In this document: positions 1 to 64,000 of the stretch, piece after piece
How the letters are laid out: each line of letters opens with the position of its first letter
Numbering within the stretch: position 1 is the first letter of the stretch
NCBI GenBank assembly: GCA_021157965.1
Contig: JAGGVO010000057.1
Location: 1 to 64,000 of the forward strand
Length of the DNA stretch: 64,000 nucleotides
Direction of reading: 5' to 3'
DNA from: Candidatus Neomarinimicrobiota bacterium
GTDB lineage: Bacteria > Fidelibacterota > Fidelibacteria > Fidelibacterales > Fidelibacteraceae
Notes under the pieces: model-generated
What the model saw: the letters and a program-made list of their open reading frames with translations, nothing else
The model's database searches: none
What the model was told of the DNA's origin: nothing
Position numbers and translations under genes: made by a program

Positions 1-536
1 CGGATAAGGCGGGAATTGATAACCTTTACCGGTTGGGGTGACGGCACCACGCGTCGCCAGCCTTTTCCGTCCACATACCGGACTTTCCAGCCGTGTTTCT
101 TTATCAGAGGCTGAATTTCTTTCTCTGTGAAAAACTGCCCGATAAATTTCGTAGGATGTGTACACGCCGGGTCGTTTTTATCAATAAGAACCTGAGTTAT
201 AATCGTGACCACTTCCTTTTTTATACCGGCATCGTGAAGCTTATTTTGCAGGGATTGTTCAATCATATAGCCGATGCTTCCCTGAGTGTCGGCCACCAAT
301 ACACCCAGAGGTGTTTCCGGAACAATGCCCCGGGAAAGTTCCACACGCTGAAGGGCATTCCCCACCTGGGGGCCGTTTCCATGGGAAATGACAAGCCGGT
401 ATCCGTTCCGAATAAAGGTCAACATTAAATCCATGGATTTTCGGGTATTGGCAAACTCCTCATGAATATTGCTTTTACCCCCGGGGGAAATGGCGTTTCC
501 CCCAAGGGCAATGACTGCTGTTTTATTGGACCGCAT
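1..536 (-). CDS. arcC: Carbamate kinase (3' end cut by window edge)
   Basis: Reads leftward from an ATG at 536 and runs off the window, giving about 178 residues of a roughly 310-residue family. The N-terminus MRSNKTAVIALGGNAISP is the amino-acid-kinase nucleotide-binding start. It is followed by NTRKSMD, the SHGNGPQVGN block and, near the edge, GWRRVVPSPQP, all typical of carbamate kinase. The enzyme transfers phosphate between carbamoyl phosphate and ADP in the cytoplasm, normally to make ATP in arginine or purine fermentation. Its ATG overlaps the stop of the preceding P-loop gene in TGATG, so the two are probably translationally coupled. The identification is strong; the direction of the reaction in this cell is unknown. 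Confidence 0.93.
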   Translation of the reverse strand, partial: MRSNKTAVIALGGNAISPGGKSNIHEEFANTRKSMDLMLTFIRNGYRLVISHGNGPQVGNALQRVELSRGIVPETPLGVLVADTQGSIGYMIEQSLQNKLHDAGIKKEVVTIITQVLIDKNDPACTHPTKFIGQFFTEKEIQPLIKKHGWKVRYVDGKGWRRVVPSPQPVKVINSRLI

Positions 537-1855
537 CAACGGATAAAATCCTTGAGAAGTTCTTTCAATGTGGGTTCGCCGATCTCCTGCAGCTCATACG
601 TCACCCGAACGGACGGCTGTTTGATTTTGATAACCCGGCGCAAATCAATGGGAGTCCCGATGATTACCACATCGCATTCTGTTTTGGCGATGGTTTTTTC
701 CAGATCCTTCATCTGTTGTTCACCATATCCCATCGCCGGAAGAAGAATACCGATGTCCGGGTATTTTTCAAAAGTCTTGGTAATGGTTCCCACTGTAAAG
801 GGACGGGGATCCACCGCTTCAGAAGCCCCGTACTTTTCAGCTGCCACCATGCCGGCACCATACTGCATTTCACCATGAGTCAATGTCGGGCCATCCTCTA
901 CAACCAAAGCCCGTTTCCCTTTAATCAGATTACCGTCTTCCACAAAAATGGGAGATGTTGCATCTACGATACGGGCATGGGGATTAATCTCCCGAACGGC
1001 CTGACGGACAGTTTCCACATCTTCAGGATTGGCGGTTTCAATTTTATTGATTACCACAATATCCGCCAGACGGAGATTTGTTTCTCCCGGATAGTAGGTG
1101 GTTTCATGTCCCGGTCTGTGAGGATCCACCACGGTAATTGTCAGATCCGCCTTATAAAAAGACGTATCATTATTGCCGCCATCCCAGAGGATCACATCCG
1201 CTTCTTTTTCCGCTTCCCTCAGGATTTTTTCATAATCCACACCGGCATAAATTACACTACCCATGGCAATATGAGGTTCATACTCTTCCATCTCTTCAAT
1301 CGTGCAATCATGTTTTTCAAGATCTTCCAATTCTGCAAAACGCTGAACGGACTGTTTGATCAGATCTCCATAGGGCATGGGATGGCGGATGGAAACCACT
1401 TTTTTCCCCATTTCATGCAGGGCTTTAATGACCCGGCGGGTTGTTTGGGACTTGCCACAGCCGGTTCGGATAGCTGTAATGGCAATCACCGGTTTTGTGG
1501 ATTCAACCATTGTTTTATTGCCTCCCAGGAGGACAAAATCCGCTCCGGCTGCATTCACCCGGGATGCTTTGTGCATAACATTTTCATGAGATATATCACT
1601 GTAGGCAAAATTAACAATATCAATTTTATGTTTATAAATCAGATCTTCCAGATCGGCTTCATCATAAATGGGAATCCCGTCGGGATACAGGTGTCCCGCC
1701 AGTTCCGCAGGATATTTCCTGCCGTCGATATCGGGAATCTGAGTCGCTGTGAAGGCCACCACTTCATACATCTCATTATCCCGGTAATAGGTATTGAAGT
1801 TGTGAAAATCCCGTCCGGCTGCGCCCATAATCAAAACTCTTTTTCGTTGTTTCAT
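536..1855 (-). CDS. Cyclic 2,3-diphosphoglycerate synthetase-like P-loop GTPase/ATPase
   Basis: A protein of 439 residues. The N-terminal 130 residues look like a Rossmann-type domain (VLIMGAAGRDFHNFN). A P-loop follows near residue 150 (AIRTGCGKSQTTR), then a GTPase-like centre with VILWDGGNNDTSF and VVINKIETA. Proteins of this build are usually named after the archaeal cyclic 2,3-diphosphoglycerate synthetase, but bacterial members have no settled role that I know of. An SD-like GAGAGG lies just upstream of the ATG. It sits 17 bp after lon and overlaps arcC in TGATG, which suggests a function linked to carbamoyl phosphate or to an acyl-phosphate ligation. Family membership is fairly sure; the substrate is not. 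Confidence 0.8.
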   Translation of the reverse strand: MKQRKRVLIMGAAGRDFHNFNTYYRDNEMYEVVAFTATQIPDIDGRKYPAELAGHLYPDGIPIYDEADLEDLIYKHKIDIVNFAYSDISHENVMHKASRVNAAGADFVLLGGNKTMVESTKPVIAITAIRTGCGKSQTTRRVIKALHEMGKKVVSIRHPMPYGDLIKQSVQRFAELEDLEKHDCTIEEMEEYEPHIAMGSVIYAGVDYEKILREAEKEADVILWDGGNNDTSFYKADLTITVVDPHRPGHETTYYPGETNLRLADIVVINKIETANPEDVETVRQAVREINPHARIVDATSPIFVEDGNLIKGKRALVVEDGPTLTHGEMQYGAGMVAAEKYGASEAVDPRPFTVGTITKTFEKYPDIGILLPAMGYGEQQMKDLEKTIAKTECDVVIIGTPIDLRRVIKIKQPSVRVTYELQEIGEPTLKELLKDFIR

Positions 1856-1872
1856 GCTTACCTCTCTTTTTG

Positions 1873-4248
1873 TTATTTTGACTTTTTATTTTTCGCTTTT
1901 CTGATCTCTCCGTGAAAAACCAGGGACTCAATTTCTTCATAACGGGTTACATAATAAAAGGTCATACCGTTTTTCACTTCTTCCGGAACACGTACAACAT
2001 CGCCCTTATTGGCAGCCGGTAGAATCACCTGTTTGATGCCTGCCCGCCGGGCAGCCGTCACTTTTTCCCGGACCCCTCCTACCGGAAGAATTCTTCCCCG
2101 AAGAGAGATTTCACCAGTCATCGCGATATCATGACGGATTTTTTTTCGAAGAAGAACAGACAAGACAGCCGTAGTAATCGTAACACCGGCTGAGGGACCG
2201 TCTTTGGGAATTGCCGCTGCAGGAAAGTGGAGATGTATGTCATAATCCAGGAATCGGTTTGTTTTGATGCCATACACATCGGCATTGGCCCGGAGAAATG
2301 AAATCGCCGTACTGACCGATTCTTTCATGACATCCCCTAATTGTCCCGTCATCTTCTGACTGCCTGTTCCCTTCATCAGGGTGGCTTCCACCGGTAACAC
2401 ATCCCCGCCGGATTCTGTGTATGCGAGCCCCACGGCAACTCCTGTCATATCCCGGTGAGGGACTTCTTCCTTAAAAACCCGGGGAGGCCCCAGATATGTT
2501 TCCAGATTCCTGGTGGATATGTTTACCCGCGAAGAACCAGGTTCTTCGGCAATTTTTCTGGCGACTTTCCGGCATATCTGACTGATGTACTGCTCCAGTT
2601 TACGGACTCCCGCTTCCATCGTATAATTTTCTATAATATTTTCTATAGCTTTAGCTGTAAAACGAATCTGAGAACCTGTCAGACCGGCGCTTTTTACCTG
2701 CCTTGGAACCAGAAACCGTTTAGCAATCTGGATTTTTTCCGGCGTAATATAGCCGGGAAGATGGATTATTTCCATTCTGTCCAGCAGAGCATCAGGAATG
2801 GTAAATTCCTGATTTGCAGTTGCTATAAAAAAAACGTTGGACAGATCGAAGCTGACTTCCAGGTAATTATCCCTGAAATCAAAATTCTGTTCCGGATCCA
2901 GGACTTCCAGCAGTGCACTGGACGGATCCCCCCTGAAATCCTGTCCCACCTTATCCACCTCATCCAGCATGATGAGAGGGTTTTTTACACCGATTTTTCG
3001 GATATACTGGATAATCCGCCCGGGCATGGCACCAATATATGTTTTTCGGTGACCGCGGATCTCAGCCTCATCGTGCATCCCCCCCAGAGAGAAACGGATG
3101 AATTTCCGCCCCATAGCCTTAGCAATGGATTGCCCCAGAGAGGTTTTACCAACCCCGGGAGGTCCTACAAAACAAAGGATGGGACTTTTTGCCTCTTTAT
3201 TTAAGGAGAGAACAGCCAGAAATTCAAGTATGCGGTTTTTAACATCTTCAAGGCCGTAATGGTCTGCATCCAGAATGGCTGCCGCTTTTTTCAGTTCCAG
3301 CATGGCATCTGTCTTTGCTCCCCAGGGAAGTCCCAGCAACCAATCCAGGTAATTCCTCCCGACGGAATATTCCGATGAGGAGGGATGCATAAGTTTCAGC
3401 CGGTCCAATTCTTTTTCTGCGGCTTCCCGGGCCTCCTTTGAGAGAGGCAGAGAATTCATCTTATGCCGGATTTCAGACAATTCCGGATTGGATTCTTCAT
3501 CTTCGCCCAATTCATTCTGAATGGCTTTCATTTGCTCACGGAGATAGTACTCACGCTGAGTCTGATTCAGAGAAGAACTGACCCGGTCATGAATTTTAGC
3601 GTTCAGCTCTATCAGTTTCAGCTCTTTTTTCAACAGTCTGACCAGAATGGTCAAACGCTCGGTGATGCGGTTTTCTTCCAGTATTTGTTGTTTTTCAGAG
3701 ACTTTCAGATTCAGAGCGGAAGTGACCAAATCACTGAGTTTGGACGGATCCTCAATAGAAAAAACAATTTCCTGAATTTCTTCCGGAAGCACCGGTGAAA
3801 GAGCAAGTATTTGCTGAAAAAGGTCTGCAATCATCCGGGTGAGGGCTTCGGTCTTCAGCGAATTACCGGTTGTTTCCACAAGGGAATGAACCCGGGCAAC
3901 AGGATAGGGTTCTTCTTTAACAATTTTATCCAGACTGATGCGATGGAGTCCCCGGAAAAGTACCCTCATGGAGCCGTCAGAGCTTTGAAACATTTTCAAG
4001 ATCAGGCATGCAACACCGACTTTAAAAAGATCATTGGATTCATCCAGTAAATCATCCGGATTTTTCCGGGCAAAAACCCCCACGATCCTGTCTGACGTGA
4101 CAGCATCCTGAATCAGTTGAAGATGACGTTCTTCCCGGACAACGACAGGAAAAATGATATTGGGAAAGGGGACATTCCCATCGATAGCCAACAGTTTTAT
4201 TTGATCAGAACTATCCGGTGATTTGCGTTTTTTTTCAGTTGATGGCAT
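1873..4248 (-). CDS. lon: ATP-dependent protease Lon
   Basis: A protein of 791 residues, the usual length for bacterial Lon. Domains in order: a LAN substrate-binding domain (about residues 18-210), a coiled coil, an AAA+ module with Walker A GPPGVGKTS at 362-370 and Walker B LIMLDEVDK, and a C-terminal protease domain. The catalytic serine is in KDGPSAG (Ser686) and the lysine in GGVREKV (Lys729). The 43-residue spacing matches the Ser-Lys dyad of the E. coli enzyme. It degrades misfolded and regulatory proteins in the cytoplasm. I found no CIRCE element upstream. The cDPGS-like gene and arcC follow closely and may share its transcript. Confidence 0.97.
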   Translation of the reverse strand: MPSTEKKRKSPDSSDQIKLLAIDGNVPFPNIIFPVVVREERHLQLIQDAVTSDRIVGVFARKNPDDLLDESNDLFKVGVACLILKMFQSSDGSMRVLFRGLHRISLDKIVKEEPYPVARVHSLVETTGNSLKTEALTRMIADLFQQILALSPVLPEEIQEIVFSIEDPSKLSDLVTSALNLKVSEKQQILEENRITERLTILVRLLKKELKLIELNAKIHDRVSSSLNQTQREYYLREQMKAIQNELGEDEESNPELSEIRHKMNSLPLSKEAREAAEKELDRLKLMHPSSSEYSVGRNYLDWLLGLPWGAKTDAMLELKKAAAILDADHYGLEDVKNRILEFLAVLSLNKEAKSPILCFVGPPGVGKTSLGQSIAKAMGRKFIRFSLGGMHDEAEIRGHRKTYIGAMPGRIIQYIRKIGVKNPLIMLDEVDKVGQDFRGDPSSALLEVLDPEQNFDFRDNYLEVSFDLSNVFFIATANQEFTIPDALLDRMEIIHLPGYITPEKIQIAKRFLVPRQVKSAGLTGSQIRFTAKAIENIIENYTMEAGVRKLEQYISQICRKVARKIAEEPGSSRVNISTRNLETYLGPPRVFKEEVPHRDMTGVAVGLAYTESGGDVLPVEATLMKGTGSQKMTGQLGDVMKESVSTAISFLRANADVYGIKTNRFLDYDIHLHFPAAAIPKDGPSAGVTITTAVLSVLLRKKIRHDIAMTGEISLRGRILPVGGVREKVTAARRAGIKQVILPAANKGDVVRVPEEVKNGMTFYYVTRYEEIESLVFHGEIRKAKNKKSK

Positions 4249-4369
4249 GGGTGGTTTTTTCCAAAAACATGGTAAATAGGTGAGCTTTTTTATTTATTTC
4301 CGGCATTTGCTTTCATACTCTCTCTCAGAAAGTGAAAGTTAGAGAAAACTGGGGGTTCTTTCAAGCAAA

Positions 4370-5359
4370 TTAGCCTTCAGAGAGCTCTTTCAACAGAGTA
4401 TGAAAAGATTCTATAACGACCTTCATTTCATTTGCAGATCGGCACATATTTGCTTTTTGCCTGAAACCGGAGCCATGGGGAAGGCCCGTGGTATACCATG
4501 AAAGATGGGACTTAAAAATCTTATAGCCCTGATCAGGTCCGTAAAAGCTCACCACATCCCTGAAATGTTTTTTCATAAGGTCAATTTTCTCCGTAGGGGA
4601 AGGATTTTCAGGGACCGGTTTCCCGCTTAGAGCAGCTTTAATTTGTCTGAGCAGCCAGGGATTCCCCAAGGCTCCCCTGCCGACCATCACGCCGTCGCAT
4701 CCGGTTTCATCCATCATTCTCAGGGCATCATCGGCAGTACGAATATCCCCGTTTCCGATAACCGGCAACCGGGTATTTTGTTTCAGAAGCCGGATCAAAG
4801 ACCAATCCGCCCGGCCCTTATATCGCATGAGAGTTGTCCGGGGATGAAGGGTTATGAGTTGAATGCCACTCTCTTCCAAAACCGGAGCGATTTGTGGAAT
4901 AATCAGATGTTTATCATCCCATCCGGAACGGATTTTAACCGTCACGGGCACAGTTACTGCCGATGAGACCGCCGAGGTAATATCCCGAAGCCGTTCCAAA
5001 TCTTTTAACACAGCACTGCCGCCCCCCTTTTTGACCACTTTGGGAACGGGACATCCAAAATTCAGATCGATCAAGTCCGGTTTAAAATTTTTTTCAATAA
5101 AAACTGCCGCATTGGCCAGAACCTGTGGATCGTGGCCGAAAATTTGAATGCCGACAGGCCGTTCACTCGCTTGGAATGTCATATAACGAAGGGTTTTCCG
5201 ATTATTCCGGATGACACCCTCCGAGCTGACAAATTCGGAATACGTCACTTCAGCCCCGAAATCCCGGCAGATTTGACGAAAAGGCATATCCGTAACACCG
5301 GCCATGGGGGCAAGAAACAGAGGGACCCCGATATTGAGTTTTTCTAAAAGAGATTGCAT
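4370..5359 (-). CDS. dusB: tRNA-dihydrouridine synthase
   Basis: A protein of 329 residues with the Dus TIM-barrel pattern: the N-terminal LAPMAGVTDMPFRQ, the FGCPVPKVVKKGGGSAVL block that carries the catalytic Cys, the FMN-binding VKIRSGWDD, the HPRTTLMRYKG segment, and VIGNGDI with GVMVGRGALGNPW near the C-terminus. It reduces uridine in tRNA D-loops using FMN and NADPH. The KGGGSAVL and GRGALGNPW forms point to the DusB subfamily. It is 5 bp downstream of the diguanylate cyclase gene on the same strand. Nothing unusual is visible; subfamily assignment is less certain than the Dus identity. Confidence 0.93.
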   Translation of the reverse strand: MQSLLEKLNIGVPLFLAPMAGVTDMPFRQICRDFGAEVTYSEFVSSEGVIRNNRKTLRYMTFQASERPVGIQIFGHDPQVLANAAVFIEKNFKPDLIDLNFGCPVPKVVKKGGGSAVLKDLERLRDITSAVSSAVTVPVTVKIRSGWDDKHLIIPQIAPVLEESGIQLITLHPRTTLMRYKGRADWSLIRLLKQNTRLPVIGNGDIRTADDALRMMDETGCDGVMVGRGALGNPWLLRQIKAALSGKPVPENPSPTEKIDLMKKHFRDVVSFYGPDQGYKIFKSHLSWYTTGLPHGSGFRQKANMCRSANEMKVVIESFHTLLKELSEG

Positions 5360-5364
5360 ATCAA

Positions 5365-6624
5365 TCAGAGAAGATTCCTGAAATGAGTTACACGGTTCCT
5401 GCCGCTGTTTTTTGAAACATAAAGGGCTTTATCAGCCTGCTGGATCAACTTATCAATGTCCACTTCTCCGCCGGACCATGTTGAAACACCCAAACTCATA
5501 GTCACCGGTTTATCCAAACAGTCGTTCAACCCCTCTTTGAAACCCTTTCGAAGCTTTTCAGCCACATACATCGCATTGATCTCATTCACATTGGATATGA
5601 AAATGACAAACTCCTCACCGCCAAATCGGGCCAGGATATCATAATTACGAAGATTATTCCGCATAATTTTTGCACTTTCAATTAAAATCTTATCGCCCGT
5701 ATCATGACCGAAAGTATCATTAATCCGCTTAAAATGATCAATATCTGTCATAATGATGGAAAAGGGCAGATTCTGACGCCGTGAAAGGTTGATATAAGGC
5801 ATGATCTGATCGTAGAAACTCCGCCGGTTGAGCAACTGAGTCAGGTAATCCACCTCGGATAACTTTTTAATCGCTTTCATAGAAAGGACAGTTCTAAGCA
5901 GACCTGAGATTTTTAGCGTGAGTTCATCGATGTCAAAAGGGATGTGGAGAAAATCATTCACACCCATGTCATACAGCTTGTGAAACATAACCCGTCTATT
6001 GCCGGCAGACAGGGCCAAAACAGGCAAATTGGCATCTTTGCTCCGAATGTTGCTTAAAAGCAATGCTGAATCTTCATCCTGACAGTCCGCATTGACAACC
6101 ACAAGATCAAAGGGTTTAGTCTTCAGAAGCTCTTCAGCCCCTGCATAAGTTTCTGCAAATGTAGCCCCGTATTTGTAAATCCTGCTGATATTTCTGAATA
6201 ATTTTCGTTCTGTTTCGTCCGGAAGAATAAATAAAATCTTGCTCTTTGCATGATTTCTTAAGTCGTTAAAAAACTCTGAAACAACGGGACGTATTGACTG
6301 ATATGGTTGGGACATTTCAAGAATTTTGACAACCGGAAAATGGTTATAGGCTTCCAAGACGGATGATTCATGTTCCGGAACCAGCATTATCAGAGGTATT
6401 TTCTCCCGGTTTGCCAAAGGGAGAATATCCGTCAGTTTATGATGACAAATGATCATTAAATCTGGCGGAAAATGGAGCATTTCTTTTTTTATATCACGTA
6501 AATGATCAGGAGAAAAACTTTTAATCTTGATTGTCTCTGTTGATAAATCATCCCTGAGAAAGGCAATCAGGTCTTTCTGATCATTTAAAATCCAGATCAG
6601 TCGATTTTCGCTGATTTCAGCCAT
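5365..6624 (-). CDS. Diguanylate cyclase with degenerate receiver-like N-terminus
   Basis: A protein of 419 residues. Residues 1-125 and about 130-245 look like two receiver-type folds, and a GGDEF domain fills 250-415. The cyclase domain looks active: DYLTQLLNRRSF, DIDHFKRINDTFGHDTGD and GGEEF are intact. An RNYD sequence sits five residues before GGEEF, which matches the RxxD product-inhibition I-site. It should make cyclic di-GMP. In the second receiver-like domain the usual phospho-Asp position reads FDLVVVNAD, with Asn in place of Asp, so phosphorylation control is doubtful. The ATG overlaps the hldD stop as TAATG. The cyclase call is firm; what signal it senses is unknown. Confidence 0.88.
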   Translation of the reverse strand: MAEISENRLIWILNDQKDLIAFLRDDLSTETIKIKSFSPDHLRDIKKEMLHFPPDLMIICHHKLTDILPLANREKIPLIMLVPEHESSVLEAYNHFPVVKILEMSQPYQSIRPVVSEFFNDLRNHAKSKILFILPDETERKLFRNISRIYKYGATFAETYAGAEELLKTKPFDLVVVNADCQDEDSALLLSNIRSKDANLPVLALSAGNRRVMFHKLYDMGVNDFLHIPFDIDELTLKISGLLRTVLSMKAIKKLSEVDYLTQLLNRRSFYDQIMPYINLSRRQNLPFSIIMTDIDHFKRINDTFGHDTGDKILIESAKIMRNNLRNYDILARFGGEEFVIFISNVNEINAMYVAEKLRKGFKEGLNDCLDKPVTMSLGVSTWSGGEVDIDKLIQQADKALYVSKNSGRNRVTHFRNLL

Positions 6625-7589
6625 TAGCTTATGGGATCAGCATCCTTCATTGCAGATTGCATCCATTCTACTGTTTTTTGTATCCCTTTTTCCAGTGTAT
6701 AATCAGGAGTGTAGCCTAGTTTATCACGAGTTTCACGGATATCGGCACAGGTATTATTCTGGTAAAACGTGTATGGATTATCAAAATATTCTATATAGTG
6801 ATCTGTTCCCAGTGCTTCGTTCAGAATTGCAACAATTTCATTAAAGGTCCTGGAAACTCCAGAACCGACATTGAAAATCCCGCTAAAACCTGCAGAAGCC
6901 GCTTTCAGATTTGCCTGGACAATGTCGTCCACAAATACAAAATCCCGTCGTTGATCACCGAATTTAAAAAGACGGGGGGGTATGTTTCTTCGCATTTTCA
7001 GGGCAAGTTGTAAAATCATGGAAGCCATTTTGCCCTTATAATATTCCCCTGGGCCGTACACATTGAAATAACGAAGTCCTGTGACACTGTGCTGAAGTTC
7101 CGGATTCTTTTTAAGGTAGAGGCGGGTCATTTCATCCATCAGATATTTTGAATAGCCATAGACATTTTCGGGAATTTCTCCTTTTCCCACCCTGTTGGGT
7201 GAGGGGGAATTGCCATAAACTGCAGCGCTTGAGGCATAGACGAGGGAGGCCTGATTGCGGGAGGCAAGATCCAGAAGAAATGAAAAGGAGTTTGTATTCA
7301 CCTCTATCATTTTTTTCTGGTCACTCACTGTTGTATCGGTTATGGCTCCCTGATGAAAAATTACATCAAAGTGCCTGTCTTTTAATTGCCTTAAAATATT
7401 CTCATCGGTCAGATCCCCGGCAATTAATTCCCCCTGATAACCGATCAGATTTTTGAAATGGCCATTCACAAAAGCATCCAAAACACAGATTTCGGCATCA
7501 GGCCACCGGGAGGTGATTGTTTTCACGAGATTTGATCCAATGAATCCTGCACCGCCTGTAATCAGTATCTTTTTTCCGTTATAGTTCAT
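6624..7589 (-). CDS. hldD: ADP-L-glycero-D-manno-heptose 6-epimerase-like SDR
   Basis: A protein of 321 residues of the extended short-chain dehydrogenase class. The NAD(P)-binding motif TGGAGFIGSN is at the N-terminus, SSAAVYG and the YGYSK catalytic motif lie mid-protein, and RYFNVYGPGEYYKGKMASM matches the heptose epimerase branch rather than GalE. HldD converts ADP-D-glycero-manno-heptose to the L-glycero epimer for the LPS inner core. A gmhB-type heptose phosphatase lies at the far end of this window, which supports a heptose-containing LPS. Its stop overlaps the following diguanylate cyclase start. The alternative is another nucleotide-sugar epimerase. Confidence 0.87.
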   Translation of the reverse strand: MNYNGKKILITGGAGFIGSNLVKTITSRWPDAEICVLDAFVNGHFKNLIGYQGELIAGDLTDENILRQLKDRHFDVIFHQGAITDTTVSDQKKMIEVNTNSFSFLLDLASRNQASLVYASSAAVYGNSPSPNRVGKGEIPENVYGYSKYLMDEMTRLYLKKNPELQHSVTGLRYFNVYGPGEYYKGKMASMILQLALKMRRNIPPRLFKFGDQRRDFVFVDDIVQANLKAASAGFSGIFNVGSGVSRTFNEIVAILNEALGTDHYIEYFDNPYTFYQNNTCADIRETRDKLGYTPDYTLEKGIQKTVEWMQSAMKDADPIS

Positions 7590-7669
7590 GTGATAATCCG
7601 TCGCTTGTTACATATTGTAAATATACACAATTGGGGGAGTGATGAATACCCGGAACTCCACTTAAAACC

Positions 7670-8581
7670 CTATAAATTAAGTGTAATTCCTTCTTCATCC
7701 AGTGTTTTCCGAAGGGATCCGTCATGTTTTACAAGACGTTTTTCGGCTTCTTCGTAAGATACATTCAAAGAAGCCATCACCAGGGTTGCTTTCACCCGCC
7801 CACCGGCTTTGGTTAAAAGATCCATGGCTTTGTCATAATCAATACCGGTACAATGCCTCACAATGCGTGCCCCACGGTCCCACAATTTTTTATTGGTTGT
7901 CATCAGATCCACCATGAGATTCCCATAGGTTTTATGCATGAGAACCATCGCCGATGTCGAAATCATATTCAGGATTAATTTTGTGGCAGTCCCTGCTTTC
8001 ATACGGGTTGAACCGGTAATCACTTCCGGTCCCACAATAGTTTTTATAAGCACATCCACATAATCCGGTTTATCAAATTCATTACAAACCAGGAGTCCGG
8101 TTGTAACTCCGATTTCCTTCGCACGTTTCAGGGCGCCATGGACATAGGAGGCCATACCGCTTGTTGTGATTCCCAGAAGACAGTCCTTTTCTGTCAGCCC
8201 CCGCTCGTCCACAATTTTAACACCCTCGTCATATTCATCTTCAGCCCCTTCAACAGCTGTGACCAGCGCCGCGAGTCCGCCACACATAATTCCCTGAACC
8301 AGGGAATTGGGAGCTGAATAGGTAGGGGGAATTTCTGACGCATCCAAAACACCCAGGCGGCCGCTTGTTCCGGCACCGATATAGAACAACTTTCCCTTTT
8401 TTCGAAAACTTTCAACGACTTTATCCGCAAATTCCCCGATTGCAGGAATTGCCTTTTCCACAGCGAGGGGAACAGATTTATCCTCTTTGTTTATGAGATA
8501 AAGAATTTCACCGGTATCCATTTCATCAATATTCATACTCGCCAGATTTTGCATTTCCGTGTGTTTGTCACTGATGGCCAT
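7670..8581 (-). CDS. murQ: N-acetylmuramic acid 6-phosphate etherase
   Basis: A protein of 303 residues. I place the start at the ATG at 8581 (MAISDKHTEMQNLASM) because AGGGGAG lies just upstream; a TTG 21 bp earlier would bury that site. SIS-domain features are clear: YIGAGTSGRLGVLDASE, the catalytic Glu region VEGAEDEYDEG, the GITTSGMASYV loop and GSTRMKAGTATKLILN. MurQ splits the lactyl ether of MurNAc-6-phosphate to GlcNAc-6-phosphate and lactate in the cytoplasm. With the NamZ-like lipoprotein three genes upstream it forms a MurNAc salvage pair. The MurNAc kinase or PTS is not in the window. Confidence 0.95.
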   Translation of the reverse strand: MAISDKHTEMQNLASMNIDEMDTGEILYLINKEDKSVPLAVEKAIPAIGEFADKVVESFRKKGKLFYIGAGTSGRLGVLDASEIPPTYSAPNSLVQGIMCGGLAALVTAVEGAEDEYDEGVKIVDERGLTEKDCLLGITTSGMASYVHGALKRAKEIGVTTGLLVCNEFDKPDYVDVLIKTIVGPEVITGSTRMKAGTATKLILNMISTSAMVLMHKTYGNLMVDLMTTNKKLWDRGARIVRHCTGIDYDKAMDLLTKAGGRVKATLVMASLNVSYEEAEKRLVKHDGSLRKTLDEEGITLNL

Positions 8582-8644
8582 AGTGCTCCCCTGTTGTTTC
8601 AACGGGCAATTTTACAAGTTAATCATAAATATTCCAATATCGGA

Positions 8645-9670
8645 TTAAATCAACAAATTATCCAGAACCTGCCGGTCCTTTTCGGGAGAAACATGAAAGG
8701 TTTGAAGGGTTTTTCCGTCTTGTGTCAGTGCCACCCGGACAGATTTACTGTTTCGGCCTTTACTATAACGGCCCAGCAGTTCACCCCCTCTCTGCACATC
8801 CGCGTTTGTGAAGGTCCCGGACAAGACACCCACCGCCCCGATTACATCAACACATTCCAGCATAGGCAATCCGGAAGCAATCTCCAAAAGCCGTTTATGT
8901 TCGTTCTCATTTCTTGATATGATCAATTTCAGGGATTCGGAAAGCCTGAAATGCCGTCCCACCCGTAACAATTTCCTGTCGGATTCAGTTACATTTTCTT
9001 TTCCCTTATACCGGAAAAGATCTTTCATCCGTGTTGCATATCCGCCGTCAATCAGGAAACAGTTTGCTCCCCCTGCAACCGACAGATCTTCAAGGCCCCA
9101 CCTGGCAGCCAGTTCAAGCTGACGTTTACGGCTTCTTCCCCTGATATCCTCCAGTAAATCCCGATTTACCAATCCCTCTTTTTCAGGAATGGTAGGCGGA
9201 AGACATTTTGCCGACAAAGGTCTTAACAGACGTCCTTCCAGTCCGCTTTCACGTTCAGAAATTTTCAGTTGGTGGGACAACTGGCTTTTGGAACGCTGAC
9301 CGATGACTTCACCGGTAAAAACGAAGGCTGCTTTTTTTTCATGCATCACCCGGGCTGCCGTTTTTAACATGAGAATCCTGCAATCCAGGCAGGGATTAAT
9401 GTGTTTTCCATAGCCGTGTCGGGGATTTTTTACCATATCCCAGTATTCCTCATGCACCGGGATAATTTCCAGGGGGAATCCCATGTGCCGGGCAATCTCT
9501 GTGATAGAAGGTTTCTCCGCATAAGCATTTGATTTTCCTTCTTCCTCAAACATAGAAGAAAATCCTGTATCAATGACAATTCCCAGCAGTTCCAGATTCT
9601 GCTCCATCATCAGTCGCATAGCCAACAGTGAATCGAGTCCACCGGATATCAGTCCAATTCCGTCAGGCAA
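8645..9670 (-). CDS. PP-loop ATPase, ThiI/MnmA-like tRNA thiolation or related enzyme
   Basis: A protein of 341 residues. The adenylating PP-loop SGGLDSLLAM starts at residue 9, and NPCLDCRI, with a Cys-x-x-Cys, resembles the catalytic cysteine region of MnmA-type sulfur-transfer enzymes. The C-terminal third (from about LLRVGRHFRLSESLKLIISRNENE) resembles the RNA-binding NFACT-R-type domain found in ThiI-like proteins. The start must be a TTG at 9670: an in-frame stop lies two codons upstream and GAAGGGG sits seven bases before the TTG. A role in tRNA sulfur modification is likely, but the nucleoside is unknown. It sits between murQ and a secreted protein with no evident functional link. Confidence 0.72.
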   Translation of the reverse strand: MPDGIGLISGGLDSLLAMRLMMEQNLELLGIVIDTGFSSMFEEEGKSNAYAEKPSITEIARHMGFPLEIIPVHEEYWDMVKNPRHGYGKHINPCLDCRILMLKTAARVMHEKKAAFVFTGEVIGQRSKSQLSHQLKISERESGLEGRLLRPLSAKCLPPTIPEKEGLVNRDLLEDIRGRSRKRQLELAARWGLEDLSVAGGANCFLIDGGYATRMKDLFRYKGKENVTESDRKLLRVGRHFRLSESLKLIISRNENEHKRLLEIASGLPMLECVDVIGAVGVLSGTFTNADVQRGGELLGRYSKGRNSKSVRVALTQDGKTLQTFHVSPEKDRQVLDNLLI

Positions 9671-9722
9671 AAATTAACCCCTTCATGATTTCATGATGTA
9701 ATAGTTTATGTTACGAATGGTA

Positions 9723-10265
9723 TTAGAGTTCGTTCAGATACTTTTGTTGACGTTTTTCCAGTTTTTTCTCAAAATAGGAAATCCATCGATAAGTCATAAT
9801 CATTTTATATTTATAACTCCGTTCAACAAACAGCTCAATTTCCGTATCGTCCAATTCCCAACGGAGAAATAAATCCGTCCCTACCTTTTCCTGAAGTACG
9901 GGTTGTCCATATTTTGCACTGACGCGCCGGATCAATTTTTCCACTTCCTTTTCGGATTTATCGAACATATCAGAAAAGGTCTTCTCATCGGTCAGGAGGT
10001 AAGGCAACTCTGATTGAATGGCTACCGTATGCAGTGAATCCTGTGAAAACACAAAGGTATAAATGGCATCATTTCCCTGAAAAGAGTCGGTAAAAATGAG
10101 TTTTGATTCTGTTTCGTAATAATTATCACCAAAGTATTCCAGGGCAACCTTCCGTGTTGCATTTTTCGAGCTTCCCCAGGGGATATCCCGGTACCCGTCC
10201 CCGGCAGACAGGCTGGAGGAAATGAGCAGAAGCATCGTCAGAAGAAGGGAGAAAGTTGATTTCAT
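9723..10265 (-). CDS. Small secreted protein of unknown function
   Basis: A protein of 180 residues starting at the ATG at 10265, chosen because GGAG lies six bases upstream; an upstream ATG at 10277 has no ribosome site. A signal peptide is clear (MKSTFSLLLTMLLLISSSLSA). The mature part opens with GYRDIPWGSSKNATRKVALEYFG, a pattern that recalls periplasmic proteins beginning with a FRGIPWG-like motif whose role is unknown. It ends in a basic, helical tail. It lies between the NamZ-like gene and the PP-loop gene on the same strand. I assign no function. Confidence 0.7.
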   Translation of the reverse strand: MKSTFSLLLTMLLLISSSLSAGDGYRDIPWGSSKNATRKVALEYFGDNYYETESKLIFTDSFQGNDAIYTFVFSQDSLHTVAIQSELPYLLTDEKTFSDMFDKSEKEVEKLIRRVSAKYGQPVLQEKVGTDLFLRWELDDTEIELFVERSYKYKMIMTYRWISYFEKKLEKRQQKYLNEL

Positions 10266-10325
10266 CAAAGACTCCATGCTTTTCTATGAAAATAGTTTTA
10301 TTCACTCATAAAATCAACTGCAGCT

Positions 10326-11576
10326 TTAACGATAAAGCGAATACTTTTCTTTCAGGGGAAGAAAGTCTTCCACATCCTGGCGGACACGCATCATGAGGTT
10401 TTCAAAGGAAAGTTCGCCTTTCATAGCCTGGTTTAGAGATTCCTGTCCCCAAAGGCGGTTTGCCCATTCGGGTCGGGATATTTCAAATGCCTCCGGATAG
10501 AGTTTATTCAGAGTTCTCAGCAAGGTTATGCCAAAAGTTACCGATTCAAAGGCTTCATAGTCGGTGACCGTAAGGCATATTCCTTCAATTTCCACATTTT
10601 CAAATTTCGGATTTGTGGCCTTACCCGGCAGATCGACAGGAGTGAATGAAACCGGTTCGATGTTCAGTCCTTCAATGTTCAAAGCCTTGAGTGCTTCGGC
10701 CAGTTCCTCACCCTGAATAAAATCAGCACCGATCCATTCAAAGGCATGATCTGTCCCCCTCCCTTCAGACACATTGGTGGCTTCAAGCAGACAGAGCCCC
10801 GGATACAATGTGGCCTGATTCATTCCACCGATATTGGGTGAGGGGTCGATCCATGTCAGTCCGGTTTCCTGCCAGAACATTTTCGGCTGCCAGTTTTTCA
10901 TGGCAATAACCGTCAAATCAAGGGCTTCGGCTTCATGGATCCAGCCTTCCCCTTTAATCATTTGAGCCAGCTCACCCACTGTGAGTCCATGACGAATCGG
11001 AATGGGGTACATTCCCACAAAGGATTTCCATTGTATATCCAGAAGAGGGCCCTCCACCCATCCTCCCAGGGGGTTGGGTCGATCAAGAATAATCACAGGA
11101 ATGCCGTTTTCCGCCCCGGCTTCCATGATATTTCCCATCGTTGAGATATAGGTATAAAACCGCGCACCCACATCCTGAATATCAAAGACCAGAATGTCCA
11201 CATCCTGCAACATGTCGGGCGTTGGTTTTCGGGTGGATCCGTAAATGCTGTATATGCGCGCACCCGTTTGGGAATCAATCCCCTCGGTAATGTGTTCTCC
11301 GGCTTCTGCAGTCCCCCGAAAACCATGTTCCGGTGCAAAAATCGCCGTCAGGTTTACATCTTCCAGGGCATGGATGATATCTGATAAATGTTCCCCCTTC
11401 CTGTTATACGCAGTATGGTTCGTGACTATACCTACATTTTTGCCCTTCAGCAGGGTGCATCCCTCTTGAGTTAAAATATCCAGGCCGGTTTGGGTTTGCC
11501 GGGTCCTGTTTGAACTGCAACTCAATAATCCTGTCAAAATGACAAGAAAAAATATAAAAACAGCCGTTCTTTTCAT
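10326..11576 (-). CDS. namZ: Exo-beta-N-acetylmuramidase NamZ-like lipoprotein (DUF1343)
   Basis: A protein of 416 residues. A lipoprotein signal ends in the lipobox LLSC near residue 20, so it is probably membrane anchored. The body matches DUF1343: GKNVGIVTNHTAYN, IFAPEHGFRG, SIYGSTRKPT, VFDIQDVGARFYTYISTM, LDRPNPLGG and EGRGTDHAFEWIGA. Characterised family members release MurNAc from the non-reducing end of peptidoglycan fragments. AAGGAG lies nine bases before the ATG. It is the first gene of a minus-strand group that ends with murQ, which fits a pathway of MurNAc release outside and ether cleavage inside. Promoters here diverge from the GNAT gene. Confidence 0.9.
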   Translation of the reverse strand: MKRTAVFIFFLVILTGLLSCSSNRTRQTQTGLDILTQEGCTLLKGKNVGIVTNHTAYNRKGEHLSDIIHALEDVNLTAIFAPEHGFRGTAEAGEHITEGIDSQTGARIYSIYGSTRKPTPDMLQDVDILVFDIQDVGARFYTYISTMGNIMEAGAENGIPVIILDRPNPLGGWVEGPLLDIQWKSFVGMYPIPIRHGLTVGELAQMIKGEGWIHEAEALDLTVIAMKNWQPKMFWQETGLTWIDPSPNIGGMNQATLYPGLCLLEATNVSEGRGTDHAFEWIGADFIQGEELAEALKALNIEGLNIEPVSFTPVDLPGKATNPKFENVEIEGICLTVTDYEAFESVTFGITLLRTLNKLYPEAFEISRPEWANRLWGQESLNQAMKGELSFENLMMRVRQDVEDFLPLKEKYSLYR

Positions 11577-11601
11577 GTGAAATAACTCCTTAGTTGTTTA
11601 T

Positions 11602-11631
11602 TTTACATACATTCACAGATAAATTTATTAT
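11602..11631 (+). promoter_or_regulatory. Candidate sigma-70-type promoter for the GNAT-SDR-nfeD-slipin genes
   Basis: TTTACA and TATTAT are separated by 18 bases, each five of six to the classical consensus. They lie 44 bases before the chosen start of the plus-strand GNAT gene, in the gap between divergent genes. This is a visual match only. Confidence 0.42.
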
Positions 11632-11675
11632 GTTGCACGATACAATGACACAATAATTTTCATAAGGAAATGCAC

Positions 11676-12821
11676 ATGAAAGCTCAACTTGATCATCAGG
11701 GCATTACTATTGTTCCTGTAAAAACAAAACGGCAATTGCGTAAATTCATCATGTTTCCCTGGAAAATTTACAAGAAGGATCCGAATTGGGTTCCGCCGGT
11801 CATTTCCGAGCAGAAAAAGTTCTTCAACAAAAAGAAAAATCCCTATTTCAGGCATTCTGAAGCCCAGTTGTTTTTGGCTTACCGGATGCGCCAGGTCATC
11901 GGGAGGATATCTGCACACACCAATACGCGCCATAATCAGTTTCATCATGACAGGACCGGTTTTATTGGTTTTTTTGAATGCATCAACAGCCTCCGGGGAG
12001 CAGCAGCCCTTTTCAATGCGGCAGAACTGTGGTTAAAAGAAAAGGGGTGCGACAGGATATGGGGACCTGAAAACTTTTCAGTTAATCACAATGTAGGATT
12101 ACTGATTCAGGGATTTAACAAGCCGCCCGTATTTGAAATGACCTATAACCCAAAATATTATATTCGTTTATTTGAGGGATCGGGTTTTACAAAGATCCAG
12201 GATTTGTATGCCTGGAAAGCCAATCTTGAGGAAAAACCGCCGAAAAAAATTCAGGATGTGGCATTACTGGCCCGGACGATGCCGGGACTGGTTGTCAGGA
12301 AGATCGATACCAAACACGTCCAGAAAGAAGCGGAAAAGATTATATCCATTTACAATCAGGCATGGGATAAAAACTGGGGTGCCGTTCCACTGACTCCGGA
12401 AGAAGCCAAAAAAACCATTCATGACCTGTTGAAAATTGCCAATCCCGATTATTTATGGATTGCTGAAATCAACGGACAGGCTGTTGGAACAGCTATTTGC
12501 CTGCCAAACGTTAACGAGCAGCTGATTCATTTGAACGGCCGGCTTTTATCACCACGGACCATCCGGATGATGATCCGCCATAAAAACAAATTTGAATCGT
12601 ATCGCGTATTTATCATGGGTGTACTGGAAGAGTTCAGACATTTTGGTATTGACAGTCTGATGTATCACATGCTATACGAACAGGCATTAAAAGACGGGGT
12701 AAAATGGGCGGAAATGTCCTGGATTCTCGAAAGCAATACAGTCATGAACCATATTATTGCGAGCCTGGGTGCTGAACGATATAAAACATACAGGATTTAT
12801 GAAAGGAAGATTGTGGAATGA
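11676..12821 (+). CDS. GNAT-like N-acetyltransferase family protein
   Basis: A protein of 381 residues. I use the ATG at 11676 because AAGGA lies seven bases upstream; the ATG six bases earlier is too close to it. The N-terminal part carries the hallmark KDPNWVPPV followed by HSEAQLFLAYR and GRISAHTN, and GFFECINS. The C-terminal half has a GNAT-type fold signature around LWIAEINGQAVGTAIC and a bulged acceptor-like helix. Proteins of this family are widespread and unstudied, usually called N-acetyltransferases. The stop overlaps the SDR gene start in ATGA, and nfeD and slipin follow, so all four probably form one operon. The substrate is unknown. Confidence 0.7.
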   Translation: MKAQLDHQGITIVPVKTKRQLRKFIMFPWKIYKKDPNWVPPVISEQKKFFNKKKNPYFRHSEAQLFLAYRMRQVIGRISAHTNTRHNQFHHDRTGFIGFFECINSLRGAAALFNAAELWLKEKGCDRIWGPENFSVNHNVGLLIQGFNKPPVFEMTYNPKYYIRLFEGSGFTKIQDLYAWKANLEEKPPKKIQDVALLARTMPGLVVRKIDTKHVQKEAEKIISIYNQAWDKNWGAVPLTPEEAKKTIHDLLKIANPDYLWIAEINGQAVGTAICLPNVNEQLIHLNGRLLSPRTIRMMIRHKNKFESYRVFIMGVLEEFRHFGIDSLMYHMLYEQALKDGVKWAEMSWILESNTVMNHIIASLGAERYKTYRIYERKIVE

Positions 12822-13801
12822 GTCGAATTTTCTTAACAGGAGGAACCGGGTTTATCGGCCGGCATCTGACCGGGCTTTTACTGGATCAGGGTTATGAAGT
12901 GATTCTTTTAATGCATCACCGGAATTATACAGGCAAGTCCCATCCCAACCTTACCCTGGTCCGGGGGGATATTCGGGAGCCCAAATCGTGGGAAAACAGT
13001 CTGAAAATATGTGATGCAGTCATTCATCTGGCCGGATCCGTCAGTGAGACAAGTCTTTACAGGTATATCAGGCACAACAGTGAACCTACCAGGATTCTGG
13101 CAGAGGCTACCTCCCGCATCCCCAAAATCCGACAATTCATATTTATCAGCTCTCTTGCAGCTGCAGGTCCATCCAAACCGGGACACCCCCTTTCGGAATA
13201 CCAGCTGGCAAATCCGGTCAGTGATTACGGGAAATCCAAGCTCATGGGGGAAAGCCGCCTTCTCTTTTCCTCCGGGGATTTTCAAAAAGTGGTCATCCGT
13301 CCGCCTGCCGTATATGGCCCGGGAGATCGAGGTTTTTTAAAAGTATTTCAAATGATACACCACAGGATCAAACCTGTTGTTCATAAAGGCATTCAGGAGC
13401 TTTCTATGATTCACGTCAGCGATTTGTGCTCCATGATCACCGGACTTATCCTGAATCCCCGTCTGAACCATGACGAGATCTTCTATGTCAACGACGGCAC
13501 AGATATTCATAATTTGAACGATCTGCTCACCCAATTGGAAACGGTGATGGAAAAACGGGCTATTCCCGTACCCATTACCCGATTCATGATGGGAAGTACC
13601 GCCTATATTTCCGGTTTAGCCGGCACCATAAGGGGAAAAGCACCCCTGGTAAATATGAGTAAATACAGGGAATTAAAACAACCTGCCTGGTGTTGTAAAA
13701 GCGAAAAAATACTGAGTTTCCTGGAATACACCATCAAATATCCTCTGGAGATTGGACTCAGAGATACCTACAATTGGTACAGGCACCATCAATGGTTATA
13801 A
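12818..13801 (+). CDS. NAD-dependent epimerase/dehydratase (extended SDR)
   Basis: A protein of 327 residues. The dinucleotide-binding motif FLTGGTGFIGRHL is at the extreme N-terminus, VIHLAGSVSE near residue 70, FISSLAAAGP and the catalytic YGKSK around 130-150, then VIRPPAVYGPGDRG. This is an atypical extended SDR of the kind acting on nucleotide sugars, sterols or quinone-like substrates. Nothing in the motifs fixes the substrate. It is joined to the upstream GNAT gene by ATGA overlap and its stop lies one base before the nfeD start. Confidence 0.8.
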   Translation: MSRIFLTGGTGFIGRHLTGLLLDQGYEVILLMHHRNYTGKSHPNLTLVRGDIREPKSWENSLKICDAVIHLAGSVSETSLYRYIRHNSEPTRILAEATSRIPKIRQFIFISSLAAAGPSKPGHPLSEYQLANPVSDYGKSKLMGESRLLFSSGDFQKVVIRPPAVYGPGDRGFLKVFQMIHHRIKPVVHKGIQELSMIHVSDLCSMITGLILNPRLNHDEIFYVNDGTDIHNLNDLLTQLETVMEKRAIPVPITRFMMGSTAYISGLAGTIRGKAPLVNMSKYRELKQPAWCCKSEKILSFLEYTIKYPLEIGLRDTYNWYRHHQWL

Positions 13802-13802
13802 C

Positions 13803-15104
13803 ATGAAAAAAATCTCCACATCATTTGCGTTGTTATGCATTCCGTTCCTTCTGTACGGGGGCGTCATATACAATGTCCATTTAGACGGCATTATCAATCC
13901 GGCTTCATCCCGATATATCGAAAACAGCCTGGAATTGGCCGTTAAGGATTCGGCTCTCTGTTTTATTCTTGAAATGGATACGCCGGGTGGACTCATGACG
14001 GCCATGAAGGATATTATAAAAACGGAGTTAAATTCACCCATCCCGTTTATCGTATATATTGCCCCTTCAGGAGCACAAGCCGCTTCAGCCGGTGTTTTTA
14101 TAACCCTGGCGTCTCATTATGCAGCTATGGCGCCCGGGACCAATATTGGTGCAGCCCACCCGGTTCCGGCAGGCGGCGGGGGTGGCATATTCGGCGGACA
14201 AGCCCGGGACAGCCTGAATATTATGGGTAAAAAGACTGAGAATGATGCCGTATCTTACATCCGTTCCCTGGCGGAAAAGACAGGCCGTAATGCAGAGTGG
14301 GCAGAAGATGCTGTCAGAAAATCCGTGTCAATAACGGCTAATGAAGCAGTGGCATTACATGTTGTGGATACTGTAGCCGCAAATCTCAAATCCCTTCTGA
14401 ATATTCTCCGGGGAAAAAGCTTTCAGGTCAATGAAAAAACGGTCACACTCCCCGAGAATCTGCCTGATCAAAAAGTAATACAGCGTGAAATGTCCTGGAC
14501 AGACCGCCTCCTGGATGCCTTCAGCAATCCCAATATTGCTTATATTTTTCTCATGCTGGGTTTTTACGGGCTCTTTTTTGAGATAACCCATCCCGGATCA
14601 GTCTTTCCCGGTGTGTTGGGTGTCCTCTTTTTATTGATTGCCTTTTTTTCATTTCAGATGCTTCCGGTGAATTATGCGGGGATTGCCCTGATTCTTTTCG
14701 GGATAATCCTGTTGATTCTGGAAGTGAATATTGTCAGTTTCGGATTATTAACCATAGGAGGACTTGCGGCAATGCTCATCGGATCAACTATGCTGATTGA
14801 TTCCCCTGATCCTCTGATTCAGATATCAAAGGGAATTATTTATCCGGTTGTCATCTTAACAGCCTTGTTTATCATCGTGGTGGTACGCTTGGTTGTGAAA
14901 GCTATGAAAAACCGCCCCATAACCGGTTTTGAAGGTCTCATTAGCCTGAAAGGTACAGCCGAAACAGAAATATCTCCATTAGGAGGAACTGTTTTTGTGA
15001 ACGGTGAAATCTGGAAAGCCGTAGCGGATGAGACAATTTCGAAAGGGACATCAATCGAAGTTCTCGAAGTTAATAACATGATTTTAAAAGTAAAAAAAGT
15101 CTAA
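13803..15104 (+). CDS. nfeD: NfeD family membrane-bound serine protease
   Basis: A protein of 433 residues starting at the ATG at 13803, which gives a clean signal peptide (MKKISTSFALLCIPFLLYGG). A ClpP-like protease domain follows, with MDTPGG and SGAQAASAG containing the probable nucleophile Ser95, and a KTENDAV segment whose Lys144 is the likely dyad lysine. Residues about 245-375 hold four to five membrane segments, and the last 60 form the OB-fold typical of NfeD (GLISLKGTAETEISPLGG). NfeD proteases cleave the C-terminal region of their partner stomatin or slipin. That partner is encoded 12 bp downstream, so the functional pairing is well supported by context. Confidence 0.93.
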   Translation: MKKISTSFALLCIPFLLYGGVIYNVHLDGIINPASSRYIENSLELAVKDSALCFILEMDTPGGLMTAMKDIIKTELNSPIPFIVYIAPSGAQAASAGVFITLASHYAAMAPGTNIGAAHPVPAGGGGGIFGGQARDSLNIMGKKTENDAVSYIRSLAEKTGRNAEWAEDAVRKSVSITANEAVALHVVDTVAANLKSLLNILRGKSFQVNEKTVTLPENLPDQKVIQREMSWTDRLLDAFSNPNIAYIFLMLGFYGLFFEITHPGSVFPGVLGVLFLLIAFFSFQMLPVNYAGIALILFGIILLILEVNIVSFGLLTIGGLAAMLIGSTMLIDSPDPLIQISKGIIYPVVILTALFIIVVVRLVVKAMKNRPITGFEGLISLKGTAETEISPLGGTVFVNGEIWKAVADETISKGTSIEVLEVNNMILKVKKV

Positions 15105-15116
15105 AGGAGGCATACT

Positions 15117-15908
15117 ATGTTTTCTCCATCCTTCTTTCCCATGTTAACGGTTGCGATTATTGTTATTTTGTTTCTTTCATCGGCGGTTCATGTTCTGAAA
15201 GAGTATGAACGGGGTGTTATATTCCGTTTAGGACGTTTAATTAAAACCAAGGGGCCCGGACTGATTATTGTTATCCCTTTTGTGGATAAACTGGTAAAAG
15301 TCTCTTTGAGAACTGTGGTTATGGATGTACCCGAGCAGGATATCATCACAAAAGATAATGTATCCGTCAAAGTAAACGCCGTTATCTATTTCAGAGTTCT
15401 GAATCCGGAAAAGGCCGTGGTACAGGTTGAGGATTACTATTTTGCCACATCCCAGCTTTCCCAGACAACGCTCCGATCCATTCTGGGACAGAGTGAACTG
15501 GATGAATTGCTGTCAGACCGGGACAAAATCAATCATTCCCTGCAGGAGATCATAGACCGCCAGACCGATCCCTGGGGTGTTAAAGTGGCCAATGTGGAAA
15601 TTAAACATGTTGATTTACCTGTTGAGATGCAGCGTTCCATGGCCAAACAGGCCGAGGCCGAGCGTGAACGTCGGGCAAAGATCATTGCGGCCGAAGGGGA
15701 ATTTCAGGCGGCCCAGAAACTCAGTGATGCAGCGGAAATTATTGACGAACACCCCTCGGCTATCCAGCTCAGGTATCTGCAGACACTCATTGAAATTTCC
15801 AGCGAAAACAATACAACAACCATATTCCCCCTCCCCCTGGATATTTTTGAACCGTTCAAACGTTTTTTTGAAAAAAAAACATTGAAAGCTGATCAGAAAA
15901 AAACCTGA
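15117..15908 (+). CDS. Slipin (SPFH/stomatin family) membrane protein
   Basis: A protein of 263 residues. One N-terminal membrane segment (residues about 8-27) is followed by an SPFH domain with [24 protein letters not shown] and [16 protein letters not shown] charged coiled-coil arm ([17 protein letters not shown]) and a C-terminal helical stretch follow. An AGGAGG-type ribosome site precedes the ATG. Slipins form oligomeric membrane scaffolds and are substrates of the NfeD protease encoded immediately upstream. The last 16 bases overlap the end of the convergent mqnA gene. Confidence 0.94.
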
Positions 15909-16696
15909 TAAGTATTCGCACGGCGTATAAGTCCGTATTTAACACACAATTCCTGAAACAGCTGAACCCCGGATTGAACCTGTTCGGGGTTTAGTATATG
16001 GCAGATATTTTTTGTCAGATAGTGCAATAATTCGGATTCAGGAATATTCAACTGCCGGCTCCATGAATGAACCCATATCTGCTGTTGCCTTTTCCAGATA
16101 GAATAATTTTCATGTAACCAAAGGTGAACCGGCATCAAATCTTCTTTTTCAAAAGCAGCGATCACGGCATAAATAAAAGGAGTGCCAAACGTATCTTTCC
16201 ACCATTTCCCCAGATCGATGTGAACCGGCAAATCCGGGATACCCGGCTGAAAATTATCATCACCAATCAACAAAAAAGCGTCAATATCTTTTCGTAAAAG
16301 CATGGCTTCAAAAGGCAGGGACACATAGCGAATATTCCGATATCCAGTGTCATTTAAAAGAATTTTAAGCATGCGGACGGAAGTCCGGCTTTTAGTATCC
16401 AGGGCAATCAAGGCACCGTCTTCCAGCTTTTTTTGACTATAAAGGCAGACAGAGCGGACGGGGCCGTCGCTGGCAATGACATAGTGACCTGACATGAAAG
16501 GCAAAGTATTTTCAAAAAAAGAATATGTGGGAATCATGGCCACATCAAGGGCATGTTGAAGCAACTTTTTATAAAGCAGTGGCGGTTCTGCCAGCATCAG
16601 CTTCACATTCAAATCCGAATCCCTTTCAGGCGGCAGTGCACGGACTAAAGGATAGGCATTGATAAAATCAATACCCCCCAAACGAATCGTTTTCAT
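15893..16696 (-). CDS. mqnA: Chorismate dehydratase, futalosine menaquinone pathway
   Basis: A protein of 267 residues of the periplasmic-binding-protein fold used by MqnA. Recognisable parts are [59 protein letters not shown] and the LIGDDNF region that follows. MqnA removes water from chorismate to give 3-enolpyruvyl-benzoate. Its ATG overlaps the mqnE stop in ATGA, so the two consecutive enzymes are coupled. The 3' end overlaps the convergent slipin gene by 16 bases. MqnB, MqnC and MqnD are not in the window. Confidence 0.92.
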
Positions 16697-17805
16697 CGGT
16701 CATTCCTTATTTCCCGAAAAAAGGTATCCCTTTCAACGGGAATATATCCGGCAGAACGGATCAGTGCTTTCAGTTCATTGACGGTCATGGCGGACCGGGT
16801 CTTGGCACCGGCTTCATGGGCCACATGTTCTTCAATCACCGTTCCATCAATATCATCGGCACCAAAATTCAGGGCTGTCTGGGCCACAGGCGGGGTCAGA
16901 TAGATCCAGAAAGCTTTTACATGGGGGATATTATCCAGCATCAAACGGCTCACAGCCTGAACTTTCAAATCATCCCCCGCATGGGTTCTTTTTCCTTTCA
17001 GGGCATTATTAAAGGGCTGGTATGGCAAGGGGATAAAATTGAGGATTCCCCCGGTCTCATCCTGCAATTCCCGTATCCGAATCATATGATCCACCCGTTC
17101 TTCCGGAGTTTCAACATGGCCGTACAACATGGTAGCATTACTTTTCAGGCCCATTTTGTGAGCTATCTTTGTAACTTCAATCCATCGTTCGGCGGAAATT
17201 TTTTCAGGACAGAGAATTTTCCGCACCCTGGGTGCAAAGAGTTCCGCACCCCCTCCCGGCATGGCCTGCAATCCGGCTTCAATTAAATCCTCAAGGACAC
17301 GTTCAACAGTTTTGCCGGAAATTTGGGAAAAGTAGTCAATTTCAACGACATCAAACATTTTTAACACGGCTTTCGGCCGGTGTGCCTTTAATAATCGAAT
17401 CATTTCCAGGTAATAATCAAAGGGCAGATCAGGATGCAGTCCACCCACCACATGAATCTCACTAATCGGTTCGCCGAGATGATCCCGAACTTTTTTTTCA
17501 ATATCCGCAAGTGAAAGGGTATAGGCACCGGTCGTATTCCGTTTCCTGTGAAAAGCGCAAAAAGCACAGTGGTTTACACAGATATTGGAATAATTAATCA
17601 CCTGATTCCGGATGTAATAGGCTTTATGATTAGAGACACTTTCCCGTCGAATGTTGGCAAGATAACCAGCCACAGGGAGCGAAACATCGCGAAACAGGCG
17701 GACACCCTCTTCAAAAGAAAGGCGCTGACCTGTCAAAACCTTTTCTGCCAGGGATTCAAATCCTTTAAAATAAATTTGATGTGCTGATGTAAGAGCCTGT
17801 GTCAT
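16693..17805 (-). CDS. mqnE: Aminofutalosine synthase (radical SAM)
   Basis: A protein of 370 residues. The radical-SAM cluster motif CVNHCAFCAF lies near residue 76. It is followed by EIHVVGGLHPDLPFDYY, MPGGGAELFAPRVR, MLYGHVETPEERVDH, and the C-terminal DIDGTVIEEHVAHEAGAKT with VERDTFF. The last block is the form seen in MqnE rather than MqnC, which I used to choose between them. It joins the MqnA product to S-adenosylmethionine to form aminofutalosine. The ATG at 17805 faces a 140 bp divergent gap that must hold its promoter. Confidence 0.9.
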   Translation of the reverse strand: MTQALTSAHQIYFKGFESLAEKVLTGQRLSFEEGVRLFRDVSLPVAGYLANIRRESVSNHKAYYIRNQVINYSNICVNHCAFCAFHRKRNTTGAYTLSLADIEKKVRDHLGEPISEIHVVGGLHPDLPFDYYLEMIRLLKAHRPKAVLKMFDVVEIDYFSQISGKTVERVLEDLIEAGLQAMPGGGAELFAPRVRKILCPEKISAERWIEVTKIAHKMGLKSNATMLYGHVETPEERVDHMIRIRELQDETGGILNFIPLPYQPFNNALKGKRTHAGDDLKVQAVSRLMLDNIPHVKAFWIYLTPPVAQTALNFGADDIDGTVIEEHVAHEAGAKTRSAMTVNELKALIRSAGYIPVERDTFFREIRNDR

Positions 17806-17892
17806 GAAAACCTTTATATCATTTACAGGAAGAATTTACATCATTCGTGCCGGATCTGAAATAAAAGCCATTATCGAGTCCTGAATTGTCTT

Positions 17893-17921
17893 TTGAAATA
17901 CATCATATAAGACATTAAATT
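17893..17921 (+). promoter_or_regulatory. Candidate promoter for the gltX gene group
   Basis: TTGAAA and TAAATT are separated by 17 bases, 24 bases before the start of the first small gene. The leader would be short but contains a good GGAGA ribosome site. Visual match only. Confidence 0.35.
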
Positions 17922-17945
17922 AAGATATAAATATGGAGAAAACAT

Positions 17946-18311
17946 ATGCCTCCCCTGAAGCCTTTAAAAGGAAACATGACAAAACCGGCTGTAAATTTGA
18001 CAGATCCGGAACAACGAATGACCCTGATCAAAGAGAAATTAAACACCCTGACCCGGGATTTTGGGGATGTTTATGGCAAGCGTTTAACAGAGGAATTGAT
18101 TAAACGGCTGGAATTCACGATTAATGCATTTCATGAGGATATTTTGAAGGCCCTGGATCAGTTACAGGATGTGGGAGAAACCCAGCGTAACCTTGAGGAA
18201 CAGGTTCGTCAAGGTATACCCTTAAATGATTTGCTCCCTGAAGAATTAAAAAAACCCGGGAGAGTTGTCCACCAACCGGCTTCTAATCTATTTAAACTGA
18301 AAATAAAGTGA
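17946..18311 (+). CDS. Small helical protein of unknown function
   Basis: A protein of 121 residues preceded by GGAGA seven bases upstream. It is rich in charged helix-forming residues through about residue 90 (for example RLTEELIKRLEFTINAFHEDILKALDQL) and lacks a signal peptide or membrane segment, so it is probably cytoplasmic. The C-terminal 30 residues are less ordered and end in basic residues. I do not recognise the family. It is followed 7 bp later by a small membrane protein and then gltX, which suggests a shared transcript but not a shared function. Confidence 0.68.
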   Translation: MPPLKPLKGNMTKPAVNLTDPEQRMTLIKEKLNTLTRDFGDVYGKRLTEELIKRLEFTINAFHEDILKALDQLQDVGETQRNLEEQVRQGIPLNDLLPEELKKPGRVVHQPASNLFKLKIK

Positions 18312-18318
18312 GGTAATT

Positions 18319-18720
18319 TTGGAACTTGAGCTTCGGCGCATTGGCTTATGGCCATTATTCAGGAACACGTTTTTAGTATCCGGGCTGTTATTTTTGATTC
18401 TTTTCATCTTTATGGGAAATGTCTTGGTTCAGATGATGCATCAATCCATGAGTGATATGGGTATGGGAGGTACAACCTTATCGGGACCTCTTTCTTTTTT
18501 TACATTATTAAGTCTGGCTATATCAAATGCATTTTTCTTCAGCCTCTTTGTCACCGCTGCCGGTGCTCTTTATAATTTTATTACCCACTGGACCGGAGGA
18601 ATTTCTCTGGAATTTAATGATCCTTATGAAGAATATGAGGATGCCTATACAGAAGAAAGCATCCCGGAGGAAGAAGAAATTTTACCTGAATCTACTGAGG
18701 AAGACACGGATCGAGAATGA
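18319..18720 (+). CDS. Small membrane protein, DUF3566-like
   Basis: A protein of 133 residues with a TTG start supported by GAGG six bases upstream. It opens with RRIGLWPLFRNTF, then has two membrane segments (about residues 18-38 and 58-85), a LYNFITHWTGGISLEF segment, and a very acidic tail of about 35 residues. The LWPLFRNTF start and the LYNFIT...GGI ending resemble DUF3566-type membrane proteins, which have no clear role. The stop overlaps the gltX start in ATGA. The family match is from memory and moderate. Confidence 0.62.
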   Translation: MELELRRIGLWPLFRNTFLVSGLLFLILFIFMGNVLVQMMHQSMSDMGMGGTTLSGPLSFFTLLSLAISNAFFFSLFVTAAGALYNFITHWTGGISLEFNDPYEEYEDAYTEESIPEEEEILPESTEEDTDRE

Positions 18721-20162
18721 ATCAAACAGCAAACCGGGTGCGTTTTGCTCCCAGTCCAACCGGATATCTGCACATAGGCGGGGCCAGAACAGCCCTTTTT
18801 AATTATTTATACGCCCGAAGTACAGGCGGAACATATCTCTTACGGATTGAGGATACGGATACCGAACGATCATCCCGGGAGATGACAGAACAGATTTTGG
18901 ACTCCTTATCCTGGCTGGGGCTTTTGCCGGATGAACCCTATGTACTCCAGTCTGACAACATTCAGGCGCACCGGCACGCTGTGGACACTTTATTGAAAGA
19001 GCACAAGGCGTATCGCTGTTTTTGTACAAAAGAAATCCTTGAGAAAGAGAAAGAAAAGGCCGCCCGGGAAAACAGGCCTTATCGTTACAGTGGTGTCTGC
19101 CGGAATCTGACAGAGAAGGAGATTCAACAAAAACTGGATCAAAACCTTCCGTTTACAGTGCGTCTGAAGGTTCCGGATGAAGGTGTTACACGCTTCAAGG
19201 ATATGGTTTTCAAATCCATCGAAGTCAAAAACTCGGAAATTGATGATTTCATTATCATGCGCTCTGATAAAACGCCGGTATATCACCTGGCTGTTGTGGT
19301 TGATGACGCCCTGATGGGGATAACCCATGTCATCCGTGGTGAAGATCACCTTTCCAATACACCAAAGCAGATACACCTCTACCTTGCCCTGGAATACCCC
19401 GTTCCCCGTTTTGCCCACGTCCCCCTGATTCTGGCACCGGACGGGAAACGCTTAAGTAAACGGCATGGTGCCACCTCGGTGGGGGAATTCCGGAATATGG
19501 GATTCCTGCCCGAAGGGTTTATAAACGGTTTGATTCATCTGGGATGGGGAACATCGGGAAACCAGACACTTTATACACCGGATGAACTGATTCGGAAATT
19601 CAAAATTACGGATGTATCAAAAAAGGGGGCCATCTTTGATCTGCAAAAAATGATCTGGATCAACGGCCAGCACATCTCAAGGAAATCTTCCGCAGAACTT
19701 TTTCCACTGGTGACCCAGGCATGGTTGAAGGCTGGACTTATATCTCAGGATGACATTGAAGATAAAACTGTTTATCTGAACCGTGCCATCGATTTATTGA
19801 AAACGCGGATGAAGCTTATCACTGACTTTGTATCATTCGGATCTTACATGTTGAAAGATCCGGTATCTTACGATCCCGAGGCTGTAGAAAAGCGATGGGC
19901 TCACCCACAAATACAAAATCTCATGACCCACTACATGAAAGCACTGGAAGGACTCGAATCTTTTAATCCGAAAAATCTGGAAAATACCCTTCGTACTATC
20001 ACAGACGAAGCCGGTGAAAAGGCGGCGGTATTGATTCATGCCGTTCGGCTTGCCGTTACCGGATTTTCCGTAAGTCCGGGACTCTTTGAGCTGTTGTCAC
20101 TCCTGGGAAAAGAGATCGTTATAAGAAGACTGAAAAAAGCCTTAGATTATTTGCAAACATAA
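18717..20162 (+). CDS. gltX: Glutamate--tRNA ligase
   Basis: A protein of 481 residues, the usual length. Class I synthetase signatures are intact: RFAPSPTGYLHIGGARTAL near the N-terminus, LRIEDTDTERS, the HVIRGEDHLSNTPKQ block, and the KMSKS-type loop KRLSKRHGATSV near residue 245. A helical anticodon-binding domain fills the C-terminal 150 residues. It charges tRNA-Glu (and tRNA-Gln, if the organism uses the amidotransferase route). The start overlaps the preceding gene in ATGA. Confidence 0.97.
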   Translation: MNQTANRVRFAPSPTGYLHIGGARTALFNYLYARSTGGTYLLRIEDTDTERSSREMTEQILDSLSWLGLLPDEPYVLQSDNIQAHRHAVDTLLKEHKAYRCFCTKEILEKEKEKAARENRPYRYSGVCRNLTEKEIQQKLDQNLPFTVRLKVPDEGVTRFKDMVFKSIEVKNSEIDDFIIMRSDKTPVYHLAVVVDDALMGITHVIRGEDHLSNTPKQIHLYLALEYPVPRFAHVPLILAPDGKRLSKRHGATSVGEFRNMGFLPEGFINGLIHLGWGTSGNQTLYTPDELIRKFKITDVSKKGAIFDLQKMIWINGQHISRKSSAELFPLVTQAWLKAGLISQDDIEDKTVYLNRAIDLLKTRMKLITDFVSFGSYMLKDPVSYDPEAVEKRWAHPQIQNLMTHYMKALEGLESFNPKNLENTLRTITDEAGEKAAVLIHAVRLAVTGFSVSPGLFELLSLLGKEIVIRRLKKALDYLQT

Positions 20163-20189
20163 ACACGCTAAATTCCCTGCGGGGGTACT

Positions 20190-21458
20190 ATGAAAAGACC
20201 TGTCATGTCCCGTATTGTCATGTTTCTCGGCATAGGGTTCACTCTTTGTGCAGCCGCTCCTGTAGATAAGGATATATACATTCTGGATTTTGAGAATAAA
20301 ACCGACGATGCATCCCTGGACTGGCTTGAAAAAGGGTTGTCTGAGATGATATTTCAGGAAAAGTTTCGTCTTCCCGGTTTGATACTCCATCCGGAATATA
20401 CCATGTCGGAAGCCATCACATTCAGAGAACAGGATCCTCAATTTCCATCGAACCGTTACATACTGATGGGATCCATATACCACTCATCGGCAGAAGGAGA
20501 TATTCTGATTCATTTGAGTTCCATCCATATCAAAAGCTGGCAGACGGCCGGTGAAAGTTCCTTTACGGCATATCTGTCGGATAAAAGAGCATTAAAAAGT
20601 GCGTTGATACATCATCTGGCGAAATTGTACCAGACAGAATCCCTTGATTTGGATTTTACAGTGAATAATGAATCACCTACAGATGAGGGATATATTGATA
20701 CTGAGACACTGGAAGCTGCACGGCGTGAATTGTTAAATATAACCACAGAGTTGGGAAAGGGAAAAGAACGGGAATCAAAATCACATGGCTTGACCACTCT
20801 CCGGCCTCCTGCCGGCACGACGGTTTTGAGATTCAATCAAACTGAAGCCAAATTGCGGCTTGATATGGAACGGGAGAATCTGAACACGACTAGTCAGGCC
20901 ATATACGAATTACTGCAGAATCCTTATCTGGTTCAAATTAATGAGCCAAACATCTCCACGCTTCCATACAGACCTCACAGAGGGACCATTCGTATTGAAG
21001 TCTCATATCAACTTCATCCGGATTTGCTTGAAGAACTGACAGATATTCTTCCCTTCCAACAGGTTGACACAGAAAATGACTATTATTATTCCTATCTCAC
21101 TTTTCAGGCAGATTATTCAGATATTCCTTTTCAGTTACAGCGGGATATTCAGTTAGGACATTACCGGACAATCCCGGTTATCGAGTTAACAGACGGGCAG
21201 GGACGAATTATACATACTTTTATTGACGGACAATATTTGGATCTGCGTGAAATAAACCGTTATGATGGATTAAGCATCCTTGACAATTTCAAACCCCTCC
21301 TCATCATGACATCCTCCCGTTCGAATATTCAGTTATATGTAAAACAGGCGCCTTATGTAGGAGTTTACGAGCTGGAACTGCCCGTTTCGCTTTTGGAAAG
21401 TCTTGCCGAAGTACGTGTTCAGTTTTACCCTATCCTTGAATTGTACGATCGGTATTAA
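20190..21458 (+). CDS. Secreted protein of unknown function, possible FlgO/TolB-like N-terminal domain
   Basis: A protein of 422 residues. An N-terminal hydrophobic stretch ending near CAAAPVDKD looks like a signal peptide. The next 130 residues (IYILDFENKTDDASLDWLEK, then YILMGSIYHSSAEGDILIH) resemble the domain in FlgO- and CsgG-type proteins that starts with a conserved F-x-N motif. The remaining 250 residues are beta-rich and unrecognised, with repeated Tyr-rich strands. It lies 27 bp after gltX and ahead of a tRNA. I assign no function beyond export. Confidence 0.7.
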   Translation: MKRPVMSRIVMFLGIGFTLCAAAPVDKDIYILDFENKTDDASLDWLEKGLSEMIFQEKFRLPGLILHPEYTMSEAITFREQDPQFPSNRYILMGSIYHSSAEGDILIHLSSIHIKSWQTAGESSFTAYLSDKRALKSALIHHLAKLYQTESLDLDFTVNNESPTDEGYIDTETLEAARRELLNITTELGKGKERESKSHGLTTLRPPAGTTVLRFNQTEAKLRLDMERENLNTTSQAIYELLQNPYLVQINEPNISTLPYRPHRGTIRIEVSYQLHPDLLEELTDILPFQQVDTENDYYYSYLTFQADYSDIPFQLQRDIQLGHYRTIPVIELTDGQGRIIHTFIDGQYLDLREINRYDGLSILDNFKPLLIMTSSRSNIQLYVKQAPYVGVYELELPVSLLESLAEVRVQFYPILELYDRY

Positions 21459-21482
21459 TCATCAGGAATATGTTAAAAGTCC

Positions 21483-21512
21483 TTGCAATTTTTTTAAATT
21501 ATTTCGTATTAT
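21483..21512 (+). promoter_or_regulatory. Promoter of the tRNA gene
   Basis: TTGCAA and TATTAT are separated by 18 bases and end 15 bases before the mature tRNA 5' end. The match to a sigma-70 promoter and the placement are both good. Confidence 0.55.
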
Positions 21513-21527
21513 TTCAGGCTTTTTGAC

Positions 21528-21601
21528 GGCGAAGTAGCTCAGTTGGTTAGAGCAGCGGAATCATAATCCGCGTGTCCGGGGTTCGAATCCCTGCTTCGCT
21601 A
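21528..21601 (+). tRNA. tRNA with anticodon CAT (elongator Met, or Ile2 if lysidine-modified)
   Basis: A 74-base cloverleaf without an encoded CCA. The acceptor stem pairs GGCGAAG with CTTCGCT, with a G-U at position 1-72. The D-arm is GCTC...GAGC. The anticodon stem GCGGA/TCCGC encloses loop ATCATAA, giving CAT. The T-loop is TTCGAAT. The sequence TAGCTCAGTTGGTTAGAGCA is like E. coli elongator Met tRNA, and the acceptor is not the C1-A72 mismatch of an initiator. CAT also serves the AUA-reading Ile2 tRNA, and I cannot exclude that. Confidence 0.93.
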
Positions 21602-21611
21602 CTGCTTTTTT

Positions 21612-21644
21612 AAAAACCCTTTTTCTGAAAGGGTTTTTTATTTT
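21612..21644 (+). terminator. Rho-independent terminator after the tRNA
   Basis: AAAAACCCTTT, a five-base loop and AAAGGGTTTTTT form a hairpin with a T-run, starting 10 bases after the tRNA. Confidence 0.8.
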
Positions 21645-21650
21645 GAGCTT

Positions 21651-21684
21651 AAAAAATAGGGAGCAATGAAAATTCATTGCTCCC
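21651..21684 (-). terminator. Rho-independent terminator of the coiled-coil gene
   Basis: GGGAGCAATGAA and TTCATTGCTCCC form a perfect 12 bp stem with a two-base loop, and on the minus strand it is followed by TATTTTTT. It lies about 30 bases after the stop of the minus-strand gene. Confidence 0.8.
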
Positions 21685-21712
21685 TTTCTATCAAAGTATT
21701 ATGTAATGATCT

Positions 21713-22231
21713 TTAGCGACGTTTTTTATCACCTTCTTTAGGCAGGACCATAACTTCTATGTCTTCAACCTTTTTCTGAAGAGCTTCCAGGTCACGGGAA
21801 AGTTTTTGAATTTTCTGATTGTTTGTAATCTGGGTCTGATTTACCATTGCTCTCAGACTGGTGGTTACTTTCCTTAAAGCTTCAACTTGTGTTTCAAGGT
21901 TATTCAGGTTGTTATCGACAACGGCACCCAGGGAATCAACACGTGTATTGATTAAAAATATATCCTGGCTGTGAGCTCTTTTAACATCTTCAATTTTGTT
22001 GTAGATATTTTTTATATCATTCTGATTTTGGCGAACGTGTTTAGCTCTTCCTACAAACTTAACTTCAAGATTGTCAAGCTGATCTGTGAATTTCTGATAT
22101 TTTTCTTCAATTTTCCCGGCTCTTTCGTTCATGGAATGAATGCGGGCATCAAATGTTGTCTGATAGTAATACATTGCACCCAATCCGGCAAAGAGGGCAA
22201 CCCAGAGTACAGACATCAAAAATTTCTTCAT
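21713..22231 (-). CDS. Membrane-anchored coiled-coil protein of unknown function
   Basis: A protein of 172 residues. One N-terminal membrane helix (residues about 4-22, MSVLWVALFAGLGAMYYY) is followed by an almost continuous coiled coil to residue 160 and a short basic tail (KKRR). The topology suggests an inner-membrane anchor with a long periplasmic or cytoplasmic rod. It is a single gene with its own terminator. GGGAG lies upstream of the ATG. No family recognised. Confidence 0.75.
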   Translation of the reverse strand: MKKFLMSVLWVALFAGLGAMYYYQTTFDARIHSMNERAGKIEEKYQKFTDQLDNLEVKFVGRAKHVRQNQNDIKNIYNKIEDVKRAHSQDIFLINTRVDSLGAVVDNNLNNLETQVEALRKVTTSLRAMVNQTQITNNQKIQKLSRDLEALQKKVEDIEVMVLPKEGDKKRR

Positions 22232-22342
22232 TATTTACTCCCAGTATTTTTCAAATTCAATATTGCTGAACTCAAGCTGTTGAACGTACATAAAATGTAA
22301 TTCAAAATCAACAATACAGAAATAAAAAAATGCATAAAAAAT

Positions 22343-22368
22343 AAAAAGCCCCGTGTCCGGGGCTTTTT
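22343..22368 (-). terminator. Terminator at the end of the TonB receptor/PorV locus
   Basis: AAAAAGCCCC, a six-base loop and GGGGCTTTTT form a symmetric hairpin that can work in both directions. It lies 18 bases after the last minus-strand gene of the locus. Confidence 0.8.
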
Positions 22369-22386
22369 ATCAAGACATAAATCTGC

Positions 22387-23685
22387 TTACTTAAGCAGAG
22401 TCATTTTCCGTGTAATGGACTGGCCGTCGACTGTCAGTCTGTACAGATAGGTACCGGAAGCGACATTTGAGCCATTCCATGTAGAGGTGTAGTCACCGGC
22501 TTCACGATAACCATCCACCAGAGTTTCAACAAGTTTACCATTCACATCATAGATGGAGAGGTTCACATTTGCACCGGCAGTGAGGTTGAAGTTGATTGTA
22601 GTGGCGGGATTGAAGGGGTTGGGATAGTTGGCTTTCAGTGTAAAGGATTTCGGTCCGAAAACACCTTCCGTTTCCCAAATACCTTCTCCTGACTTCACAA
22701 ACTTATAGATACCATTGTTATCCCAGGTGTTGAAATAGGTAACGTATGCCGTATTTTCATCGGCAAATGCAATACCACGAGGCAGAGCCGCGCCACCTGC
22801 AGTTTGTAATGTGTCAGGAATTAATGAATCAACGACTGTTTTTGTTGTCGGATCCCAAGCCACATGTCCGTTTGCCGGAAATCCAACACTAGAGGGATGC
22901 ACACCCATCCAGAGCAGTCCATCGGGAGACCAATTCGCAGATTCAACCAGCAATCCCGGAATTGTGTCAATCTGGGATGTGTAATCACCATCAAGCCCGT
23001 CGTCACTGTGGAAAATAATCACGCCCGATCCGGTAAAACTGTAGAAATAGATATCGTTCGCATCGGGAGAGACTTCAATTGTCCTGGAGTAACCGGAAGT
23101 CAGGTCACCGGGAACCACGTCATCAATCAGGAATCCATCGGGATCAAAAGCTTTGATGGGGTTACCGCCTGCAACAACCATATTCAGGAAGTAGTTACCT
23201 TCTGAATCCGTAGCAACTTTGGTAATAGAGTTTTCACCGAATGGCTGTTTTACAATCATTTTTGTTGTAAAATCATCCTTGCTTACAATGTAATATGTAT
23301 CATACATACAGACAATCACATCGCCATCAGGATTGGTATCCATACCGCGCATTGAATACCAGAAAGTATCCACTTCATAGCCAAAGTAGCTTTCGGAAGG
23401 ATCCAGGGGACCAAAAGTTTTCACGGTTGTTTCAAGGGTTCCATCCGGATTGAAAACTTTAATTCCCCGGCAGGCTACAAAACTGTCTGCAGGAGCCGGC
23501 ACATAGATAGAGTCCATAGCATAGTATGAACAATACCATATCCGGCCGTTTCCGTCTACAGCAATACCCTGTCCGTAGGACACAACAGAATCAGGACCTG
23601 CAGGAAACATCGTCCCGCTATCCCATCCCGCGAAAGCCATGGTAGCTGCGAGCAAAACAGCAACAACAACTAACATTTTTTTCAT
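22387..23685 (-). CDS. Secreted beta-propeller-like protein with T9SS C-terminal sorting domain
   Basis: A protein of 432 residues with a clear signal peptide (MKKMLVVVAVLLAATMAFAG). The central 300 residues show repeated GNGRIWYCS, NPDGDVIVCM and SEGNYFLNM-type strands typical of NHL/SMP-like beta-propellers. The last 80 residues are a textbook type A sorting domain: NYPNPFNPATTINF, LSIYDVNGKLVETLVDG, GTYLYRLTVDG and a KMTLLK end. The T9SS removes such domains and attaches or releases the protein at the cell surface. AAGGAG precedes the ATG. It is the last gene of the large minus-strand surface locus. Confidence 0.9.
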   Translation of the reverse strand: MKKMLVVVAVLLAATMAFAGWDSGTMFPAGPDSVVSYGQGIAVDGNGRIWYCSYYAMDSIYVPAPADSFVACRGIKVFNPDGTLETTVKTFGPLDPSESYFGYEVDTFWYSMRGMDTNPDGDVIVCMYDTYYIVSKDDFTTKMIVKQPFGENSITKVATDSEGNYFLNMVVAGGNPIKAFDPDGFLIDDVVPGDLTSGYSRTIEVSPDANDIYFYSFTGSGVIIFHSDDGLDGDYTSQIDTIPGLLVESANWSPDGLLWMGVHPSSVGFPANGHVAWDPTTKTVVDSLIPDTLQTAGGAALPRGIAFADENTAYVTYFNTWDNNGIYKFVKSGEGIWETEGVFGPKSFTLKANYPNPFNPATTINFNLTAGANVNLSIYDVNGKLVETLVDGYREAGDYTSTWNGSNVASGTYLYRLTVDGQSITRKMTLLK

Positions 23686-23723
23686 CTCGTTCTCCTTTTT
23701 TGGTTAACCTTTTTTCTTTATTC

Positions 23724-25028
23724 TTATGGACGTCCGTAATAAGGCGCTCCATTTACATCCAGACTGACACGAATCAGCCGCGGTGTAGGTGCATTATCAT
23801 CTGTCCTGTCACTTCTTCTGACCATATACAGTTTATTATCATTTCCAAATGCCATATGTACAGCCTTTGTAGAAAGGGCGGGATTCGGATAGTTATAAAT
23901 TGCTTTTGCGGAACCGTCGCTCAGATTGACGTGAACCAGAGGAACGCCATCATCCGCTCCGCTGACAAAAGCATTACCATTTTCATCGAGAACCATAAAG
24001 ACAGGTGTCGTATCATCAAATCCCGTATCTTTCCAGTCTACAACGAGTGATTTGGCACTGACAACACCATTTGCCTGAATATCATGTTTATAAATACCAT
24101 ATTCTGCAATCGTTGTATCAGAACCGGTATATTCAGCCAGCGTATAAATTTCACTGTTAAAGACTTTCAAGGAATGAACGATATAATCTTCATAAACATC
24201 ATTTTCAACAATAGTGGCACCATCGGTTAAAAGAGCAAAAAGATTATTGGTATTACCTGCTGCATAAAGGATTCCACTGGCATCCCAATCAATAGCATAC
24301 ACCCTGCCGCCAAACGCAATGCCGGTTTGTCGAGAACCACCACCAGCCGGGAAGTAATATAATTTTGTATAATTTCTGGCATACACAAGGTCACCGTTAG
24401 GTGCAAATTTCAAGTCAGTCATATTATTATGACTACGGTCTGCATAGATAATCATGGAATCATGCTTCGTCGGCATGAGTTTATATACATTCCCGTCTTC
24501 TGAGGTTACATACACATTCTCATCCTTATCCACAGCGACGGCCAGGGGAAGTATTTGATCAGAGAAGGCACCATATTCCACAGCCGGTTTTTCCAGGGTA
24601 TAAGGAATAAAATTTCCATCTTCATCCATATAATTACCAAAAAGGTAGGCTCCCTGGACTGCAATACGCACTTTCACGGAATCCATGGACCACTGGGCAG
24701 GATCCTTAATAATCACCGGTGCATACACCGCCATTTTTTGGGGGCTGGCCGTCAGATCCGTTTCAGCCGGTTCGGGAAAGCCAATGCCTTCATTAAAGAA
24801 GACCACATTTTCAGAAATATTTTCGGAAAAATTCTCTCCGTATATTTCCACAAGGCCTACTGCCTGGAATGAATTCAAGGCCGGATTGACCTCAGTAATC
24901 ACGGGAGTGGGTTTTCCGGGATCATTCGGATCAAAAGCACTATCCGGATAATCTGTATCCTCACATCCTGTCACACCAAACATTGCAACCAGCAAAGTCA
25001 GCAAGCCCAGTATTAATCCCTTCTTCAT
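23724..25028 (-). CDS. Surface lipoprotein with IPT/TIG domain and beta-propeller-like region
   Basis: A protein of 434 residues. I start it at the ATG at 25028, where AAGGAG lies seven bases upstream and the protein opens with a lipoprotein signal ending in VTGC. Residues about 40-135 form an IPT/TIG (immunoglobulin-like) domain: PVITEVNPALNSFQAVG and IYGENFSE. The rest is propeller-like, with NHL-type strands such as AVAVDKDENVYVTSEDGNVY and DLKFAPNGDLVYARN. SusE/F-like surface binding proteins often share this lipoprotein-plus-Ig build, but I see no ligand evidence. It has its own consensus promoter. Confidence 0.8.
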   Translation of the reverse strand: MKKGLILGLLTLLVAMFGVTGCEDTDYPDSAFDPNDPGKPTPVITEVNPALNSFQAVGLVEIYGENFSENISENVVFFNEGIGFPEPAETDLTASPQKMAVYAPVIIKDPAQWSMDSVKVRIAVQGAYLFGNYMDEDGNFIPYTLEKPAVEYGAFSDQILPLAVAVDKDENVYVTSEDGNVYKLMPTKHDSMIIYADRSHNNMTDLKFAPNGDLVYARNYTKLYYFPAGGGSRQTGIAFGGRVYAIDWDASGILYAAGNTNNLFALLTDGATIVENDVYEDYIVHSLKVFNSEIYTLAEYTGSDTTIAEYGIYKHDIQANGVVSAKSLVVDWKDTGFDDTTPVFMVLDENGNAFVSGADDGVPLVHVNLSDGSAKAIYNYPNPALSTKAVHMAFGNDNKLYMVRRSDRTDDNAPTPRLIRVSLDVNGAPYYGRP

Positions 25029-25047
25029 CTTTAGTCTCCTTCGCGTA

Positions 25048-25076
25048 ATATTAGTATCATTCTTATCAAATGTCAA
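25048..25076 (-). promoter_or_regulatory. Consensus-type promoter before the IPT lipoprotein gene
   Basis: On the minus strand TTGACA (six of six), a 17-base spacer and TAATAT (four of six) lie 19 bases before the start codon, with AAGGAG in between. The gap to the upstream PorV gene is 77 bp, much longer than the other gaps in this locus. Confidence 0.55.
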
Positions 25077-25105
25077 TTATTAATAGTTTATCATGCGTAC
25101 ATGGA

Positions 25106-26107
25106 TTAAAATCCAAAGCCAAGGGTGATCCGCTGCACATAATCAAACACTCCAAAAGGCGTATATGCATAATTAAAGGAAAAACCGAATTTCTGAAGTC
25201 CGACTCCAACGGTAAAATCCCGTTCGTCACTGTTCATCATATAGCCGCCTCTAAGATAGAGCGTTTTCATAAAGGCGTATTCAATGCCCAGATTAACCTG
25301 TTCGGGATAAGATCGCGGATGGGTAACATCCGCAAAAAACCAGAGTTCCTGCCCTTTGGGTTTTTCAGGCATCAAATCCAGTAAGTCCATGGTAATGCCA
25401 ATGGTAAAGGTCAGAGGAAGTTGAAAGTTTTCCCTTTCGAAGTTTATTTCTTCGGAAAAATTTTGGAAAGTCATGCCGAATGCCAGGCTTTTAAAACCGG
25501 TTTTAAACTGGGTTCCAAAATCAAAGGATGTGGCATTTGCAAGATTTTTCTTCACTTTCAGGCTGTCTGCATCGGGGACAATGCTTTTTCCCAGTTGTTG
25601 TCCGGAATACTTGATGCTGCCACCTACGGAAAACTTGTCTGAAAGGGCAACAGCGTAACCGATACCGGCAGCAAAAGCGGAGGGATACATGATTTCCGTA
25701 TCCACATAGCCTTGATCATTTTGCCAAGGGAGTGTTCCCTGGACTTCGCCATAATCCACTGATTGAGCTGTCAGTCCGAAAACACCCATACGTCCGTCTC
25801 CGGGTCGGAATGCGAGGGCATAGGTATTGTGCTGGATATTATCAATCCACTGATTCTGACTGGCTGTCAATTCAATCGTCTTATCGGACCTTGCCATTCC
25901 GGCCGGGTTGAATAAGAGAGAATTCACGCCATTTTCCAGCGTCGTGGCTGCATTCCCCAATGCACTGCTTCGGGCATCATTCGTGACGCTCAAAAACTGA
26001 AATCCGGTCTGCCCCAATTTTTTATTTTCAGCATGAAGACCGGAAATCATGCAGAACATGAGAATGATTCCAAGGCAGTGTTTCAGATGAATATGTTTAC
26101 TTATCAT
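25106..26107 (-). CDS. PorV/PorQ family outer-membrane protein (module 2)
   Basis: A protein of 333 residues with a signal peptide ending near GLHAENKK. The N-terminal block KLGQTGFQFLSVTNDARSSA, followed by SLLFNPAGMA and VDYGEVQGT, is the signature of the PorV/PorQ (UPF0164) family. The rest alternates amphipathic strands ending in Phe (TLGFGF), as expected of a 14-strand barrel. PorV in the T9SS binds sorting domains and hands cargo to the sortase. The paralogue at 31573-32559 shares the same blocks. It lies 5 bp after a candidate T9SS cargo gene. Confidence 0.88.
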   Translation of the reverse strand: MISKHIHLKHCLGIILMFCMISGLHAENKKLGQTGFQFLSVTNDARSSALGNAATTLENGVNSLLFNPAGMARSDKTIELTASQNQWIDNIQHNTYALAFRPGDGRMGVFGLTAQSVDYGEVQGTLPWQNDQGYVDTEIMYPSAFAAGIGYAVALSDKFSVGGSIKYSGQQLGKSIVPDADSLKVKKNLANATSFDFGTQFKTGFKSLAFGMTFQNFSEEINFERENFQLPLTFTIGITMDLLDLMPEKPKGQELWFFADVTHPRSYPEQVNLGIEYAFMKTLYLRGGYMMNSDERDFTVGVGLQKFGFSFNYAYTPFGVFDYVQRITLGFGF

Positions 26108-26112
26108 GATGC

Positions 26113-28299
26113 TTACCTGACAATAATAATTTTACGGGTTGCCGTTTCGCCTTTTCGATACAATATATCGCCGGTAACGGGATCCTCCTGATCTTCTGTC
26201 ACTTCAAAGTGGGCAATATAAATACCGCTGACAACAACCTGGCGGGAAGAACTCAGGGATTTCCAGGTTTCATCACCGCTTCCGTCGTCGTGAACAATCG
26301 TTTCAATCAAATCACCCCGTTCGGAGAAAATCCGGATGATACAATTTCCCGGAATATTCAGGAACATGATTTTATCATCTTCTCCTGTATATTGAAGTTG
26401 TTCCGCCCGGATATTGAAGGGATTGGGAACAACCCGGATATCCTTCAGATTTTCTCCGGCCTGGCGTTTCAGGTAGGCCGGTTCAGTGGTTTTCGTATAA
26501 AACCGTGTGCTTTCCAGAGGTCCGGTTGGATTATATATCCCGTCATTATTCCGGCTTCCATCGCTGTAAGCCGTAATATAGTAATAGTATGAAAATCCTC
26601 TTGCAGGACTTTCGTCATAATACTGTTGGGTCCCCGCGGGCACTTCTGCAATCAAATCGAAAATGGTATCGGGTTTGCTAATAGCCCGGTAAATCCGGTA
26701 TCCGGCAAAATTGGACTCTCCTTCATCGGGCGATGGTGTCCAGATAAGATCTATCCGGTCACCTTTTGATTCTACATTAAACACTTCCGGAGGTCTGGGG
26801 GGCTGGGGGATCTGAAATCCTGAGCTATAATTCCTCAAAGCCCTGCTCATAGTCAGGAGAAAAGAATCCCGACCGGTAAAGACCCACGTATTTTTAAAGA
26901 CGTCTTTGTCATCTGTTGTAGATCCGTTTGGGAGGGTAAAAGGACCCTTGTCATTGGGATCCATATAAGCCTGTTTCCAGCGGCGACCGATCTGTTCGCA
27001 CATTGGCCGGCTTAACCCGTTAATTGCTTCCACTTCAACGATTTTTACAGAATCTCCCGGTGGAATATCAAATGGTCCATAGGTAATCCAGACATTTGTT
27101 CCGCCGCCGTCTCCATGAACTGTTGATGGGTCAACTCTGTCCGTAATTGACGTGACGTTATCTTCATAGAAAAGATTTCCGCCCCCTTTGCCTGTACCAC
27201 CGTAAGGTTGGCCAGAAAGATATTGGTAGGCAATGACCATTTTATCTTCATCGGCCGGCTTCACATCACCGGTTGAAGGATAGGTATCTCCGGCATGCCA
27301 ACCCAGCATGGTTGGTTGATTCGGGTCATCACTATGATCCGATGCCGATTTATCCACATGCAGTACGCCGGTACCCACAAAATGGGGCGCTGTCAATCTT
27401 CCGTCCCGGCTTGCATAAGGACCGCCCACATTATCAAAAGCCCAGCCATCCACCTGGCCCAGAAAGGAATAGCCACACCGGATCCATTCCAGTTGATCAA
27501 TAGGAGTAGATTCGGTTAATGTAGAAATATTTGAATGATAATCCGTATAGGGCATGGCACCGGGATCCCCGGCTTTGAACCGACTTCGGCTCACCCAGGA
27601 GTGTTTCCCCCAGGTAATAGCACCTGTTATTGCATATCCGGCTTCCCGGCTGCACTGATAACGTGTTCCCCAACCGACTCTCAAACCTTTGATGGTTTCA
27701 TTCAAAACACGGACACTGTCGTATCCGACATATCCCGTATTGGTAAAAACCAGCTCTTTGATGAAGTAGTTATCATGATACTGCTGGCTGAAAGCATGGA
27801 CACGCATGGTCATCGTAATGCCGGCAGTTGTGTTTACAATATTCTCAACGACCCTGTCAGCAATCTGATTGGGGTTTATGGCATCCACATCCCCTTCATA
27901 AGGGGCTGTCAGGTTGTTCCCGTCCACATACACAGTCGGTGAGGGAAATTTAGCCGTTTGTCTTAAACGCACCGGAAAAAGAGAAATATCCACATTCCCC
28001 AGAGTAATATATGAAGCCCATTTTTCCCATTCATAACCGGCTGCATCCGTAAATTCATCGACACCAATCCAGGCTCTCTGAATAACATCATTATCCTGGT
28101 ACAGGTAATCTGCCGGCCAGATCATGCCCTCGTAGTAGACATTGTTCCATGCCCGCTTTCCGAAGTATGCATTGAAGTGCGTTTGCAGGGATCCTATTCT
28201 GACATACCGCCTGTCCGTTGCCGAAACCTGACTCAGGGCGTGTCCGGACAGACATACAATCAGAAAAAGAAGTGCGAAAGTTTTTAAGGTATATTTCAT
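26113..28299 (-). CDS. Large surface protein with FN3-like domain and T9SS-like C-terminus (module 2)
   Basis: A protein of 728 residues with a signal peptide (ending near GHALSQ). Residues 25-490 form an unrecognised beta-rich region. A fibronectin-III-like domain follows at about 495-600 (PPEVFNVESKGDRIDLIWTP, then NFAGYRIYRA). The C-terminus runs VVPNPFNIRAEQLQY, MFLNIPGNCIIRIFSERGDL, VVSGIYIAHFEV and KIIIVR, which resembles a sorting domain. The 759-residue protein at 33364-35643 has the same order of blocks, including the WVFTGRDS or WVYTGRDS motif. It sits between its own TonB receptor and PorV genes. Function unknown; surface display is the best inference. Confidence 0.82.
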   Translation of the reverse strand: MKYTLKTFALLFLIVCLSGHALSQVSATDRRYVRIGSLQTHFNAYFGKRAWNNVYYEGMIWPADYLYQDNDVIQRAWIGVDEFTDAAGYEWEKWASYITLGNVDISLFPVRLRQTAKFPSPTVYVDGNNLTAPYEGDVDAINPNQIADRVVENIVNTTAGITMTMRVHAFSQQYHDNYFIKELVFTNTGYVGYDSVRVLNETIKGLRVGWGTRYQCSREAGYAITGAITWGKHSWVSRSRFKAGDPGAMPYTDYHSNISTLTESTPIDQLEWIRCGYSFLGQVDGWAFDNVGGPYASRDGRLTAPHFVGTGVLHVDKSASDHSDDPNQPTMLGWHAGDTYPSTGDVKPADEDKMVIAYQYLSGQPYGGTGKGGGNLFYEDNVTSITDRVDPSTVHGDGGGTNVWITYGPFDIPPGDSVKIVEVEAINGLSRPMCEQIGRRWKQAYMDPNDKGPFTLPNGSTTDDKDVFKNTWVFTGRDSFLLTMSRALRNYSSGFQIPQPPRPPEVFNVESKGDRIDLIWTPSPDEGESNFAGYRIYRAISKPDTIFDLIAEVPAGTQQYYDESPARGFSYYYYITAYSDGSRNNDGIYNPTGPLESTRFYTKTTEPAYLKRQAGENLKDIRVVPNPFNIRAEQLQYTGEDDKIMFLNIPGNCIIRIFSERGDLIETIVHDDGSGDETWKSLSSSRQVVVSGIYIAHFEVTEDQEDPVTGDILYRKGETATRKIIIVR

Positions 28300-28311
28300 A
28301 GTTCAGCTCTC

Positions 28312-31300
28312 TTAAAAGACGATTTTAATTCCAAATTTTACCGCTCTGGGATTGGCAAAGGTGTTGAACCTGAGATTCGGCATATCAATATATGCTTTAT
28401 CTTCCAAAGCTTTCTTTGCTTTATTGGAATCTATTTTTTGCCATACTTCAATCATATTTCCCGGATTATTTGGATCTTCAATTTCTACACGTTGTACAAA
28501 ACGGTCGGTTTTTGATATATCATCAGGGGATGAAAAGAGTTCGGGAAATTCTTCAACCAATGCATTGGTATTTCCAATGTAATACCAGGTTTTATCCGCA
28601 TTGATATCATCAGTGATATTTTCCAGATACCTCATGGGTTGAAATTCCGTATTCCAATCACGGTAAACACCGAGATTATCCTCTCCGGGAATACCGCCGA
28701 TTCCAAGATCCTTATAAACCTGGTCGTCAAAGTGGAGAGATTCGCGATAATCATTATAATCATAGGTATTGGCAATACCATTATAGCTGAGGAATTTTGT
28801 ATTCAGAAGATTTGTCACATCCATATAGAGCTGTAGTTTAAATTTTTCAAAACTCATGGATTTCGTCAACCTGAGATTCAGGTTATAAGTATCCACCCAT
28901 TTTACATTGTTTGTAAGGCCTACGACCCCTGTTGGATTCCAGGTTGACTGGCTTCCGGCGTTCCAGGTAAAAAGGAAACTGGCATCCCAGCCGCCTGCAG
29001 GATAAACTCTCCCCACTGCCGGTCCGAACTGATCTGGGGTATGGAGGTCAATATTCGCCCTGGCATAGGGTCGGGGATGGGGTTTTTCCTGGTAGGGGTT
29101 ATCCCTCAGATAGGCCCGCATGGCATTGGGATCCTGATAGTAGCGCCGATAACCGAACCATCCGTAAGAGCGCACCATGTATGTATAGTTTACAAAACCT
29201 GTAATCCAGGTTCCCCAGCGTTTATCCAGTGTGAGCTCGATACCGCGGATATCTTCATAGTTATTATTGTCGGTTATCGAATAGCGGACAGAACTATTAA
29301 TATTCTGATATGTAATCCAGCCCACCTGATCGGTCACATCTTTATAGTATGCCGCAATATTCACCAGGAACATATCAAGAAGGTTTTGTGAATAACCAAT
29401 CTCATAAGCAACTGTCTTTTCAAAATTCAGATTGGGATTTCCGATGGATGTTACGAGTCCGTTATATTCTCTTTGCAGACGGAAACGGTGGGTAGATTCT
29501 GGTTCAGAGCGAAAGTGCCCATAATTGAAATAGAGCTTTGAATTTTCCGTAATGGGATGGGAAATACCAAGGCGCGGACTCAGGGCAAAGGCCGGTTTGG
29601 AATCTTCCCGGGGAGCTTCTTCTTCAATGAGATGCCCTTCACCCTGTTTGAAAAAGTCGTCATAGGAATCGAGAAGGTATTTATCGGTATTGGCATCGGA
29701 ATAGTCAAGCCTGAAACCAATATTCGCGATAAATCCTTCAAATTCCATTTTATCCTGAACATAAGCTCCGATTCGATAGGGGTAAACCTGGTAAATTTGT
29801 TCACGGTTCCAGGTGGTCATACCCGGATTAGACGTAAAAGATTTGATATCATAGTCATTAAGAACAAACTCAAAACCGGTACGAATCTGATTAGATCGGT
29901 TAATTTGATTTGTATAATCATACCGGGCAGAATAAGTGGTAACCACTGAATTGTCCCGGCCAAGGTTCATCCATCCGCCGGTACGGATGTTATCCCCAAT
30001 AGAGCCGGTTCCATAACCCCAATATCCATAAGGGGTCTCATCCATAAAATATCCGGGGAAAACTTCAACCGTTTTGGAAGTATCCCGAAGTTCTCCCTGA
30101 AATGTATTATAGATATTCTTATTCATCTGAAGGGTTACTTCATAATAGGAATCAGAATTGATGATATGGTTAAGTTTGGCTCCGAAAATAGTCCGGTAAA
30201 TGGAAGCGGGGCTGTAATAATAGGGTACGTAGAGTGATTCCTTGGTTTTAGCCAGACTTGCCAGGGTATAGGACGAACGGACCACATCTCCAGTGGGAGT
30301 CGTTGTCCAGTTATAAGTAGAGGAGGAATGGATTTCTCCATACATCCCTGTTAATGTCAACTTTGTAGCGTCTGAAATATCGGAAGTCAGTTTTAAGCGG
30401 CCGATATTTTCTGAATAGGCATCTCTTGAAAGAGGTATATAGAACATTTCCTGGAGATCGCGGTAGGATAGATTGAACCGCAAATCACCCAGCTTTTTGC
30501 CAATAACCGGCACAGGACCGCTAAAAGAAAAATCTCCTACATAATCCGGTTTTTTAATGTCACCCTGGCGTCTGTGGTTATAGCGATACACACGCTGGGC
30601 GCCTGTAGGTGAAAGATCATTGTCCGGATTATCATCAGACAATGTTTCCTGGGATATGGCAATCCATCCTTTAAAAGAAGGGTATTGACGCCGGGTGAAA
30701 CGGTCCCACGGTTCATACCCGTTTTCCGGATCAGGATCCGTTCCATACCAGCACACGTCATCATCAAGATAGGGTCTGTTATGATAGGACATGGGATCAT
30801 AGGGAGAAATACCGAAATGTTTCGGAGCTGCCGGTTTATATTGAAAAGAAAGAGAACCATTGTAAGAAGATTTGCTTCCTTCACTGGTCACGATATTAAT
30901 CACACCGGAGCGGATATTTCCGTATTCTGCGTTGAATCCTCCTGTTTGGACCTGTACTTCCTTTACAGTGCTCAAACTGACAGAGGAATAGGGGTTATTG
31001 GACCGTTCATCGTTCATGACAATTCCATCCACAATAAAAGATGTTTGTCTTGAACTGCCTCCCCGGATTGTCAGTCCCTGGGCACCTGCCTGGAGTCCGA
31101 TCACGTCTGTTACTTCATTAATGGGTAGGGACTCAATTTTTTCAGAATTAATATTCAGCTGGCTGTTGGAAATATCCCGGACCACGACCGGCATTTCGGC
31201 AACAACCACCACTTCGGACATGCCCACCGCCTGTGTCCTCAAGGTCACATCAATAATAGTTGTCAGTCCCATGTTTACATTAACATTCCGGATGGTGACC

Positions 31301-31560
31301 TTTTCATATCCAATCATTGATACGGATAATTCATAGGTTCCCGGAGGAACATTCAGAATGGAATAATACCCATTTTCATCCGTAGCAGCCCCCAGCATGG
31401 TCCCCTCAACAATCACATTAACACCCGGCAGGGGATTACCGGCTTCATTGGTGACTTGACCTGCAATTTTTCCTGACTGGGCTGCATGAGATAAAACAGG
31501 CAGTAACAGAAGTCCCGCCAGGGTAAGCAAAACTATTGTTTTATTGAAAATCCTGCTCAT
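28312..31560 (-). CDS. TonB-dependent receptor with carboxypeptidase-regulatory N-terminus (module 2)
   Basis: A protein of 1082 residues. A signal peptide (to about HAAQSGK) is followed by a CarboxypepD-reg-like domain (about 30-115; GQVTNEAGNPLPGVNVIVEG, GYYSILNVPPGTYELSV). A plug domain (about 130-235) has SLPINEVTDVIGLQAG, IVDGIVMNDERS and SGGFNAEYGNIRSGVINIVT. A long outer-membrane barrel completes it. This is a SusC-like build, but no SusD is nearby. GAGGAG lies seven bases before the ATG. It probably imports or binds a large substrate at the surface with the FN3 surface protein encoded 12 bp downstream. Confidence 0.92.
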   Translation of the reverse strand: MSRIFNKTIVLLTLAGLLLLPVLSHAAQSGKIAGQVTNEAGNPLPGVNVIVEGTMLGAATDENGYYSILNVPPGTYELSVSMIGYEKVTIRNVNVNMGLTTIIDVTLRTQAVGMSEVVVVAEMPVVVRDISNSQLNINSEKIESLPINEVTDVIGLQAGAQGLTIRGGSSRQTSFIVDGIVMNDERSNNPYSSVSLSTVKEVQVQTGGFNAEYGNIRSGVINIVTSEGSKSSYNGSLSFQYKPAAPKHFGISPYDPMSYHNRPYLDDDVCWYGTDPDPENGYEPWDRFTRRQYPSFKGWIAISQETLSDDNPDNDLSPTGAQRVYRYNHRRQGDIKKPDYVGDFSFSGPVPVIGKKLGDLRFNLSYRDLQEMFYIPLSRDAYSENIGRLKLTSDISDATKLTLTGMYGEIHSSSTYNWTTTPTGDVVRSSYTLASLAKTKESLYVPYYYSPASIYRTIFGAKLNHIINSDSYYEVTLQMNKNIYNTFQGELRDTSKTVEVFPGYFMDETPYGYWGYGTGSIGDNIRTGGWMNLGRDNSVVTTYSARYDYTNQINRSNQIRTGFEFVLNDYDIKSFTSNPGMTTWNREQIYQVYPYRIGAYVQDKMEFEGFIANIGFRLDYSDANTDKYLLDSYDDFFKQGEGHLIEEEAPREDSKPAFALSPRLGISHPITENSKLYFNYGHFRSEPESTHRFRLQREYNGLVTSIGNPNLNFEKTVAYEIGYSQNLLDMFLVNIAAYYKDVTDQVGWITYQNINSSVRYSITDNNNYEDIRGIELTLDKRWGTWITGFVNYTYMVRSYGWFGYRRYYQDPNAMRAYLRDNPYQEKPHPRPYARANIDLHTPDQFGPAVGRVYPAGGWDASFLFTWNAGSQSTWNPTGVVGLTNNVKWVDTYNLNLRLTKSMSFEKFKLQLYMDVTNLLNTKFLSYNGIANTYDYNDYRESLHFDDQVYKDLGIGGIPGEDNLGVYRDWNTEFQPMRYLENITDDINADKTWYYIGNTNALVEEFPELFSSPDDISKTDRFVQRVEIEDPNNPGNMIEVWQKIDSNKAKKALEDKAYIDMPNLRFNTFANPRAVKFGIKIVF

Positions 31561-31572
31561 AAGGATACTCCT

Positions 31573-32559
31573 CTAGAGAGATACTCTCAGGGTAAATCTC
31601 TGAATATCGTCAAATGTTTTCATGGGGGTATAACTGTAATCAAAAATCATCCCGAAGGCATTCAGGCCAAATCCAAAACTGGATCCACTTTCATCCCGAT
31701 TTTGTTCGAAACCGTAGCGAAGGAAGAATTTCCTTACAAAACTGTATTCAATACCCAGGTTCAGGTATTCGGGATAAGACCTGGGGTGAGCCCAGTCTAC
31801 ATAGATATCCACATTATGATTTGGCATTTCAACGGGAATAAAATTCATCAGATTCGCTGTTATCCCAATAGAGAAGGTAAGGGGCAACTGGAAACTTTCA
31901 TCGATGTATTTTATCTCGTTGGAGAAATTCCGGATCGTCATACCAAACTTGACATCCCGGAATCCCGTATTGAACAGGGTACCGAAGTCCATAGCTACAG
32001 CATTAGTTTTATATTTTTGGGTAATCAGACTGTCCGTCATTTGCACATTGCTCTTTCCAAACTGTTGGGCTGTATACTTTAACTGTCCGCCAATAGAGAA
32101 TTGTGCGGACAGAGCTTTAGCATATCCAACACCCAAGAGCATAGCCGAGGGGTTAAATATATGGGTATCCACATATCCCTTATCATTGGACCAGACCATG
32201 GTCCCCTGCATTTCGCCGTAATCCACCACATGAGCCGTAACACCGATAACCCCGTATTTATTTTGAGACGGATTCAGAGCCAGGCTGAATGTATTGTGCT
32301 TGATATCGGCAATCCAGGTATTTTGACTTGCCATGGCGTCGATTCTTGAAGACATATTGGCCATAGTCGCCGGATTGTAGAACAAAGACGCGGAACCCAT
32401 TTCCACAGTGGTCATGGCTCCCGCCAGTGCCGCTGCCCGGGCATCTGAATTCACGGACAGGAACTGATAACCGGTTTGAGCCAGTTTCTTTTCGGCGCCT
32501 GTCGCAAATGATGCACATAAGAACAGCAGAGCTAGCACACATGCTGTATATTTTCTCAT
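31573..32559 (-). CDS. PorV/PorQ family outer-membrane protein (module 1)
   Basis: A protein of 328 residues with a signal peptide ending near SFATGAEKK. It shares the blocks KLAQTGYQFLSVNSDARAAA, SLFYNPATMA, VDYGEMQGT and HPRSYPEYLNLGIEYSF with the paralogue at 25106-26107, so the two derive from one duplication or represent one family expanded in this locus. A perfect GGAGGAA ribosome site lies eight bases before the ATG. PorV-type proteins act as shuttles for T9SS cargo. It lies between the lipoprotein gene and the module-2 TonB receptor. Confidence 0.88.
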   Translation of the reverse strand: MRKYTACVLALLFLCASFATGAEKKLAQTGYQFLSVNSDARAAALAGAMTTVEMGSASLFYNPATMANMSSRIDAMASQNTWIADIKHNTFSLALNPSQNKYGVIGVTAHVVDYGEMQGTMVWSNDKGYVDTHIFNPSAMLLGVGYAKALSAQFSIGGQLKYTAQQFGKSNVQMTDSLITQKYKTNAVAMDFGTLFNTGFRDVKFGMTIRNFSNEIKYIDESFQLPLTFSIGITANLMNFIPVEMPNHNVDIYVDWAHPRSYPEYLNLGIEYSFVRKFFLRYGFEQNRDESGSSFGFGLNAFGMIFDYSYTPMKTFDDIQRFTLRVSL

Positions 32560-32578
32560 TGTATCTATTCCTCCGGAG

Positions 32579-33340
32579 TTATTTATTAATAATCACTGTG
32601 TTATAAGAATTCCCCAGTGTTTGTTCCAGTTTCTGAATTCCAACGAGGTATGATTTTCCTGACTGAAGTTCATAAACGTACCTGGATTTAACAACAGGCT
32701 GAGCCACCCGGTTGGCAATGGTAAAGATCCCGGATGACAGCTCAAGTGGAATCGTTTTATCCAGAATTTCAAGGGGCTCTTCGGATACTTCCAAATCATA
32801 CACATGTGTCCGGATATAGTCATTAAAGTAAAAAACAACCTCTCCGGTATTCACTCCTTCAAGGACAAAATAAGTCGTGTCGGAGCTGGCCGGGGAAATG
32901 GTTTTTGTGTAAGTGGTGACTTCTTCAATGACTTCACTGGTATCAATGGTAAATGTTGTATCATTAACAAAAGTAGTATCATAGGCAAGCAGTGTATCAA
33001 TACGTGTCAGAAGTTCATTGGCTGTAAAAATGTAAGCATCTGTTGGAGGATAGATTACTGTATCCGCAGCCAGTGTATCTACATAAACCAATGTATCATC
33101 AAGTGTCAGAATGGTATGGAGAAAGTCAAGGCTCAGGTTGTCCGGATTACTATGTAATTTAACAGTACCACTCAGTGCTTTGTTAATGGTCGTCCTGTAC
33201 GATGTAGCGGCTGACGCATCATAAGGTTCCATCTCATAGGTTTCATCTTCGAAATCATTCAAGACATCGCAGCTGCTCATAAAGGCGAGTGTTGCGATAC
33301 TTATGAGCAGAACCAATTTCATCATGGGATTTTTATTCAT
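32579..33340 (-). CDS. Lipoprotein of unknown function
   Basis: A protein of 253 residues. I start at the ATG at 33340, where GAGGAG lies seven bases upstream; an earlier ATG falls inside that site. A lipoprotein signal ends in the lipobox FMSSC near residue 24. The mature part is rich in Thr and Asp, with many short TTF, DTSE and DTL strands, and has no domain I recognise. Placed between the FN3 surface protein and PorV of module 1, it is probably a surface-exposed accessory lipoprotein. Function unknown. Confidence 0.75.
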   Translation of the reverse strand: MNKNPMMKLVLLISIATLAFMSSCDVLNDFEDETYEMEPYDASAATSYRTTINKALSGTVKLHSNPDNLSLDFLHTILTLDDTLVYVDTLAADTVIYPPTDAYIFTANELLTRIDTLLAYDTTFVNDTTFTIDTSEVIEEVTTYTKTISPASSDTTYFVLEGVNTGEVVFYFNDYIRTHVYDLEVSEEPLEILDKTIPLELSSGIFTIANRVAQPVVKSRYVYELQSGKSYLVGIQKLEQTLGNSYNTVIINK

Positions 33341-33363
33341 TTTTAATCTCCTCATATTCTCTA

Positions 33364-35643
33364 TTAGCGAATCACTACAAATTTACGGTAGGTCATATTG
33401 CCGTCGGGATCCTCGAAAGTTGCAATATATACACCGCTCACCACAATCTGCCGTGAGGATGTAATCAGATCCCAGCGCCGGTCACCGCTTCCAGAATGAT
33501 CCATTTCATAAATCAGGTCTCCCCTTTCCGTAAAAATTTTAATTTTACATTCATTGGGAAGGTTCACAAACATAATTTTATTCGGTTCACCGGCATATTG
33601 GTAATTTATATTCGAAATATTATAGGGATTCGGCACTACCCGGATTTCACTCATATCTTCAGACGGTGGTTTCTGCAGTGTAGCAGCTGTATTGGTACGG
33701 GTCAGATGGGGACTACTATATAAGGGTACGCCGGGTTCAATGGTGTTCCGGCTTCCGTCATCATAGGAGATAATGAAATAGTAATAGCTTTGCCCACGGA
33801 CAGCTGTATAGTCGAAAAATTCGTTGGCAAGATTACCATCGGTTTTATTAAGGTCCGCAATTTCGATATAGGTGGAATCCCAACGATCCCCCTGGGCCCG
33901 GTAAATTTTATAGCCTTCAAACCAGGCCTCTGCTTCGTCTTCGCTGGCTTGCCAACCCAGAGCAATCCGGTTCCCCTGGGAAGTCACTTCAAAGTATGAT
34001 GGGGCAGCCGGAGGATATTCATTTCCAAGATCGAGTCCCTTATTCCGATAAAGGTCTATCGCCCGCCGAAAAGCCTGAACAATGGAATCCCTGCCGGTAT
34101 ACACCCATTTATTTTTATACTCGTCAGCTTTGTCTACCGTGCTGACGGTTTCCGTTGATCCATCAGGAAATGTAAGTGTTTTTGTTTTACCGTTCTTGAC
34201 CACATCATACCAGTTCCTGCCGACTTCAGCCCGGATATCCCCTTCACGTCCGAAGAGAGAACGACCGAGTCCGCCGGCTGCTTCAGCCCAGACAATCTTC
34301 ACGCTTTCACCAGGAGCAAGGCGATAGGGACCAAAAGCCATGGTCTGTGAATAACCGCCTGCGGGGTTCTGCCATTCATCGGGATTGGCAAACCCGACCT
34401 GCATGGCATGACTTCCGGCAATCGGATGGCCTACATCCAGAAGATTCAGGTATTCATTCTGCATCCGGGTCGCGCTGAACTGATCGTTGGGTTGAGTTTC
34501 CACAGCATTTGATTCAACGTAAGGCGTACTGGCCGGCTGGTAAATATCATCAATAGGCTCAGAGGGAGATTTATCTGCATGAATGGTCACGGCTCCCATA
34601 TACTGCCAGGCGCCCAAACGTCCGTCCGGTGCATACCCGCGGTAGTTTGGTGACCCAATATTATCATAGATATCTCTCAATTCGCTGTGATACCCATGCC
34701 AGCTGACATAACACCGCATAATATTTTCCGGAGTTACACCGGCATTTGGATCAATGAGTTTGTCCACACCAGTTTGAGTGTCTAAAATGGTTGATGTATA
34801 TCGATCGTCCGATTCGTAGTCATTGGCAAAATTGGGTTTATCCGGTTTAGTGCCCAGGACATCGTTCATAGTGTTGATTCCCCAGCGCATATCACGGGGA
34901 GTATTCCAACCCGGGCGTCCATACCAGTCACTGGCCGCAGCGGTTTCTACGGTTCCTTCACCAGCTATGGCATTTCTGAATTGCCAATGAAAATAAACTC
35001 CTTCCAGAGTTCTGTTATCGTCAAAAGTATCGCCGTTGATGTTCCAGATGCCCGTATTGGTAAATGTGTACTCGTAGATAAAGAAATTATCCATGTACTG
35101 TTGAGTATAGGCATAAATTTTACGGGTAAAAGAGATACCGACTGACGTATTACATTCATTATAGATCATCCTGTCCGCAGGAAGAGTCAGATCCAGTTCA
35201 TCCACCTGATCATCGTAAAAGAGATCAGATGCAACGGCTCCGTCAACCAGAACAGTTGGCGCGTTATAGCGGGCAACCATTTTCAATTCAACAGGCATAA
35301 TCTCATTTGTTTCCGATCCGGATACGGGACGTGGACCTGTGTGCACCACTTTGTATGGGTAGACCTGATTTGCGATGGGGTCGTCAAAGTCTTTGACACC
35401 AATCCAGATTGCTTTGGCAGCCTGCATATCCTGGTGATCAAACCAGGCCGGCCACCGGAATCCAAATTGTTGTTCAGATCCGTAAGCTTCTTCAGGTTCA
35501 GATCCGTGTGCCTGATAAAAATTATGCAGATTACCCACCTTAATCCACCTGGCTTCAACCTGTGCTTCAGCCGTCACCGTCAAGCCAAGGAACAGAAAGA
35601 CCAGTATGAGTCCTGTCCAAATTTTTGAAGTTCTATTCATCAT
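33364..35643 (-). CDS. Large surface protein with FN3-like domain and T9SS-like C-terminus (module 1)
   Basis: A protein of 759 residues, a paralogue of the 728-residue protein at 26113-28299. A signal peptide (ending near TAEAQVEA) leads into WIKVGNLHNFYQAHG, matching VRIGSLQTHFNAYFG in the paralogue. Later blocks are the aligned WVYTGRDSIVQAFRRA, an FN3-like domain (FEVTSQGNRIALGWQASEDE) at about 535-640, and a C-terminus VVPNPYNISN, CKIKIFTERGDL, VVSGVYIATFED ending KFVVIR. That end fits a T9SS sorting domain. Product function unknown. It is encoded 33 bp after its TonB receptor. Confidence 0.82.
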   Translation of the reverse strand: MMNRTSKIWTGLILVFLFLGLTVTAEAQVEARWIKVGNLHNFYQAHGSEPEEAYGSEQQFGFRWPAWFDHQDMQAAKAIWIGVKDFDDPIANQVYPYKVVHTGPRPVSGSETNEIMPVELKMVARYNAPTVLVDGAVASDLFYDDQVDELDLTLPADRMIYNECNTSVGISFTRKIYAYTQQYMDNFFIYEYTFTNTGIWNINGDTFDDNRTLEGVYFHWQFRNAIAGEGTVETAAASDWYGRPGWNTPRDMRWGINTMNDVLGTKPDKPNFANDYESDDRYTSTILDTQTGVDKLIDPNAGVTPENIMRCYVSWHGYHSELRDIYDNIGSPNYRGYAPDGRLGAWQYMGAVTIHADKSPSEPIDDIYQPASTPYVESNAVETQPNDQFSATRMQNEYLNLLDVGHPIAGSHAMQVGFANPDEWQNPAGGYSQTMAFGPYRLAPGESVKIVWAEAAGGLGRSLFGREGDIRAEVGRNWYDVVKNGKTKTLTFPDGSTETVSTVDKADEYKNKWVYTGRDSIVQAFRRAIDLYRNKGLDLGNEYPPAAPSYFEVTSQGNRIALGWQASEDEAEAWFEGYKIYRAQGDRWDSTYIEIADLNKTDGNLANEFFDYTAVRGQSYYYFIISYDDGSRNTIEPGVPLYSSPHLTRTNTAATLQKPPSEDMSEIRVVPNPYNISNINYQYAGEPNKIMFVNLPNECKIKIFTERGDLIYEMDHSGSGDRRWDLITSSRQIVVSGVYIATFEDPDGNMTYRKFVVIR

Positions 35644-35676
35644 GTATTTCCTTTTCTTTTCATTACCTTCTTCTTT

Positions 35677-38600
35677 TTAGAAATCATAAGAAATCCGGAT
35701 GCCAAGAAAGATATCCCGGGGAGCCAGGAAAAGAAATGACTCATTCACAGGATTGAAAATATAGGCTTTGTCATCCAGAACTTTTTGGACTGTACTCTTT
35801 TCAACACGAGTCCACTCGTTATTCACATACTGTACATACCGTTCCGTATCAGAAATATTTTCCGAAATATTTTCATCGGGGAAGAGTTCCTGAAGATCAG
35901 CTACGTCACCCACATAGTAATAAACATTGGGGTCGGGCTGAGTGAGTCCGGAAGCACGGGATGTATATTTCAGCGGCTGATAGGGAACACTCGGATCGCG
36001 GTAGTAACCCATCTTATCGTCGCCGGATATGTGCCTGAGTCCTAACTCTTCATAGACACTTTCATTAAAATGCAGGGACTCCTGATACATATCATAAACA
36101 CCCGGGACGAGATAAGAATCACCCAGAGCGGCAGTGGACAGCGATTTTTTGTTCAGGATATTATATATATCGGCAATTACCTGGATTCTAAACTGGTTCA
36201 GAGAAATGGTTTTTGAACCACGCATATCCAGACCCCAGCTATCCACCCAGCGCACATTGTTGATAATGGAGGGGTTGTTTCCAAAGGTATGATAATTACC
36301 CTTCCGCCATGTACCGGTGAAAGCAATCTGCCAGTTGGCAAGGGGTGCCAGTCCGCCCATTTCCGGGCCGAAATAGTGAGGAGTTCTAAAAGAAATATTG
36401 TATTTGATCCTGGGCAGAGCCACAGGTTTATACTGTTTCTGGAGATTGATATTCCGTTCGGTGTCGCGCTGGACAGCCGGGTTTTCATTCTGGGATTTAA
36501 CACCGAAGTTCCCGGATGAATACACGGAGTATTCATAATTCACAAACCCTGTAACCCAATCACCGATCCGTTTTCGGAGTTCAACTTCAAGTCCCCGGAT
36601 ATCCTGATACAACAAGTTACTATACTGATAATAATCCACAACACCTCCAACGCCCTGATAACGGACTGTGGTGGCCTGATCGGATTTATCTTTATAATAC
36701 GCTGCAATATGGATCAGGTACTTATCAAAGAGAGAGTGATCATAACCCAGCTCATAAGCAATGGTTTTTTCCATGGGGAGTTCCGGATCGCCCAAATAGG
36801 AAAGTGATCCACCATAGACACGACGAATTCCAAACAACTCTGACGGTGAAAACCGTTGTCTCATGTGTCCGTAATTAAAGTAAAGTTTTGAATCAACGGT
36901 AATGGGATGGGATATACCAATACGGGGCATGAGGGTAAAAAGACCTTTTGCCCGTCTCATCGGAAGATTATCTTCATCTGTCACTTCTTTGGATGCAACC
37001 GTTTTTATCGTTCTGTCAAAGGGTTCAAAATCAAACCAGTCTGTATTTGGATTAAAATATTCGCCCCTCAAACCAACCGTTGCAACCCATCCTTCGAATT
37101 CAAGCTTATCCTGTATATAGGCACCGACCTGCCAGGGAGATTTTTTCCAATCCGTCCATGGACGTCCGGCTGGCAGGGCTGGGTTGATAGCACCATAGTT
37201 CATGTCATAGTTGAAATATTCAAACTGGACGCCGGTTTTAATCTGGTTATTCTGATTGATCTGCGAGATAAAGTCCCACCGGGCTTTGAATGCCCATGTT
37301 TTGGTAGAATCCCGGGCATTGCTTTTGGCACCCATCATATATCCGTCAATACTTTTTGTTAGGTCCGTATCAAATCCCCAGGGTGCTTCATCCACCAAAT
37401 ACTGGTCTTCACTTTCTGCTCCCGGCAGAATGTTATACCGTGGCGTAAAATCCCGGGGCTCAGCAGGACCAGTCAGATATTCGGTAGACCTGTATTCAAA
37501 CAAAGCCTCATGATAAGATTTTCCGCTCAATTGATGAGTCAGCTTTGCAGAGAAAACATCACTCCAAATTTGGGTCTCACAATAGTAGTGAGGATAAAAG
37601 ATTTTTGACCGTTGCTGAGAACGGCTGCCAAAAGCACCGGCAACTCCCCAAATTGTTGAAGAGAAATAGGAAGGAAGTCCCGTTTCACTGGCCGAAGAAG
37701 CATCGGTCTTTTTGTGAAAACCTGTCAGTTGAAGTTTAATTCTCTCTGTGATATCTGAAGTCACTTTTGTTGATAATGACCATTCTTCATAAGCATCTCT
37801 GGATAAAGGCACCATGTACATGTCTTTTTCCTTCCGGAAAGAGGCATAGAACCTGAGATTGCCCAGATATTGACTGACAAAGGGAACCGGTCCGCCCAGT
37901 CCCATATCAATATTGTAATCCGGTTCGGTGATATCACCCTGACGGCGATGCTGCCATTTAAAAATCTGTTGGGCACCGGTAGGTGTTATATCATCGCTGG
38001 GATCATCGTTGGCCAGGCGGTCACTGGCGAGTGCATTCCATCCCTGAAAGGCCGGATACATTTTCCGGGTATATTCATCCCAGGGATTGTAGTATTCTCC
38101 GTCACCATTCCGGTCATTAAAGGGTTCACCAGGATCCCAATATCCATCCTTATTCAAATCTTCAAATGTCTCGGGTGCCGTTCCCCACCATGCAACATCA
38201 TCATCCATCCAGGGACGCATATATATTGAATTGGGATCGTAAATAGACATACCGAAATGTTTCGGGGCAGCAGGACTGTATTTGAATGTCCCGTCAAATG
38301 AGTATTTATCTACATGACCTTCTTTCGTCACCACGTTGATCACACCGGCCTGGAGGTCGCTGTATTCCGCATTGAAACCACCGGATTGGATCATGATTTC
38401 CTGGACGGAGCTCAAAGGCACACCGGAAACTGGCTGACCGGTCCGGTCATCTTTCATGGACACACCATCCATCATATATGCCAGCTCGTCGGTTCCACCC
38501 CGGCGAACTTCGAGTCCGCTCACACCGGCCTGCATACCAATGACATCCTCCACGCTGGTGGCCGGTAAATCTTCTATCTGCTCGGATCCCAGGTTGGTCT

Positions 38601-38979
38601 GACTGGAAGCCACATCCACACGCATAACTTTCCGCTCAGCAACAACTGTCACCGTTTCCCCCTGAAAAGCCTGGGGTTTTAAGGCAAAATTCACCTGAGT
38701 TGTCAAATCAATTTCCACCCGGGCTCCGGATTGAGTCAACGTGGCATATCCCACATAAGAAGCAGAAACTGAATAGACACCGGGCGGCACGTTAAGGATT
38801 ACATAAAATCCATCCTGATTTGCCGCAGCACCATAAACAGTCCCTTCTACAATCACATTGGCTCCCGGTAAAGGATTACCGTTCTGGTCCGTTACTGTCC
38901 CCATAATCTTACCCGATGTCCGTCCATAGGCAAGACCGAACAGCATTGTAAGCGCTAGTAAACCTCTCAACAATTTCAT
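35677..38979 (-). CDS. TonB-dependent receptor with carboxypeptidase-regulatory N-terminus and acidic metal-binding-like insert (module 1)
   Basis: A protein of 1100 residues. A signal peptide (to about AYGRTSG), a CarboxypepD-reg-like domain (about 24-110), a plug (about 125-235; AYMMDGVSMKDDRTG) and a barrel follow, as in the receptor at 28312-31560. At residues 274-295 it carries an insert with two calcium-loop-like motifs (DLNKDGYWDPGE and NDRNGDGE), absent from the other receptor. AAGGAG lies seven bases before the ATG. It heads the surface locus, so a promoter in the adjacent 338 bp gap may drive the whole block. The substrate is unknown. Confidence 0.92.
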   Translation of the reverse strand: MKLLRGLLALTMLFGLAYGRTSGKIMGTVTDQNGNPLPGANVIVEGTVYGAAANQDGFYVILNVPPGVYSVSASYVGYATLTQSGARVEIDLTTQVNFALKPQAFQGETVTVVAERKVMRVDVASSQTNLGSEQIEDLPATSVEDVIGMQAGVSGLEVRRGGTDELAYMMDGVSMKDDRTGQPVSGVPLSSVQEIMIQSGGFNAEYSDLQAGVINVVTKEGHVDKYSFDGTFKYSPAAPKHFGMSIYDPNSIYMRPWMDDDVAWWGTAPETFEDLNKDGYWDPGEPFNDRNGDGEYYNPWDEYTRKMYPAFQGWNALASDRLANDDPSDDITPTGAQQIFKWQHRRQGDITEPDYNIDMGLGGPVPFVSQYLGNLRFYASFRKEKDMYMVPLSRDAYEEWSLSTKVTSDITERIKLQLTGFHKKTDASSASETGLPSYFSSTIWGVAGAFGSRSQQRSKIFYPHYYCETQIWSDVFSAKLTHQLSGKSYHEALFEYRSTEYLTGPAEPRDFTPRYNILPGAESEDQYLVDEAPWGFDTDLTKSIDGYMMGAKSNARDSTKTWAFKARWDFISQINQNNQIKTGVQFEYFNYDMNYGAINPALPAGRPWTDWKKSPWQVGAYIQDKLEFEGWVATVGLRGEYFNPNTDWFDFEPFDRTIKTVASKEVTDEDNLPMRRAKGLFTLMPRIGISHPITVDSKLYFNYGHMRQRFSPSELFGIRRVYGGSLSYLGDPELPMEKTIAYELGYDHSLFDKYLIHIAAYYKDKSDQATTVRYQGVGGVVDYYQYSNLLYQDIRGLEVELRKRIGDWVTGFVNYEYSVYSSGNFGVKSQNENPAVQRDTERNINLQKQYKPVALPRIKYNISFRTPHYFGPEMGGLAPLANWQIAFTGTWRKGNYHTFGNNPSIINNVRWVDSWGLDMRGSKTISLNQFRIQVIADIYNILNKKSLSTAALGDSYLVPGVYDMYQESLHFNESVYEELGLRHISGDDKMGYYRDPSVPYQPLKYTSRASGLTQPDPNVYYYVGDVADLQELFPDENISENISDTERYVQYVNNEWTRVEKSTVQKVLDDKAYIFNPVNESFLFLAPRDIFLGIRISYDF

Positions 38980-39111
38980 GTATAAGCTCCTTATCTTCTA
39001 TAGAGTTACGACTGATAAAATTTCATCTCGCAAACACACTTTCGCCCTTATCAACTTGTCTGCTGCTTTCCCTTTAATTTCTGGTTCTCATTAATTTTGT
39101 TATAATAATCA

Positions 39112-39141
39112 CAGAACATGAATTTTTCACCAGATGTTCTG
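39112..39141. promoter_or_regulatory. Inverted repeat, possible operator
   Basis: CAGAACAT and ATGTTCTG are perfect inverted 8-mers separated by 14 bases. The half-site centres are 22 bp apart, about two helical turns, which fits a dimeric regulator. One 8 bp repeat could be chance. Confidence 0.3.
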
Positions 39142-39224
39142 CAGTCTTATTAGCATTTTTCAAAAGAAATGTTACAGAAAAACCTATATGAAGTCAAGAT
39201 ACAAATCAAAAGAAATAACAGTTC

Positions 39225-39239
39225 TTAAACATTGTTTAA
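39225..39239. promoter_or_regulatory. Palindrome, possible operator
   Basis: TTAAACATTGTTTAA is a perfect 7-1-7 palindrome about 80 bases before the hydrolase gene. AT-rich composition raises the chance of coincidence. Confidence 0.3.
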
Positions 39240-39317
39240 AAACTTATTGTTCACTCATTTTATACTGACTATTACCTCTTCCTAAAAATTTTGTAACTTT
39301 AAAAAAAGGAGTAGACA

Positions 39318-40577
39318 ATGATATACAAAATACAATTTGTAAAGCTGTTCCTGAGTTTGTTATTGATTCCTCTTTTCGTATTTGGGGCTGAAGATAATAT
39401 TTATAAAGAAGTTGATACCATTATCGAAGCGGCAATCAGCGACAGTGCCTGGCCGGGCGCCGTATTAGTTGTGGGTAATAAAGACGGTATTCAATACCAG
39501 AAATCCTATGGTTTTCATACCTATGAAAAAAAAGAAAAGACCCGTCCCGATGACATTTTTGATCTGGCATCCATCACCAAGGTTATGGCAACAACACCGG
39601 CCGTGATGGATTTATATGAAAAGGAAAAAATTTCACTGGATGACCCCATCGTAAAATATATACCGGAATTTACCGGGAGTACTGAAACAGCCACGCTGAT
39701 GAAAGAACTGGTTTCCATCCGGCACTTATTGACGCATACCAGCGGGCTTCCGGCATATAAATCATTTAATTACAGCGAAGAAACTCCGGAAAGCATTATG
39801 GCTTCCATTTTGAGTACGGATCTGGATACCCTTCCCGGGACCCGTTATGTTTATTCGTGCCTGGGATTCATCACTCTGGGTGAAATGGTGAAGCGTGTAT
39901 CGGGATTTCCATTGAACGAATACGTGAAAAAAAATATTTACACACCCTTGGGGATGGATCATACCTGCTATCTTCCTCCTTCAGACTGGATGGACCGGAT
40001 TGTTCCCACGGAATATTCCGAACAGGAAGAAGGATATATCCGGGGACGTGTCCATGACGATATTGCTGCCGGACTAGCAGGAATTTCCGGTAATGCAGGA
40101 CTTTTCTCAACGGGGAAGGATATGGCAGTGTATGCACAAATGTTTTTAAACAAGGGGACTTATAAAGACATTACAATTTTTAAGCCTAAAACTGTTGAAC
40201 TATTTACAAAGAGAGCCTACCTCTTGCTCGATAACTCTCGCTGCCTGGGTTGGGACAGTCCCCAGGGAGAATCCTCCGCAGGTGTATATGCCGGCCCCAA
40301 TAGTTTCGGCCATACAGGTTACACCGGTACCTCCATGTGGATAGATCCGGATAATGATCTGTTTGTCATTCTTTTAACAAATGCGGTTCATCCTCACCGT
40401 CGTTATAAATACCCCAATTATTTTGACTGGCGACAGCTTGTTCATTCGAAGGTTTACGAAGCGCTGGATCTGACGAAAGAAAATCCGGAATGTGTATGGA
40501 AAGAACGCTGGGAAGATCCCAAAGTCCGGAACCAATATCAGGAGAAGACATTCTGGCAAAAGCTGTTCAATCGCTAG
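39318..40577 (+). CDS. Serine hydrolase of the beta-lactamase/DD-peptidase fold
   Basis: A protein of 419 residues with a signal peptide (to about VFGAEDN). The three class-C motifs can be placed: SITK with the nucleophile Ser85 and Lys88, YSC at 179-181, and HTG at 332-334. HLLTHTSGLPAY and FSTGKDMAVYAQ are typical of the family. In many relatives the second motif is YSD or YSN; here it is YSC, which may change specificity. AAGGAG lies seven bases before the ATG. Substrate candidates are peptidoglycan peptides or small esters; the NamZ and MurQ genes elsewhere in the window make peptidoglycan plausible. Confidence 0.9.
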   Translation: MIYKIQFVKLFLSLLLIPLFVFGAEDNIYKEVDTIIEAAISDSAWPGAVLVVGNKDGIQYQKSYGFHTYEKKEKTRPDDIFDLASITKVMATTPAVMDLYEKEKISLDDPIVKYIPEFTGSTETATLMKELVSIRHLLTHTSGLPAYKSFNYSEETPESIMASILSTDLDTLPGTRYVYSCLGFITLGEMVKRVSGFPLNEYVKKNIYTPLGMDHTCYLPPSDWMDRIVPTEYSEQEEGYIRGRVHDDIAAGLAGISGNAGLFSTGKDMAVYAQMFLNKGTYKDITIFKPKTVELFTKRAYLLLDNSRCLGWDSPQGESSAGVYAGPNSFGHTGYTGTSMWIDPDNDLFVILLTNAVHPHRRYKYPNYFDWRQLVHSKVYEALDLTKENPECVWKERWEDPKVRNQYQEKTFWQKLFNR

Positions 40578-41433
40578 AGTCGGCCGGGCAGCATGTATCA
40601 ACCGCCTGATATCGCTGATAGATGGATTGAAAAACCTGACAGGCATCTAATTTTTGCATGATCTGATCGAAAATGATCCGTGAGTCCCGGGCAGTATAGT
40701 ATTTCTCAAATATTGCCGTCGCCTGATCATATTCCCCCATATAGAAAAGTGTTAAGACAACCCGCAGAAGATGAGAAAACAAGTCGATATCAGGAGAATT
40801 CCACTCAATGGGTGTATGGATTGGCAATGAATTCCGCAGTATCTGCCGACTTTCATGAATATCTTTGAGAAGCACTTCCCTGAATTCAGGATTGGCGGGA
40901 TAGAGTCCGTCCTCTTCATATTTGAATACAACAGGAATTATCGGCGATACGGCATGGCTTAAAACGAGGAAATAATCAAAAGTCAGCAGGTATTGGACCC
41001 ATTCCGGGATTCCATCCTGATTCAAATCCTCAAGATTTACACTGTATCCGACAGGATAATCCGTCGACCGGAAAAAAACATGTATCAAATCGGATGTACC
41101 GTTAAGCAGTATATATGACCAACAACAATGGGCACCTCCGCTGAATTGTTCAACAACCAGCATGGAATCATTTTTCCCCGGCAGGGGGATGAATGCGCTC
41201 CGGGTCATACACCGGTTAAAACCCCGGTTAAAGACAGCCAGCGTATCGTCATCCTTTATGAGAACGGCATACCAAAACAAGCCATCATCAGAGGTTTTTT
41301 TTAAAAGATATCCATTCCAGAAAACCGAATCGGGAAGCAATGTAAAGCTTTCCAGAGAACGTCCCGGCAGGAACCGGGGAGACAGAAAAAAAATAAAGAG
41401 AAAAAGTCCTGCTACGTATGCATATTTTCTCAT
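40567..41433 (-). CDS. Protein of unknown function with one calcium-loop-like motif
   Basis: A protein of 288 residues. The N-terminus is hydrophobic (residues about 5-22), consistent with a signal peptide or anchor. The body contains EQFSGGAHCCWSYILL and then EDLNQDGIPEW, an EF-hand or FG-GAP-type DxNxDG loop of the kind found in beta-propeller and VCBS-like proteins. The C-terminal 90 residues are helical and Tyr-rich. It overlaps the convergent hydrolase gene by 11 bases and is 9 bp after the decarboxylase beta subunit, probably co-transcribed with it. No function assigned. Confidence 0.7.
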   Translation of the reverse strand: MRKYAYVAGLFLFIFFLSPRFLPGRSLESFTLLPDSVFWNGYLLKKTSDDGLFWYAVLIKDDDTLAVFNRGFNRCMTRSAFIPLPGKNDSMLVVEQFSGGAHCCWSYILLNGTSDLIHVFFRSTDYPVGYSVNLEDLNQDGIPEWVQYLLTFDYFLVLSHAVSPIIPVVFKYEEDGLYPANPEFREVLLKDIHESRQILRNSLPIHTPIEWNSPDIDLFSHLLRVVLTLFYMGEYDQATAIFEKYYTARDSRIIFDQIMQKLDACQVFQSIYQRYQAVDTCCPADSSD

Positions 41434-41442
41434 AAAAACCTA

Positions 41443-42579
41443 TCAGCCAAGGACAGCAAGGAGAATTCCGGCGCCTACCGCCGATCCGATGACTCCGGCC
41501 ACATTGGGTCCCATGGCATGCATCAGAAGATAATTTGTTTTATCGTATTCCATCCCCACATGCTGAACCACCCGGGCTGAATCAGGGACAGCGCTGACCC
41601 CTGCGGCTCCGCAAAGGGGGTTGATTTTATTTTCTTTTTTAAGAAAAAGATTCATGAATTTAGCAAATAAAACACCACTGGCAGTCGCCACCATAAATGA
41701 TGCTGCCCCCAGAACAAAAATCATAATCGATTGTTTCGTCAAAAAAGTCGTTGCCTGTGTAGATGCACCGACTGTCAATCCCAAAAGGATGGTTACCGAA
41801 TCTACAATGGGACCTCGTGCCGCATTGGCCAGCCGTTCCGTGACACCGCTTTCTTTCAGTAAATTTCCAAAAAAGAGCATCCCCAGAAGTGGTAAGGCTC
41901 CGGGAGAGATAAAAGTTGTGGCTATAAAACCCAGGATGGGGAACAGGATTTTTTCAACCTTTTTCACCTGTCGTGCCGGTTTCATGCGGATTTTCCGTTC
42001 TTTTTCCGATGTAAGGAGTTTCATGATAGGTGGTTGAATAACCGGCACCAGGGCCATATAAGAATAAGCGGCAATGGCAATAGCACCCATGAGATGGGGC
42101 GCCAGTTTGGAAGAAAGAAAGATCGCTGTGGGACCATCGGCACCTCCGATAATGCCAATGGCGCCGGCTTCCTGTATGGTAAATCCCAGAAAATTTGCCA
42201 CTAAAAAAGTCATAAAAATACCCATCTGTGCCGCAGCCCCCAGGATAACAAGCTTCGGGTTGGACAAAAGGGCGGAAAAATCCGTCATGGCTCCAATTCC
42301 TAAAAAGATCAGGGGGGGGTAAATCCCTTTTAATACACCGTAATAGAGATAATTCAGTACGGAGCCTTTTTCATAGATCCCAATTTGTAATCCACCACCT
42401 TCCAGAAAAGGGATATTACCGACAATAATCCCAAATCCAATAGGGACCAAAAGAAGAGGTTCGTAATTTTTTGCCGCACCAAGATAGATACAGATACCGC
42501 CGGCAATCAACATAATTACGTGACCAATAGTTATATTCGCAAATCCTGAATAGCGCATAAACTCAAAGACAATATCCAT
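41443..42579 (-). CDS. Na+-translocating decarboxylase beta subunit (OadB/MmdB type)
   Basis: A protein of 378 residues with about nine to eleven membrane segments. It carries the conserved IIGGADGPTAIFLSSKLAPHL helix with the key Asp, plus YSYMALVPVIQPPIMK and a C-terminal Asn/Gly-rich segment (MGPNVAGVIGSAVGAG). This subunit couples biotin-carboxyl breakdown to Na+ export. It overlaps the biotin carrier gene as TAATG. With the carboxyltransferase upstream, the complex is most likely methylmalonyl-CoA decarboxylase; oxaloacetate or glutaconyl-CoA decarboxylase is less likely given the neighbours. Confidence 0.94.
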   Translation of the reverse strand: MDIVFEFMRYSGFANITIGHVIMLIAGGICIYLGAAKNYEPLLLVPIGFGIIVGNIPFLEGGGLQIGIYEKGSVLNYLYYGVLKGIYPPLIFLGIGAMTDFSALLSNPKLVILGAAAQMGIFMTFLVANFLGFTIQEAGAIGIIGGADGPTAIFLSSKLAPHLMGAIAIAAYSYMALVPVIQPPIMKLLTSEKERKIRMKPARQVKKVEKILFPILGFIATTFISPGALPLLGMLFFGNLLKESGVTERLANAARGPIVDSVTILLGLTVGASTQATTFLTKQSIMIFVLGAASFMVATASGVLFAKFMNLFLKKENKINPLCGAAGVSAVPDSARVVQHVGMEYDKTNYLLMHAMGPNVAGVIGSAVGAGILLAVLG

Positions 42580-43016
42580 TAAACCTCCAGGGTAATTAAA
42601 ACTTCACCTTCCAGCACAGAATTTCCCGGCTTGACGTTCACTGTTTTAACCACACCATCTGATGATGCCATGATATTATTTTCCATTTTCATGGCTTCCA
42701 TTTTTGCCACGACCTGACCGATTTTCACAGAATCTCCGGGATTCACAAGAATTGAGAGGATAGTCCCCGGAATGGGTGCTTTGATATACTGACTGCCCAC
42801 ATGCTCCGTGGGTTTGTGGGTCCGTTCCACTTTATCCGAATTGGAGGGTGCCACATTTTTGCGGACCAGGCGCGGTGTTTTTTGTTCCGGCCGGGATTCC
42901 AGGATTTCCACTTCATAATCGGTCCCGTTACATTCCACAACTGCCGAATCATCGGTCATAGACTTAACCATCAGTTCATAGGGATTTCCATTGATCAGAA
43001 ATTTCATCTTTTTCAT
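42579..43016 (-). CDS. Biotin carboxyl carrier subunit of the decarboxylase
   Basis: A protein of 145 residues. The C-terminal 75 residues are a biotinyl domain with the target lysine in VAKMEAMKMENNI, the classical AMKM motif. A Pro/Lys-rich linker at about 50-75 separates it from the N-terminal domain. It accepts CO2 from the carboxyltransferase and delivers it to the membrane beta subunit. Three base pairs follow the OadG-like gene and the stop overlaps the beta subunit gene. Confidence 0.95.
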   Translation of the reverse strand: MKKMKFLINGNPYELMVKSMTDDSAVVECNGTDYEVEILESRPEQKTPRLVRKNVAPSNSDKVERTHKPTEHVGSQYIKAPIPGTILSILVNPGDSVKIGQVVAKMEAMKMENNIMASSDGVVKTVNVKPGNSVLEGEVLITLEV

Positions 43017-43019
43017 AAT

Positions 43020-43463
43020 TTATTTTCCTGCACTTTTGATCGTCACGATGGGTTGACGGAGTCCGTAAATTTTGCTGGACCATGGCGAATAGGGTTTTGC
43101 CCACCGCTCAAATGTGAGTTTGGCTTTTTCTTCTTCCAGACTTTGACGTCTGAAAAGGTAAACGGCCATCATGATCGCCGTTGCCGTTTCATCGGGAATC
43201 TTCGATCCCTTTCCCACGGAGGATTCCCGGATTTCCTTCTCCTTTTTCAGGCTTTCATTCCGTTTATAATGATACTCAAAGGCTACCCTTAATACATTAT
43301 TTACCAGCATGACAAAAAGATAAACAACAGTAAGTGCCACCATCACAATCAGAAAACCTGCAAGGGTAATTTTCAAAATAAAACCCGTCCCTTTGTCGGT
43401 CATGGCTGAAAAGAGAGGAGTAGAAAGCACCAGGAACAGACCAATTAATTTATACCTCAACAT
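43020..43463 (-). CDS. OadG-like gamma/delta subunit of the decarboxylase
   Basis: A protein of 147 residues. A signal-like N-terminus is followed by one membrane segment (about residues 30-55, ITLAGFLIVMVALTVVYLFVM) and a charged cytoplasmic part. That part has ETATAIMMAVYLFRR, a motif of sodium-pump gamma subunits, before a basic tail. The subunit assembles and stabilises the carboxyltransferase on the membrane complex. Sequence conservation in this family is low, so position and build carry much of the call. Confidence 0.8.
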   Translation of the reverse strand: MLRYKLIGLFLVLSTPLFSAMTDKGTGFILKITLAGFLIVMVALTVVYLFVMLVNNVLRVAFEYHYKRNESLKKEKEIRESSVGKGSKIPDETATAIMMAVYLFRRQSLEEEKAKLTFERWAKPYSPWSSKIYGLRQPIVTIKSAGK

Positions 43464-43471
43464 GTATGCTC

Positions 43472-45019
43472 CTATAGGGGAATATTTCCATGTTTTTTCA
43501 GGGGATTTGTCAGTTTCTTTGTCAACAGGCTTTCAAAAGCCCGGATAATGCGAAAGCGGGTATTTTTCGGGTCAATCACATCATCCACAAAGCCCAGGTT
43601 TGCAGCGATAAAAGGATTTGAAAATTTTTCCCGGTATTCTTCTACAAGCTGTTTCATGCGATTACCCTCCGGATCGTCATTCAGTTCTTTCCGGTAAAGA
43701 ATCTGAACTGCCCCTTCGGCCCCCATGACGGCGATTTCGGCCGTCGGCCAGGCATAATTTACATCGCCACGCAGGTGTTTCGAACTCATCACATCATACG
43801 CGCCGCCGTAAGCTTTACGGGTAATGATCGTCACCTTCGGTACCGTGGCTTCGGCAAAGGCATAAATCAGTTTTGCCCCTTCGCTGATGATTCCACGGTA
43901 TTCCTGGGCAGTTCCGGGCAGAAAACCGGGGACATCCACCAGGGTCAAAATGGGGATATTAAAGGCATCACAAAAACGGACAAAACGGGCGGCTTTTTTA
44001 CTGGCATTAATGTCCAGTACACCGGCAAGGTAACTGGGCTGATTTGCAACAATACCCACCGAGCGGCCATTAAACCGTGCAAAGCCCGTAATAATATTCG
44101 GGGCAAAGTGCCGGGATACTTCCAAAAATTCCTCGTCATCCACTATCCGGTAGATTATATCTTTCATGTCATACGGCTGATTCGGAAAATCAGGTATGAT
44201 GGCCGCCAGCTCCTCATCCACCCGGTTGATAGGGTCATGGGTAGAAACTATTGGGGCTTCTTCCAGATTGTTTTGAGGCAGATAGCTGATCAGTTTCCGG
44301 ATAATTCCCAGGGCCTCTTCCTCATTTTCCGCTGAAAACTGGGCCACACCGGATTTGGAGGCATGGACCATGGCGCCTCCCAGTTGCTCTTCTGTCACAC
44401 TCTCGTTCGTTACGGTTTTTACAACCTTCGGGCCGGTGATAAACATGTAGGATGTCTCTTCCGCCATGATGATAAAATCTGTCAGCGCCGGGGAATAGAC
44501 GGCTCCACCGGCACAGGGACCCAAAATGGCGGAAATCTGGGGAACCACGCCGGAAGCTTCCACATTCCGCTGGAAAATATCTGCATACCCGGCAAGAGAC
44601 ATGATCCCTTCCTGAATGCGGGCACCGCCTGAATCGTTCAATCCGATGACCGGAGCCCCCATTTTCATGGCCATATCCATCACTTTACAGATTTTCATGG
44701 CAAAGGTCTCACTCAGACTTCCCCCCAGTACCGTAAAATCCTGGGAAAACACATAGACCAGCCTGCCGTCGATGGTTCCATACCCAGTAATCACTCCATC
44801 GCCCAAATACTTCTTCTTATCCAGTCCGAAATCCCGGCTCCGGTGGGTCACGAACATATCAAATTCCTCAAAGGAATCTTTGTCCAGTAAAATCTCGATT
44901 CGTTCACGGGCGGTCAGCTTTCCTTTTTCATGCTGCCTGGCAATCCGGGCTTCCCCTCCTCCTTCCAATGCTTTTTGCCGCATTTCACGGAGTTTTTTTA
45001 AATTTTCCCGCATCGACAT
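43472..45019 (-). CDS. Methylmalonyl-CoA carboxyltransferase-type subunit (acyl-CoA carboxylase beta/MmdA)
   Basis: A protein of 515 residues. Signatures are [21 protein letters not shown] (shortened here to [13 protein letters not shown]), [17 protein letters not shown], the [12 protein letters not shown] block and [18 protein letters not shown] with [17 protein letters not shown]. It transfers carboxyl between biotin and an acyl-CoA. The membrane subunits downstream and mutase genes upstream favour (S)-methylmalonyl-CoA as substrate. AAGGAG lies seven bases before the ATG at 45019. It could also serve as the beta subunit of propionyl-CoA carboxylase. Confidence 0.93.
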
Positions 45020-45050
45020 ATGTATTTTCTCCTTTTTATCTAAGGATACC

Positions 45051-45461
45051 CTATAATTCCTCGTGTTCCTGAGTGAGTTCGGTTAAAACCCCAAAGGTGG
45101 ATTTGGGATGAAGAAAACCTATCAGGTGCCCGCCGGCCCCTTTACGGGGGTTCTTGTCTATCAGACGGATTCCCTTTTCTTCTGCTGTCCGGAGTGCCTC
45201 ATCACACGCATCCACAGCATAGGCAATATGGTGAACTCCTTCGCCTTTTTTCTCGAGAAATTTTGCGACGGGACTCTCTTCCGAAAGGGGCTCCAGGAGT
45301 TCAATCCGTGTATCTCCCACTTGAAACATCGCAACTTTAACACCCTGGTCTTCTACGGTTTCGGTCCCCAATAATGAAAGACCTAAAACATCTTTGTAAT
45401 ATGGGATTTGTTCGTCAAGCGAGCGGACTGCTATCCCGATATGCGAAATTCCTTTTACCAT
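45051..45461 (-). CDS. mce: Methylmalonyl-CoA epimerase
   Basis: A protein of 136 residues of the glyoxalase/VOC fold. [21 protein letters not shown], the [15 protein letters not shown] block, [13 protein letters not shown] and [13 protein letters not shown] place the usual His, Gln, His and Glu metal ligands. It interconverts (R)- and (S)-methylmalonyl-CoA, which the mutase and the decarboxylase next to it require. A 135 bp gap separates it from meaB upstream. A GAGG-type ribosome site precedes the ATG. Confidence 0.94.
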
Positions 45462-45596
45462 GTTTACCTCTGTTTTTCTCTTCTCCTGCCGTCTCCCACC
45501 TGTGACGGAAGCATATCTGATCCGGGTCTCATGCGCACTTTACATCGCGGCTTGCTGCCCCCGGCCGGTTGAAAACTTAATGAATGTAAAAAACAA

Positions 45597-46778
45597 TTAC
45601 TCCTCTTTTTTAGGGGATATATTTTCCAGAAATCCTTTCATAAGCTGCTCTGCCCCGGTTGTGGGTAAGAGGGTGCCGGACTCGATTTTTTCTTTCATAG
45701 TGTTGATATCCTCACGGATTTCCGGATGATCATAAAACCAGACCCGCATCCGTTCTTCAACCATACTGTAGAACCAGTTTACAGCCTGTTCTTTCCGTCT
45801 GTTCTGAAAAACACCGTTCTCTGTCGTTTTCTTTTTAAAGTCCCAAATCATACGGCGGATTTCAGGGATGCCATACCCTGTCAGGGCGGAACACGTTAAC
45901 ACTTTACAATTCCATCCTTTTGTAACCGGCTTCAGGTAATGGATGGCTGTTTCAAACTGATTCCGGGTCATTTCGGCTTTCTGAAAATTGTCACTATCCG
46001 CCTTATTGATCACCACGGCATCGGCTATTTCAATGACCCCTTTTTTAATCCCTTGAAGTTCATCCCCGGCACCTGAAATTTGCAGGAGGAGGAAAAAATC
46101 CACCATGGACCGGACCGTGATTTCACTTTGACCCACTCCCACGGTTTCAACCAAAATCACATCATAACCGGCCGCTTCACAAACGGTGATACTTTCCCTT
46201 GTTTTGGAAGCCACTCCTCCGAGAGTTCCGCCGGACGGCGAGGGACGAATAAAGGCATTTTCATCCCGGGAGAGTTTTTCCATCCGGGTTTTATCCCCTA
46301 AAATACTCCCTTTTGTCACAGAAGAACTGGGATCCACGGCCAAAACTGCCACACGATGACCGTTTTGGACGAGCTGAAGGCCAAAGGCTTCAATAAATGT
46401 ACTTTTACCGGCGCCGGGAACACCGGAAACACCTATACGAAGGGACTTTCCGGCATAAGGCAGTAATTGGTGAAGGACACGGGCAGCCATGTCCCGATGC
46501 CGGGGGGCCTGGCTTTCAATCAGGGTAATGGTCCGGGCCAGCAAAGGTCTGTCCCCTTTTAAAACACCCTTGACATAATCATCCACTGAAAGGTTTTTCC
46601 GCCGGGGGCCTTTGACAGTTTCTTTTCTGATTCCGGCAGAATACCCGCTCCGGACCACCTTCACGGCAAAAGCTTCATGATCTTCCGGCGGTGCCCAATC
46701 CGGCCGGTAACTCCTCTCGTTCTCGGGCCGCTCGTCCTGATTTTTGTCCCGGTTCCGATTTTTATCTTTTGCTCTCAT
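45597..46778 (-). CDS. meaB: Methylmalonyl-CoA mutase-associated GTPase (MeaB/ArgK type)
   Basis: A protein of 393 residues. The G-domain has Walker [11 protein letters not shown] near residue 140, [31 protein letters not shown] and the base-recognition NKAD. It is longer than most MeaB proteins by about 60 N-terminal residues, a highly charged disordered-looking stretch ([15 protein letters not shown]). MeaB protects the mutase and gates cobalamin loading. The start overlaps mutB in ATGA. The N-terminal extension is of unknown use; a shorter start inside it is possible but less well supported by the coupling to mutB. Confidence 0.93.
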
Positions 46779-48961
46779 TCGTGTCCAAATCGTTCATTTA
46801 TTTCTTCCATGAGCCTAAAGCCCGCTTCCGGAATGCGGGTTCCGGGACCAAAAATGGCCGAAGCTCCGTGCTGATAGAGAAAATCGTAATCCTGGGACGG
46901 AATCACCCCGCCGACAATGACGATAATATCTTCGCGTCCCAGTTTTTTTAAGGCGTCAACAAGCTGAGGAAGCAGTGTTTTGTGTCCCGCCGCCAGTGAA
47001 CTCATGCCCACTACGTGGACATCATTTTCCACCGCCTGACGTGCTGTTTCCTCCGGTGTTTGAAAAAGGGGTCCCATATCCACATCAAACCCCATATCGG
47101 CATAGGCAGTCGCCACAACTTTAGCCCCCCTGTCATGACCATCCTGCCCCATCTTTGCTATTAAAATCCGGGGTCGGCGTCCTTCCTGTTTTTCAAAATC
47201 GTCAGTCATGCCACGGACCTTTTGAACCAGATTCTCCTCGTCTCCGGCATATTCACTGCTATACACACCTGAAATTGTCCTGGTCACAGCCTGATACCTT
47301 CCACATACTTTTTCAATTGCTGATGAAATTTCCCCCAATGTTGCCCTGGCTTTTGCCGCATCAACACACAAATCCAGCAGGTTGCCTTCGCCGGATTCCG
47401 TACAGGCGGTAATGGCTTTCAGGGCTTTTCCCACAGCCTTATCATCCCGTTTGGACCGAATATCCCGGAGTCTGCGGATTTGGGAGAGACGGACTGCCGT
47501 ATTATCCACCTCGAGAATCTCAATGGGATCCTTTTCTTCAGGAGGATATTTATTCAACCCCACAATGGTTTCCCGTCCTGAATCAATCCGGGCCTGGCGC
47601 CGGGCGGCCGCTTCTTCAATGCGCATCTTGGGAATTCCGGCCTCAATGGCTCTGGTCATGCCGCCATATTCTTCCACTTCCAGAATATGATCCCAACCTT
47701 TCTGCAGGAGTTCATGGGTCAGAGACTCCACAAAATAGGAACCGGCCCAGGGATCGATTACCTTTGTAATCCAGGTTTCATCCTGCAAATAAAGCTGAGT
47801 GTTCCGGGCAATCCGGGCGGAGAAATCCGTCGGCAGGGCAATAGCTTCATCCAGGGCATTGGTATGCAGGGACTGGGTGTGCCCCAAAGCCGCAGCCATG
47901 GCCTCGATGCAGGTTCGGGCTACATTGTTGTAGGGATCCTGTTCTGTCAAACTCCAGCCGGAGGTCTGGGAATGGGTCCGCAGGGACATGGATTTGGGAT
48001 TTTTGGGGTTGAACTGTTTGATAAGTTTGGCCCAGATCAACCGGGCTGCCCGGAGTTTGGCAATTTCCATGAAATAATTCATGCCTTCCGCCCAGAAAAA
48101 AGAAATCCGGGGGGCAAATGCATCGATATCCAGTCCCGCACGAATCCCGGTCCGAACATATTCCAAACCGTCAGCCAGCGTATAGGCCATTTCAAGATCC
48201 GCTGTGGCTCCTGCTTCCTGCATGTGATAGCCCGAAACACTGATGCTGTTGAATTTGGGCATCTTTTCCGACGTGTATTTGAAAATATCGGCAATGATCC
48301 GCATGGAAACTTCAGGCGGATAGATATAGGTATTGCGGACCATATACTCTTTGAGGATATCATTCTGGATGGTTCCGCTCAACTCTTCCGGTGTGACACC
48401 CTGTTCTTCCGCCGCAACAATGTAAAAGGCCATGACCGGCAGAACCGCCCCGTTCATGGTCATGGAGACGGACATTTTATCCAGGGGAATTCCGTCAAAA
48501 AGGATTTTCATATCCTCCACCGAATCGATGGCCACGCCTGCCTTTCCCACATCCCCCACCACTCGGGGATGATCCGAATCATATCCCCGGTGGGTTGCCA
48601 GATCAAAGGCCACGGAAAGTCCCTTTTGCCCCGCCGCCAGATTCCGGCGATAAAAGGCATTGCTCTCTTCCGCCGTGGAAAAGCCGGCATACTGCCGGAC
48701 AGTCCAGGGACGTCCCACATACATGGTGGAATAGGGGCCCCTTAAAAAGGGAGGAATCCCTGAAAGGTAATCCAGATGTTCACAGGCTTCCGTATCCTTC
48801 CCGTCGTAAAGGGGTTTGACGGGAATTTTTTCCATGGTTTCCCATACGGCCTCACGGACTGTCATACCCGTCTCTTTTTCAAAGGCTTTTTCCCATTCTT
48901 CACGGGTCATCCGGGGAGTGTCAACATCAAAGGGAATTTTTGTAAAATCCGGTTTACGCAT
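46775..48961 (-). CDS. mutB: Methylmalonyl-CoA mutase large (alpha) subunit
   Basis: A protein of 728 residues. I start at the ATG at 48961, where GGGAGGTG lies just upstream. The catalytic barrel has [38 protein letters not shown] and [15 protein letters not shown]. The C-terminal cobalamin domain carries the His-on motif DGHDRG, with D607 and H609. It converts (R)-methylmalonyl-CoA to succinyl-CoA with adenosylcobalamin. The start overlaps the end of the small subunit gene by eight bases, as expected of a heterodimer. Confidence 0.97.
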
Positions 48962-51125
48962 GATGTTCACCTCCCGCCAATTTCCAAAGATCTTCATAAA
49001 ATTCCACGGCATCGGCCCCCAGATACAGGAAGCGGTAAACGCCTGCTTTTTTCAGCATTTCCATACTCTCCCGGGGTCTGCCGGCAACGATCACTTTCAT
49101 GGCGGATTGAAGATCTCTAAGCTTATTTATAAAGGCCGGAACAATGTCCGGATAGGTTTCATCTGTGGAACACAGCACGGCGGCAAAGGCCTTGCTTTCG
49201 TTTGCGGCAAGGGCCGCTTCTGCCGGTGAGGGTTGAGCCGGTGTATCCAGGACCTCAAACCCGCCGGGTTCCAGAAACCCCCGACTGAAATCGGAGCGGA
49301 TCTTGTGCTGTTTGGGCGGTCCCATATTAACTAGAATAATCTTTGGTCTGCCTTTTTGCGTCTTCTCCGCCTGCCAGCCCATATCCCGGAAGCGCTCAAA
49401 AATCTCGGCGGCTCTGTAAGGCAGAAGAGGTGATATAGTGAGCCCCTGCCCTGCCGACAGGCGGAGACTCCGTGAGATTTCACCCAGGGTAGCTCCGGCT
49501 GAAACAGCCTGCACTGCCGTTTCCATCTTTTGTTTTCCCAGGGACAGATTTTCAAGGTGTTTCATCACAGCCTGATTTTCCTTTTGGTCCAGGGATACAC
49601 GAAAGGCTTTCAAATACTCTGCCCGCTTTTTCTGAAGCGCTTTTTGATCAACGGGTACAGAATCCAGCTTTTTTTGTTTGATGTCGGCATACATATTGAT
49701 TCCCACCAACACCTTTTTCCGCTTTCGATAATCTTTTTCCCGGGCTTGTCTTACTGATAAAATTTCATCATGAATCCATCCGGAGTCCAGGGCTTTCAGC
49801 AAGCCGCCCTGTTCTTCTGTTTTCTGAAAACATGTCCAGGCTTCTTTAGCCACCTGCCATGTCAGAGTCTCTACAAAATAAGATCCGCCGGCCGGGTCGA
49901 TAAGCCGGTCCAGATGACACTCTTCCCTGAGAATAATCTGAATATTCCGTGCAACACGGCGGGCAAAGGCCAAAGGTTCATTCACGGCCATTTCGTCAAA
50001 AGCATTGGTATGAAGACTGTCCACGCCCCCCAGGATGGCGGAAAAAGCCTCCGTGGTGGTCCGGAGGATGTTTACATAGGGATCATACAGCGTCTGATTG
50101 GTTTTGGATGGCCGGGCATGCCAGGTAATTTGATGTGCGGCTTCATTCAACCCATACTCTTTCAGCACCCTTCGGACCAACAAGCGTGCAGCCCTGAATT
50201 TGGCAATTTCCATAAAAAAGAAAGGCCCAACGCCCAATGTAACCCGCAGATGGCGGACAATACATTCCGGGTTTATATTCCGTTCACCCAACCGGTTCAT
50301 CCATTCCACCAGGGAGGAAAGCATCCAGGCCAGTTCCTGCACGGCGCCGGCTCCGGCCTCATGATACGGCAAAGTGGAAATACCCAATCCTTTCATACCC
50401 GGCATTGTGCCGTCAAGCCATGTTACTGTTTCGGCTATTTCATCAAAAACGGTTTTAAGATCCACGGGAAGAAAACCCTTTTTGGCCAGAAATGCAAAGG
50501 GATCCTGATCCACGGCCCCGCTGAGGGATTCGGGATCAACACCTTTTTTATCCAGATAGGCTTTAAAAACCGCCAGAAAAGGGAGAGCAGAAAAACCACC
50601 GTCAAGTATCAGATCAACGGCCGGGAGTTCCACGCCGTTTAAAGCCCGTTCAAGGCTTCGCAACCCGGAGATGGAGAGGCCGCCATCCCCGACATGTTCC
50701 GTCTTTGCGTAATCGGCATCCTGTCCCAAAAGAGAAGCCGTATCCAGTTTCAGAGTCACACCCGTTTGACCTTTCTTCAAATCATTCAGCAGGGCTTTAT
50801 TGAATTCTTCCGCCAGGACAAAGGGAAGCTCCTGATTTACAATCCAGGGTTTACCCACATAAGCGGCTGGCGTGTTTCCGCGCAAGCCGTGGTCCACTCC
50901 GGGATACATATCGGAGAGTATAGCATCCCGATCCGCCCGGATGTACAGGGGTTCCAGCGTTATGCCTTCATAGGTGGGAGTGCACAGTTTCTTCTCGAAG
51001 GGTACCCCCTTAAGAAAAGGCTCCACAATCGCCAGCCACTCTTCATAAGTGGGAATGGGAAAATCGTCCTTCAGCGTAAATCGCTTGTCCAGTTTTACCA
51101 ATGGATCTTTGCGGGTCTCTGTCAT
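48954..51125 (-). CDS. mutA: Methylmalonyl-CoA mutase small (beta) subunit
   Basis: A protein of 723 residues homologous to the large subunit throughout. Barrel motifs such as [15 protein letters not shown] and [28 protein letters not shown] are present. In the C-terminal domain the position of DxHxxG reads [14 protein letters not shown], so the cobalamin ligand His motif is lost, as is usual for the structural subunit. The stop overlaps the mutB start in ATGCGTAA. GAGG lies six bases before the ATG. It is 19 bp after glgC. Confidence 0.94.
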
Positions 51126-51144
51126 ACTTATCCTCTAATCTCTG

Positions 51145-52383
51145 TCAGATAATGGTTCCGTCTTCAAGAACTGCACCTTTTTTCACCACGACAATGCCAT
51201 CCCGGATCCAATACTGACTTTCTTCCTTGTAGTCAATCCCATTTTTATTCAGGATTTGTACATCATTTCCGATATGGACATTTTTATCGATAATGGCATT
51301 TTTTATCACACAATTGCGGCCGATTCCCAGGGGAATGCTTGTTTCACGGTCTTCTTCAAAATAATCATTACCCATAATATAGGAGGATTCGATCGTCGTT
51401 CCGTAATTAATGATGCTCCGGATTCCAATCACTGATTTACGGATGGAAGTAGCCCGGATCATGGATCCTTCCCCCACGGTGGATGACACGATGCAAGAGT
51501 CCCCGATATGGCTTCCGGGAAGCATGCGGGCATGGGTATAGATAGGCATCAAAGGATCCCGAAAACAGAAGGGAGGTGTTTGGGAAGTCATGGCAATGTT
51601 GGCGTCATAAAAGGAGCGGATGGTCCCGATATCCTCCCAGTATCCATTAAAAAAAAAGGCCTGGACATGATACCCGCTTTCAATGGCTCCGGGGATGATA
51701 TCACCGCCGAAATCATCTTTCTGAATATCACTCAGGGCTTTTCGGAGAATTTTCTTGCTGAACACATAGATTCCCATAGATCCCCAGTAGGGTTTGTCCG
51801 GATTCCCCGTATCGCTGGTCATCTCATCCAGGATTTTATCTTCTTTGGGTTTTTCGGCAAATCTGACAATTCTTCCGTTTGAATCCACCTTCAGCACACC
51901 GAAATCCTTGGCTTCTTCCCGTGAAACGGCTTTGACGGAGATAGTGATATCGGCAGCGCTGGACCGGTGATGGTAGACAAACTTGTCATAATTCATCCGG
52001 TACAGATGATCGCCGGCCAGAATCAGGTATTCAGTGAATTCCCATTTTTCAAAATGGTGCATATTGTGCCGGACGGCGTCTGCCGTCCCTTGATACCAGT
52101 GGGCATTTTCAAAGGTTTGTGATGCCGCCAGAACCTCCAGAAACCCTTGTGAAAAGGGATCAAACTTGTAGGTGCTGTTAATATGCCGGTGGAGAGATTC
52201 GCTGTTGAACTGTGTCAAGACGTAAATTCTTCGGATATTGGAATTCAGGCAATTGCTGATAGGTATGTCAATCAACCGGTATTTCCCCCCGATGGGGACT
52301 GCCGGCTTGGAACGCACACTGGTGAGGGGAGCCAGCCGTGTCCCCCGTCCTCCTCCAAGTATGAGTGATAAAACACGTCTCAT
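51145..52383 (-). CDS. glgC: Glucose-1-phosphate adenylyltransferase
   Basis: A protein of 412 residues, starting at the ATG at 52383, where GAGG precedes by five bases; a GTG six bases earlier is a weaker choice. The nucleotide-binding LILGGGRGTRLAPLT, the VRHNMHHFE and LAGDHLYRMNYDKFV blocks, RFAEKPKED and GYWEDIGTIRSFYDAN are all present, with a C-terminal left-handed beta-helix. It makes ADP-glucose for glycogen. It ends 19 bp before mutA, so glycogen and propionate genes may share a transcript. Confidence 0.96.
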   Translation of the reverse strand: MRRVLSLILGGGRGTRLAPLTSVRSKPAVPIGGKYRLIDIPISNCLNSNIRRIYVLTQFNSESLHRHINSTYKFDPFSQGFLEVLAASQTFENAHWYQGTADAVRHNMHHFEKWEFTEYLILAGDHLYRMNYDKFVYHHRSSAADITISVKAVSREEAKDFGVLKVDSNGRIVRFAEKPKEDKILDEMTSDTGNPDKPYWGSMGIYVFSKKILRKALSDIQKDDFGGDIIPGAIESGYHVQAFFFNGYWEDIGTIRSFYDANIAMTSQTPPFCFRDPLMPIYTHARMLPGSHIGDSCIVSSTVGEGSMIRATSIRKSVIGIRSIINYGTTIESSYIMGNDYFEEDRETSIPLGIGRNCVIKNAIIDKNVHIGNDVQILNKNGIDYKEESQYWIRDGIVVVKKGAVLEDGTII

Positions 52384-52397
52384 AGGCACCTCATGAA

Positions 52398-53015
52398 TTA
52401 TAAAATATTAAACCAATAGTCCGCCAGCCAGATTTCAAGCCATGTAAGCACACCGCCCAGAACGGCTCCCGCAAGGGTTTGCATGGGTGTATGGGCTTTC
52501 ACACGGATTCGGGACCAGCACAATGCGGGAACGATCAGCCAGAGAATTACATGCCGGGGACCGAAAATCAGGGTTGTTGCAGACAGGTAACCGGCAATGC
52601 CTGCACAGTGAATACTGATTTTCCACCACAGGGTGATAATACCGTAAATAATCGTATTGATAAAAATGGCAAACAATACGGCATTGAAAACACCCGGAAG
52701 CCCGGTCCAGACAGAAATGAAGAACGTGACCAGATAAATGAGGGAAAAAATCATAAACGGAACAATCCGCTGGGATCGTTCGGGGATATCCATGTGGGAT
52801 GTCATCCCTTTTTTGACCATAAAACCGATAATCAGGACGGGCAGAATAAATGCAGACAGGGAACCGGCAATGATAATTCCCATGGTATCGGCCCGGTTAT
52901 AGCCCTTATACGTTACCAGGTAGACAATAAATAAAATGCTGAACCACAGAGGATTGAAGATAAAGGATATCCCTCTGGCCAACCATGTTTCAAAATATTT
53001 AGGTGGTTTTTTCAT
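52398..53015 (-). CDS. PAP2-like membrane phosphatase, divergent
   Basis: A protein of 205 residues with about six membrane segments. I use the ATG at 53015; the longer frame begins only with a TTG and neither has a ribosome site. KISIHCAGIAGY fits the second PAP2 motif in a changed form, and SRIRVKAHTPMQTLAGAVLGG resembles the third. An N-terminal loop MDIPERSQRIVP may stand for the first. The conserved Asp after the third motif His is not evident. It could act on a polyprenyl phosphate or a lipid phosphate; the divergence leaves activity unproven. Confidence 0.65.
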   Translation of the reverse strand: MKKPPKYFETWLARGISFIFNPLWFSILFIVYLVTYKGYNRADTMGIIIAGSLSAFILPVLIIGFMVKKGMTSHMDIPERSQRIVPFMIFSLIYLVTFFISVWTGLPGVFNAVLFAIFINTIIYGIITLWWKISIHCAGIAGYLSATTLIFGPRHVILWLIVPALCWSRIRVKAHTPMQTLAGAVLGGVLTWLEIWLADYWFNIL

Positions 53016-53055
53016 CAGTTTTAAAATATACAAAATTCAGTCATTAAGGTCAGGC

Positions 53056-53736
53056 CTAATTCATGGACTGATGAAAAAATTCATAGACCTCCGGATCATT
53101 GATACGATACTTATTCAGGCGGATTGTCATGGTTCCGGACTGTTCATCTCCCGGCCGGGCGATACGTTGCCTCCGGGGATTGGGAACCCGTCTCTTTTCT
53201 TCTGCAGCCGTCATCAGGACCTCGATGGATTGGGGCAGGTAAAGATCTTCCAGGACCGGTCTTTGGCGGAAAAGGATATTCACGGTATTTCCTTTGGGAT
53301 CCCGGACAAATATTTCCCGGATATACCAGCGGATGGTATCCATAGTAACCGTCCAGTCTAAACGGCCTGCGGCTGGATCCTGAACATGCATCCTGAGGAT
53401 CACCCCGCCGGCAACCGTTTCAACATCAGGCAGGACGGTAACGGAAGAATCCATAAGAACATGGTGCAGATTGATCAGAATGGCTTCAGGGGGAATCACA
53501 TCTTTTAAACCGCCGCTGATATCCACCTCATCGGGGGACAGGTACCGGAGTTTTCCCCTTTGATCAGCCAGGGTGAATCCCGGCATCCGCGAACTGACCA
53601 GAAGGTCTGCTTCCAATGTGGAAATTTTATTCATCTGATCATTATAGCGAATCAGATAGGAGCGGGCGTCGGCTGCCGTCAAACAAACTATAAAACTTAG
53701 GAGCATGATCGTGAGAGAAAAGATAAACCGTTTCAT
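53056..53736 (-). CDS. LolA-like periplasmic protein
   Basis: A protein of 226 residues starting at the ATG at 53736, which overlaps the deaminase stop in ATGA. A signal peptide (MKRFIFSLTIMLLSFIVCLTAADA) is followed by a strand-rich body with ISTLEADLLVSSRMPGFTLADQ and KLRYLSPDEVDISGG, a build that resembles LolA/LolB-type lipoprotein carriers. The C-terminal tail is basic and repetitive in Arg. The match is a fold-level impression; other outer-membrane lipid-binding roles are possible. Confidence 0.6.
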   Translation of the reverse strand: MKRFIFSLTIMLLSFIVCLTAADARSYLIRYNDQMNKISTLEADLLVSSRMPGFTLADQRGKLRYLSPDEVDISGGLKDVIPPEAILINLHHVLMDSSVTVLPDVETVAGGVILRMHVQDPAAGRLDWTVTMDTIRWYIREIFVRDPKGNTVNILFRQRPVLEDLYLPQSIEVLMTAAEEKRRVPNPRRQRIARPGDEQSGTMTIRLNKYRINDPEVYEFFHQSMN

Positions 53737-54230
53737 CGTTCTGCCACCTTCTCCGGTGTTTCGGCCATATCCACGGGATGGACGGTCCAGTCCCGTTCGG
53801 GAATAAATTCCACAACATTCCCATCGGGCTTCTGCAAAACGACCCGGTGAATGAATGCATTGGCAATCATGGCTTTGCACATATTGCATATAAACTCATG
53901 ACCATAAACATATATTGTGCTGTCTGCTGTGGAATGTCCGTTCCGGGCAGCCAGTACAATAGCATTGGACTCGGCATGAGAACCCACGGCACGGCACAGT
54001 TCCAGGTGAGTTCCGGATTTGATATGGTGTTTATCGCGGTAACAAAATCCATATTCCAGACTGTTTTTCTGGAAGCTGGGAGCCCCGTTGTAACCGGTGG
54101 AAATAATATCTTTATTTCGGACGATGACGGCTCCCACCTGCCTGCGCAGACACGATGAGCGCCGGGCCACCACCCGGGCGATTTCCAGAAAGTATTCATC
54201 CCAGGTGGGACGTTCAGGTCGCTTGTCCAT
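53733..54230 (-). CDS. Deoxycytidylate deaminase-type protein
   Basis: A protein of 165 residues of the cytidine/dCMP deaminase fold. LRRQVGAVIVRNKDIISTGYNGAP is the family start. The catalytic HAE is in SHAESNAI, and the zinc cysteines are in FICNMCKAM, where the usual Pro before the first Cys is Ile. It converts dCMP to dUMP for thymidylate synthesis. AAGGA lies six bases before the ATG. Its start lies inside the end of the rnz gene by 17 bases. Confidence 0.88.
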   Translation of the reverse strand: MDKRPERPTWDEYFLEIARVVARRSSCLRRQVGAVIVRNKDIISTGYNGAPSFQKNSLEYGFCYRDKHHIKSGTHLELCRAVGSHAESNAIVLAARNGHSTADSTIYVYGHEFICNMCKAMIANAFIHRVVLQKPDGNVVEFIPERDWTVHPVDMAETPEKVAER

Positions 54231-55170
54231 TCTTTTTCCTTATGTTTTTTACATACAGTTTCTTTGTCTTCAGCACCAGACTGAAACGGGTCAGATCCTC
54301 GGCGGCATAGCTTCGGGGAAAGACCTCCCGAAGTTCTTCTTCAATAACGCCGGTTTCCCGGTAGCGTTCCGAAAAATGGGTCGCGATAAGAAAATCAACC
54401 TTGTTTTCAAGGGCTGCCTTTGCTGCAGTGCTTGTGGTTAAATGATCGTAGGCTTCGGCAAAATCCCGTTCATTTTCCATAAAGGTTGTTTCACACAGCA
54501 GCAGATCCGCATGATCCATGAGGGGTTTCAAATGATTTCCCGGCGCCGTATCCGCCACATAAGCAAAAACCCGGTCCGGAACACGTTTTGAAACACTTTC
54601 CCGGGTGATTATTCCCCTGTCTGTTTGAAGTTCACCTTTTTCCTGCAAAATCCCAACGGATTTCCCCTCAATGCCTGTGGCATTCAGTTTTTCTTTGTCA
54701 AACCTGAATCCGCCAGGCTGAACAATCCGAAACCCGTAGGTTGGAATCCGGTGTTTGAGTTCTATGGCTTCAATCCGCAGCTTACCTGCATGAAAAACGA
54801 CACCTTCCCGGAATATTGGAAGAAGATGAAGGGTCAGGGTCTGATGAAAATCCGAGCAGGTGAGAAGTCTCTTTAAAAAGTCCTCTCCTGTCCTGGGATA
54901 GATGATGGTCACCGGTTCAGTCACCTTTGCCAGAGAGATCCGCTGTATGATTCCCGGGAGTCCCAGGCAGTGATCCCCATGGAAATGGGAAATACATATT
55001 GTCCGAATAGCCGGCACTGAGAGCCCGCCTTTCACACACTGACGCTGAATCCCCTCTCCCGGATCCAGGAGGATATTCTGTCCCTGCCAGCGCAACAAAT
55101 ATCCGCCGTGGTTTCGCTCTGCCGTGGGCAGTTGGGAAGCTGTTCCCAGGATGTTCAGTTCCATTGTCAT
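54214..55170 (-). CDS. rnz: Ribonuclease Z
   Basis: A protein of 318 residues of the metallo-beta-lactamase fold. The signature HFHGDHCLGLPG lies near residue 63. YVADTAPG, with the metal-binding Asp, and a C-terminal ATHFSERY follow, as in tRNase Z. It matures tRNA 3' ends, which fits a tRNA in this window that lacks an encoded CCA. The first ATG has no clear ribosome site; a second ATG two codons later is possible. The gene overlaps the deaminase start by 17 bases. Confidence 0.92.
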   Translation of the reverse strand: MTMELNILGTASQLPTAERNHGGYLLRWQGQNILLDPGEGIQRQCVKGGLSVPAIRTICISHFHGDHCLGLPGIIQRISLAKVTEPVTIIYPRTGEDFLKRLLTCSDFHQTLTLHLLPIFREGVVFHAGKLRIEAIELKHRIPTYGFRIVQPGGFRFDKEKLNATGIEGKSVGILQEKGELQTDRGIITRESVSKRVPDRVFAYVADTAPGNHLKPLMDHADLLLCETTFMENERDFAEAYDHLTTSTAAKAALENKVDFLIATHFSERYRETGVIEEELREVFPRSYAAEDLTRFSLVLKTKKLYVKNIRKKNGQAT

Positions 55171-55195
55171 CGTTTGTCTGAAATGTAACGGGTTT

Positions 55196-55223
55196 TTGAC
55201 AGATTTAAAATGTTGAACATTAT
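55196..55223 (+). promoter_or_regulatory. Candidate promoter for the M28 peptidase gene
   Basis: TTGACA, a 16-base spacer and CATTAT lie 38 bases before the ATG in the divergent gap. The short spacer and the weak -10 lower confidence. Confidence 0.35.
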
Positions 55224-55261
55224 TTTCTTGCTATTCCGCAGGATTCCGTGAAAATTCATCC

Positions 55262-56344
55262 ATGGCTGATTCCACCCTTCAGATTATTCATTACCTTGCT
55301 TCCCGATACTGCGCCGGACGCCGGACCGGAACCGACGGGTGGAAAAGGGCGCAGCAGTACATCATCCAACAGATGCAGGATCTGGGCATTCTCCCTTTTT
55401 ATGGTGAAGAGTATCTTCAGCCTCTCCCTCACCTGCCGGGCAATATTGAAGGGGCAAACATTTTAGGTTATATCCCCGGAAAGGGACAATTGAAAAACCG
55501 GTATATCATGATCGAAGCCCATTACGATCATCTGGGGACTGACGAAGATGAGCTGGGCTATTACCCCGGGGCTGATGACAATGCGGCAGCTGTGGGTATC
55601 ATTCTCAGGGCGGCGGGTCATTTTCACGCCGATCCGCCTCAGGCTGACAGACGGAGTATCCTGGTGGCCTGTTTTGACGCGGAAGAACCCCCCTTTTTCA
55701 ACTCTCCACACATGGGTGTGGAACGCTTTTGCGAAGCAAATCCCGAGGTATTGAATGCCATTGATTTAGCCATTTTTCTGGATCTTATGGGACACGGTCT
55801 GGGCACAGGGACACATGAGAAGATCATGGATTCTTTTTTCCTCATCGGAGCTGAAAAATGTGGTGTCGGTCCGGTAATCAATCAACTTGAGACTTCCGTC
55901 AAGGGAATTTATCCCCGACGCATGGGCATTCATGCCATTCCCCCCTCCGGGAACTATATTGCCTTTAAAAAGCGTGAACGTCCTTTTATCTTTACCACTT
56001 CCGGTCGGAACCATTTTTACCATACCCTCTTTGATTCTGCCGAAAAACTCGATTACCCCAAAATCAACCGGCTTGTCCTTTATTTTTCACATCTTTTGCG
56101 GGATTTATCCATTGCCCCCCGGCAATATTTCACATACGACCCCAAAGGTGCCGCAGATGCCGAATCCCTGAAATCTTTGAAAGAGATGTTTCAGGTTATG
56201 GATCCTGAAACACCTAACCTGTGCAATATCATGAATTACATAGAAAAAGCCGAAAAAATCTGTAAGGCAAACGGAAACCTCCCTCTTCCCGAGCAATCAA
56301 AACTTCTTCATCTGGTGAAATTGATTGAACAGTATGTGTCCTGA
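55262..56344 (+). CDS. M28 family zinc peptidase
   Basis: A protein of 360 residues. Metal ligands are evident: EAHYDHLG (H87), GADDNAAAV (D105), CFDAEEP (E141/E142 region), LDLMGHG and the late HTLFDSAEKLDY with its His. No signal peptide is visible, so it may be cytoplasmic or use a non-classical route, unlike most secreted M28 aminopeptidases. The family removes N-terminal residues or cyclises glutaminyl ends. It stands alone between divergent and co-directional neighbours. Substrate unknown. Confidence 0.87.
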   Translation: MADSTLQIIHYLASRYCAGRRTGTDGWKRAQQYIIQQMQDLGILPFYGEEYLQPLPHLPGNIEGANILGYIPGKGQLKNRYIMIEAHYDHLGTDEDELGYYPGADDNAAAVGIILRAAGHFHADPPQADRRSILVACFDAEEPPFFNSPHMGVERFCEANPEVLNAIDLAIFLDLMGHGLGTGTHEKIMDSFFLIGAEKCGVGPVINQLETSVKGIYPRRMGIHAIPPSGNYIAFKKRERPFIFTTSGRNHFYHTLFDSAEKLDYPKINRLVLYFSHLLRDLSIAPRQYFTYDPKGAADAESLKSLKEMFQVMDPETPNLCNIMNYIEKAEKICKANGNLPLPEQSKLLHLVKLIEQYVS

Positions 56345-56376
56345 TGCACGATATAAAGGTGAAAATAAAAAAAATT

Positions 56377-56406
56377 TTGATTATGAAGCCCTATTTCTCT
56401 TACATT
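56377..56406 (+). promoter_or_regulatory. Candidate promoter for the DUF6588-like gene
   Basis: TTGATT, an 18-base spacer and TACATT lie 41 bases before the ATG, which also has AAGGAG. Visual match only. Confidence 0.35.
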
Positions 56407-56447
56407 AAGTAAAAATGAAAAGATAATAACAACATAAGGAGTGAACA

Positions 56448-57602
56448 ATGCGTTTAAAAACTGTGATCGGATTGATGCTTATCCTGGCTTTGATTATGCC
56501 TGTCATACCTTTGAAGGCGCAAAGTCTTGAAGAAAGTCTTCAAAAAATGCTGGGAGATAATGCAAAGGGATATGTACAGCCCTTGGTAACGGGATTCGGC
56601 GCGGGCATGAACAGCGGTTTGTACCGGAAAGCATCCACAAAAACCGGAACGCTGCCCCTGCCCATCGGTTTGGATGTGGGACTGGTCGTGAACATGGTGG
56701 CTGTGCCCGAAGCAGCTATGATGTTTGAATATTCCATGATGGAAAACACTATCACTTTTCCCCTAAGCACCATGCCCGGACTATCAATGATTCCGGCAGA
56801 TCTCCAACCGGAAGATATCACGCTGACATTTAACGATATTTACGACAACGGTGGGGTAACAGAAACACCCACCATCGCCAGTGACCAGGAAGAAGGTGTG
56901 TTGCTTTCCACCCGGACACCCAATGAAGTTTACATGGCCCTCAGGACCCGCCTTGTGGAAGATCAGGGCATGTCCGGAACGGATGTGGATACCTATCTGC
57001 AGCCATCCATTATGAATTTCCTCAACGGCAATTTGAGTACCATAGCTCCAGACTTTCAATTTCCCGGCGGGCTCGGACTGGAATTCGTCCCCACTGCCGG
57101 ACTCCAGGCAAATGTCCGCATTCCTTTTGAGATAGAAGTACAGGCACGCTACGTTCCTGAATTTGAAATCAGTGAGGAACTCGGCATGTTCTCCATGTAC
57201 GGAGCCGGCCTGCGGAAAAACCTGCCTGTCCCCGTTCTGGATGTTTCCGTCGGCGCTTTTTATCAGGTATTAAAAGTCGGAGATATTCTGGAAGCTACAA
57301 ATATCAATTACCATGCCGAGCTGGGAAAACGGCTTCCCATTCCCTTTATCAAAATTACGCCGTACATTGGTGCCGGATATGATCAAACAACCATCAATTT
57401 AACCTATACCATTCCTGCGGGGACCGTTCCGGGTATTGATGAAGACCAGGAACTTTCCTTTGATTTGGAAGGGGAAAATACATTCCGGATGAATGCAGGT
57501 TTAACCCTTCAGGCCCTTCCTCTGACATTTATCAATGCCGAGGTAGCCCTGGTGGGAGATTATCAGGTGGCAACCGTCGGCCTGGGAATCATGTTTAAAT
57601 AA
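56448..57602 (+). CDS. Outer-membrane beta-barrel-like protein, DUF6588-like
   Basis: A protein of 384 residues. A signal peptide (to about PLKAQSLEE) is followed by LGDNAKGYVQPLVTGFGAGMNSGLYRKA, a block I associate with the DUF6588 family of outer-membrane proteins. The rest alternates short strands and glycines (GAGYDQTTINLTY, TVGLGIMFK) and ends in an aromatic-hydrophobic residue, as in barrels. AAGGAG lies six bases before the ATG. It is a single gene followed by a strong terminator. No role is known to me. Confidence 0.68.
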   Translation: MRLKTVIGLMLILALIMPVIPLKAQSLEESLQKMLGDNAKGYVQPLVTGFGAGMNSGLYRKASTKTGTLPLPIGLDVGLVVNMVAVPEAAMMFEYSMMENTITFPLSTMPGLSMIPADLQPEDITLTFNDIYDNGGVTETPTIASDQEEGVLLSTRTPNEVYMALRTRLVEDQGMSGTDVDTYLQPSIMNFLNGNLSTIAPDFQFPGGLGLEFVPTAGLQANVRIPFEIEVQARYVPEFEISEELGMFSMYGAGLRKNLPVPVLDVSVGAFYQVLKVGDILEATNINYHAELGKRLPIPFIKITPYIGAGYDQTTINLTYTIPAGTVPGIDEDQELSFDLEGENTFRMNAGLTLQALPLTFINAEVALVGDYQVATVGLGIMFK

Positions 57603-57623
57603 TAAAATTTGGACACAAAATAA

Positions 57624-57649
57624 AAAAGGGCGGTCCGGACCGCCCTTTT
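57624..57649. terminator. Bidirectional rho-independent terminator between convergent genes
   Basis: AAAAGGGCGGTCC and GGACCGCCCTTTT form a perfect palindromic 13 bp stem with flanking A and T runs. It serves the plus gene ending at 57602 and the minus gene ending at 57668. Confidence 0.85.
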
Positions 57650-57667
57650 ATTTTACGATGGTTTTTT

Positions 57668-59083
57668 TCATTTCCGCCGGAAGGTAGTCCCTTCTTTCCG
57701 GTCGATGAGTTCAATCCCGGCTTTCAGCAATTCATCACGGATGGTATCGGCTCTGGCCCAGTCCCTGTTCTTCCGTGCTTCATTCCGTTCGATTATCCTC
57801 GCTTCAATGTCCTCATCGGACAACGTTGCGGGCTTTTCGTGATCTCCCGAAAAAATAACCCCTAAAACCTGATCCACTTTTTGTAATGCTTCCAAAATCC
57901 TTTCTTTATCACCACTTGTCATCGGCAAATCTGTCTTTATCCGGTTTATCCTGCGGATTAATTCAAATACCGAAGCCAGAGCCGGAGAAATGTTCAGATC
58001 ATCATCCATGGCCCCTTCAAATTTTTCCAGCATCCGGGCAACTTCTTTTTCCACCTTTTCATGGACAGGACCTTCCTCATGAATCTGATCCAGCTCAAAG
58101 AGGTAATCGTCAATCCGCTTGAGGGATTTTTCCGATTGTTCCAGTAGAGAAAGACTGAAATTCAATTTCTGGCGGTAATGAGTGGAAAGCAGTGTATATC
58201 GGATGGCACGGGGGGAATAGCCTCTGTCGATCAACCCCCGGATATAAATAATATTTCCCAGGGATTTACTCATTTTCTCCCCGTCCCAGAGCAGGTGTTC
58301 GCAATGGAGCCAGTACCGGGCAAAAGGTTTACCCGTAGCCCCCTCACTCTGGGCAATTTCATTCTCATGATGGGGAAAAATATTATCCACTCCGCCGGTA
58401 TGAATATCAAATGTTTCTCCCAGATATTTCATGGACATGGCAGAACATTCGATATGCCAGCCGGGACGGCCTTTACCCAGCGGCGTGTCCCAATAGACAT
58501 CCCCGTCAGTCGGTTTCCAGGCCTTCCACAAGGCAAAATCGTGCGCCGATTCCTTTTCGTATTCGTCACTTTCCACCCGGCCTCCACTTCGGAGATTTTC
58601 CGGGTTCAGATTCTGTAAACGGCCGTAACGGGGAAAAGCCGTGATCTTGTAAAAAATGTTTCCGTCCTCTGTACGATAAGCCAGCCCCTTCTCCATCAGA
58701 GACTGAATTAATTTTACCATATCCCCGATGTGTTCCGTAGCCGCCGGAAAAACCTCCGCCCTGTCAATATTCAAAATGTCCAGGTCCTTAAAGAAAGAAT
58801 CTTTGAAAGGCCGTGTATAATCCTGAAGGAGAATCTTTTTTTCAAAACAACTGCGGATAATTTTATCGTCCACATCCGTAAGATTCATCACCTGGGTAAC
58901 ATTGAATCCCTTATATTTCAGGTAGCGCTTCAGCTGATCCTCAAAGATATAGGCCCGGAAATTGCCGATATGGGCATGGTTATAAACCGTCGGGCCACAG
59001 GTATACATCTTTACAACACCTTTTTTCAGTGGAATGAAGGGTTCTTTTTTCCGGGAGAGTGTGTTGTAAAAAACCAGATTCAT
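57668..59083 (-). CDS. cysS: Cysteine--tRNA ligase
   Basis: A protein of 471 residues. CGPTVYNHAHIGNFR holds the zinc Cys and the HIGH-type motif. GRPGWHIECSAMS, GGVDNIFPHHENEIAQSEG and KMSKSLGN follow in the standard order, with a helical C-terminal domain. It charges tRNA-Cys. Its start overlaps the stop of ddl in ATGA. Confidence 0.97.
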   Translation of the reverse strand: MNLVFYNTLSRKKEPFIPLKKGVVKMYTCGPTVYNHAHIGNFRAYIFEDQLKRYLKYKGFNVTQVMNLTDVDDKIIRSCFEKKILLQDYTRPFKDSFFKDLDILNIDRAEVFPAATEHIGDMVKLIQSLMEKGLAYRTEDGNIFYKITAFPRYGRLQNLNPENLRSGGRVESDEYEKESAHDFALWKAWKPTDGDVYWDTPLGKGRPGWHIECSAMSMKYLGETFDIHTGGVDNIFPHHENEIAQSEGATGKPFARYWLHCEHLLWDGEKMSKSLGNIIYIRGLIDRGYSPRAIRYTLLSTHYRQKLNFSLSLLEQSEKSLKRIDDYLFELDQIHEEGPVHEKVEKEVARMLEKFEGAMDDDLNISPALASVFELIRRINRIKTDLPMTSGDKERILEALQKVDQVLGVIFSGDHEKPATLSDEDIEARIIERNEARKNRDWARADTIRDELLKAGIELIDRKEGTTFRRK

Positions 59084-60096
59084 GTTGATTCCTTTTTTTC
59101 AAAACGTTTCAGGGCATCCTTTACAATCCAATCCGTTAAGGCCGGGAAATCCATCCCCATGACTTTAGCCGATTTAGGAAGAAGACTTGTGGCCGTCATG
59201 CCGGGCAGGGAGTTGGCTTCCAGAAAATAAATCTCTTTCCCGTCTTTCAGTCTGAAATCAATCCGGGCATAATTTTCAAGACCCAAAATATCCCAGATGC
59301 GCAAGGCCTTCTCTTTCAGGGATTGGGTCAAATCATCAGTCAGAGGTGCCGGTATCAGATAACGGCTTTTCCCTGATGCGTATTTTGTCTCAAAGGTATA
59401 CACACCACCTTCAGGGAGAATTTCAATAAGGGGAAAGGCTTTGCCACCCACAACAGGCACCGTGAGTTCCTGTCCCGGAATGTATTCTTCCGCCAGAATC
59501 ACCGAATCATATTTCAGGGCATCCTTCACCAGTGGACGGATATCACAGGGTTCCATCAGGACATGGAGCCCCACGGATGATCCGGCACTGTTGGGTTTTA
59601 TCACCAGGGGAAATGTCAATTCATCGGGATTGATGTGTGTGCTCTTTGTAATCCTGACGACGCGTCCCGTTTGAACGCCTGTTTTTTCTGCCAAAACCCT
59701 GGAGAGGTATTTATCCATAGACAGGGCAGACGCCAGGGGACCTGATCCTGTATAAGGCAACCCGGCAATATCCAGAACCGCTGCGATGATACCGTTTTCA
59801 CCGCTTCCCCCGTGGAGGGCATTAAAAACCACATCAGTATCCAGGGCTTTCAATTTCCGGATATGATCCATAAAAACCGTTTCATCCCGCTGTACCATAT
59901 CATCAAAATGACTGTCCGTTACATCAAAGGTCTCCAGTTTTTTGCGGAACCGGGCCATTTCATGCCAGGGTGTGGAGGGATCCACATAAAAAACGGTATG
60001 ACCCAGAGATTCCAGTGCTTGACCCACTGCTTTTCCACTGGTAATGGAGACATTCCGTTCCGGTGAAGCTCCACCCAGCAAGACACAGATATTCAT
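59080..60096 (-). CDS. ddl: D-alanine--D-alanine ligase
   Basis: A protein of 338 residues with an ATP-grasp fold. LLGGASPERNVSITSGKAV near the N-terminus, FNALHGGSGENG, KPNSAGSSVGLHV and the metal site IDFRLKDG...FLEANSLPGMT place all the expected motifs. It joins two D-alanines for peptidoglycan precursors. It is overlapped by gmhB on one side (TGATG) and by cysS on the other (ATGA). Confidence 0.96.
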   Translation of the reverse strand: MNICVLLGGASPERNVSITSGKAVGQALESLGHTVFYVDPSTPWHEMARFRKKLETFDVTDSHFDDMVQRDETVFMDHIRKLKALDTDVVFNALHGGSGENGIIAAVLDIAGLPYTGSGPLASALSMDKYLSRVLAEKTGVQTGRVVRITKSTHINPDELTFPLVIKPNSAGSSVGLHVLMEPCDIRPLVKDALKYDSVILAEEYIPGQELTVPVVGGKAFPLIEILPEGGVYTFETKYASGKSRYLIPAPLTDDLTQSLKEKALRIWDILGLENYARIDFRLKDGKEIYFLEANSLPGMTATSLLPKSAKVMGMDFPALTDWIVKDALKRFEKKEST

Positions 60097-60644
60097 CAGG
60101 TTCTCCTCACGATACTTGATACGGCTTCTTTCAGGGTATCAGCCACCGTCAGATCCGGATCCATTGTTTTTAATGCTTTTTCGGTTTCTTTTCCCTTGCC
60201 GGTCCGGACCAGGATAAAGGGAATGCCGGCATTCCGGGAGGTTTCATAATCTGAACGGCTGTCTCCCACCATCAAAGCTTCATTCAAATGGATGTTATGA
60301 TCGGCAACCGCTTGTTGAATCATACCTGTTCGGGGTTTGCGGCAGGAACATCCTTCTTCCGGGGTATGGGGACAATAATAATAATCCGTGATTTTCCCGC
60401 CTGCAGACTCTGCAGTTTGGATTACCTTTTTGAATATTCTCTCCGCTGTATCCCCGGAAAAAAAATGCCGGTGAATACCGGACTGATTGCTGATGATAAT
60501 AACAGTTATGGCATGCTGTGTCAGTTGCAGAATGGCTTCGGGTACATACGGATAGACCTTCACATCCCGTAGAGTACGGACGTATTCATCCCGGTCTTCA
60601 TTCAGCACCCCGTCCCTGTCCAGAAATACCACAGATATTTTCAT
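60096..60644 (-). CDS. gmhB: D-glycero-D-manno-heptose 1,7-bisphosphate phosphatase-type HAD enzyme
   Basis: A protein of 182 residues. The HAD nucleophile motif FLDRDGVLNEDRD places D9 and D11. SNQSG, the zinc-binding CPHTPEEGCSCRKP loop and MVGDSRSDYETS match the GmhB subfamily. Histidinol-phosphatase relatives share the zinc loop. It dephosphorylates heptose bisphosphate on the LPS core route, consistent with HldD in this window. Its stop overlaps the ddl start. Confidence 0.88.
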   Translation of the reverse strand: MKISVVFLDRDGVLNEDRDEYVRTLRDVKVYPYVPEAILQLTQHAITVIIISNQSGIHRHFFSGDTAERIFKKVIQTAESAGGKITDYYYCPHTPEEGCSCRKPRTGMIQQAVADHNIHLNEALMVGDSRSDYETSRNAGIPFILVRTGKGKETEKALKTMDPDLTVADTLKEAVSSIVRRT

Positions 60645-60734
60645 AGACGGAATTTAAGGGTAAGGAGGGAGAAAATCAGCCGATTATCATTTTTTATGTT
60701 GAAGAAAGATAATAAAACTCATTAGCTTCATATC

Positions 60735-62177
60735 ATGCACTATGGTCTTACCTGCCTTATCTTGATCTTGTGGCTGGCTGTTCTGGATCCCGGTATGGGA
60801 AACATACAAGCCGGTGGAAAAGATACCCTGATAAACAGCACTTTTTTAGGAGGCCCGGGCCGCAATGTCTACGGAAACAGGGCGCCGGATCGCCTTGAGC
60901 TGCAATGGTCCCTATACCTGGGAGAAGGGGAAACCACGCTGTCCCGAAAGGCAGGGAACCGGACCTGGAAGGGCTGCGGATGGACCGGCCAGCCATTGCT
61001 GGTGGAAACTGAAGATACTTTATACATCATCCAGGGTGCGTATGATCATCACCTGAAAAAGATCCGGGCTTCTGATGGAGAATTGATCTGGCAATATGCT
61101 TTTGATGATGTGATCAAAGGGACGGGAACCCTGTACAGGCCTCCGGGAAAGGATCAGCTGATCATTTTACAAGGAAGCCGACTGGGACTGAATAAATACC
61201 TGGATCATCCCATGATTACCAGTTATCAGGCGATAGATTATCATACAGGCAAAGCCCTGTGGAAAATGAATGTTCCTTTTTTTGCCAGTTACAGCCGGGA
61301 TGTGGACGGCTCGGCCCTTATTGTGGATTCCCTGGCATATTTAGGTTTGGAAAACGGACAATTCATCGTTTTTGATCCCCGGCCGGAACAGGCGGAAATT
61401 CGGGAGGGCTTTCTTCAGCCGCACATTCTGGAATCACACCGGCTTTATGCCCTGGAAGACACCCGGAGCCATGGTTTAAACCTGGTAACGGAAAGTTCCC
61501 CGTGTCTTCTCGGTAATCATATTTACATCACATCCGGTTCGGGACATGTCTATGGATACCATTTGGAAACCCGTCAGATAGACTGGGATTTTATCACCGG
61601 CAGTGATATGGACGGATCACCGGTGGTTACATCAGACAGTTGTTTACTGGTGACGCTTGAGAAACAGCATATCCCCGGAAAAGGCGGGGTGATGAAACTG
61701 AATCCCCGAAAACCTCCCGATTCATCCTGTGTGGAATGGTTTCTGCCCGTAGGGAATGCCGTAGTGGCAGAGTGGAAAGGCGGGGTTATCGGGAGTGCAT
61801 CCGTCAATGACCACACGCGACCGGAGGGATATCCCCATATCACCGCCATCAGTGCTTTGGACAGCTTTTTATACATAATCGATTATAAAAAAACACAACC
61901 TTGTAAGGTATTGGGACCGGACAACAGCACGTGGTATTCCAAACCCGTTGTTCTGGATTCAGTGATCATCGGTCCTTCCATATCGACTCCCGTTGTGGTG
62001 GGGGATAAAATCATCGCGGCAGGCTACTGGGGAATATACCTTTTTGAATACTCTCCCGAAGGCCGTTTAAAAAGGCTGGATGCACAACCTTTTGGTTGTG
62101 AAGCCACACCGGTTGTTCATGAGAATAAAGTCTATATTGGTTCCCGGAACGGGTATTTATATTGCTTTGGTAACTAA
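60735..62177 (+). CDS. PQQ-type beta-propeller protein, secreted
   Basis: A protein of 480 residues with a signal-like N-terminus (MHYGLTCLILILWLAVLDPG). The body repeats GTLY, GQFIVFD, GHVYGYHLETRQIDWDF and GYLYCFG-type strands, the propeller of the PQQ-binding-like fold (Trp-docking type). No enzyme motifs are seen, so it may be a scaffold like BamB or a binding protein. It ends four bases inside the convergent M23 gene. Function unknown. Confidence 0.82.
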   Translation: MHYGLTCLILILWLAVLDPGMGNIQAGGKDTLINSTFLGGPGRNVYGNRAPDRLELQWSLYLGEGETTLSRKAGNRTWKGCGWTGQPLLVETEDTLYIIQGAYDHHLKKIRASDGELIWQYAFDDVIKGTGTLYRPPGKDQLIILQGSRLGLNKYLDHPMITSYQAIDYHTGKALWKMNVPFFASYSRDVDGSALIVDSLAYLGLENGQFIVFDPRPEQAEIREGFLQPHILESHRLYALEDTRSHGLNLVTESSPCLLGNHIYITSGSGHVYGYHLETRQIDWDFITGSDMDGSPVVTSDSCLLVTLEKQHIPGKGGVMKLNPRKPPDSSCVEWFLPVGNAVVAEWKGGVIGSASVNDHTRPEGYPHITAISALDSFLYIIDYKKTQPCKVLGPDNSTWYSKPVVLDSVIIGPSISTPVVVGDKIIAAGYWGIYLFEYSPEGRLKRLDAQPFGCEATPVVHENKVYIGSRNGYLYCFGN

Positions 62178-63109
62178 AGGGATGCGTCGGTCCAGATATA
62201 TTCGATAGGATTGACGGGGTTGTTGTTATACCGCACTTCATAGTGAAGGTGCGGACCGGTTGAACGACCTGAGCTTCCAACAAACCCAATAACATCCCCC
62301 CGGCGGACTATCTGTCCTTTCCGTACATTCATGCGGCTCAAATGAGCATAAATTGTGGAAAATCCATAGCCATGTTCAATTTTAATCGTATATCCGTAAC
62401 CACCATTATATCGCGCATAGACTACTTTCCCCCCTGCGGTGGCATAGACATGGGTTCCCGACTGTGCGGCAATATCAATCCCATGATGAAAGGTTCTTTC
62501 TCCGTTAAAGGGATCCAGGCGGTAACCGAAGCGGGAAGAAAGATACCCCAGTTTTGTGGGAGAAATGGACGGAATACTTTCGAAACGGTCTTTCTGAGTC
62601 TGAAGTGTCTCAAAAAGGGTCTCATAACTCATCAATTCAAGCTTGATAGTCTGGGAAAGAGCTTTCAAATTCAGATCCATCTTTTCCAGAGCGCTTTCAT
62701 TTTCCGGATCCAGATTATCCAGATTGAAATCTTCCGTCACACGGCCACCCACACCCATTTTTCGAATATCCTGGTCAATCTCCGGCAGATTGGCGTACAG
62801 ACGCAGGGCTTTATCTTTTTCCACAATTACGTCAATCTGGTTCTGCAGGGTGGATATCCGGGTCCGCATTTCAGAAAGAACCGATGTAAGATCATCATTA
62901 TCCGCTGTAATTGCCTTAATTTTCTCCTCATAATAAATGCCCGCAAGATACTGAGCGGAGCCATATATAGTCATGGATAAGACGAAAAATACAAGGCAGA
63001 TAATCCGCACCATACGGCTGACAGGAATCACCATCTCCCGCATTTCCGATGCATGCTCAAAAAAGATGAGAAACTTTGTGTTCTGTGATTTTTTCAGTTT
63101 TGGGCTCAT
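62174..63109 (-). CDS. M23 family metallopeptidase (LytM type), membrane anchored
   Basis: A protein of 311 residues. One membrane segment (about residues 30-50) is followed by a coiled coil to about 120. The C-terminal 120 residues form the peptidase domain with the zinc ligands in HHGIDIA and the HLHYEVR site, plus GGYGYTIKIEHGYG. It cleaves peptide cross-links or tails in peptidoglycan or works as a factor for an amidase. Both metal motifs are intact, so catalysis is likely. Confidence 0.92.
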   Translation of the reverse strand: MSPKLKKSQNTKFLIFFEHASEMREMVIPVSRMVRIICLVFFVLSMTIYGSAQYLAGIYYEEKIKAITADNDDLTSVLSEMRTRISTLQNQIDVIVEKDKALRLYANLPEIDQDIRKMGVGGRVTEDFNLDNLDPENESALEKMDLNLKALSQTIKLELMSYETLFETLQTQKDRFESIPSISPTKLGYLSSRFGYRLDPFNGERTFHHGIDIAAQSGTHVYATAGGKVVYARYNGGYGYTIKIEHGYGFSTIYAHLSRMNVRKGQIVRRGDVIGFVGSSGRSTGPHLHYEVRYNNNPVNPIEYIWTDASL

Positions 63110-63149
63110 ACGTTTATATTTTAAGGGTGAATTTACTTTCTATCAAGTA

Positions 63150-64000
63150 TTAACCTAAAAACTTCTGCAACAGCCTGGCCCGGCTGATATGCCGGAGTTT
63201 CCGGAGGCCTTTTTCCTTAATTTGTCGGACGCGTTCACGCGTGAGATTTACTTTTTCCCCAATCTCTTCCAGGGTCATCTTAGGATAATTCTCCAATCCA
63301 TAGTACATTTTAATGATTTTTTGTTCCCTGTCCGTCAGATTCTTTAATACATCGTGCAACTCATATTTCAGTGATTCATCCATCAGTTCCCTGTCCGGGG
63401 CCTCCGCATCTTTATCCTCAATGATATCCAGAAAATAGGAATCGTTTTCATCACGGACCGGGGCATCAACAGACAGGGGGGCTGTGCTGAGCTGAAGGGT
63501 TTTTTCCAGTGTATCCTGATTGATATCCATATCCTGTGCCAGCTCTTCAAAATTCGGTTCCCGTTCGTATTCCTGCTCCAGATATTCCATCTCGCGTGCA
63601 TATTTATTCATAATGGAAACCATCGTCAGGGGAATACGGATGGTGCGGGACTGTTCTGCCAGGGCTTGCAGGATAGTTTGTTTAATCCACCAGACAGCAT
63701 AGGAAATGAATTTGAACCCCCGGCTTTCATCATACCGGTGCGCTGCCTTAATCAAACCCAGATTCCCGATATTGATCAAATCCTCCAGAGGAAGTCCCCG
63801 GCGCTGGTATTTCTTAGCGATGGAAACCACAAAACGCAAATTGGCACAAAGCATCTTGTTCAGCGCATCCTTATCCCCCTGTTTAATAAGCTGACTCAAA
63901 CGGACCTCTTCTTCCGGCGGCAGGGGTTCTGTCTCGGCAATTTCCTCAAGATAACTGGATAAATTGGGGCTAACTCCCCACTTCCGGGAAATATAAGATA
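63150..64000 (-). CDS. Primary-type RNA polymerase sigma factor, 5' end cut by window edge
   Basis: The frame stays open to the right edge, giving about 282 residues; a TTG at 63899 inside it is not the true start. Upstream residues read PEEEVRLSQLIKQGDKDAL, typical of region 1.2/2.1. Further on NLRFVVSIAKKYQRRGLPLEDLINIGNLGL, the -10 recognition helix YAVWWIKQTILQAL and the region 4 helix MTLEEIGEKVNLTRERVRQIKEKGLRKLR are intact. This is the RpoD/SigA group. Whether it has a long region 1.1 cannot be seen. Confidence 0.93.
   Translation of the reverse strand, partial: SYISRKWGVSPNLSSYLEEIAETEPLPPEEEVRLSQLIKQGDKDALNKMLCANLRFVVSIAKKYQRRGLPLEDLINIGNLGLIKAAHRYDESRGFKFISYAVWWIKQTILQALAEQSRTIRIPLTMVSIMNKYAREMEYLEQEYEREPNFEELAQDMDINQDTLEKTLQLSTAPLSVDAPVRDENDSYFLDIIEDKDAEAPDRELMDESLKYELHDVLKNLTDREQKIIKMYYGLENYPKMTLEEIGEKVNLTRERVRQIKEKGLRKLRHISRARLLQKFLG

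Follow-up and report, generated by a model that had tools for sequence, protein, structure and literature searches.

Nine codirectional genes of a Neomarinimicrobiota genome contain a gene cassette that is real, conserved and undescribed in the open-access literature, and that would join SusCD-like uptake with the anchoring of a surface protein by a barrel cognate to its C-terminal domain (CTD). The genes lie between 38979 and 22387 on the minus strand of contig JAGGVO010000057.1, which belongs to a metagenome-assembled genome of 2.3 Mb (96% complete); the stretch that we analysed, referred to here as the window, comprises the first 64,000 nucleotides of this contig. In our reading, to which we give about even chances, the operon would be a TonB-dependent uptake unit in which a T9SS-exported lid is held by a PorV-family barrel. 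A search of the open-access literature found no earlier description of a cassette composed of receptor, T9SS lid and PorV.

The operon (Table 1) has the order receptor A, surface protein A, lipoprotein, PorV1, receptor B, surface protein B, PorV2, a lipoprotein with IPT and beta-propeller domains, and a beta-propeller protein with a T9SS tail, separated by gaps of 33, 8, 19, 12, 12, 5, about 29 and 38 bp. A first-pass annotation of the window had described two adjacent modules of receptor, surface protein and PorV with short gaps (5 to 33 bp); profile searches recovered both modules, and the gaps between the first seven genes are as it had stated. It had also given the modules the same order. 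Receptor, surface protein and PorV do follow one another in both, but the orders are not strictly identical because a lipoprotein gene sits between surface A and PorV1. Besides the six genes described, the interval holds three more, namely this lipoprotein gene, the gene of the IPT/beta-propeller lipoprotein and that of the protein with a classical T9SS tail. Directly upstream of the cassette region (41443-45019, minus strand) lies a set resembling, by sequence, a decarboxylase sodium pump (OadB-like membrane subunit, biotin carrier, OadG-like protein and carboxyltransferase), and futalosine-type menaquinone genes (VitK2_biosynth and a CofH/MqnC radical SAM protein) are found at 15893-17805 on the minus strand.

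Table 1. Features of the operon and the two amino-sugar genes of the window, with the matches that identify them.
Feature	Coordinates	Strand	Length (aa)	Matches and remarks
Receptor A, TonB-dependent	35677..38979	-	1100	PF13620 1e-19, PF14905 3e-15, Plug 8e-5; class A clade, support 97
Surface protein A	33364..35643	-	759	No Pfam family; PorZ CTD match 1.7e-9; class A clade, support 95
Module-A lipoprotein	32579..33355	-	258	Lipobox SC, two acidic residues in next six (surface-lipoprotein-like)
PorV/PorQ-family outer-membrane barrel 1 (PorV1)	31573..32559	-	328	NF033709 170.8 bits
Receptor B, TonB-dependent	28312..31560	-	1082	PF13620 2e-21, PF14905 1e-14, Plug 1e-7; class B clade, support 98
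Surface protein B	26113..28299	-	728	Same architecture as A; AlphaFold2 model; class B clade, support 100
Variant T9SS CTD of surface protein B	26116..26463	-		Variant-CTD profile 123 bits
PorV/PorQ-family outer-membrane barrel 2 (PorV2)	25106..26107	-	333	NF033709 174.9 bits; 5 bp after surface B
IPT + beta-propeller lipoprotein	23724..25076	-		GCEDTD lipobox, three acidic residues
Secreted beta-propeller protein with classical type A CTD	22387..23685	-		TIGR04183 50.6 bits
Intrinsic terminator	22340..22371	-		Strong; 14-pair stem and T tail, directly 3' of the last operon gene
NamZ (exo-beta-N-acetylmuramidase)	10326..11576	-
MurQ (MurNAc-6-phosphate etherase)	7670..8602	-		E 1e-70

The receptors had been called SusC-like, which is too loose a term: both have an N-terminal CarboxypepD_reg domain, a Plug and a beta-barrel, but they reach 72 and 64.5 bits with the SusC/RagA model TIGR04056, far under its cut-off of 368. 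The reported absence of SusD extends to the whole genome of the window, where a PF07980 search was empty and the positive control matched. With no SusD/RagB lipoprotein lid beside the receptors, the operon falls outside the SusCD systems.

Both surface proteins have lengths close to the 730-760 residues first given and consist of a signal peptide, a super-beta-sandwich N-domain, an FN3 domain, for which profile match and predicted fold agree with the earlier assignment, and a C-terminal Ig-like CTD (about residues 655-759 of surface A). The T9SS-like end that had been noticed is a non-classical variant: the tail of surface A matches the C-terminal domain of PorZ, which is the best profile match of the surface-protein tails and is matched more weakly in other cassettes. 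Within the PorZ model NF052228, only residues 659-757 of surface A match, at 36.7 bits versus a full-length cut-off of 260, and surface A is thus not a full-length PorZ. Neither is the tail a type A CTD by TIGR04183 (surface A: 17 bits, cut-off 23; surface B: no match), and the type B model TIGR04131 matches neither protein; two type A motifs, VVPNP and GxYxxxx, are nevertheless kept in the variant CTD. CTD strands are visible in the model of surface B, and PorZ and PorU CTD profiles match. In the wide sense both proteins are T9SS substrates, having a Sec signal and a C-terminal Ig-like CTD in an organism with SprA and PorU, and because these two components are present in the window's genome, export by the T9SS is well founded. 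Across the phylum, the near-universal SprA exceeds its cut-off in 185 of 199 genomes and the surface family occurs in 140 of 199, and for this reason a presence/absence comparison does not inform on T9SS dependence.

The AlphaFold2 model of surface B (95 sequences) has a mean pLDDT of 92.7 and a pTM of 0.88, and its N-domain modelled alone reaches 95.4 and 0.94, respectively. Foldseek returned FN3 proteins for the whole model and, for the N-domain, the GH94 phosphorylase super-beta-sandwich, dextran dextrinase, galactose mutarotase and the YidC periplasmic domain (E 4e-6), a likeness to glycan-enzyme sandwiches that is weak (TM about 0.35). A SusD fold was not among the matches listed for surface B or its N-domain, and we rejected the notion of a hidden SusD, which neither sequence nor fold supports. 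We also rejected an enzyme, as none of eight further surface proteins from the cassettes has a Pfam family; the GH94-like part of the N-domain would be the non-catalytic sandwich domain. The N-part of the surface proteins also occurs in far longer open frames of about 1550-1630 aa (G045:C121, G093:C57 and G126:C43), and therefore larger variants of the putative lid exist.

PorV/PorQ proteins had been assigned to both modules, and both barrels indeed exceed the NF033709 cut-off of 90 bits, while scoring 76 and 77 bits with the PorV equivalog (NF033710, cut-off 250) and 95 and 69 bits with the PorQ equivalog (NF033711, cut-off 220). The window's genome has eleven PorV-family genes above the NF033709 cut-off, of which one, on contig C12, is the housekeeping PorV candidate (210 bits versus the PorV equivalog cut-off of 250) and ten sit in cassettes, each with a receptor and with one or two surface proteins that carry the variant type of CTD. 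A BamG-like FadL-family protein is encoded on C12 at a distance of about 4 kb from the housekeeping gene (L056:3869-5074; NF053685 134.6 bits, under the cut-off of 250), and a Bacteroidota-type BAM is possible in Marinimicrobiota. The eight further cassettes of receptor, variant-CTD protein and PorV lie on contigs C36, C16, C42, C41, C47, C23, C61 and C4 (loci L012-L019 and L057), and their N-domains are partly unrelated. PPIC-type and SurA-like lipoproteins occur in or beside PorV cassettes (L016:9045-10406 and L017:6596-7990) and are perhaps folding helpers of the secreted partner.

The variant CTD is linked to PorV-family genes. A search of its own genome with surface A returned exactly eleven cassette proteins and no other T9SS cargo. 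With a variant-CTD profile the eleven cassette tails scored 80-140 bits and all others 45 bits or less; the profile was built from ten of the eleven tails, and the eleventh (C23) scored 80 bits unseen. Across 15 genomes of the phylum we listed 119 genes with this CTD, 89 of which are followed by a same-strand PorV-family gene 0-400 bp downstream; a PorV-family gene is found within 3 kb of 99 (chance expectation: about 1%) and within about 10 kb of 116. Distances between CTDs correlate with those between PorVs over the ten own cassettes (r 0.70, p 2e-4), in which the N-domains are partly homologous too.

A somewhat unlikely explanation of this linkage is that the surface proteins are ordinary T9SS cargo, which PorV brings to PorU, where the CTD is cut and the protein is released or linked to LPS; the extra PorVs would then be shuttle capacity, and the receptor a neighbour in the same regulon that makes no contact. 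Classical CTD proteins would also need shuttling, yet in the window's genome not one of 51 genes with a classical tail has a PorV-family gene as its direct downstream neighbour. The genome does have PorU and a housekeeping PorV, PorV copies can be near-identical inside one locus (L115), and the CTD keeps the two type A motifs, all of which suit ordinary cargo, but the variant CTD hardly matches TIGR04183 and, unlike a disposable signal, is the best conserved segment of the surface family (mean column identity 0.57, versus 0.37-0.46 in the N-domain). A role of PorV as shuttle of the surface protein to the sortase, on which the first-pass annotation had drawn, is doubtful because the tail is non-classical, like the uncleaved tail of PorZ.

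The surface-protein family is present in 67 of 76 genera of the phylum, and recurrence of the module in 140 of 199 genomes is well beyond chance. When PorV genes of relatives were called profile-first, before open reading frames, the plan recurred at named loci in Neomarinimicrobiota, KSB1, Calditrichota, Ignavibacteria/Melioribacteraceae and Balneola, in the common form of receptor, surface protein, an optional lipoprotein and PorV, then in some loci a second receptor and surface protein with or without another PorV, and finally the IPT lipoprotein and the beta-propeller protein. An absent or scattered triplet would have spoken against a functional unit, an objection that fails because the modules are conserved units in relatives. 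NusA, IF-2 and TruB families are also among the downstream-gene matches of the loci.

Trees resolved two deep classes, A and B, of the receptor as well as of the surface protein (support 95-100). All adjacent receptor-surface pairs that could be classified (n = 91) were matched, 54 as A-A and 37 as B-B, with 0 mixed, and class matching holds where B precedes A (L097, L108 and L111). Partial correlation of distances was 0.82 between surface protein and receptor given PorV, and 0.12 between surface protein and PorV given the receptor. Each PorV had been thought to serve its paired surface protein, and this inference of the first-pass annotation is not supported in that form. The PorV tree does not track the A/B split; one of the two genes that follow is a PorV in 52 of 58 class A and 13 of 35 class B testable cases; and at locus L115 the two PorVs are 95% identical whereas the surface proteins and receptors are 40% identical, which together rule out strict module-by-module pairing. 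Moreover, the CTDs are alike across classes (identity 0.56 between classes; 0.56 and 0.63 within), in contrast to the N-domains (0.33 between classes; 0.44 and 0.56 within), from which we take the N-domain to be matched to the receptor and the CTD to a shared PorV, as would be expected of a class-specific and a common partner, respectively. This pattern agrees with a receptor-lid pair and contradicts one PorV per partner, and dedication of PorV seems to exist between cassette families and not between modules A and B. Three Neomarinimicrobiota loci (L141, L144 and L148) have a class A receptor/surface pair that is followed by other genes and has no adjacent PorV.

That the receptor uses the surface protein as its lid in place of SusD is supported indirectly, by the 91 matched pairs, the high partial correlation and the absence of SusD, and the contacts between the two would be those of a lid. 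We infer this role from the strict co-inheritance of the pair, from its gene order and from the missing SusD; it is proposed by analogy, because the surface protein is SusD-like in neither sequence nor fold, and co-inheritance of neighbouring genes can come from operon transfer alone. Class B modules are often without an adjacent PorV, which counts against a barrel-held lid and suits a quite unlikely alternative, in which the PorV-family barrel is neither shuttle nor anchor and instead part of the transport complex, as a FadL-like channel for lipids or small molecules. PorV is a member of the FadL superfamily, and in the nine own cassettes for which a receptor sequence is available, distances between PorVs correlate with those between receptors (r 0.92). 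However, PorV linkage follows the variant CTD across different N-terminal domains, and PorV/PorP relatives are known CTD-binding barrels (PMC9143113).

We favour a barrel-held lid, which might operate as follows. The surface protein would leave the periplasm via SprA by means of its CTD. The PorV-family barrel of the same cassette would take it from the translocon and remain on the CTD, so that the protein would evade PorU with its CTD retained and be anchored at the membrane, like PorZ on PorQ or type B proteins on PorP/SprF. Its N-terminal super-beta-sandwich and FN3 part would cap its own receptor as a lid, and TonB would power uptake. Receptor-lid pairs A and B would have interchangeable PorV barrels in common, and the surface lipoproteins and the secreted beta-propeller protein would help. 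The cargo would probably be an amino-sugar glycan, with muropeptides for A and GlcNAc glycans for B.

In 25 of 65 class A loci a member of the module-A lipoprotein family separates the surface protein from PorV; in class B the family was seen once. The IPT/beta-propeller lipoprotein, whose true start is probably the ATG at 25028, comes after the modules in most relatives, and the beta-propeller protein with the T9SS tail has full-length orthologues at the same place in KSB1, Ignavibacteria and Balneola; both are conserved parts of the operon in relatives. In both lipoproteins of the operon the lipobox cysteine is followed by acidic residues, which in Bacteroidota mark surface lipoproteins (PMC12578637).

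Neighbouring genes bear on whether the cassette takes anything up. Sugar kinases, symporters, glycosidases and LacI regulators recur beside it and every module has a complete TonB receptor with plug, both of which argue against the unlikely view that the surface protein is an adhesin or a surface-layer-like component, with receptor and PorV as membrane anchors (compare SprB/SprF with a receptor platform) and no uptake. Such a view would accommodate the FN3 domain and the beta-rich fold with no catalytic family, and type B adhesins share the layout of a gene with a downstream barrel (PMC12618676), but no adhesin repeats were seen in the surface proteins.

If the operon is an uptake unit, the linked genes point to amino sugars. 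GHL10 is found in 9 of 49 downstream genes, several with T9SS tails (class A cassettes; Ignavibacteria, KSB1 and Balneola), and in Cwp19 this domain acts as a lytic transglycosylase (PMC6016235). At locus L135, NamZ, NagX/HGSNAT, NlpC/P60, a BadF-type kinase and a POT transporter lie beside the cassette, GH20 is between or beside class B modules at L143 and L152, and other loci have SSF symporters, GH94, an FGGY kinase or NAGPA. Upstream neighbours, scanned as background, also include sugar genes (GH20, BadF kinase and LacI regulators), and amino-sugar genes adjoin the cassette at some loci of Ignavibacteria, KSB1 and Balneola but not in the window, where NamZ and MurQ are encoded on the strand of the cassette, 11-15 kb off and outside the operon. 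These two genes are near each other, and the organism can probably use MurNAc. Peptidoglycan or amino-sugar debris is our leading, if tentative, guess for the cargo of A and B because of the linked GHL10, NamZ, NagX, GH20 and MurQ genes. Neighbours of further cassettes in the window's genome are GHL10/DUF4985 together with GH13, or SSF together with a peptidase, and include an M3 peptidase and an amidohydrolase; we guess that these cassettes serve other substrates.

Taken more widely, and with confidence somewhat short of even, we suggest a third architecture for TonB-dependent acquisition at the surface, widespread in FCB-group phyla, in which a T9SS-substrate lid with its own CTD class would be permanently docked by a PorV-family barrel, escaping the sortase route, and lineage-specific cassettes would serve different substrates, peptidoglycan debris among them. 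Marinimicrobiota, KSB1, Calditrichota and Ignavibacteria are widely distributed, and most of their members are uncultured. With about ten cassettes per genome and no SusD, this would be a main route for large nutrients and, if true, would replace SusCD in these phyla; GHL10, NamZ, NagX and MurQ, as linked genes, suggest that these cells forage on the debris of bacterial cell walls. Type A CTDs have been described as all using a single PorV (PMC12618676), and the architecture, if true, would overturn the rule that all type A-like tails have one PorV in common. PorV-like barrels have been proposed to shield CTDs from cleavage (PMC10202324), a hypothesis that is directly testable because the cassettes give a large natural set of CTD-PorV pairs.

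Four known systems resemble parts of the cassette. SusCD/RagAB share with it a TonB receptor with an N-terminal extension, a surface partner in the operon, strict co-inheritance and nearby glycan genes; unlike them, the cassette has no SusD homologue or fold, its receptors are far under the SusC/RagA cut-off, its partner is exported by the T9SS and is not a lipoprotein, and a PorV barrel is part of the operon. PorZ delivers anionic LPS to PorU and belongs to the T9SS itself. It is a surface protein that keeps its CTD and is bound to a PorV/PorQ-family barrel, PorQ (PMC10202324), and the cassette tails match its CTD best, whereas the cassette surface proteins differ in their N-domain, are spread over about ten cassettes and come with receptors as partners. 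In BamG-BamH of the Bacteroidota BAM, a FadL-like barrel keeps an extracellular partner on the cell surface (PMC12578637), but there the partner is a lipoprotein and the complex is for outer-membrane protein assembly, not uptake. Besides PorQ-PorZ, the known barrel-held CTDs are those of type B proteins with PorP/SprF (PMC10202324, PMC9143113, PMC12618676). In the type B adhesins (SprB/SprF of F. johnsoniae and PG1035/PorP of P. gingivalis), a T9SS substrate is likewise encoded directly upstream of a CTD-specific FadL-like barrel that anchors it at the surface (PMC12618676, PMC9143113), as the cassette barrel would by binding its CTD; in contrast to these, the cassette barrel is of the PorV/PorQ family, its CTD is a relative of type A and not of TIGR04131, and a TonB receptor is encoded upstream.
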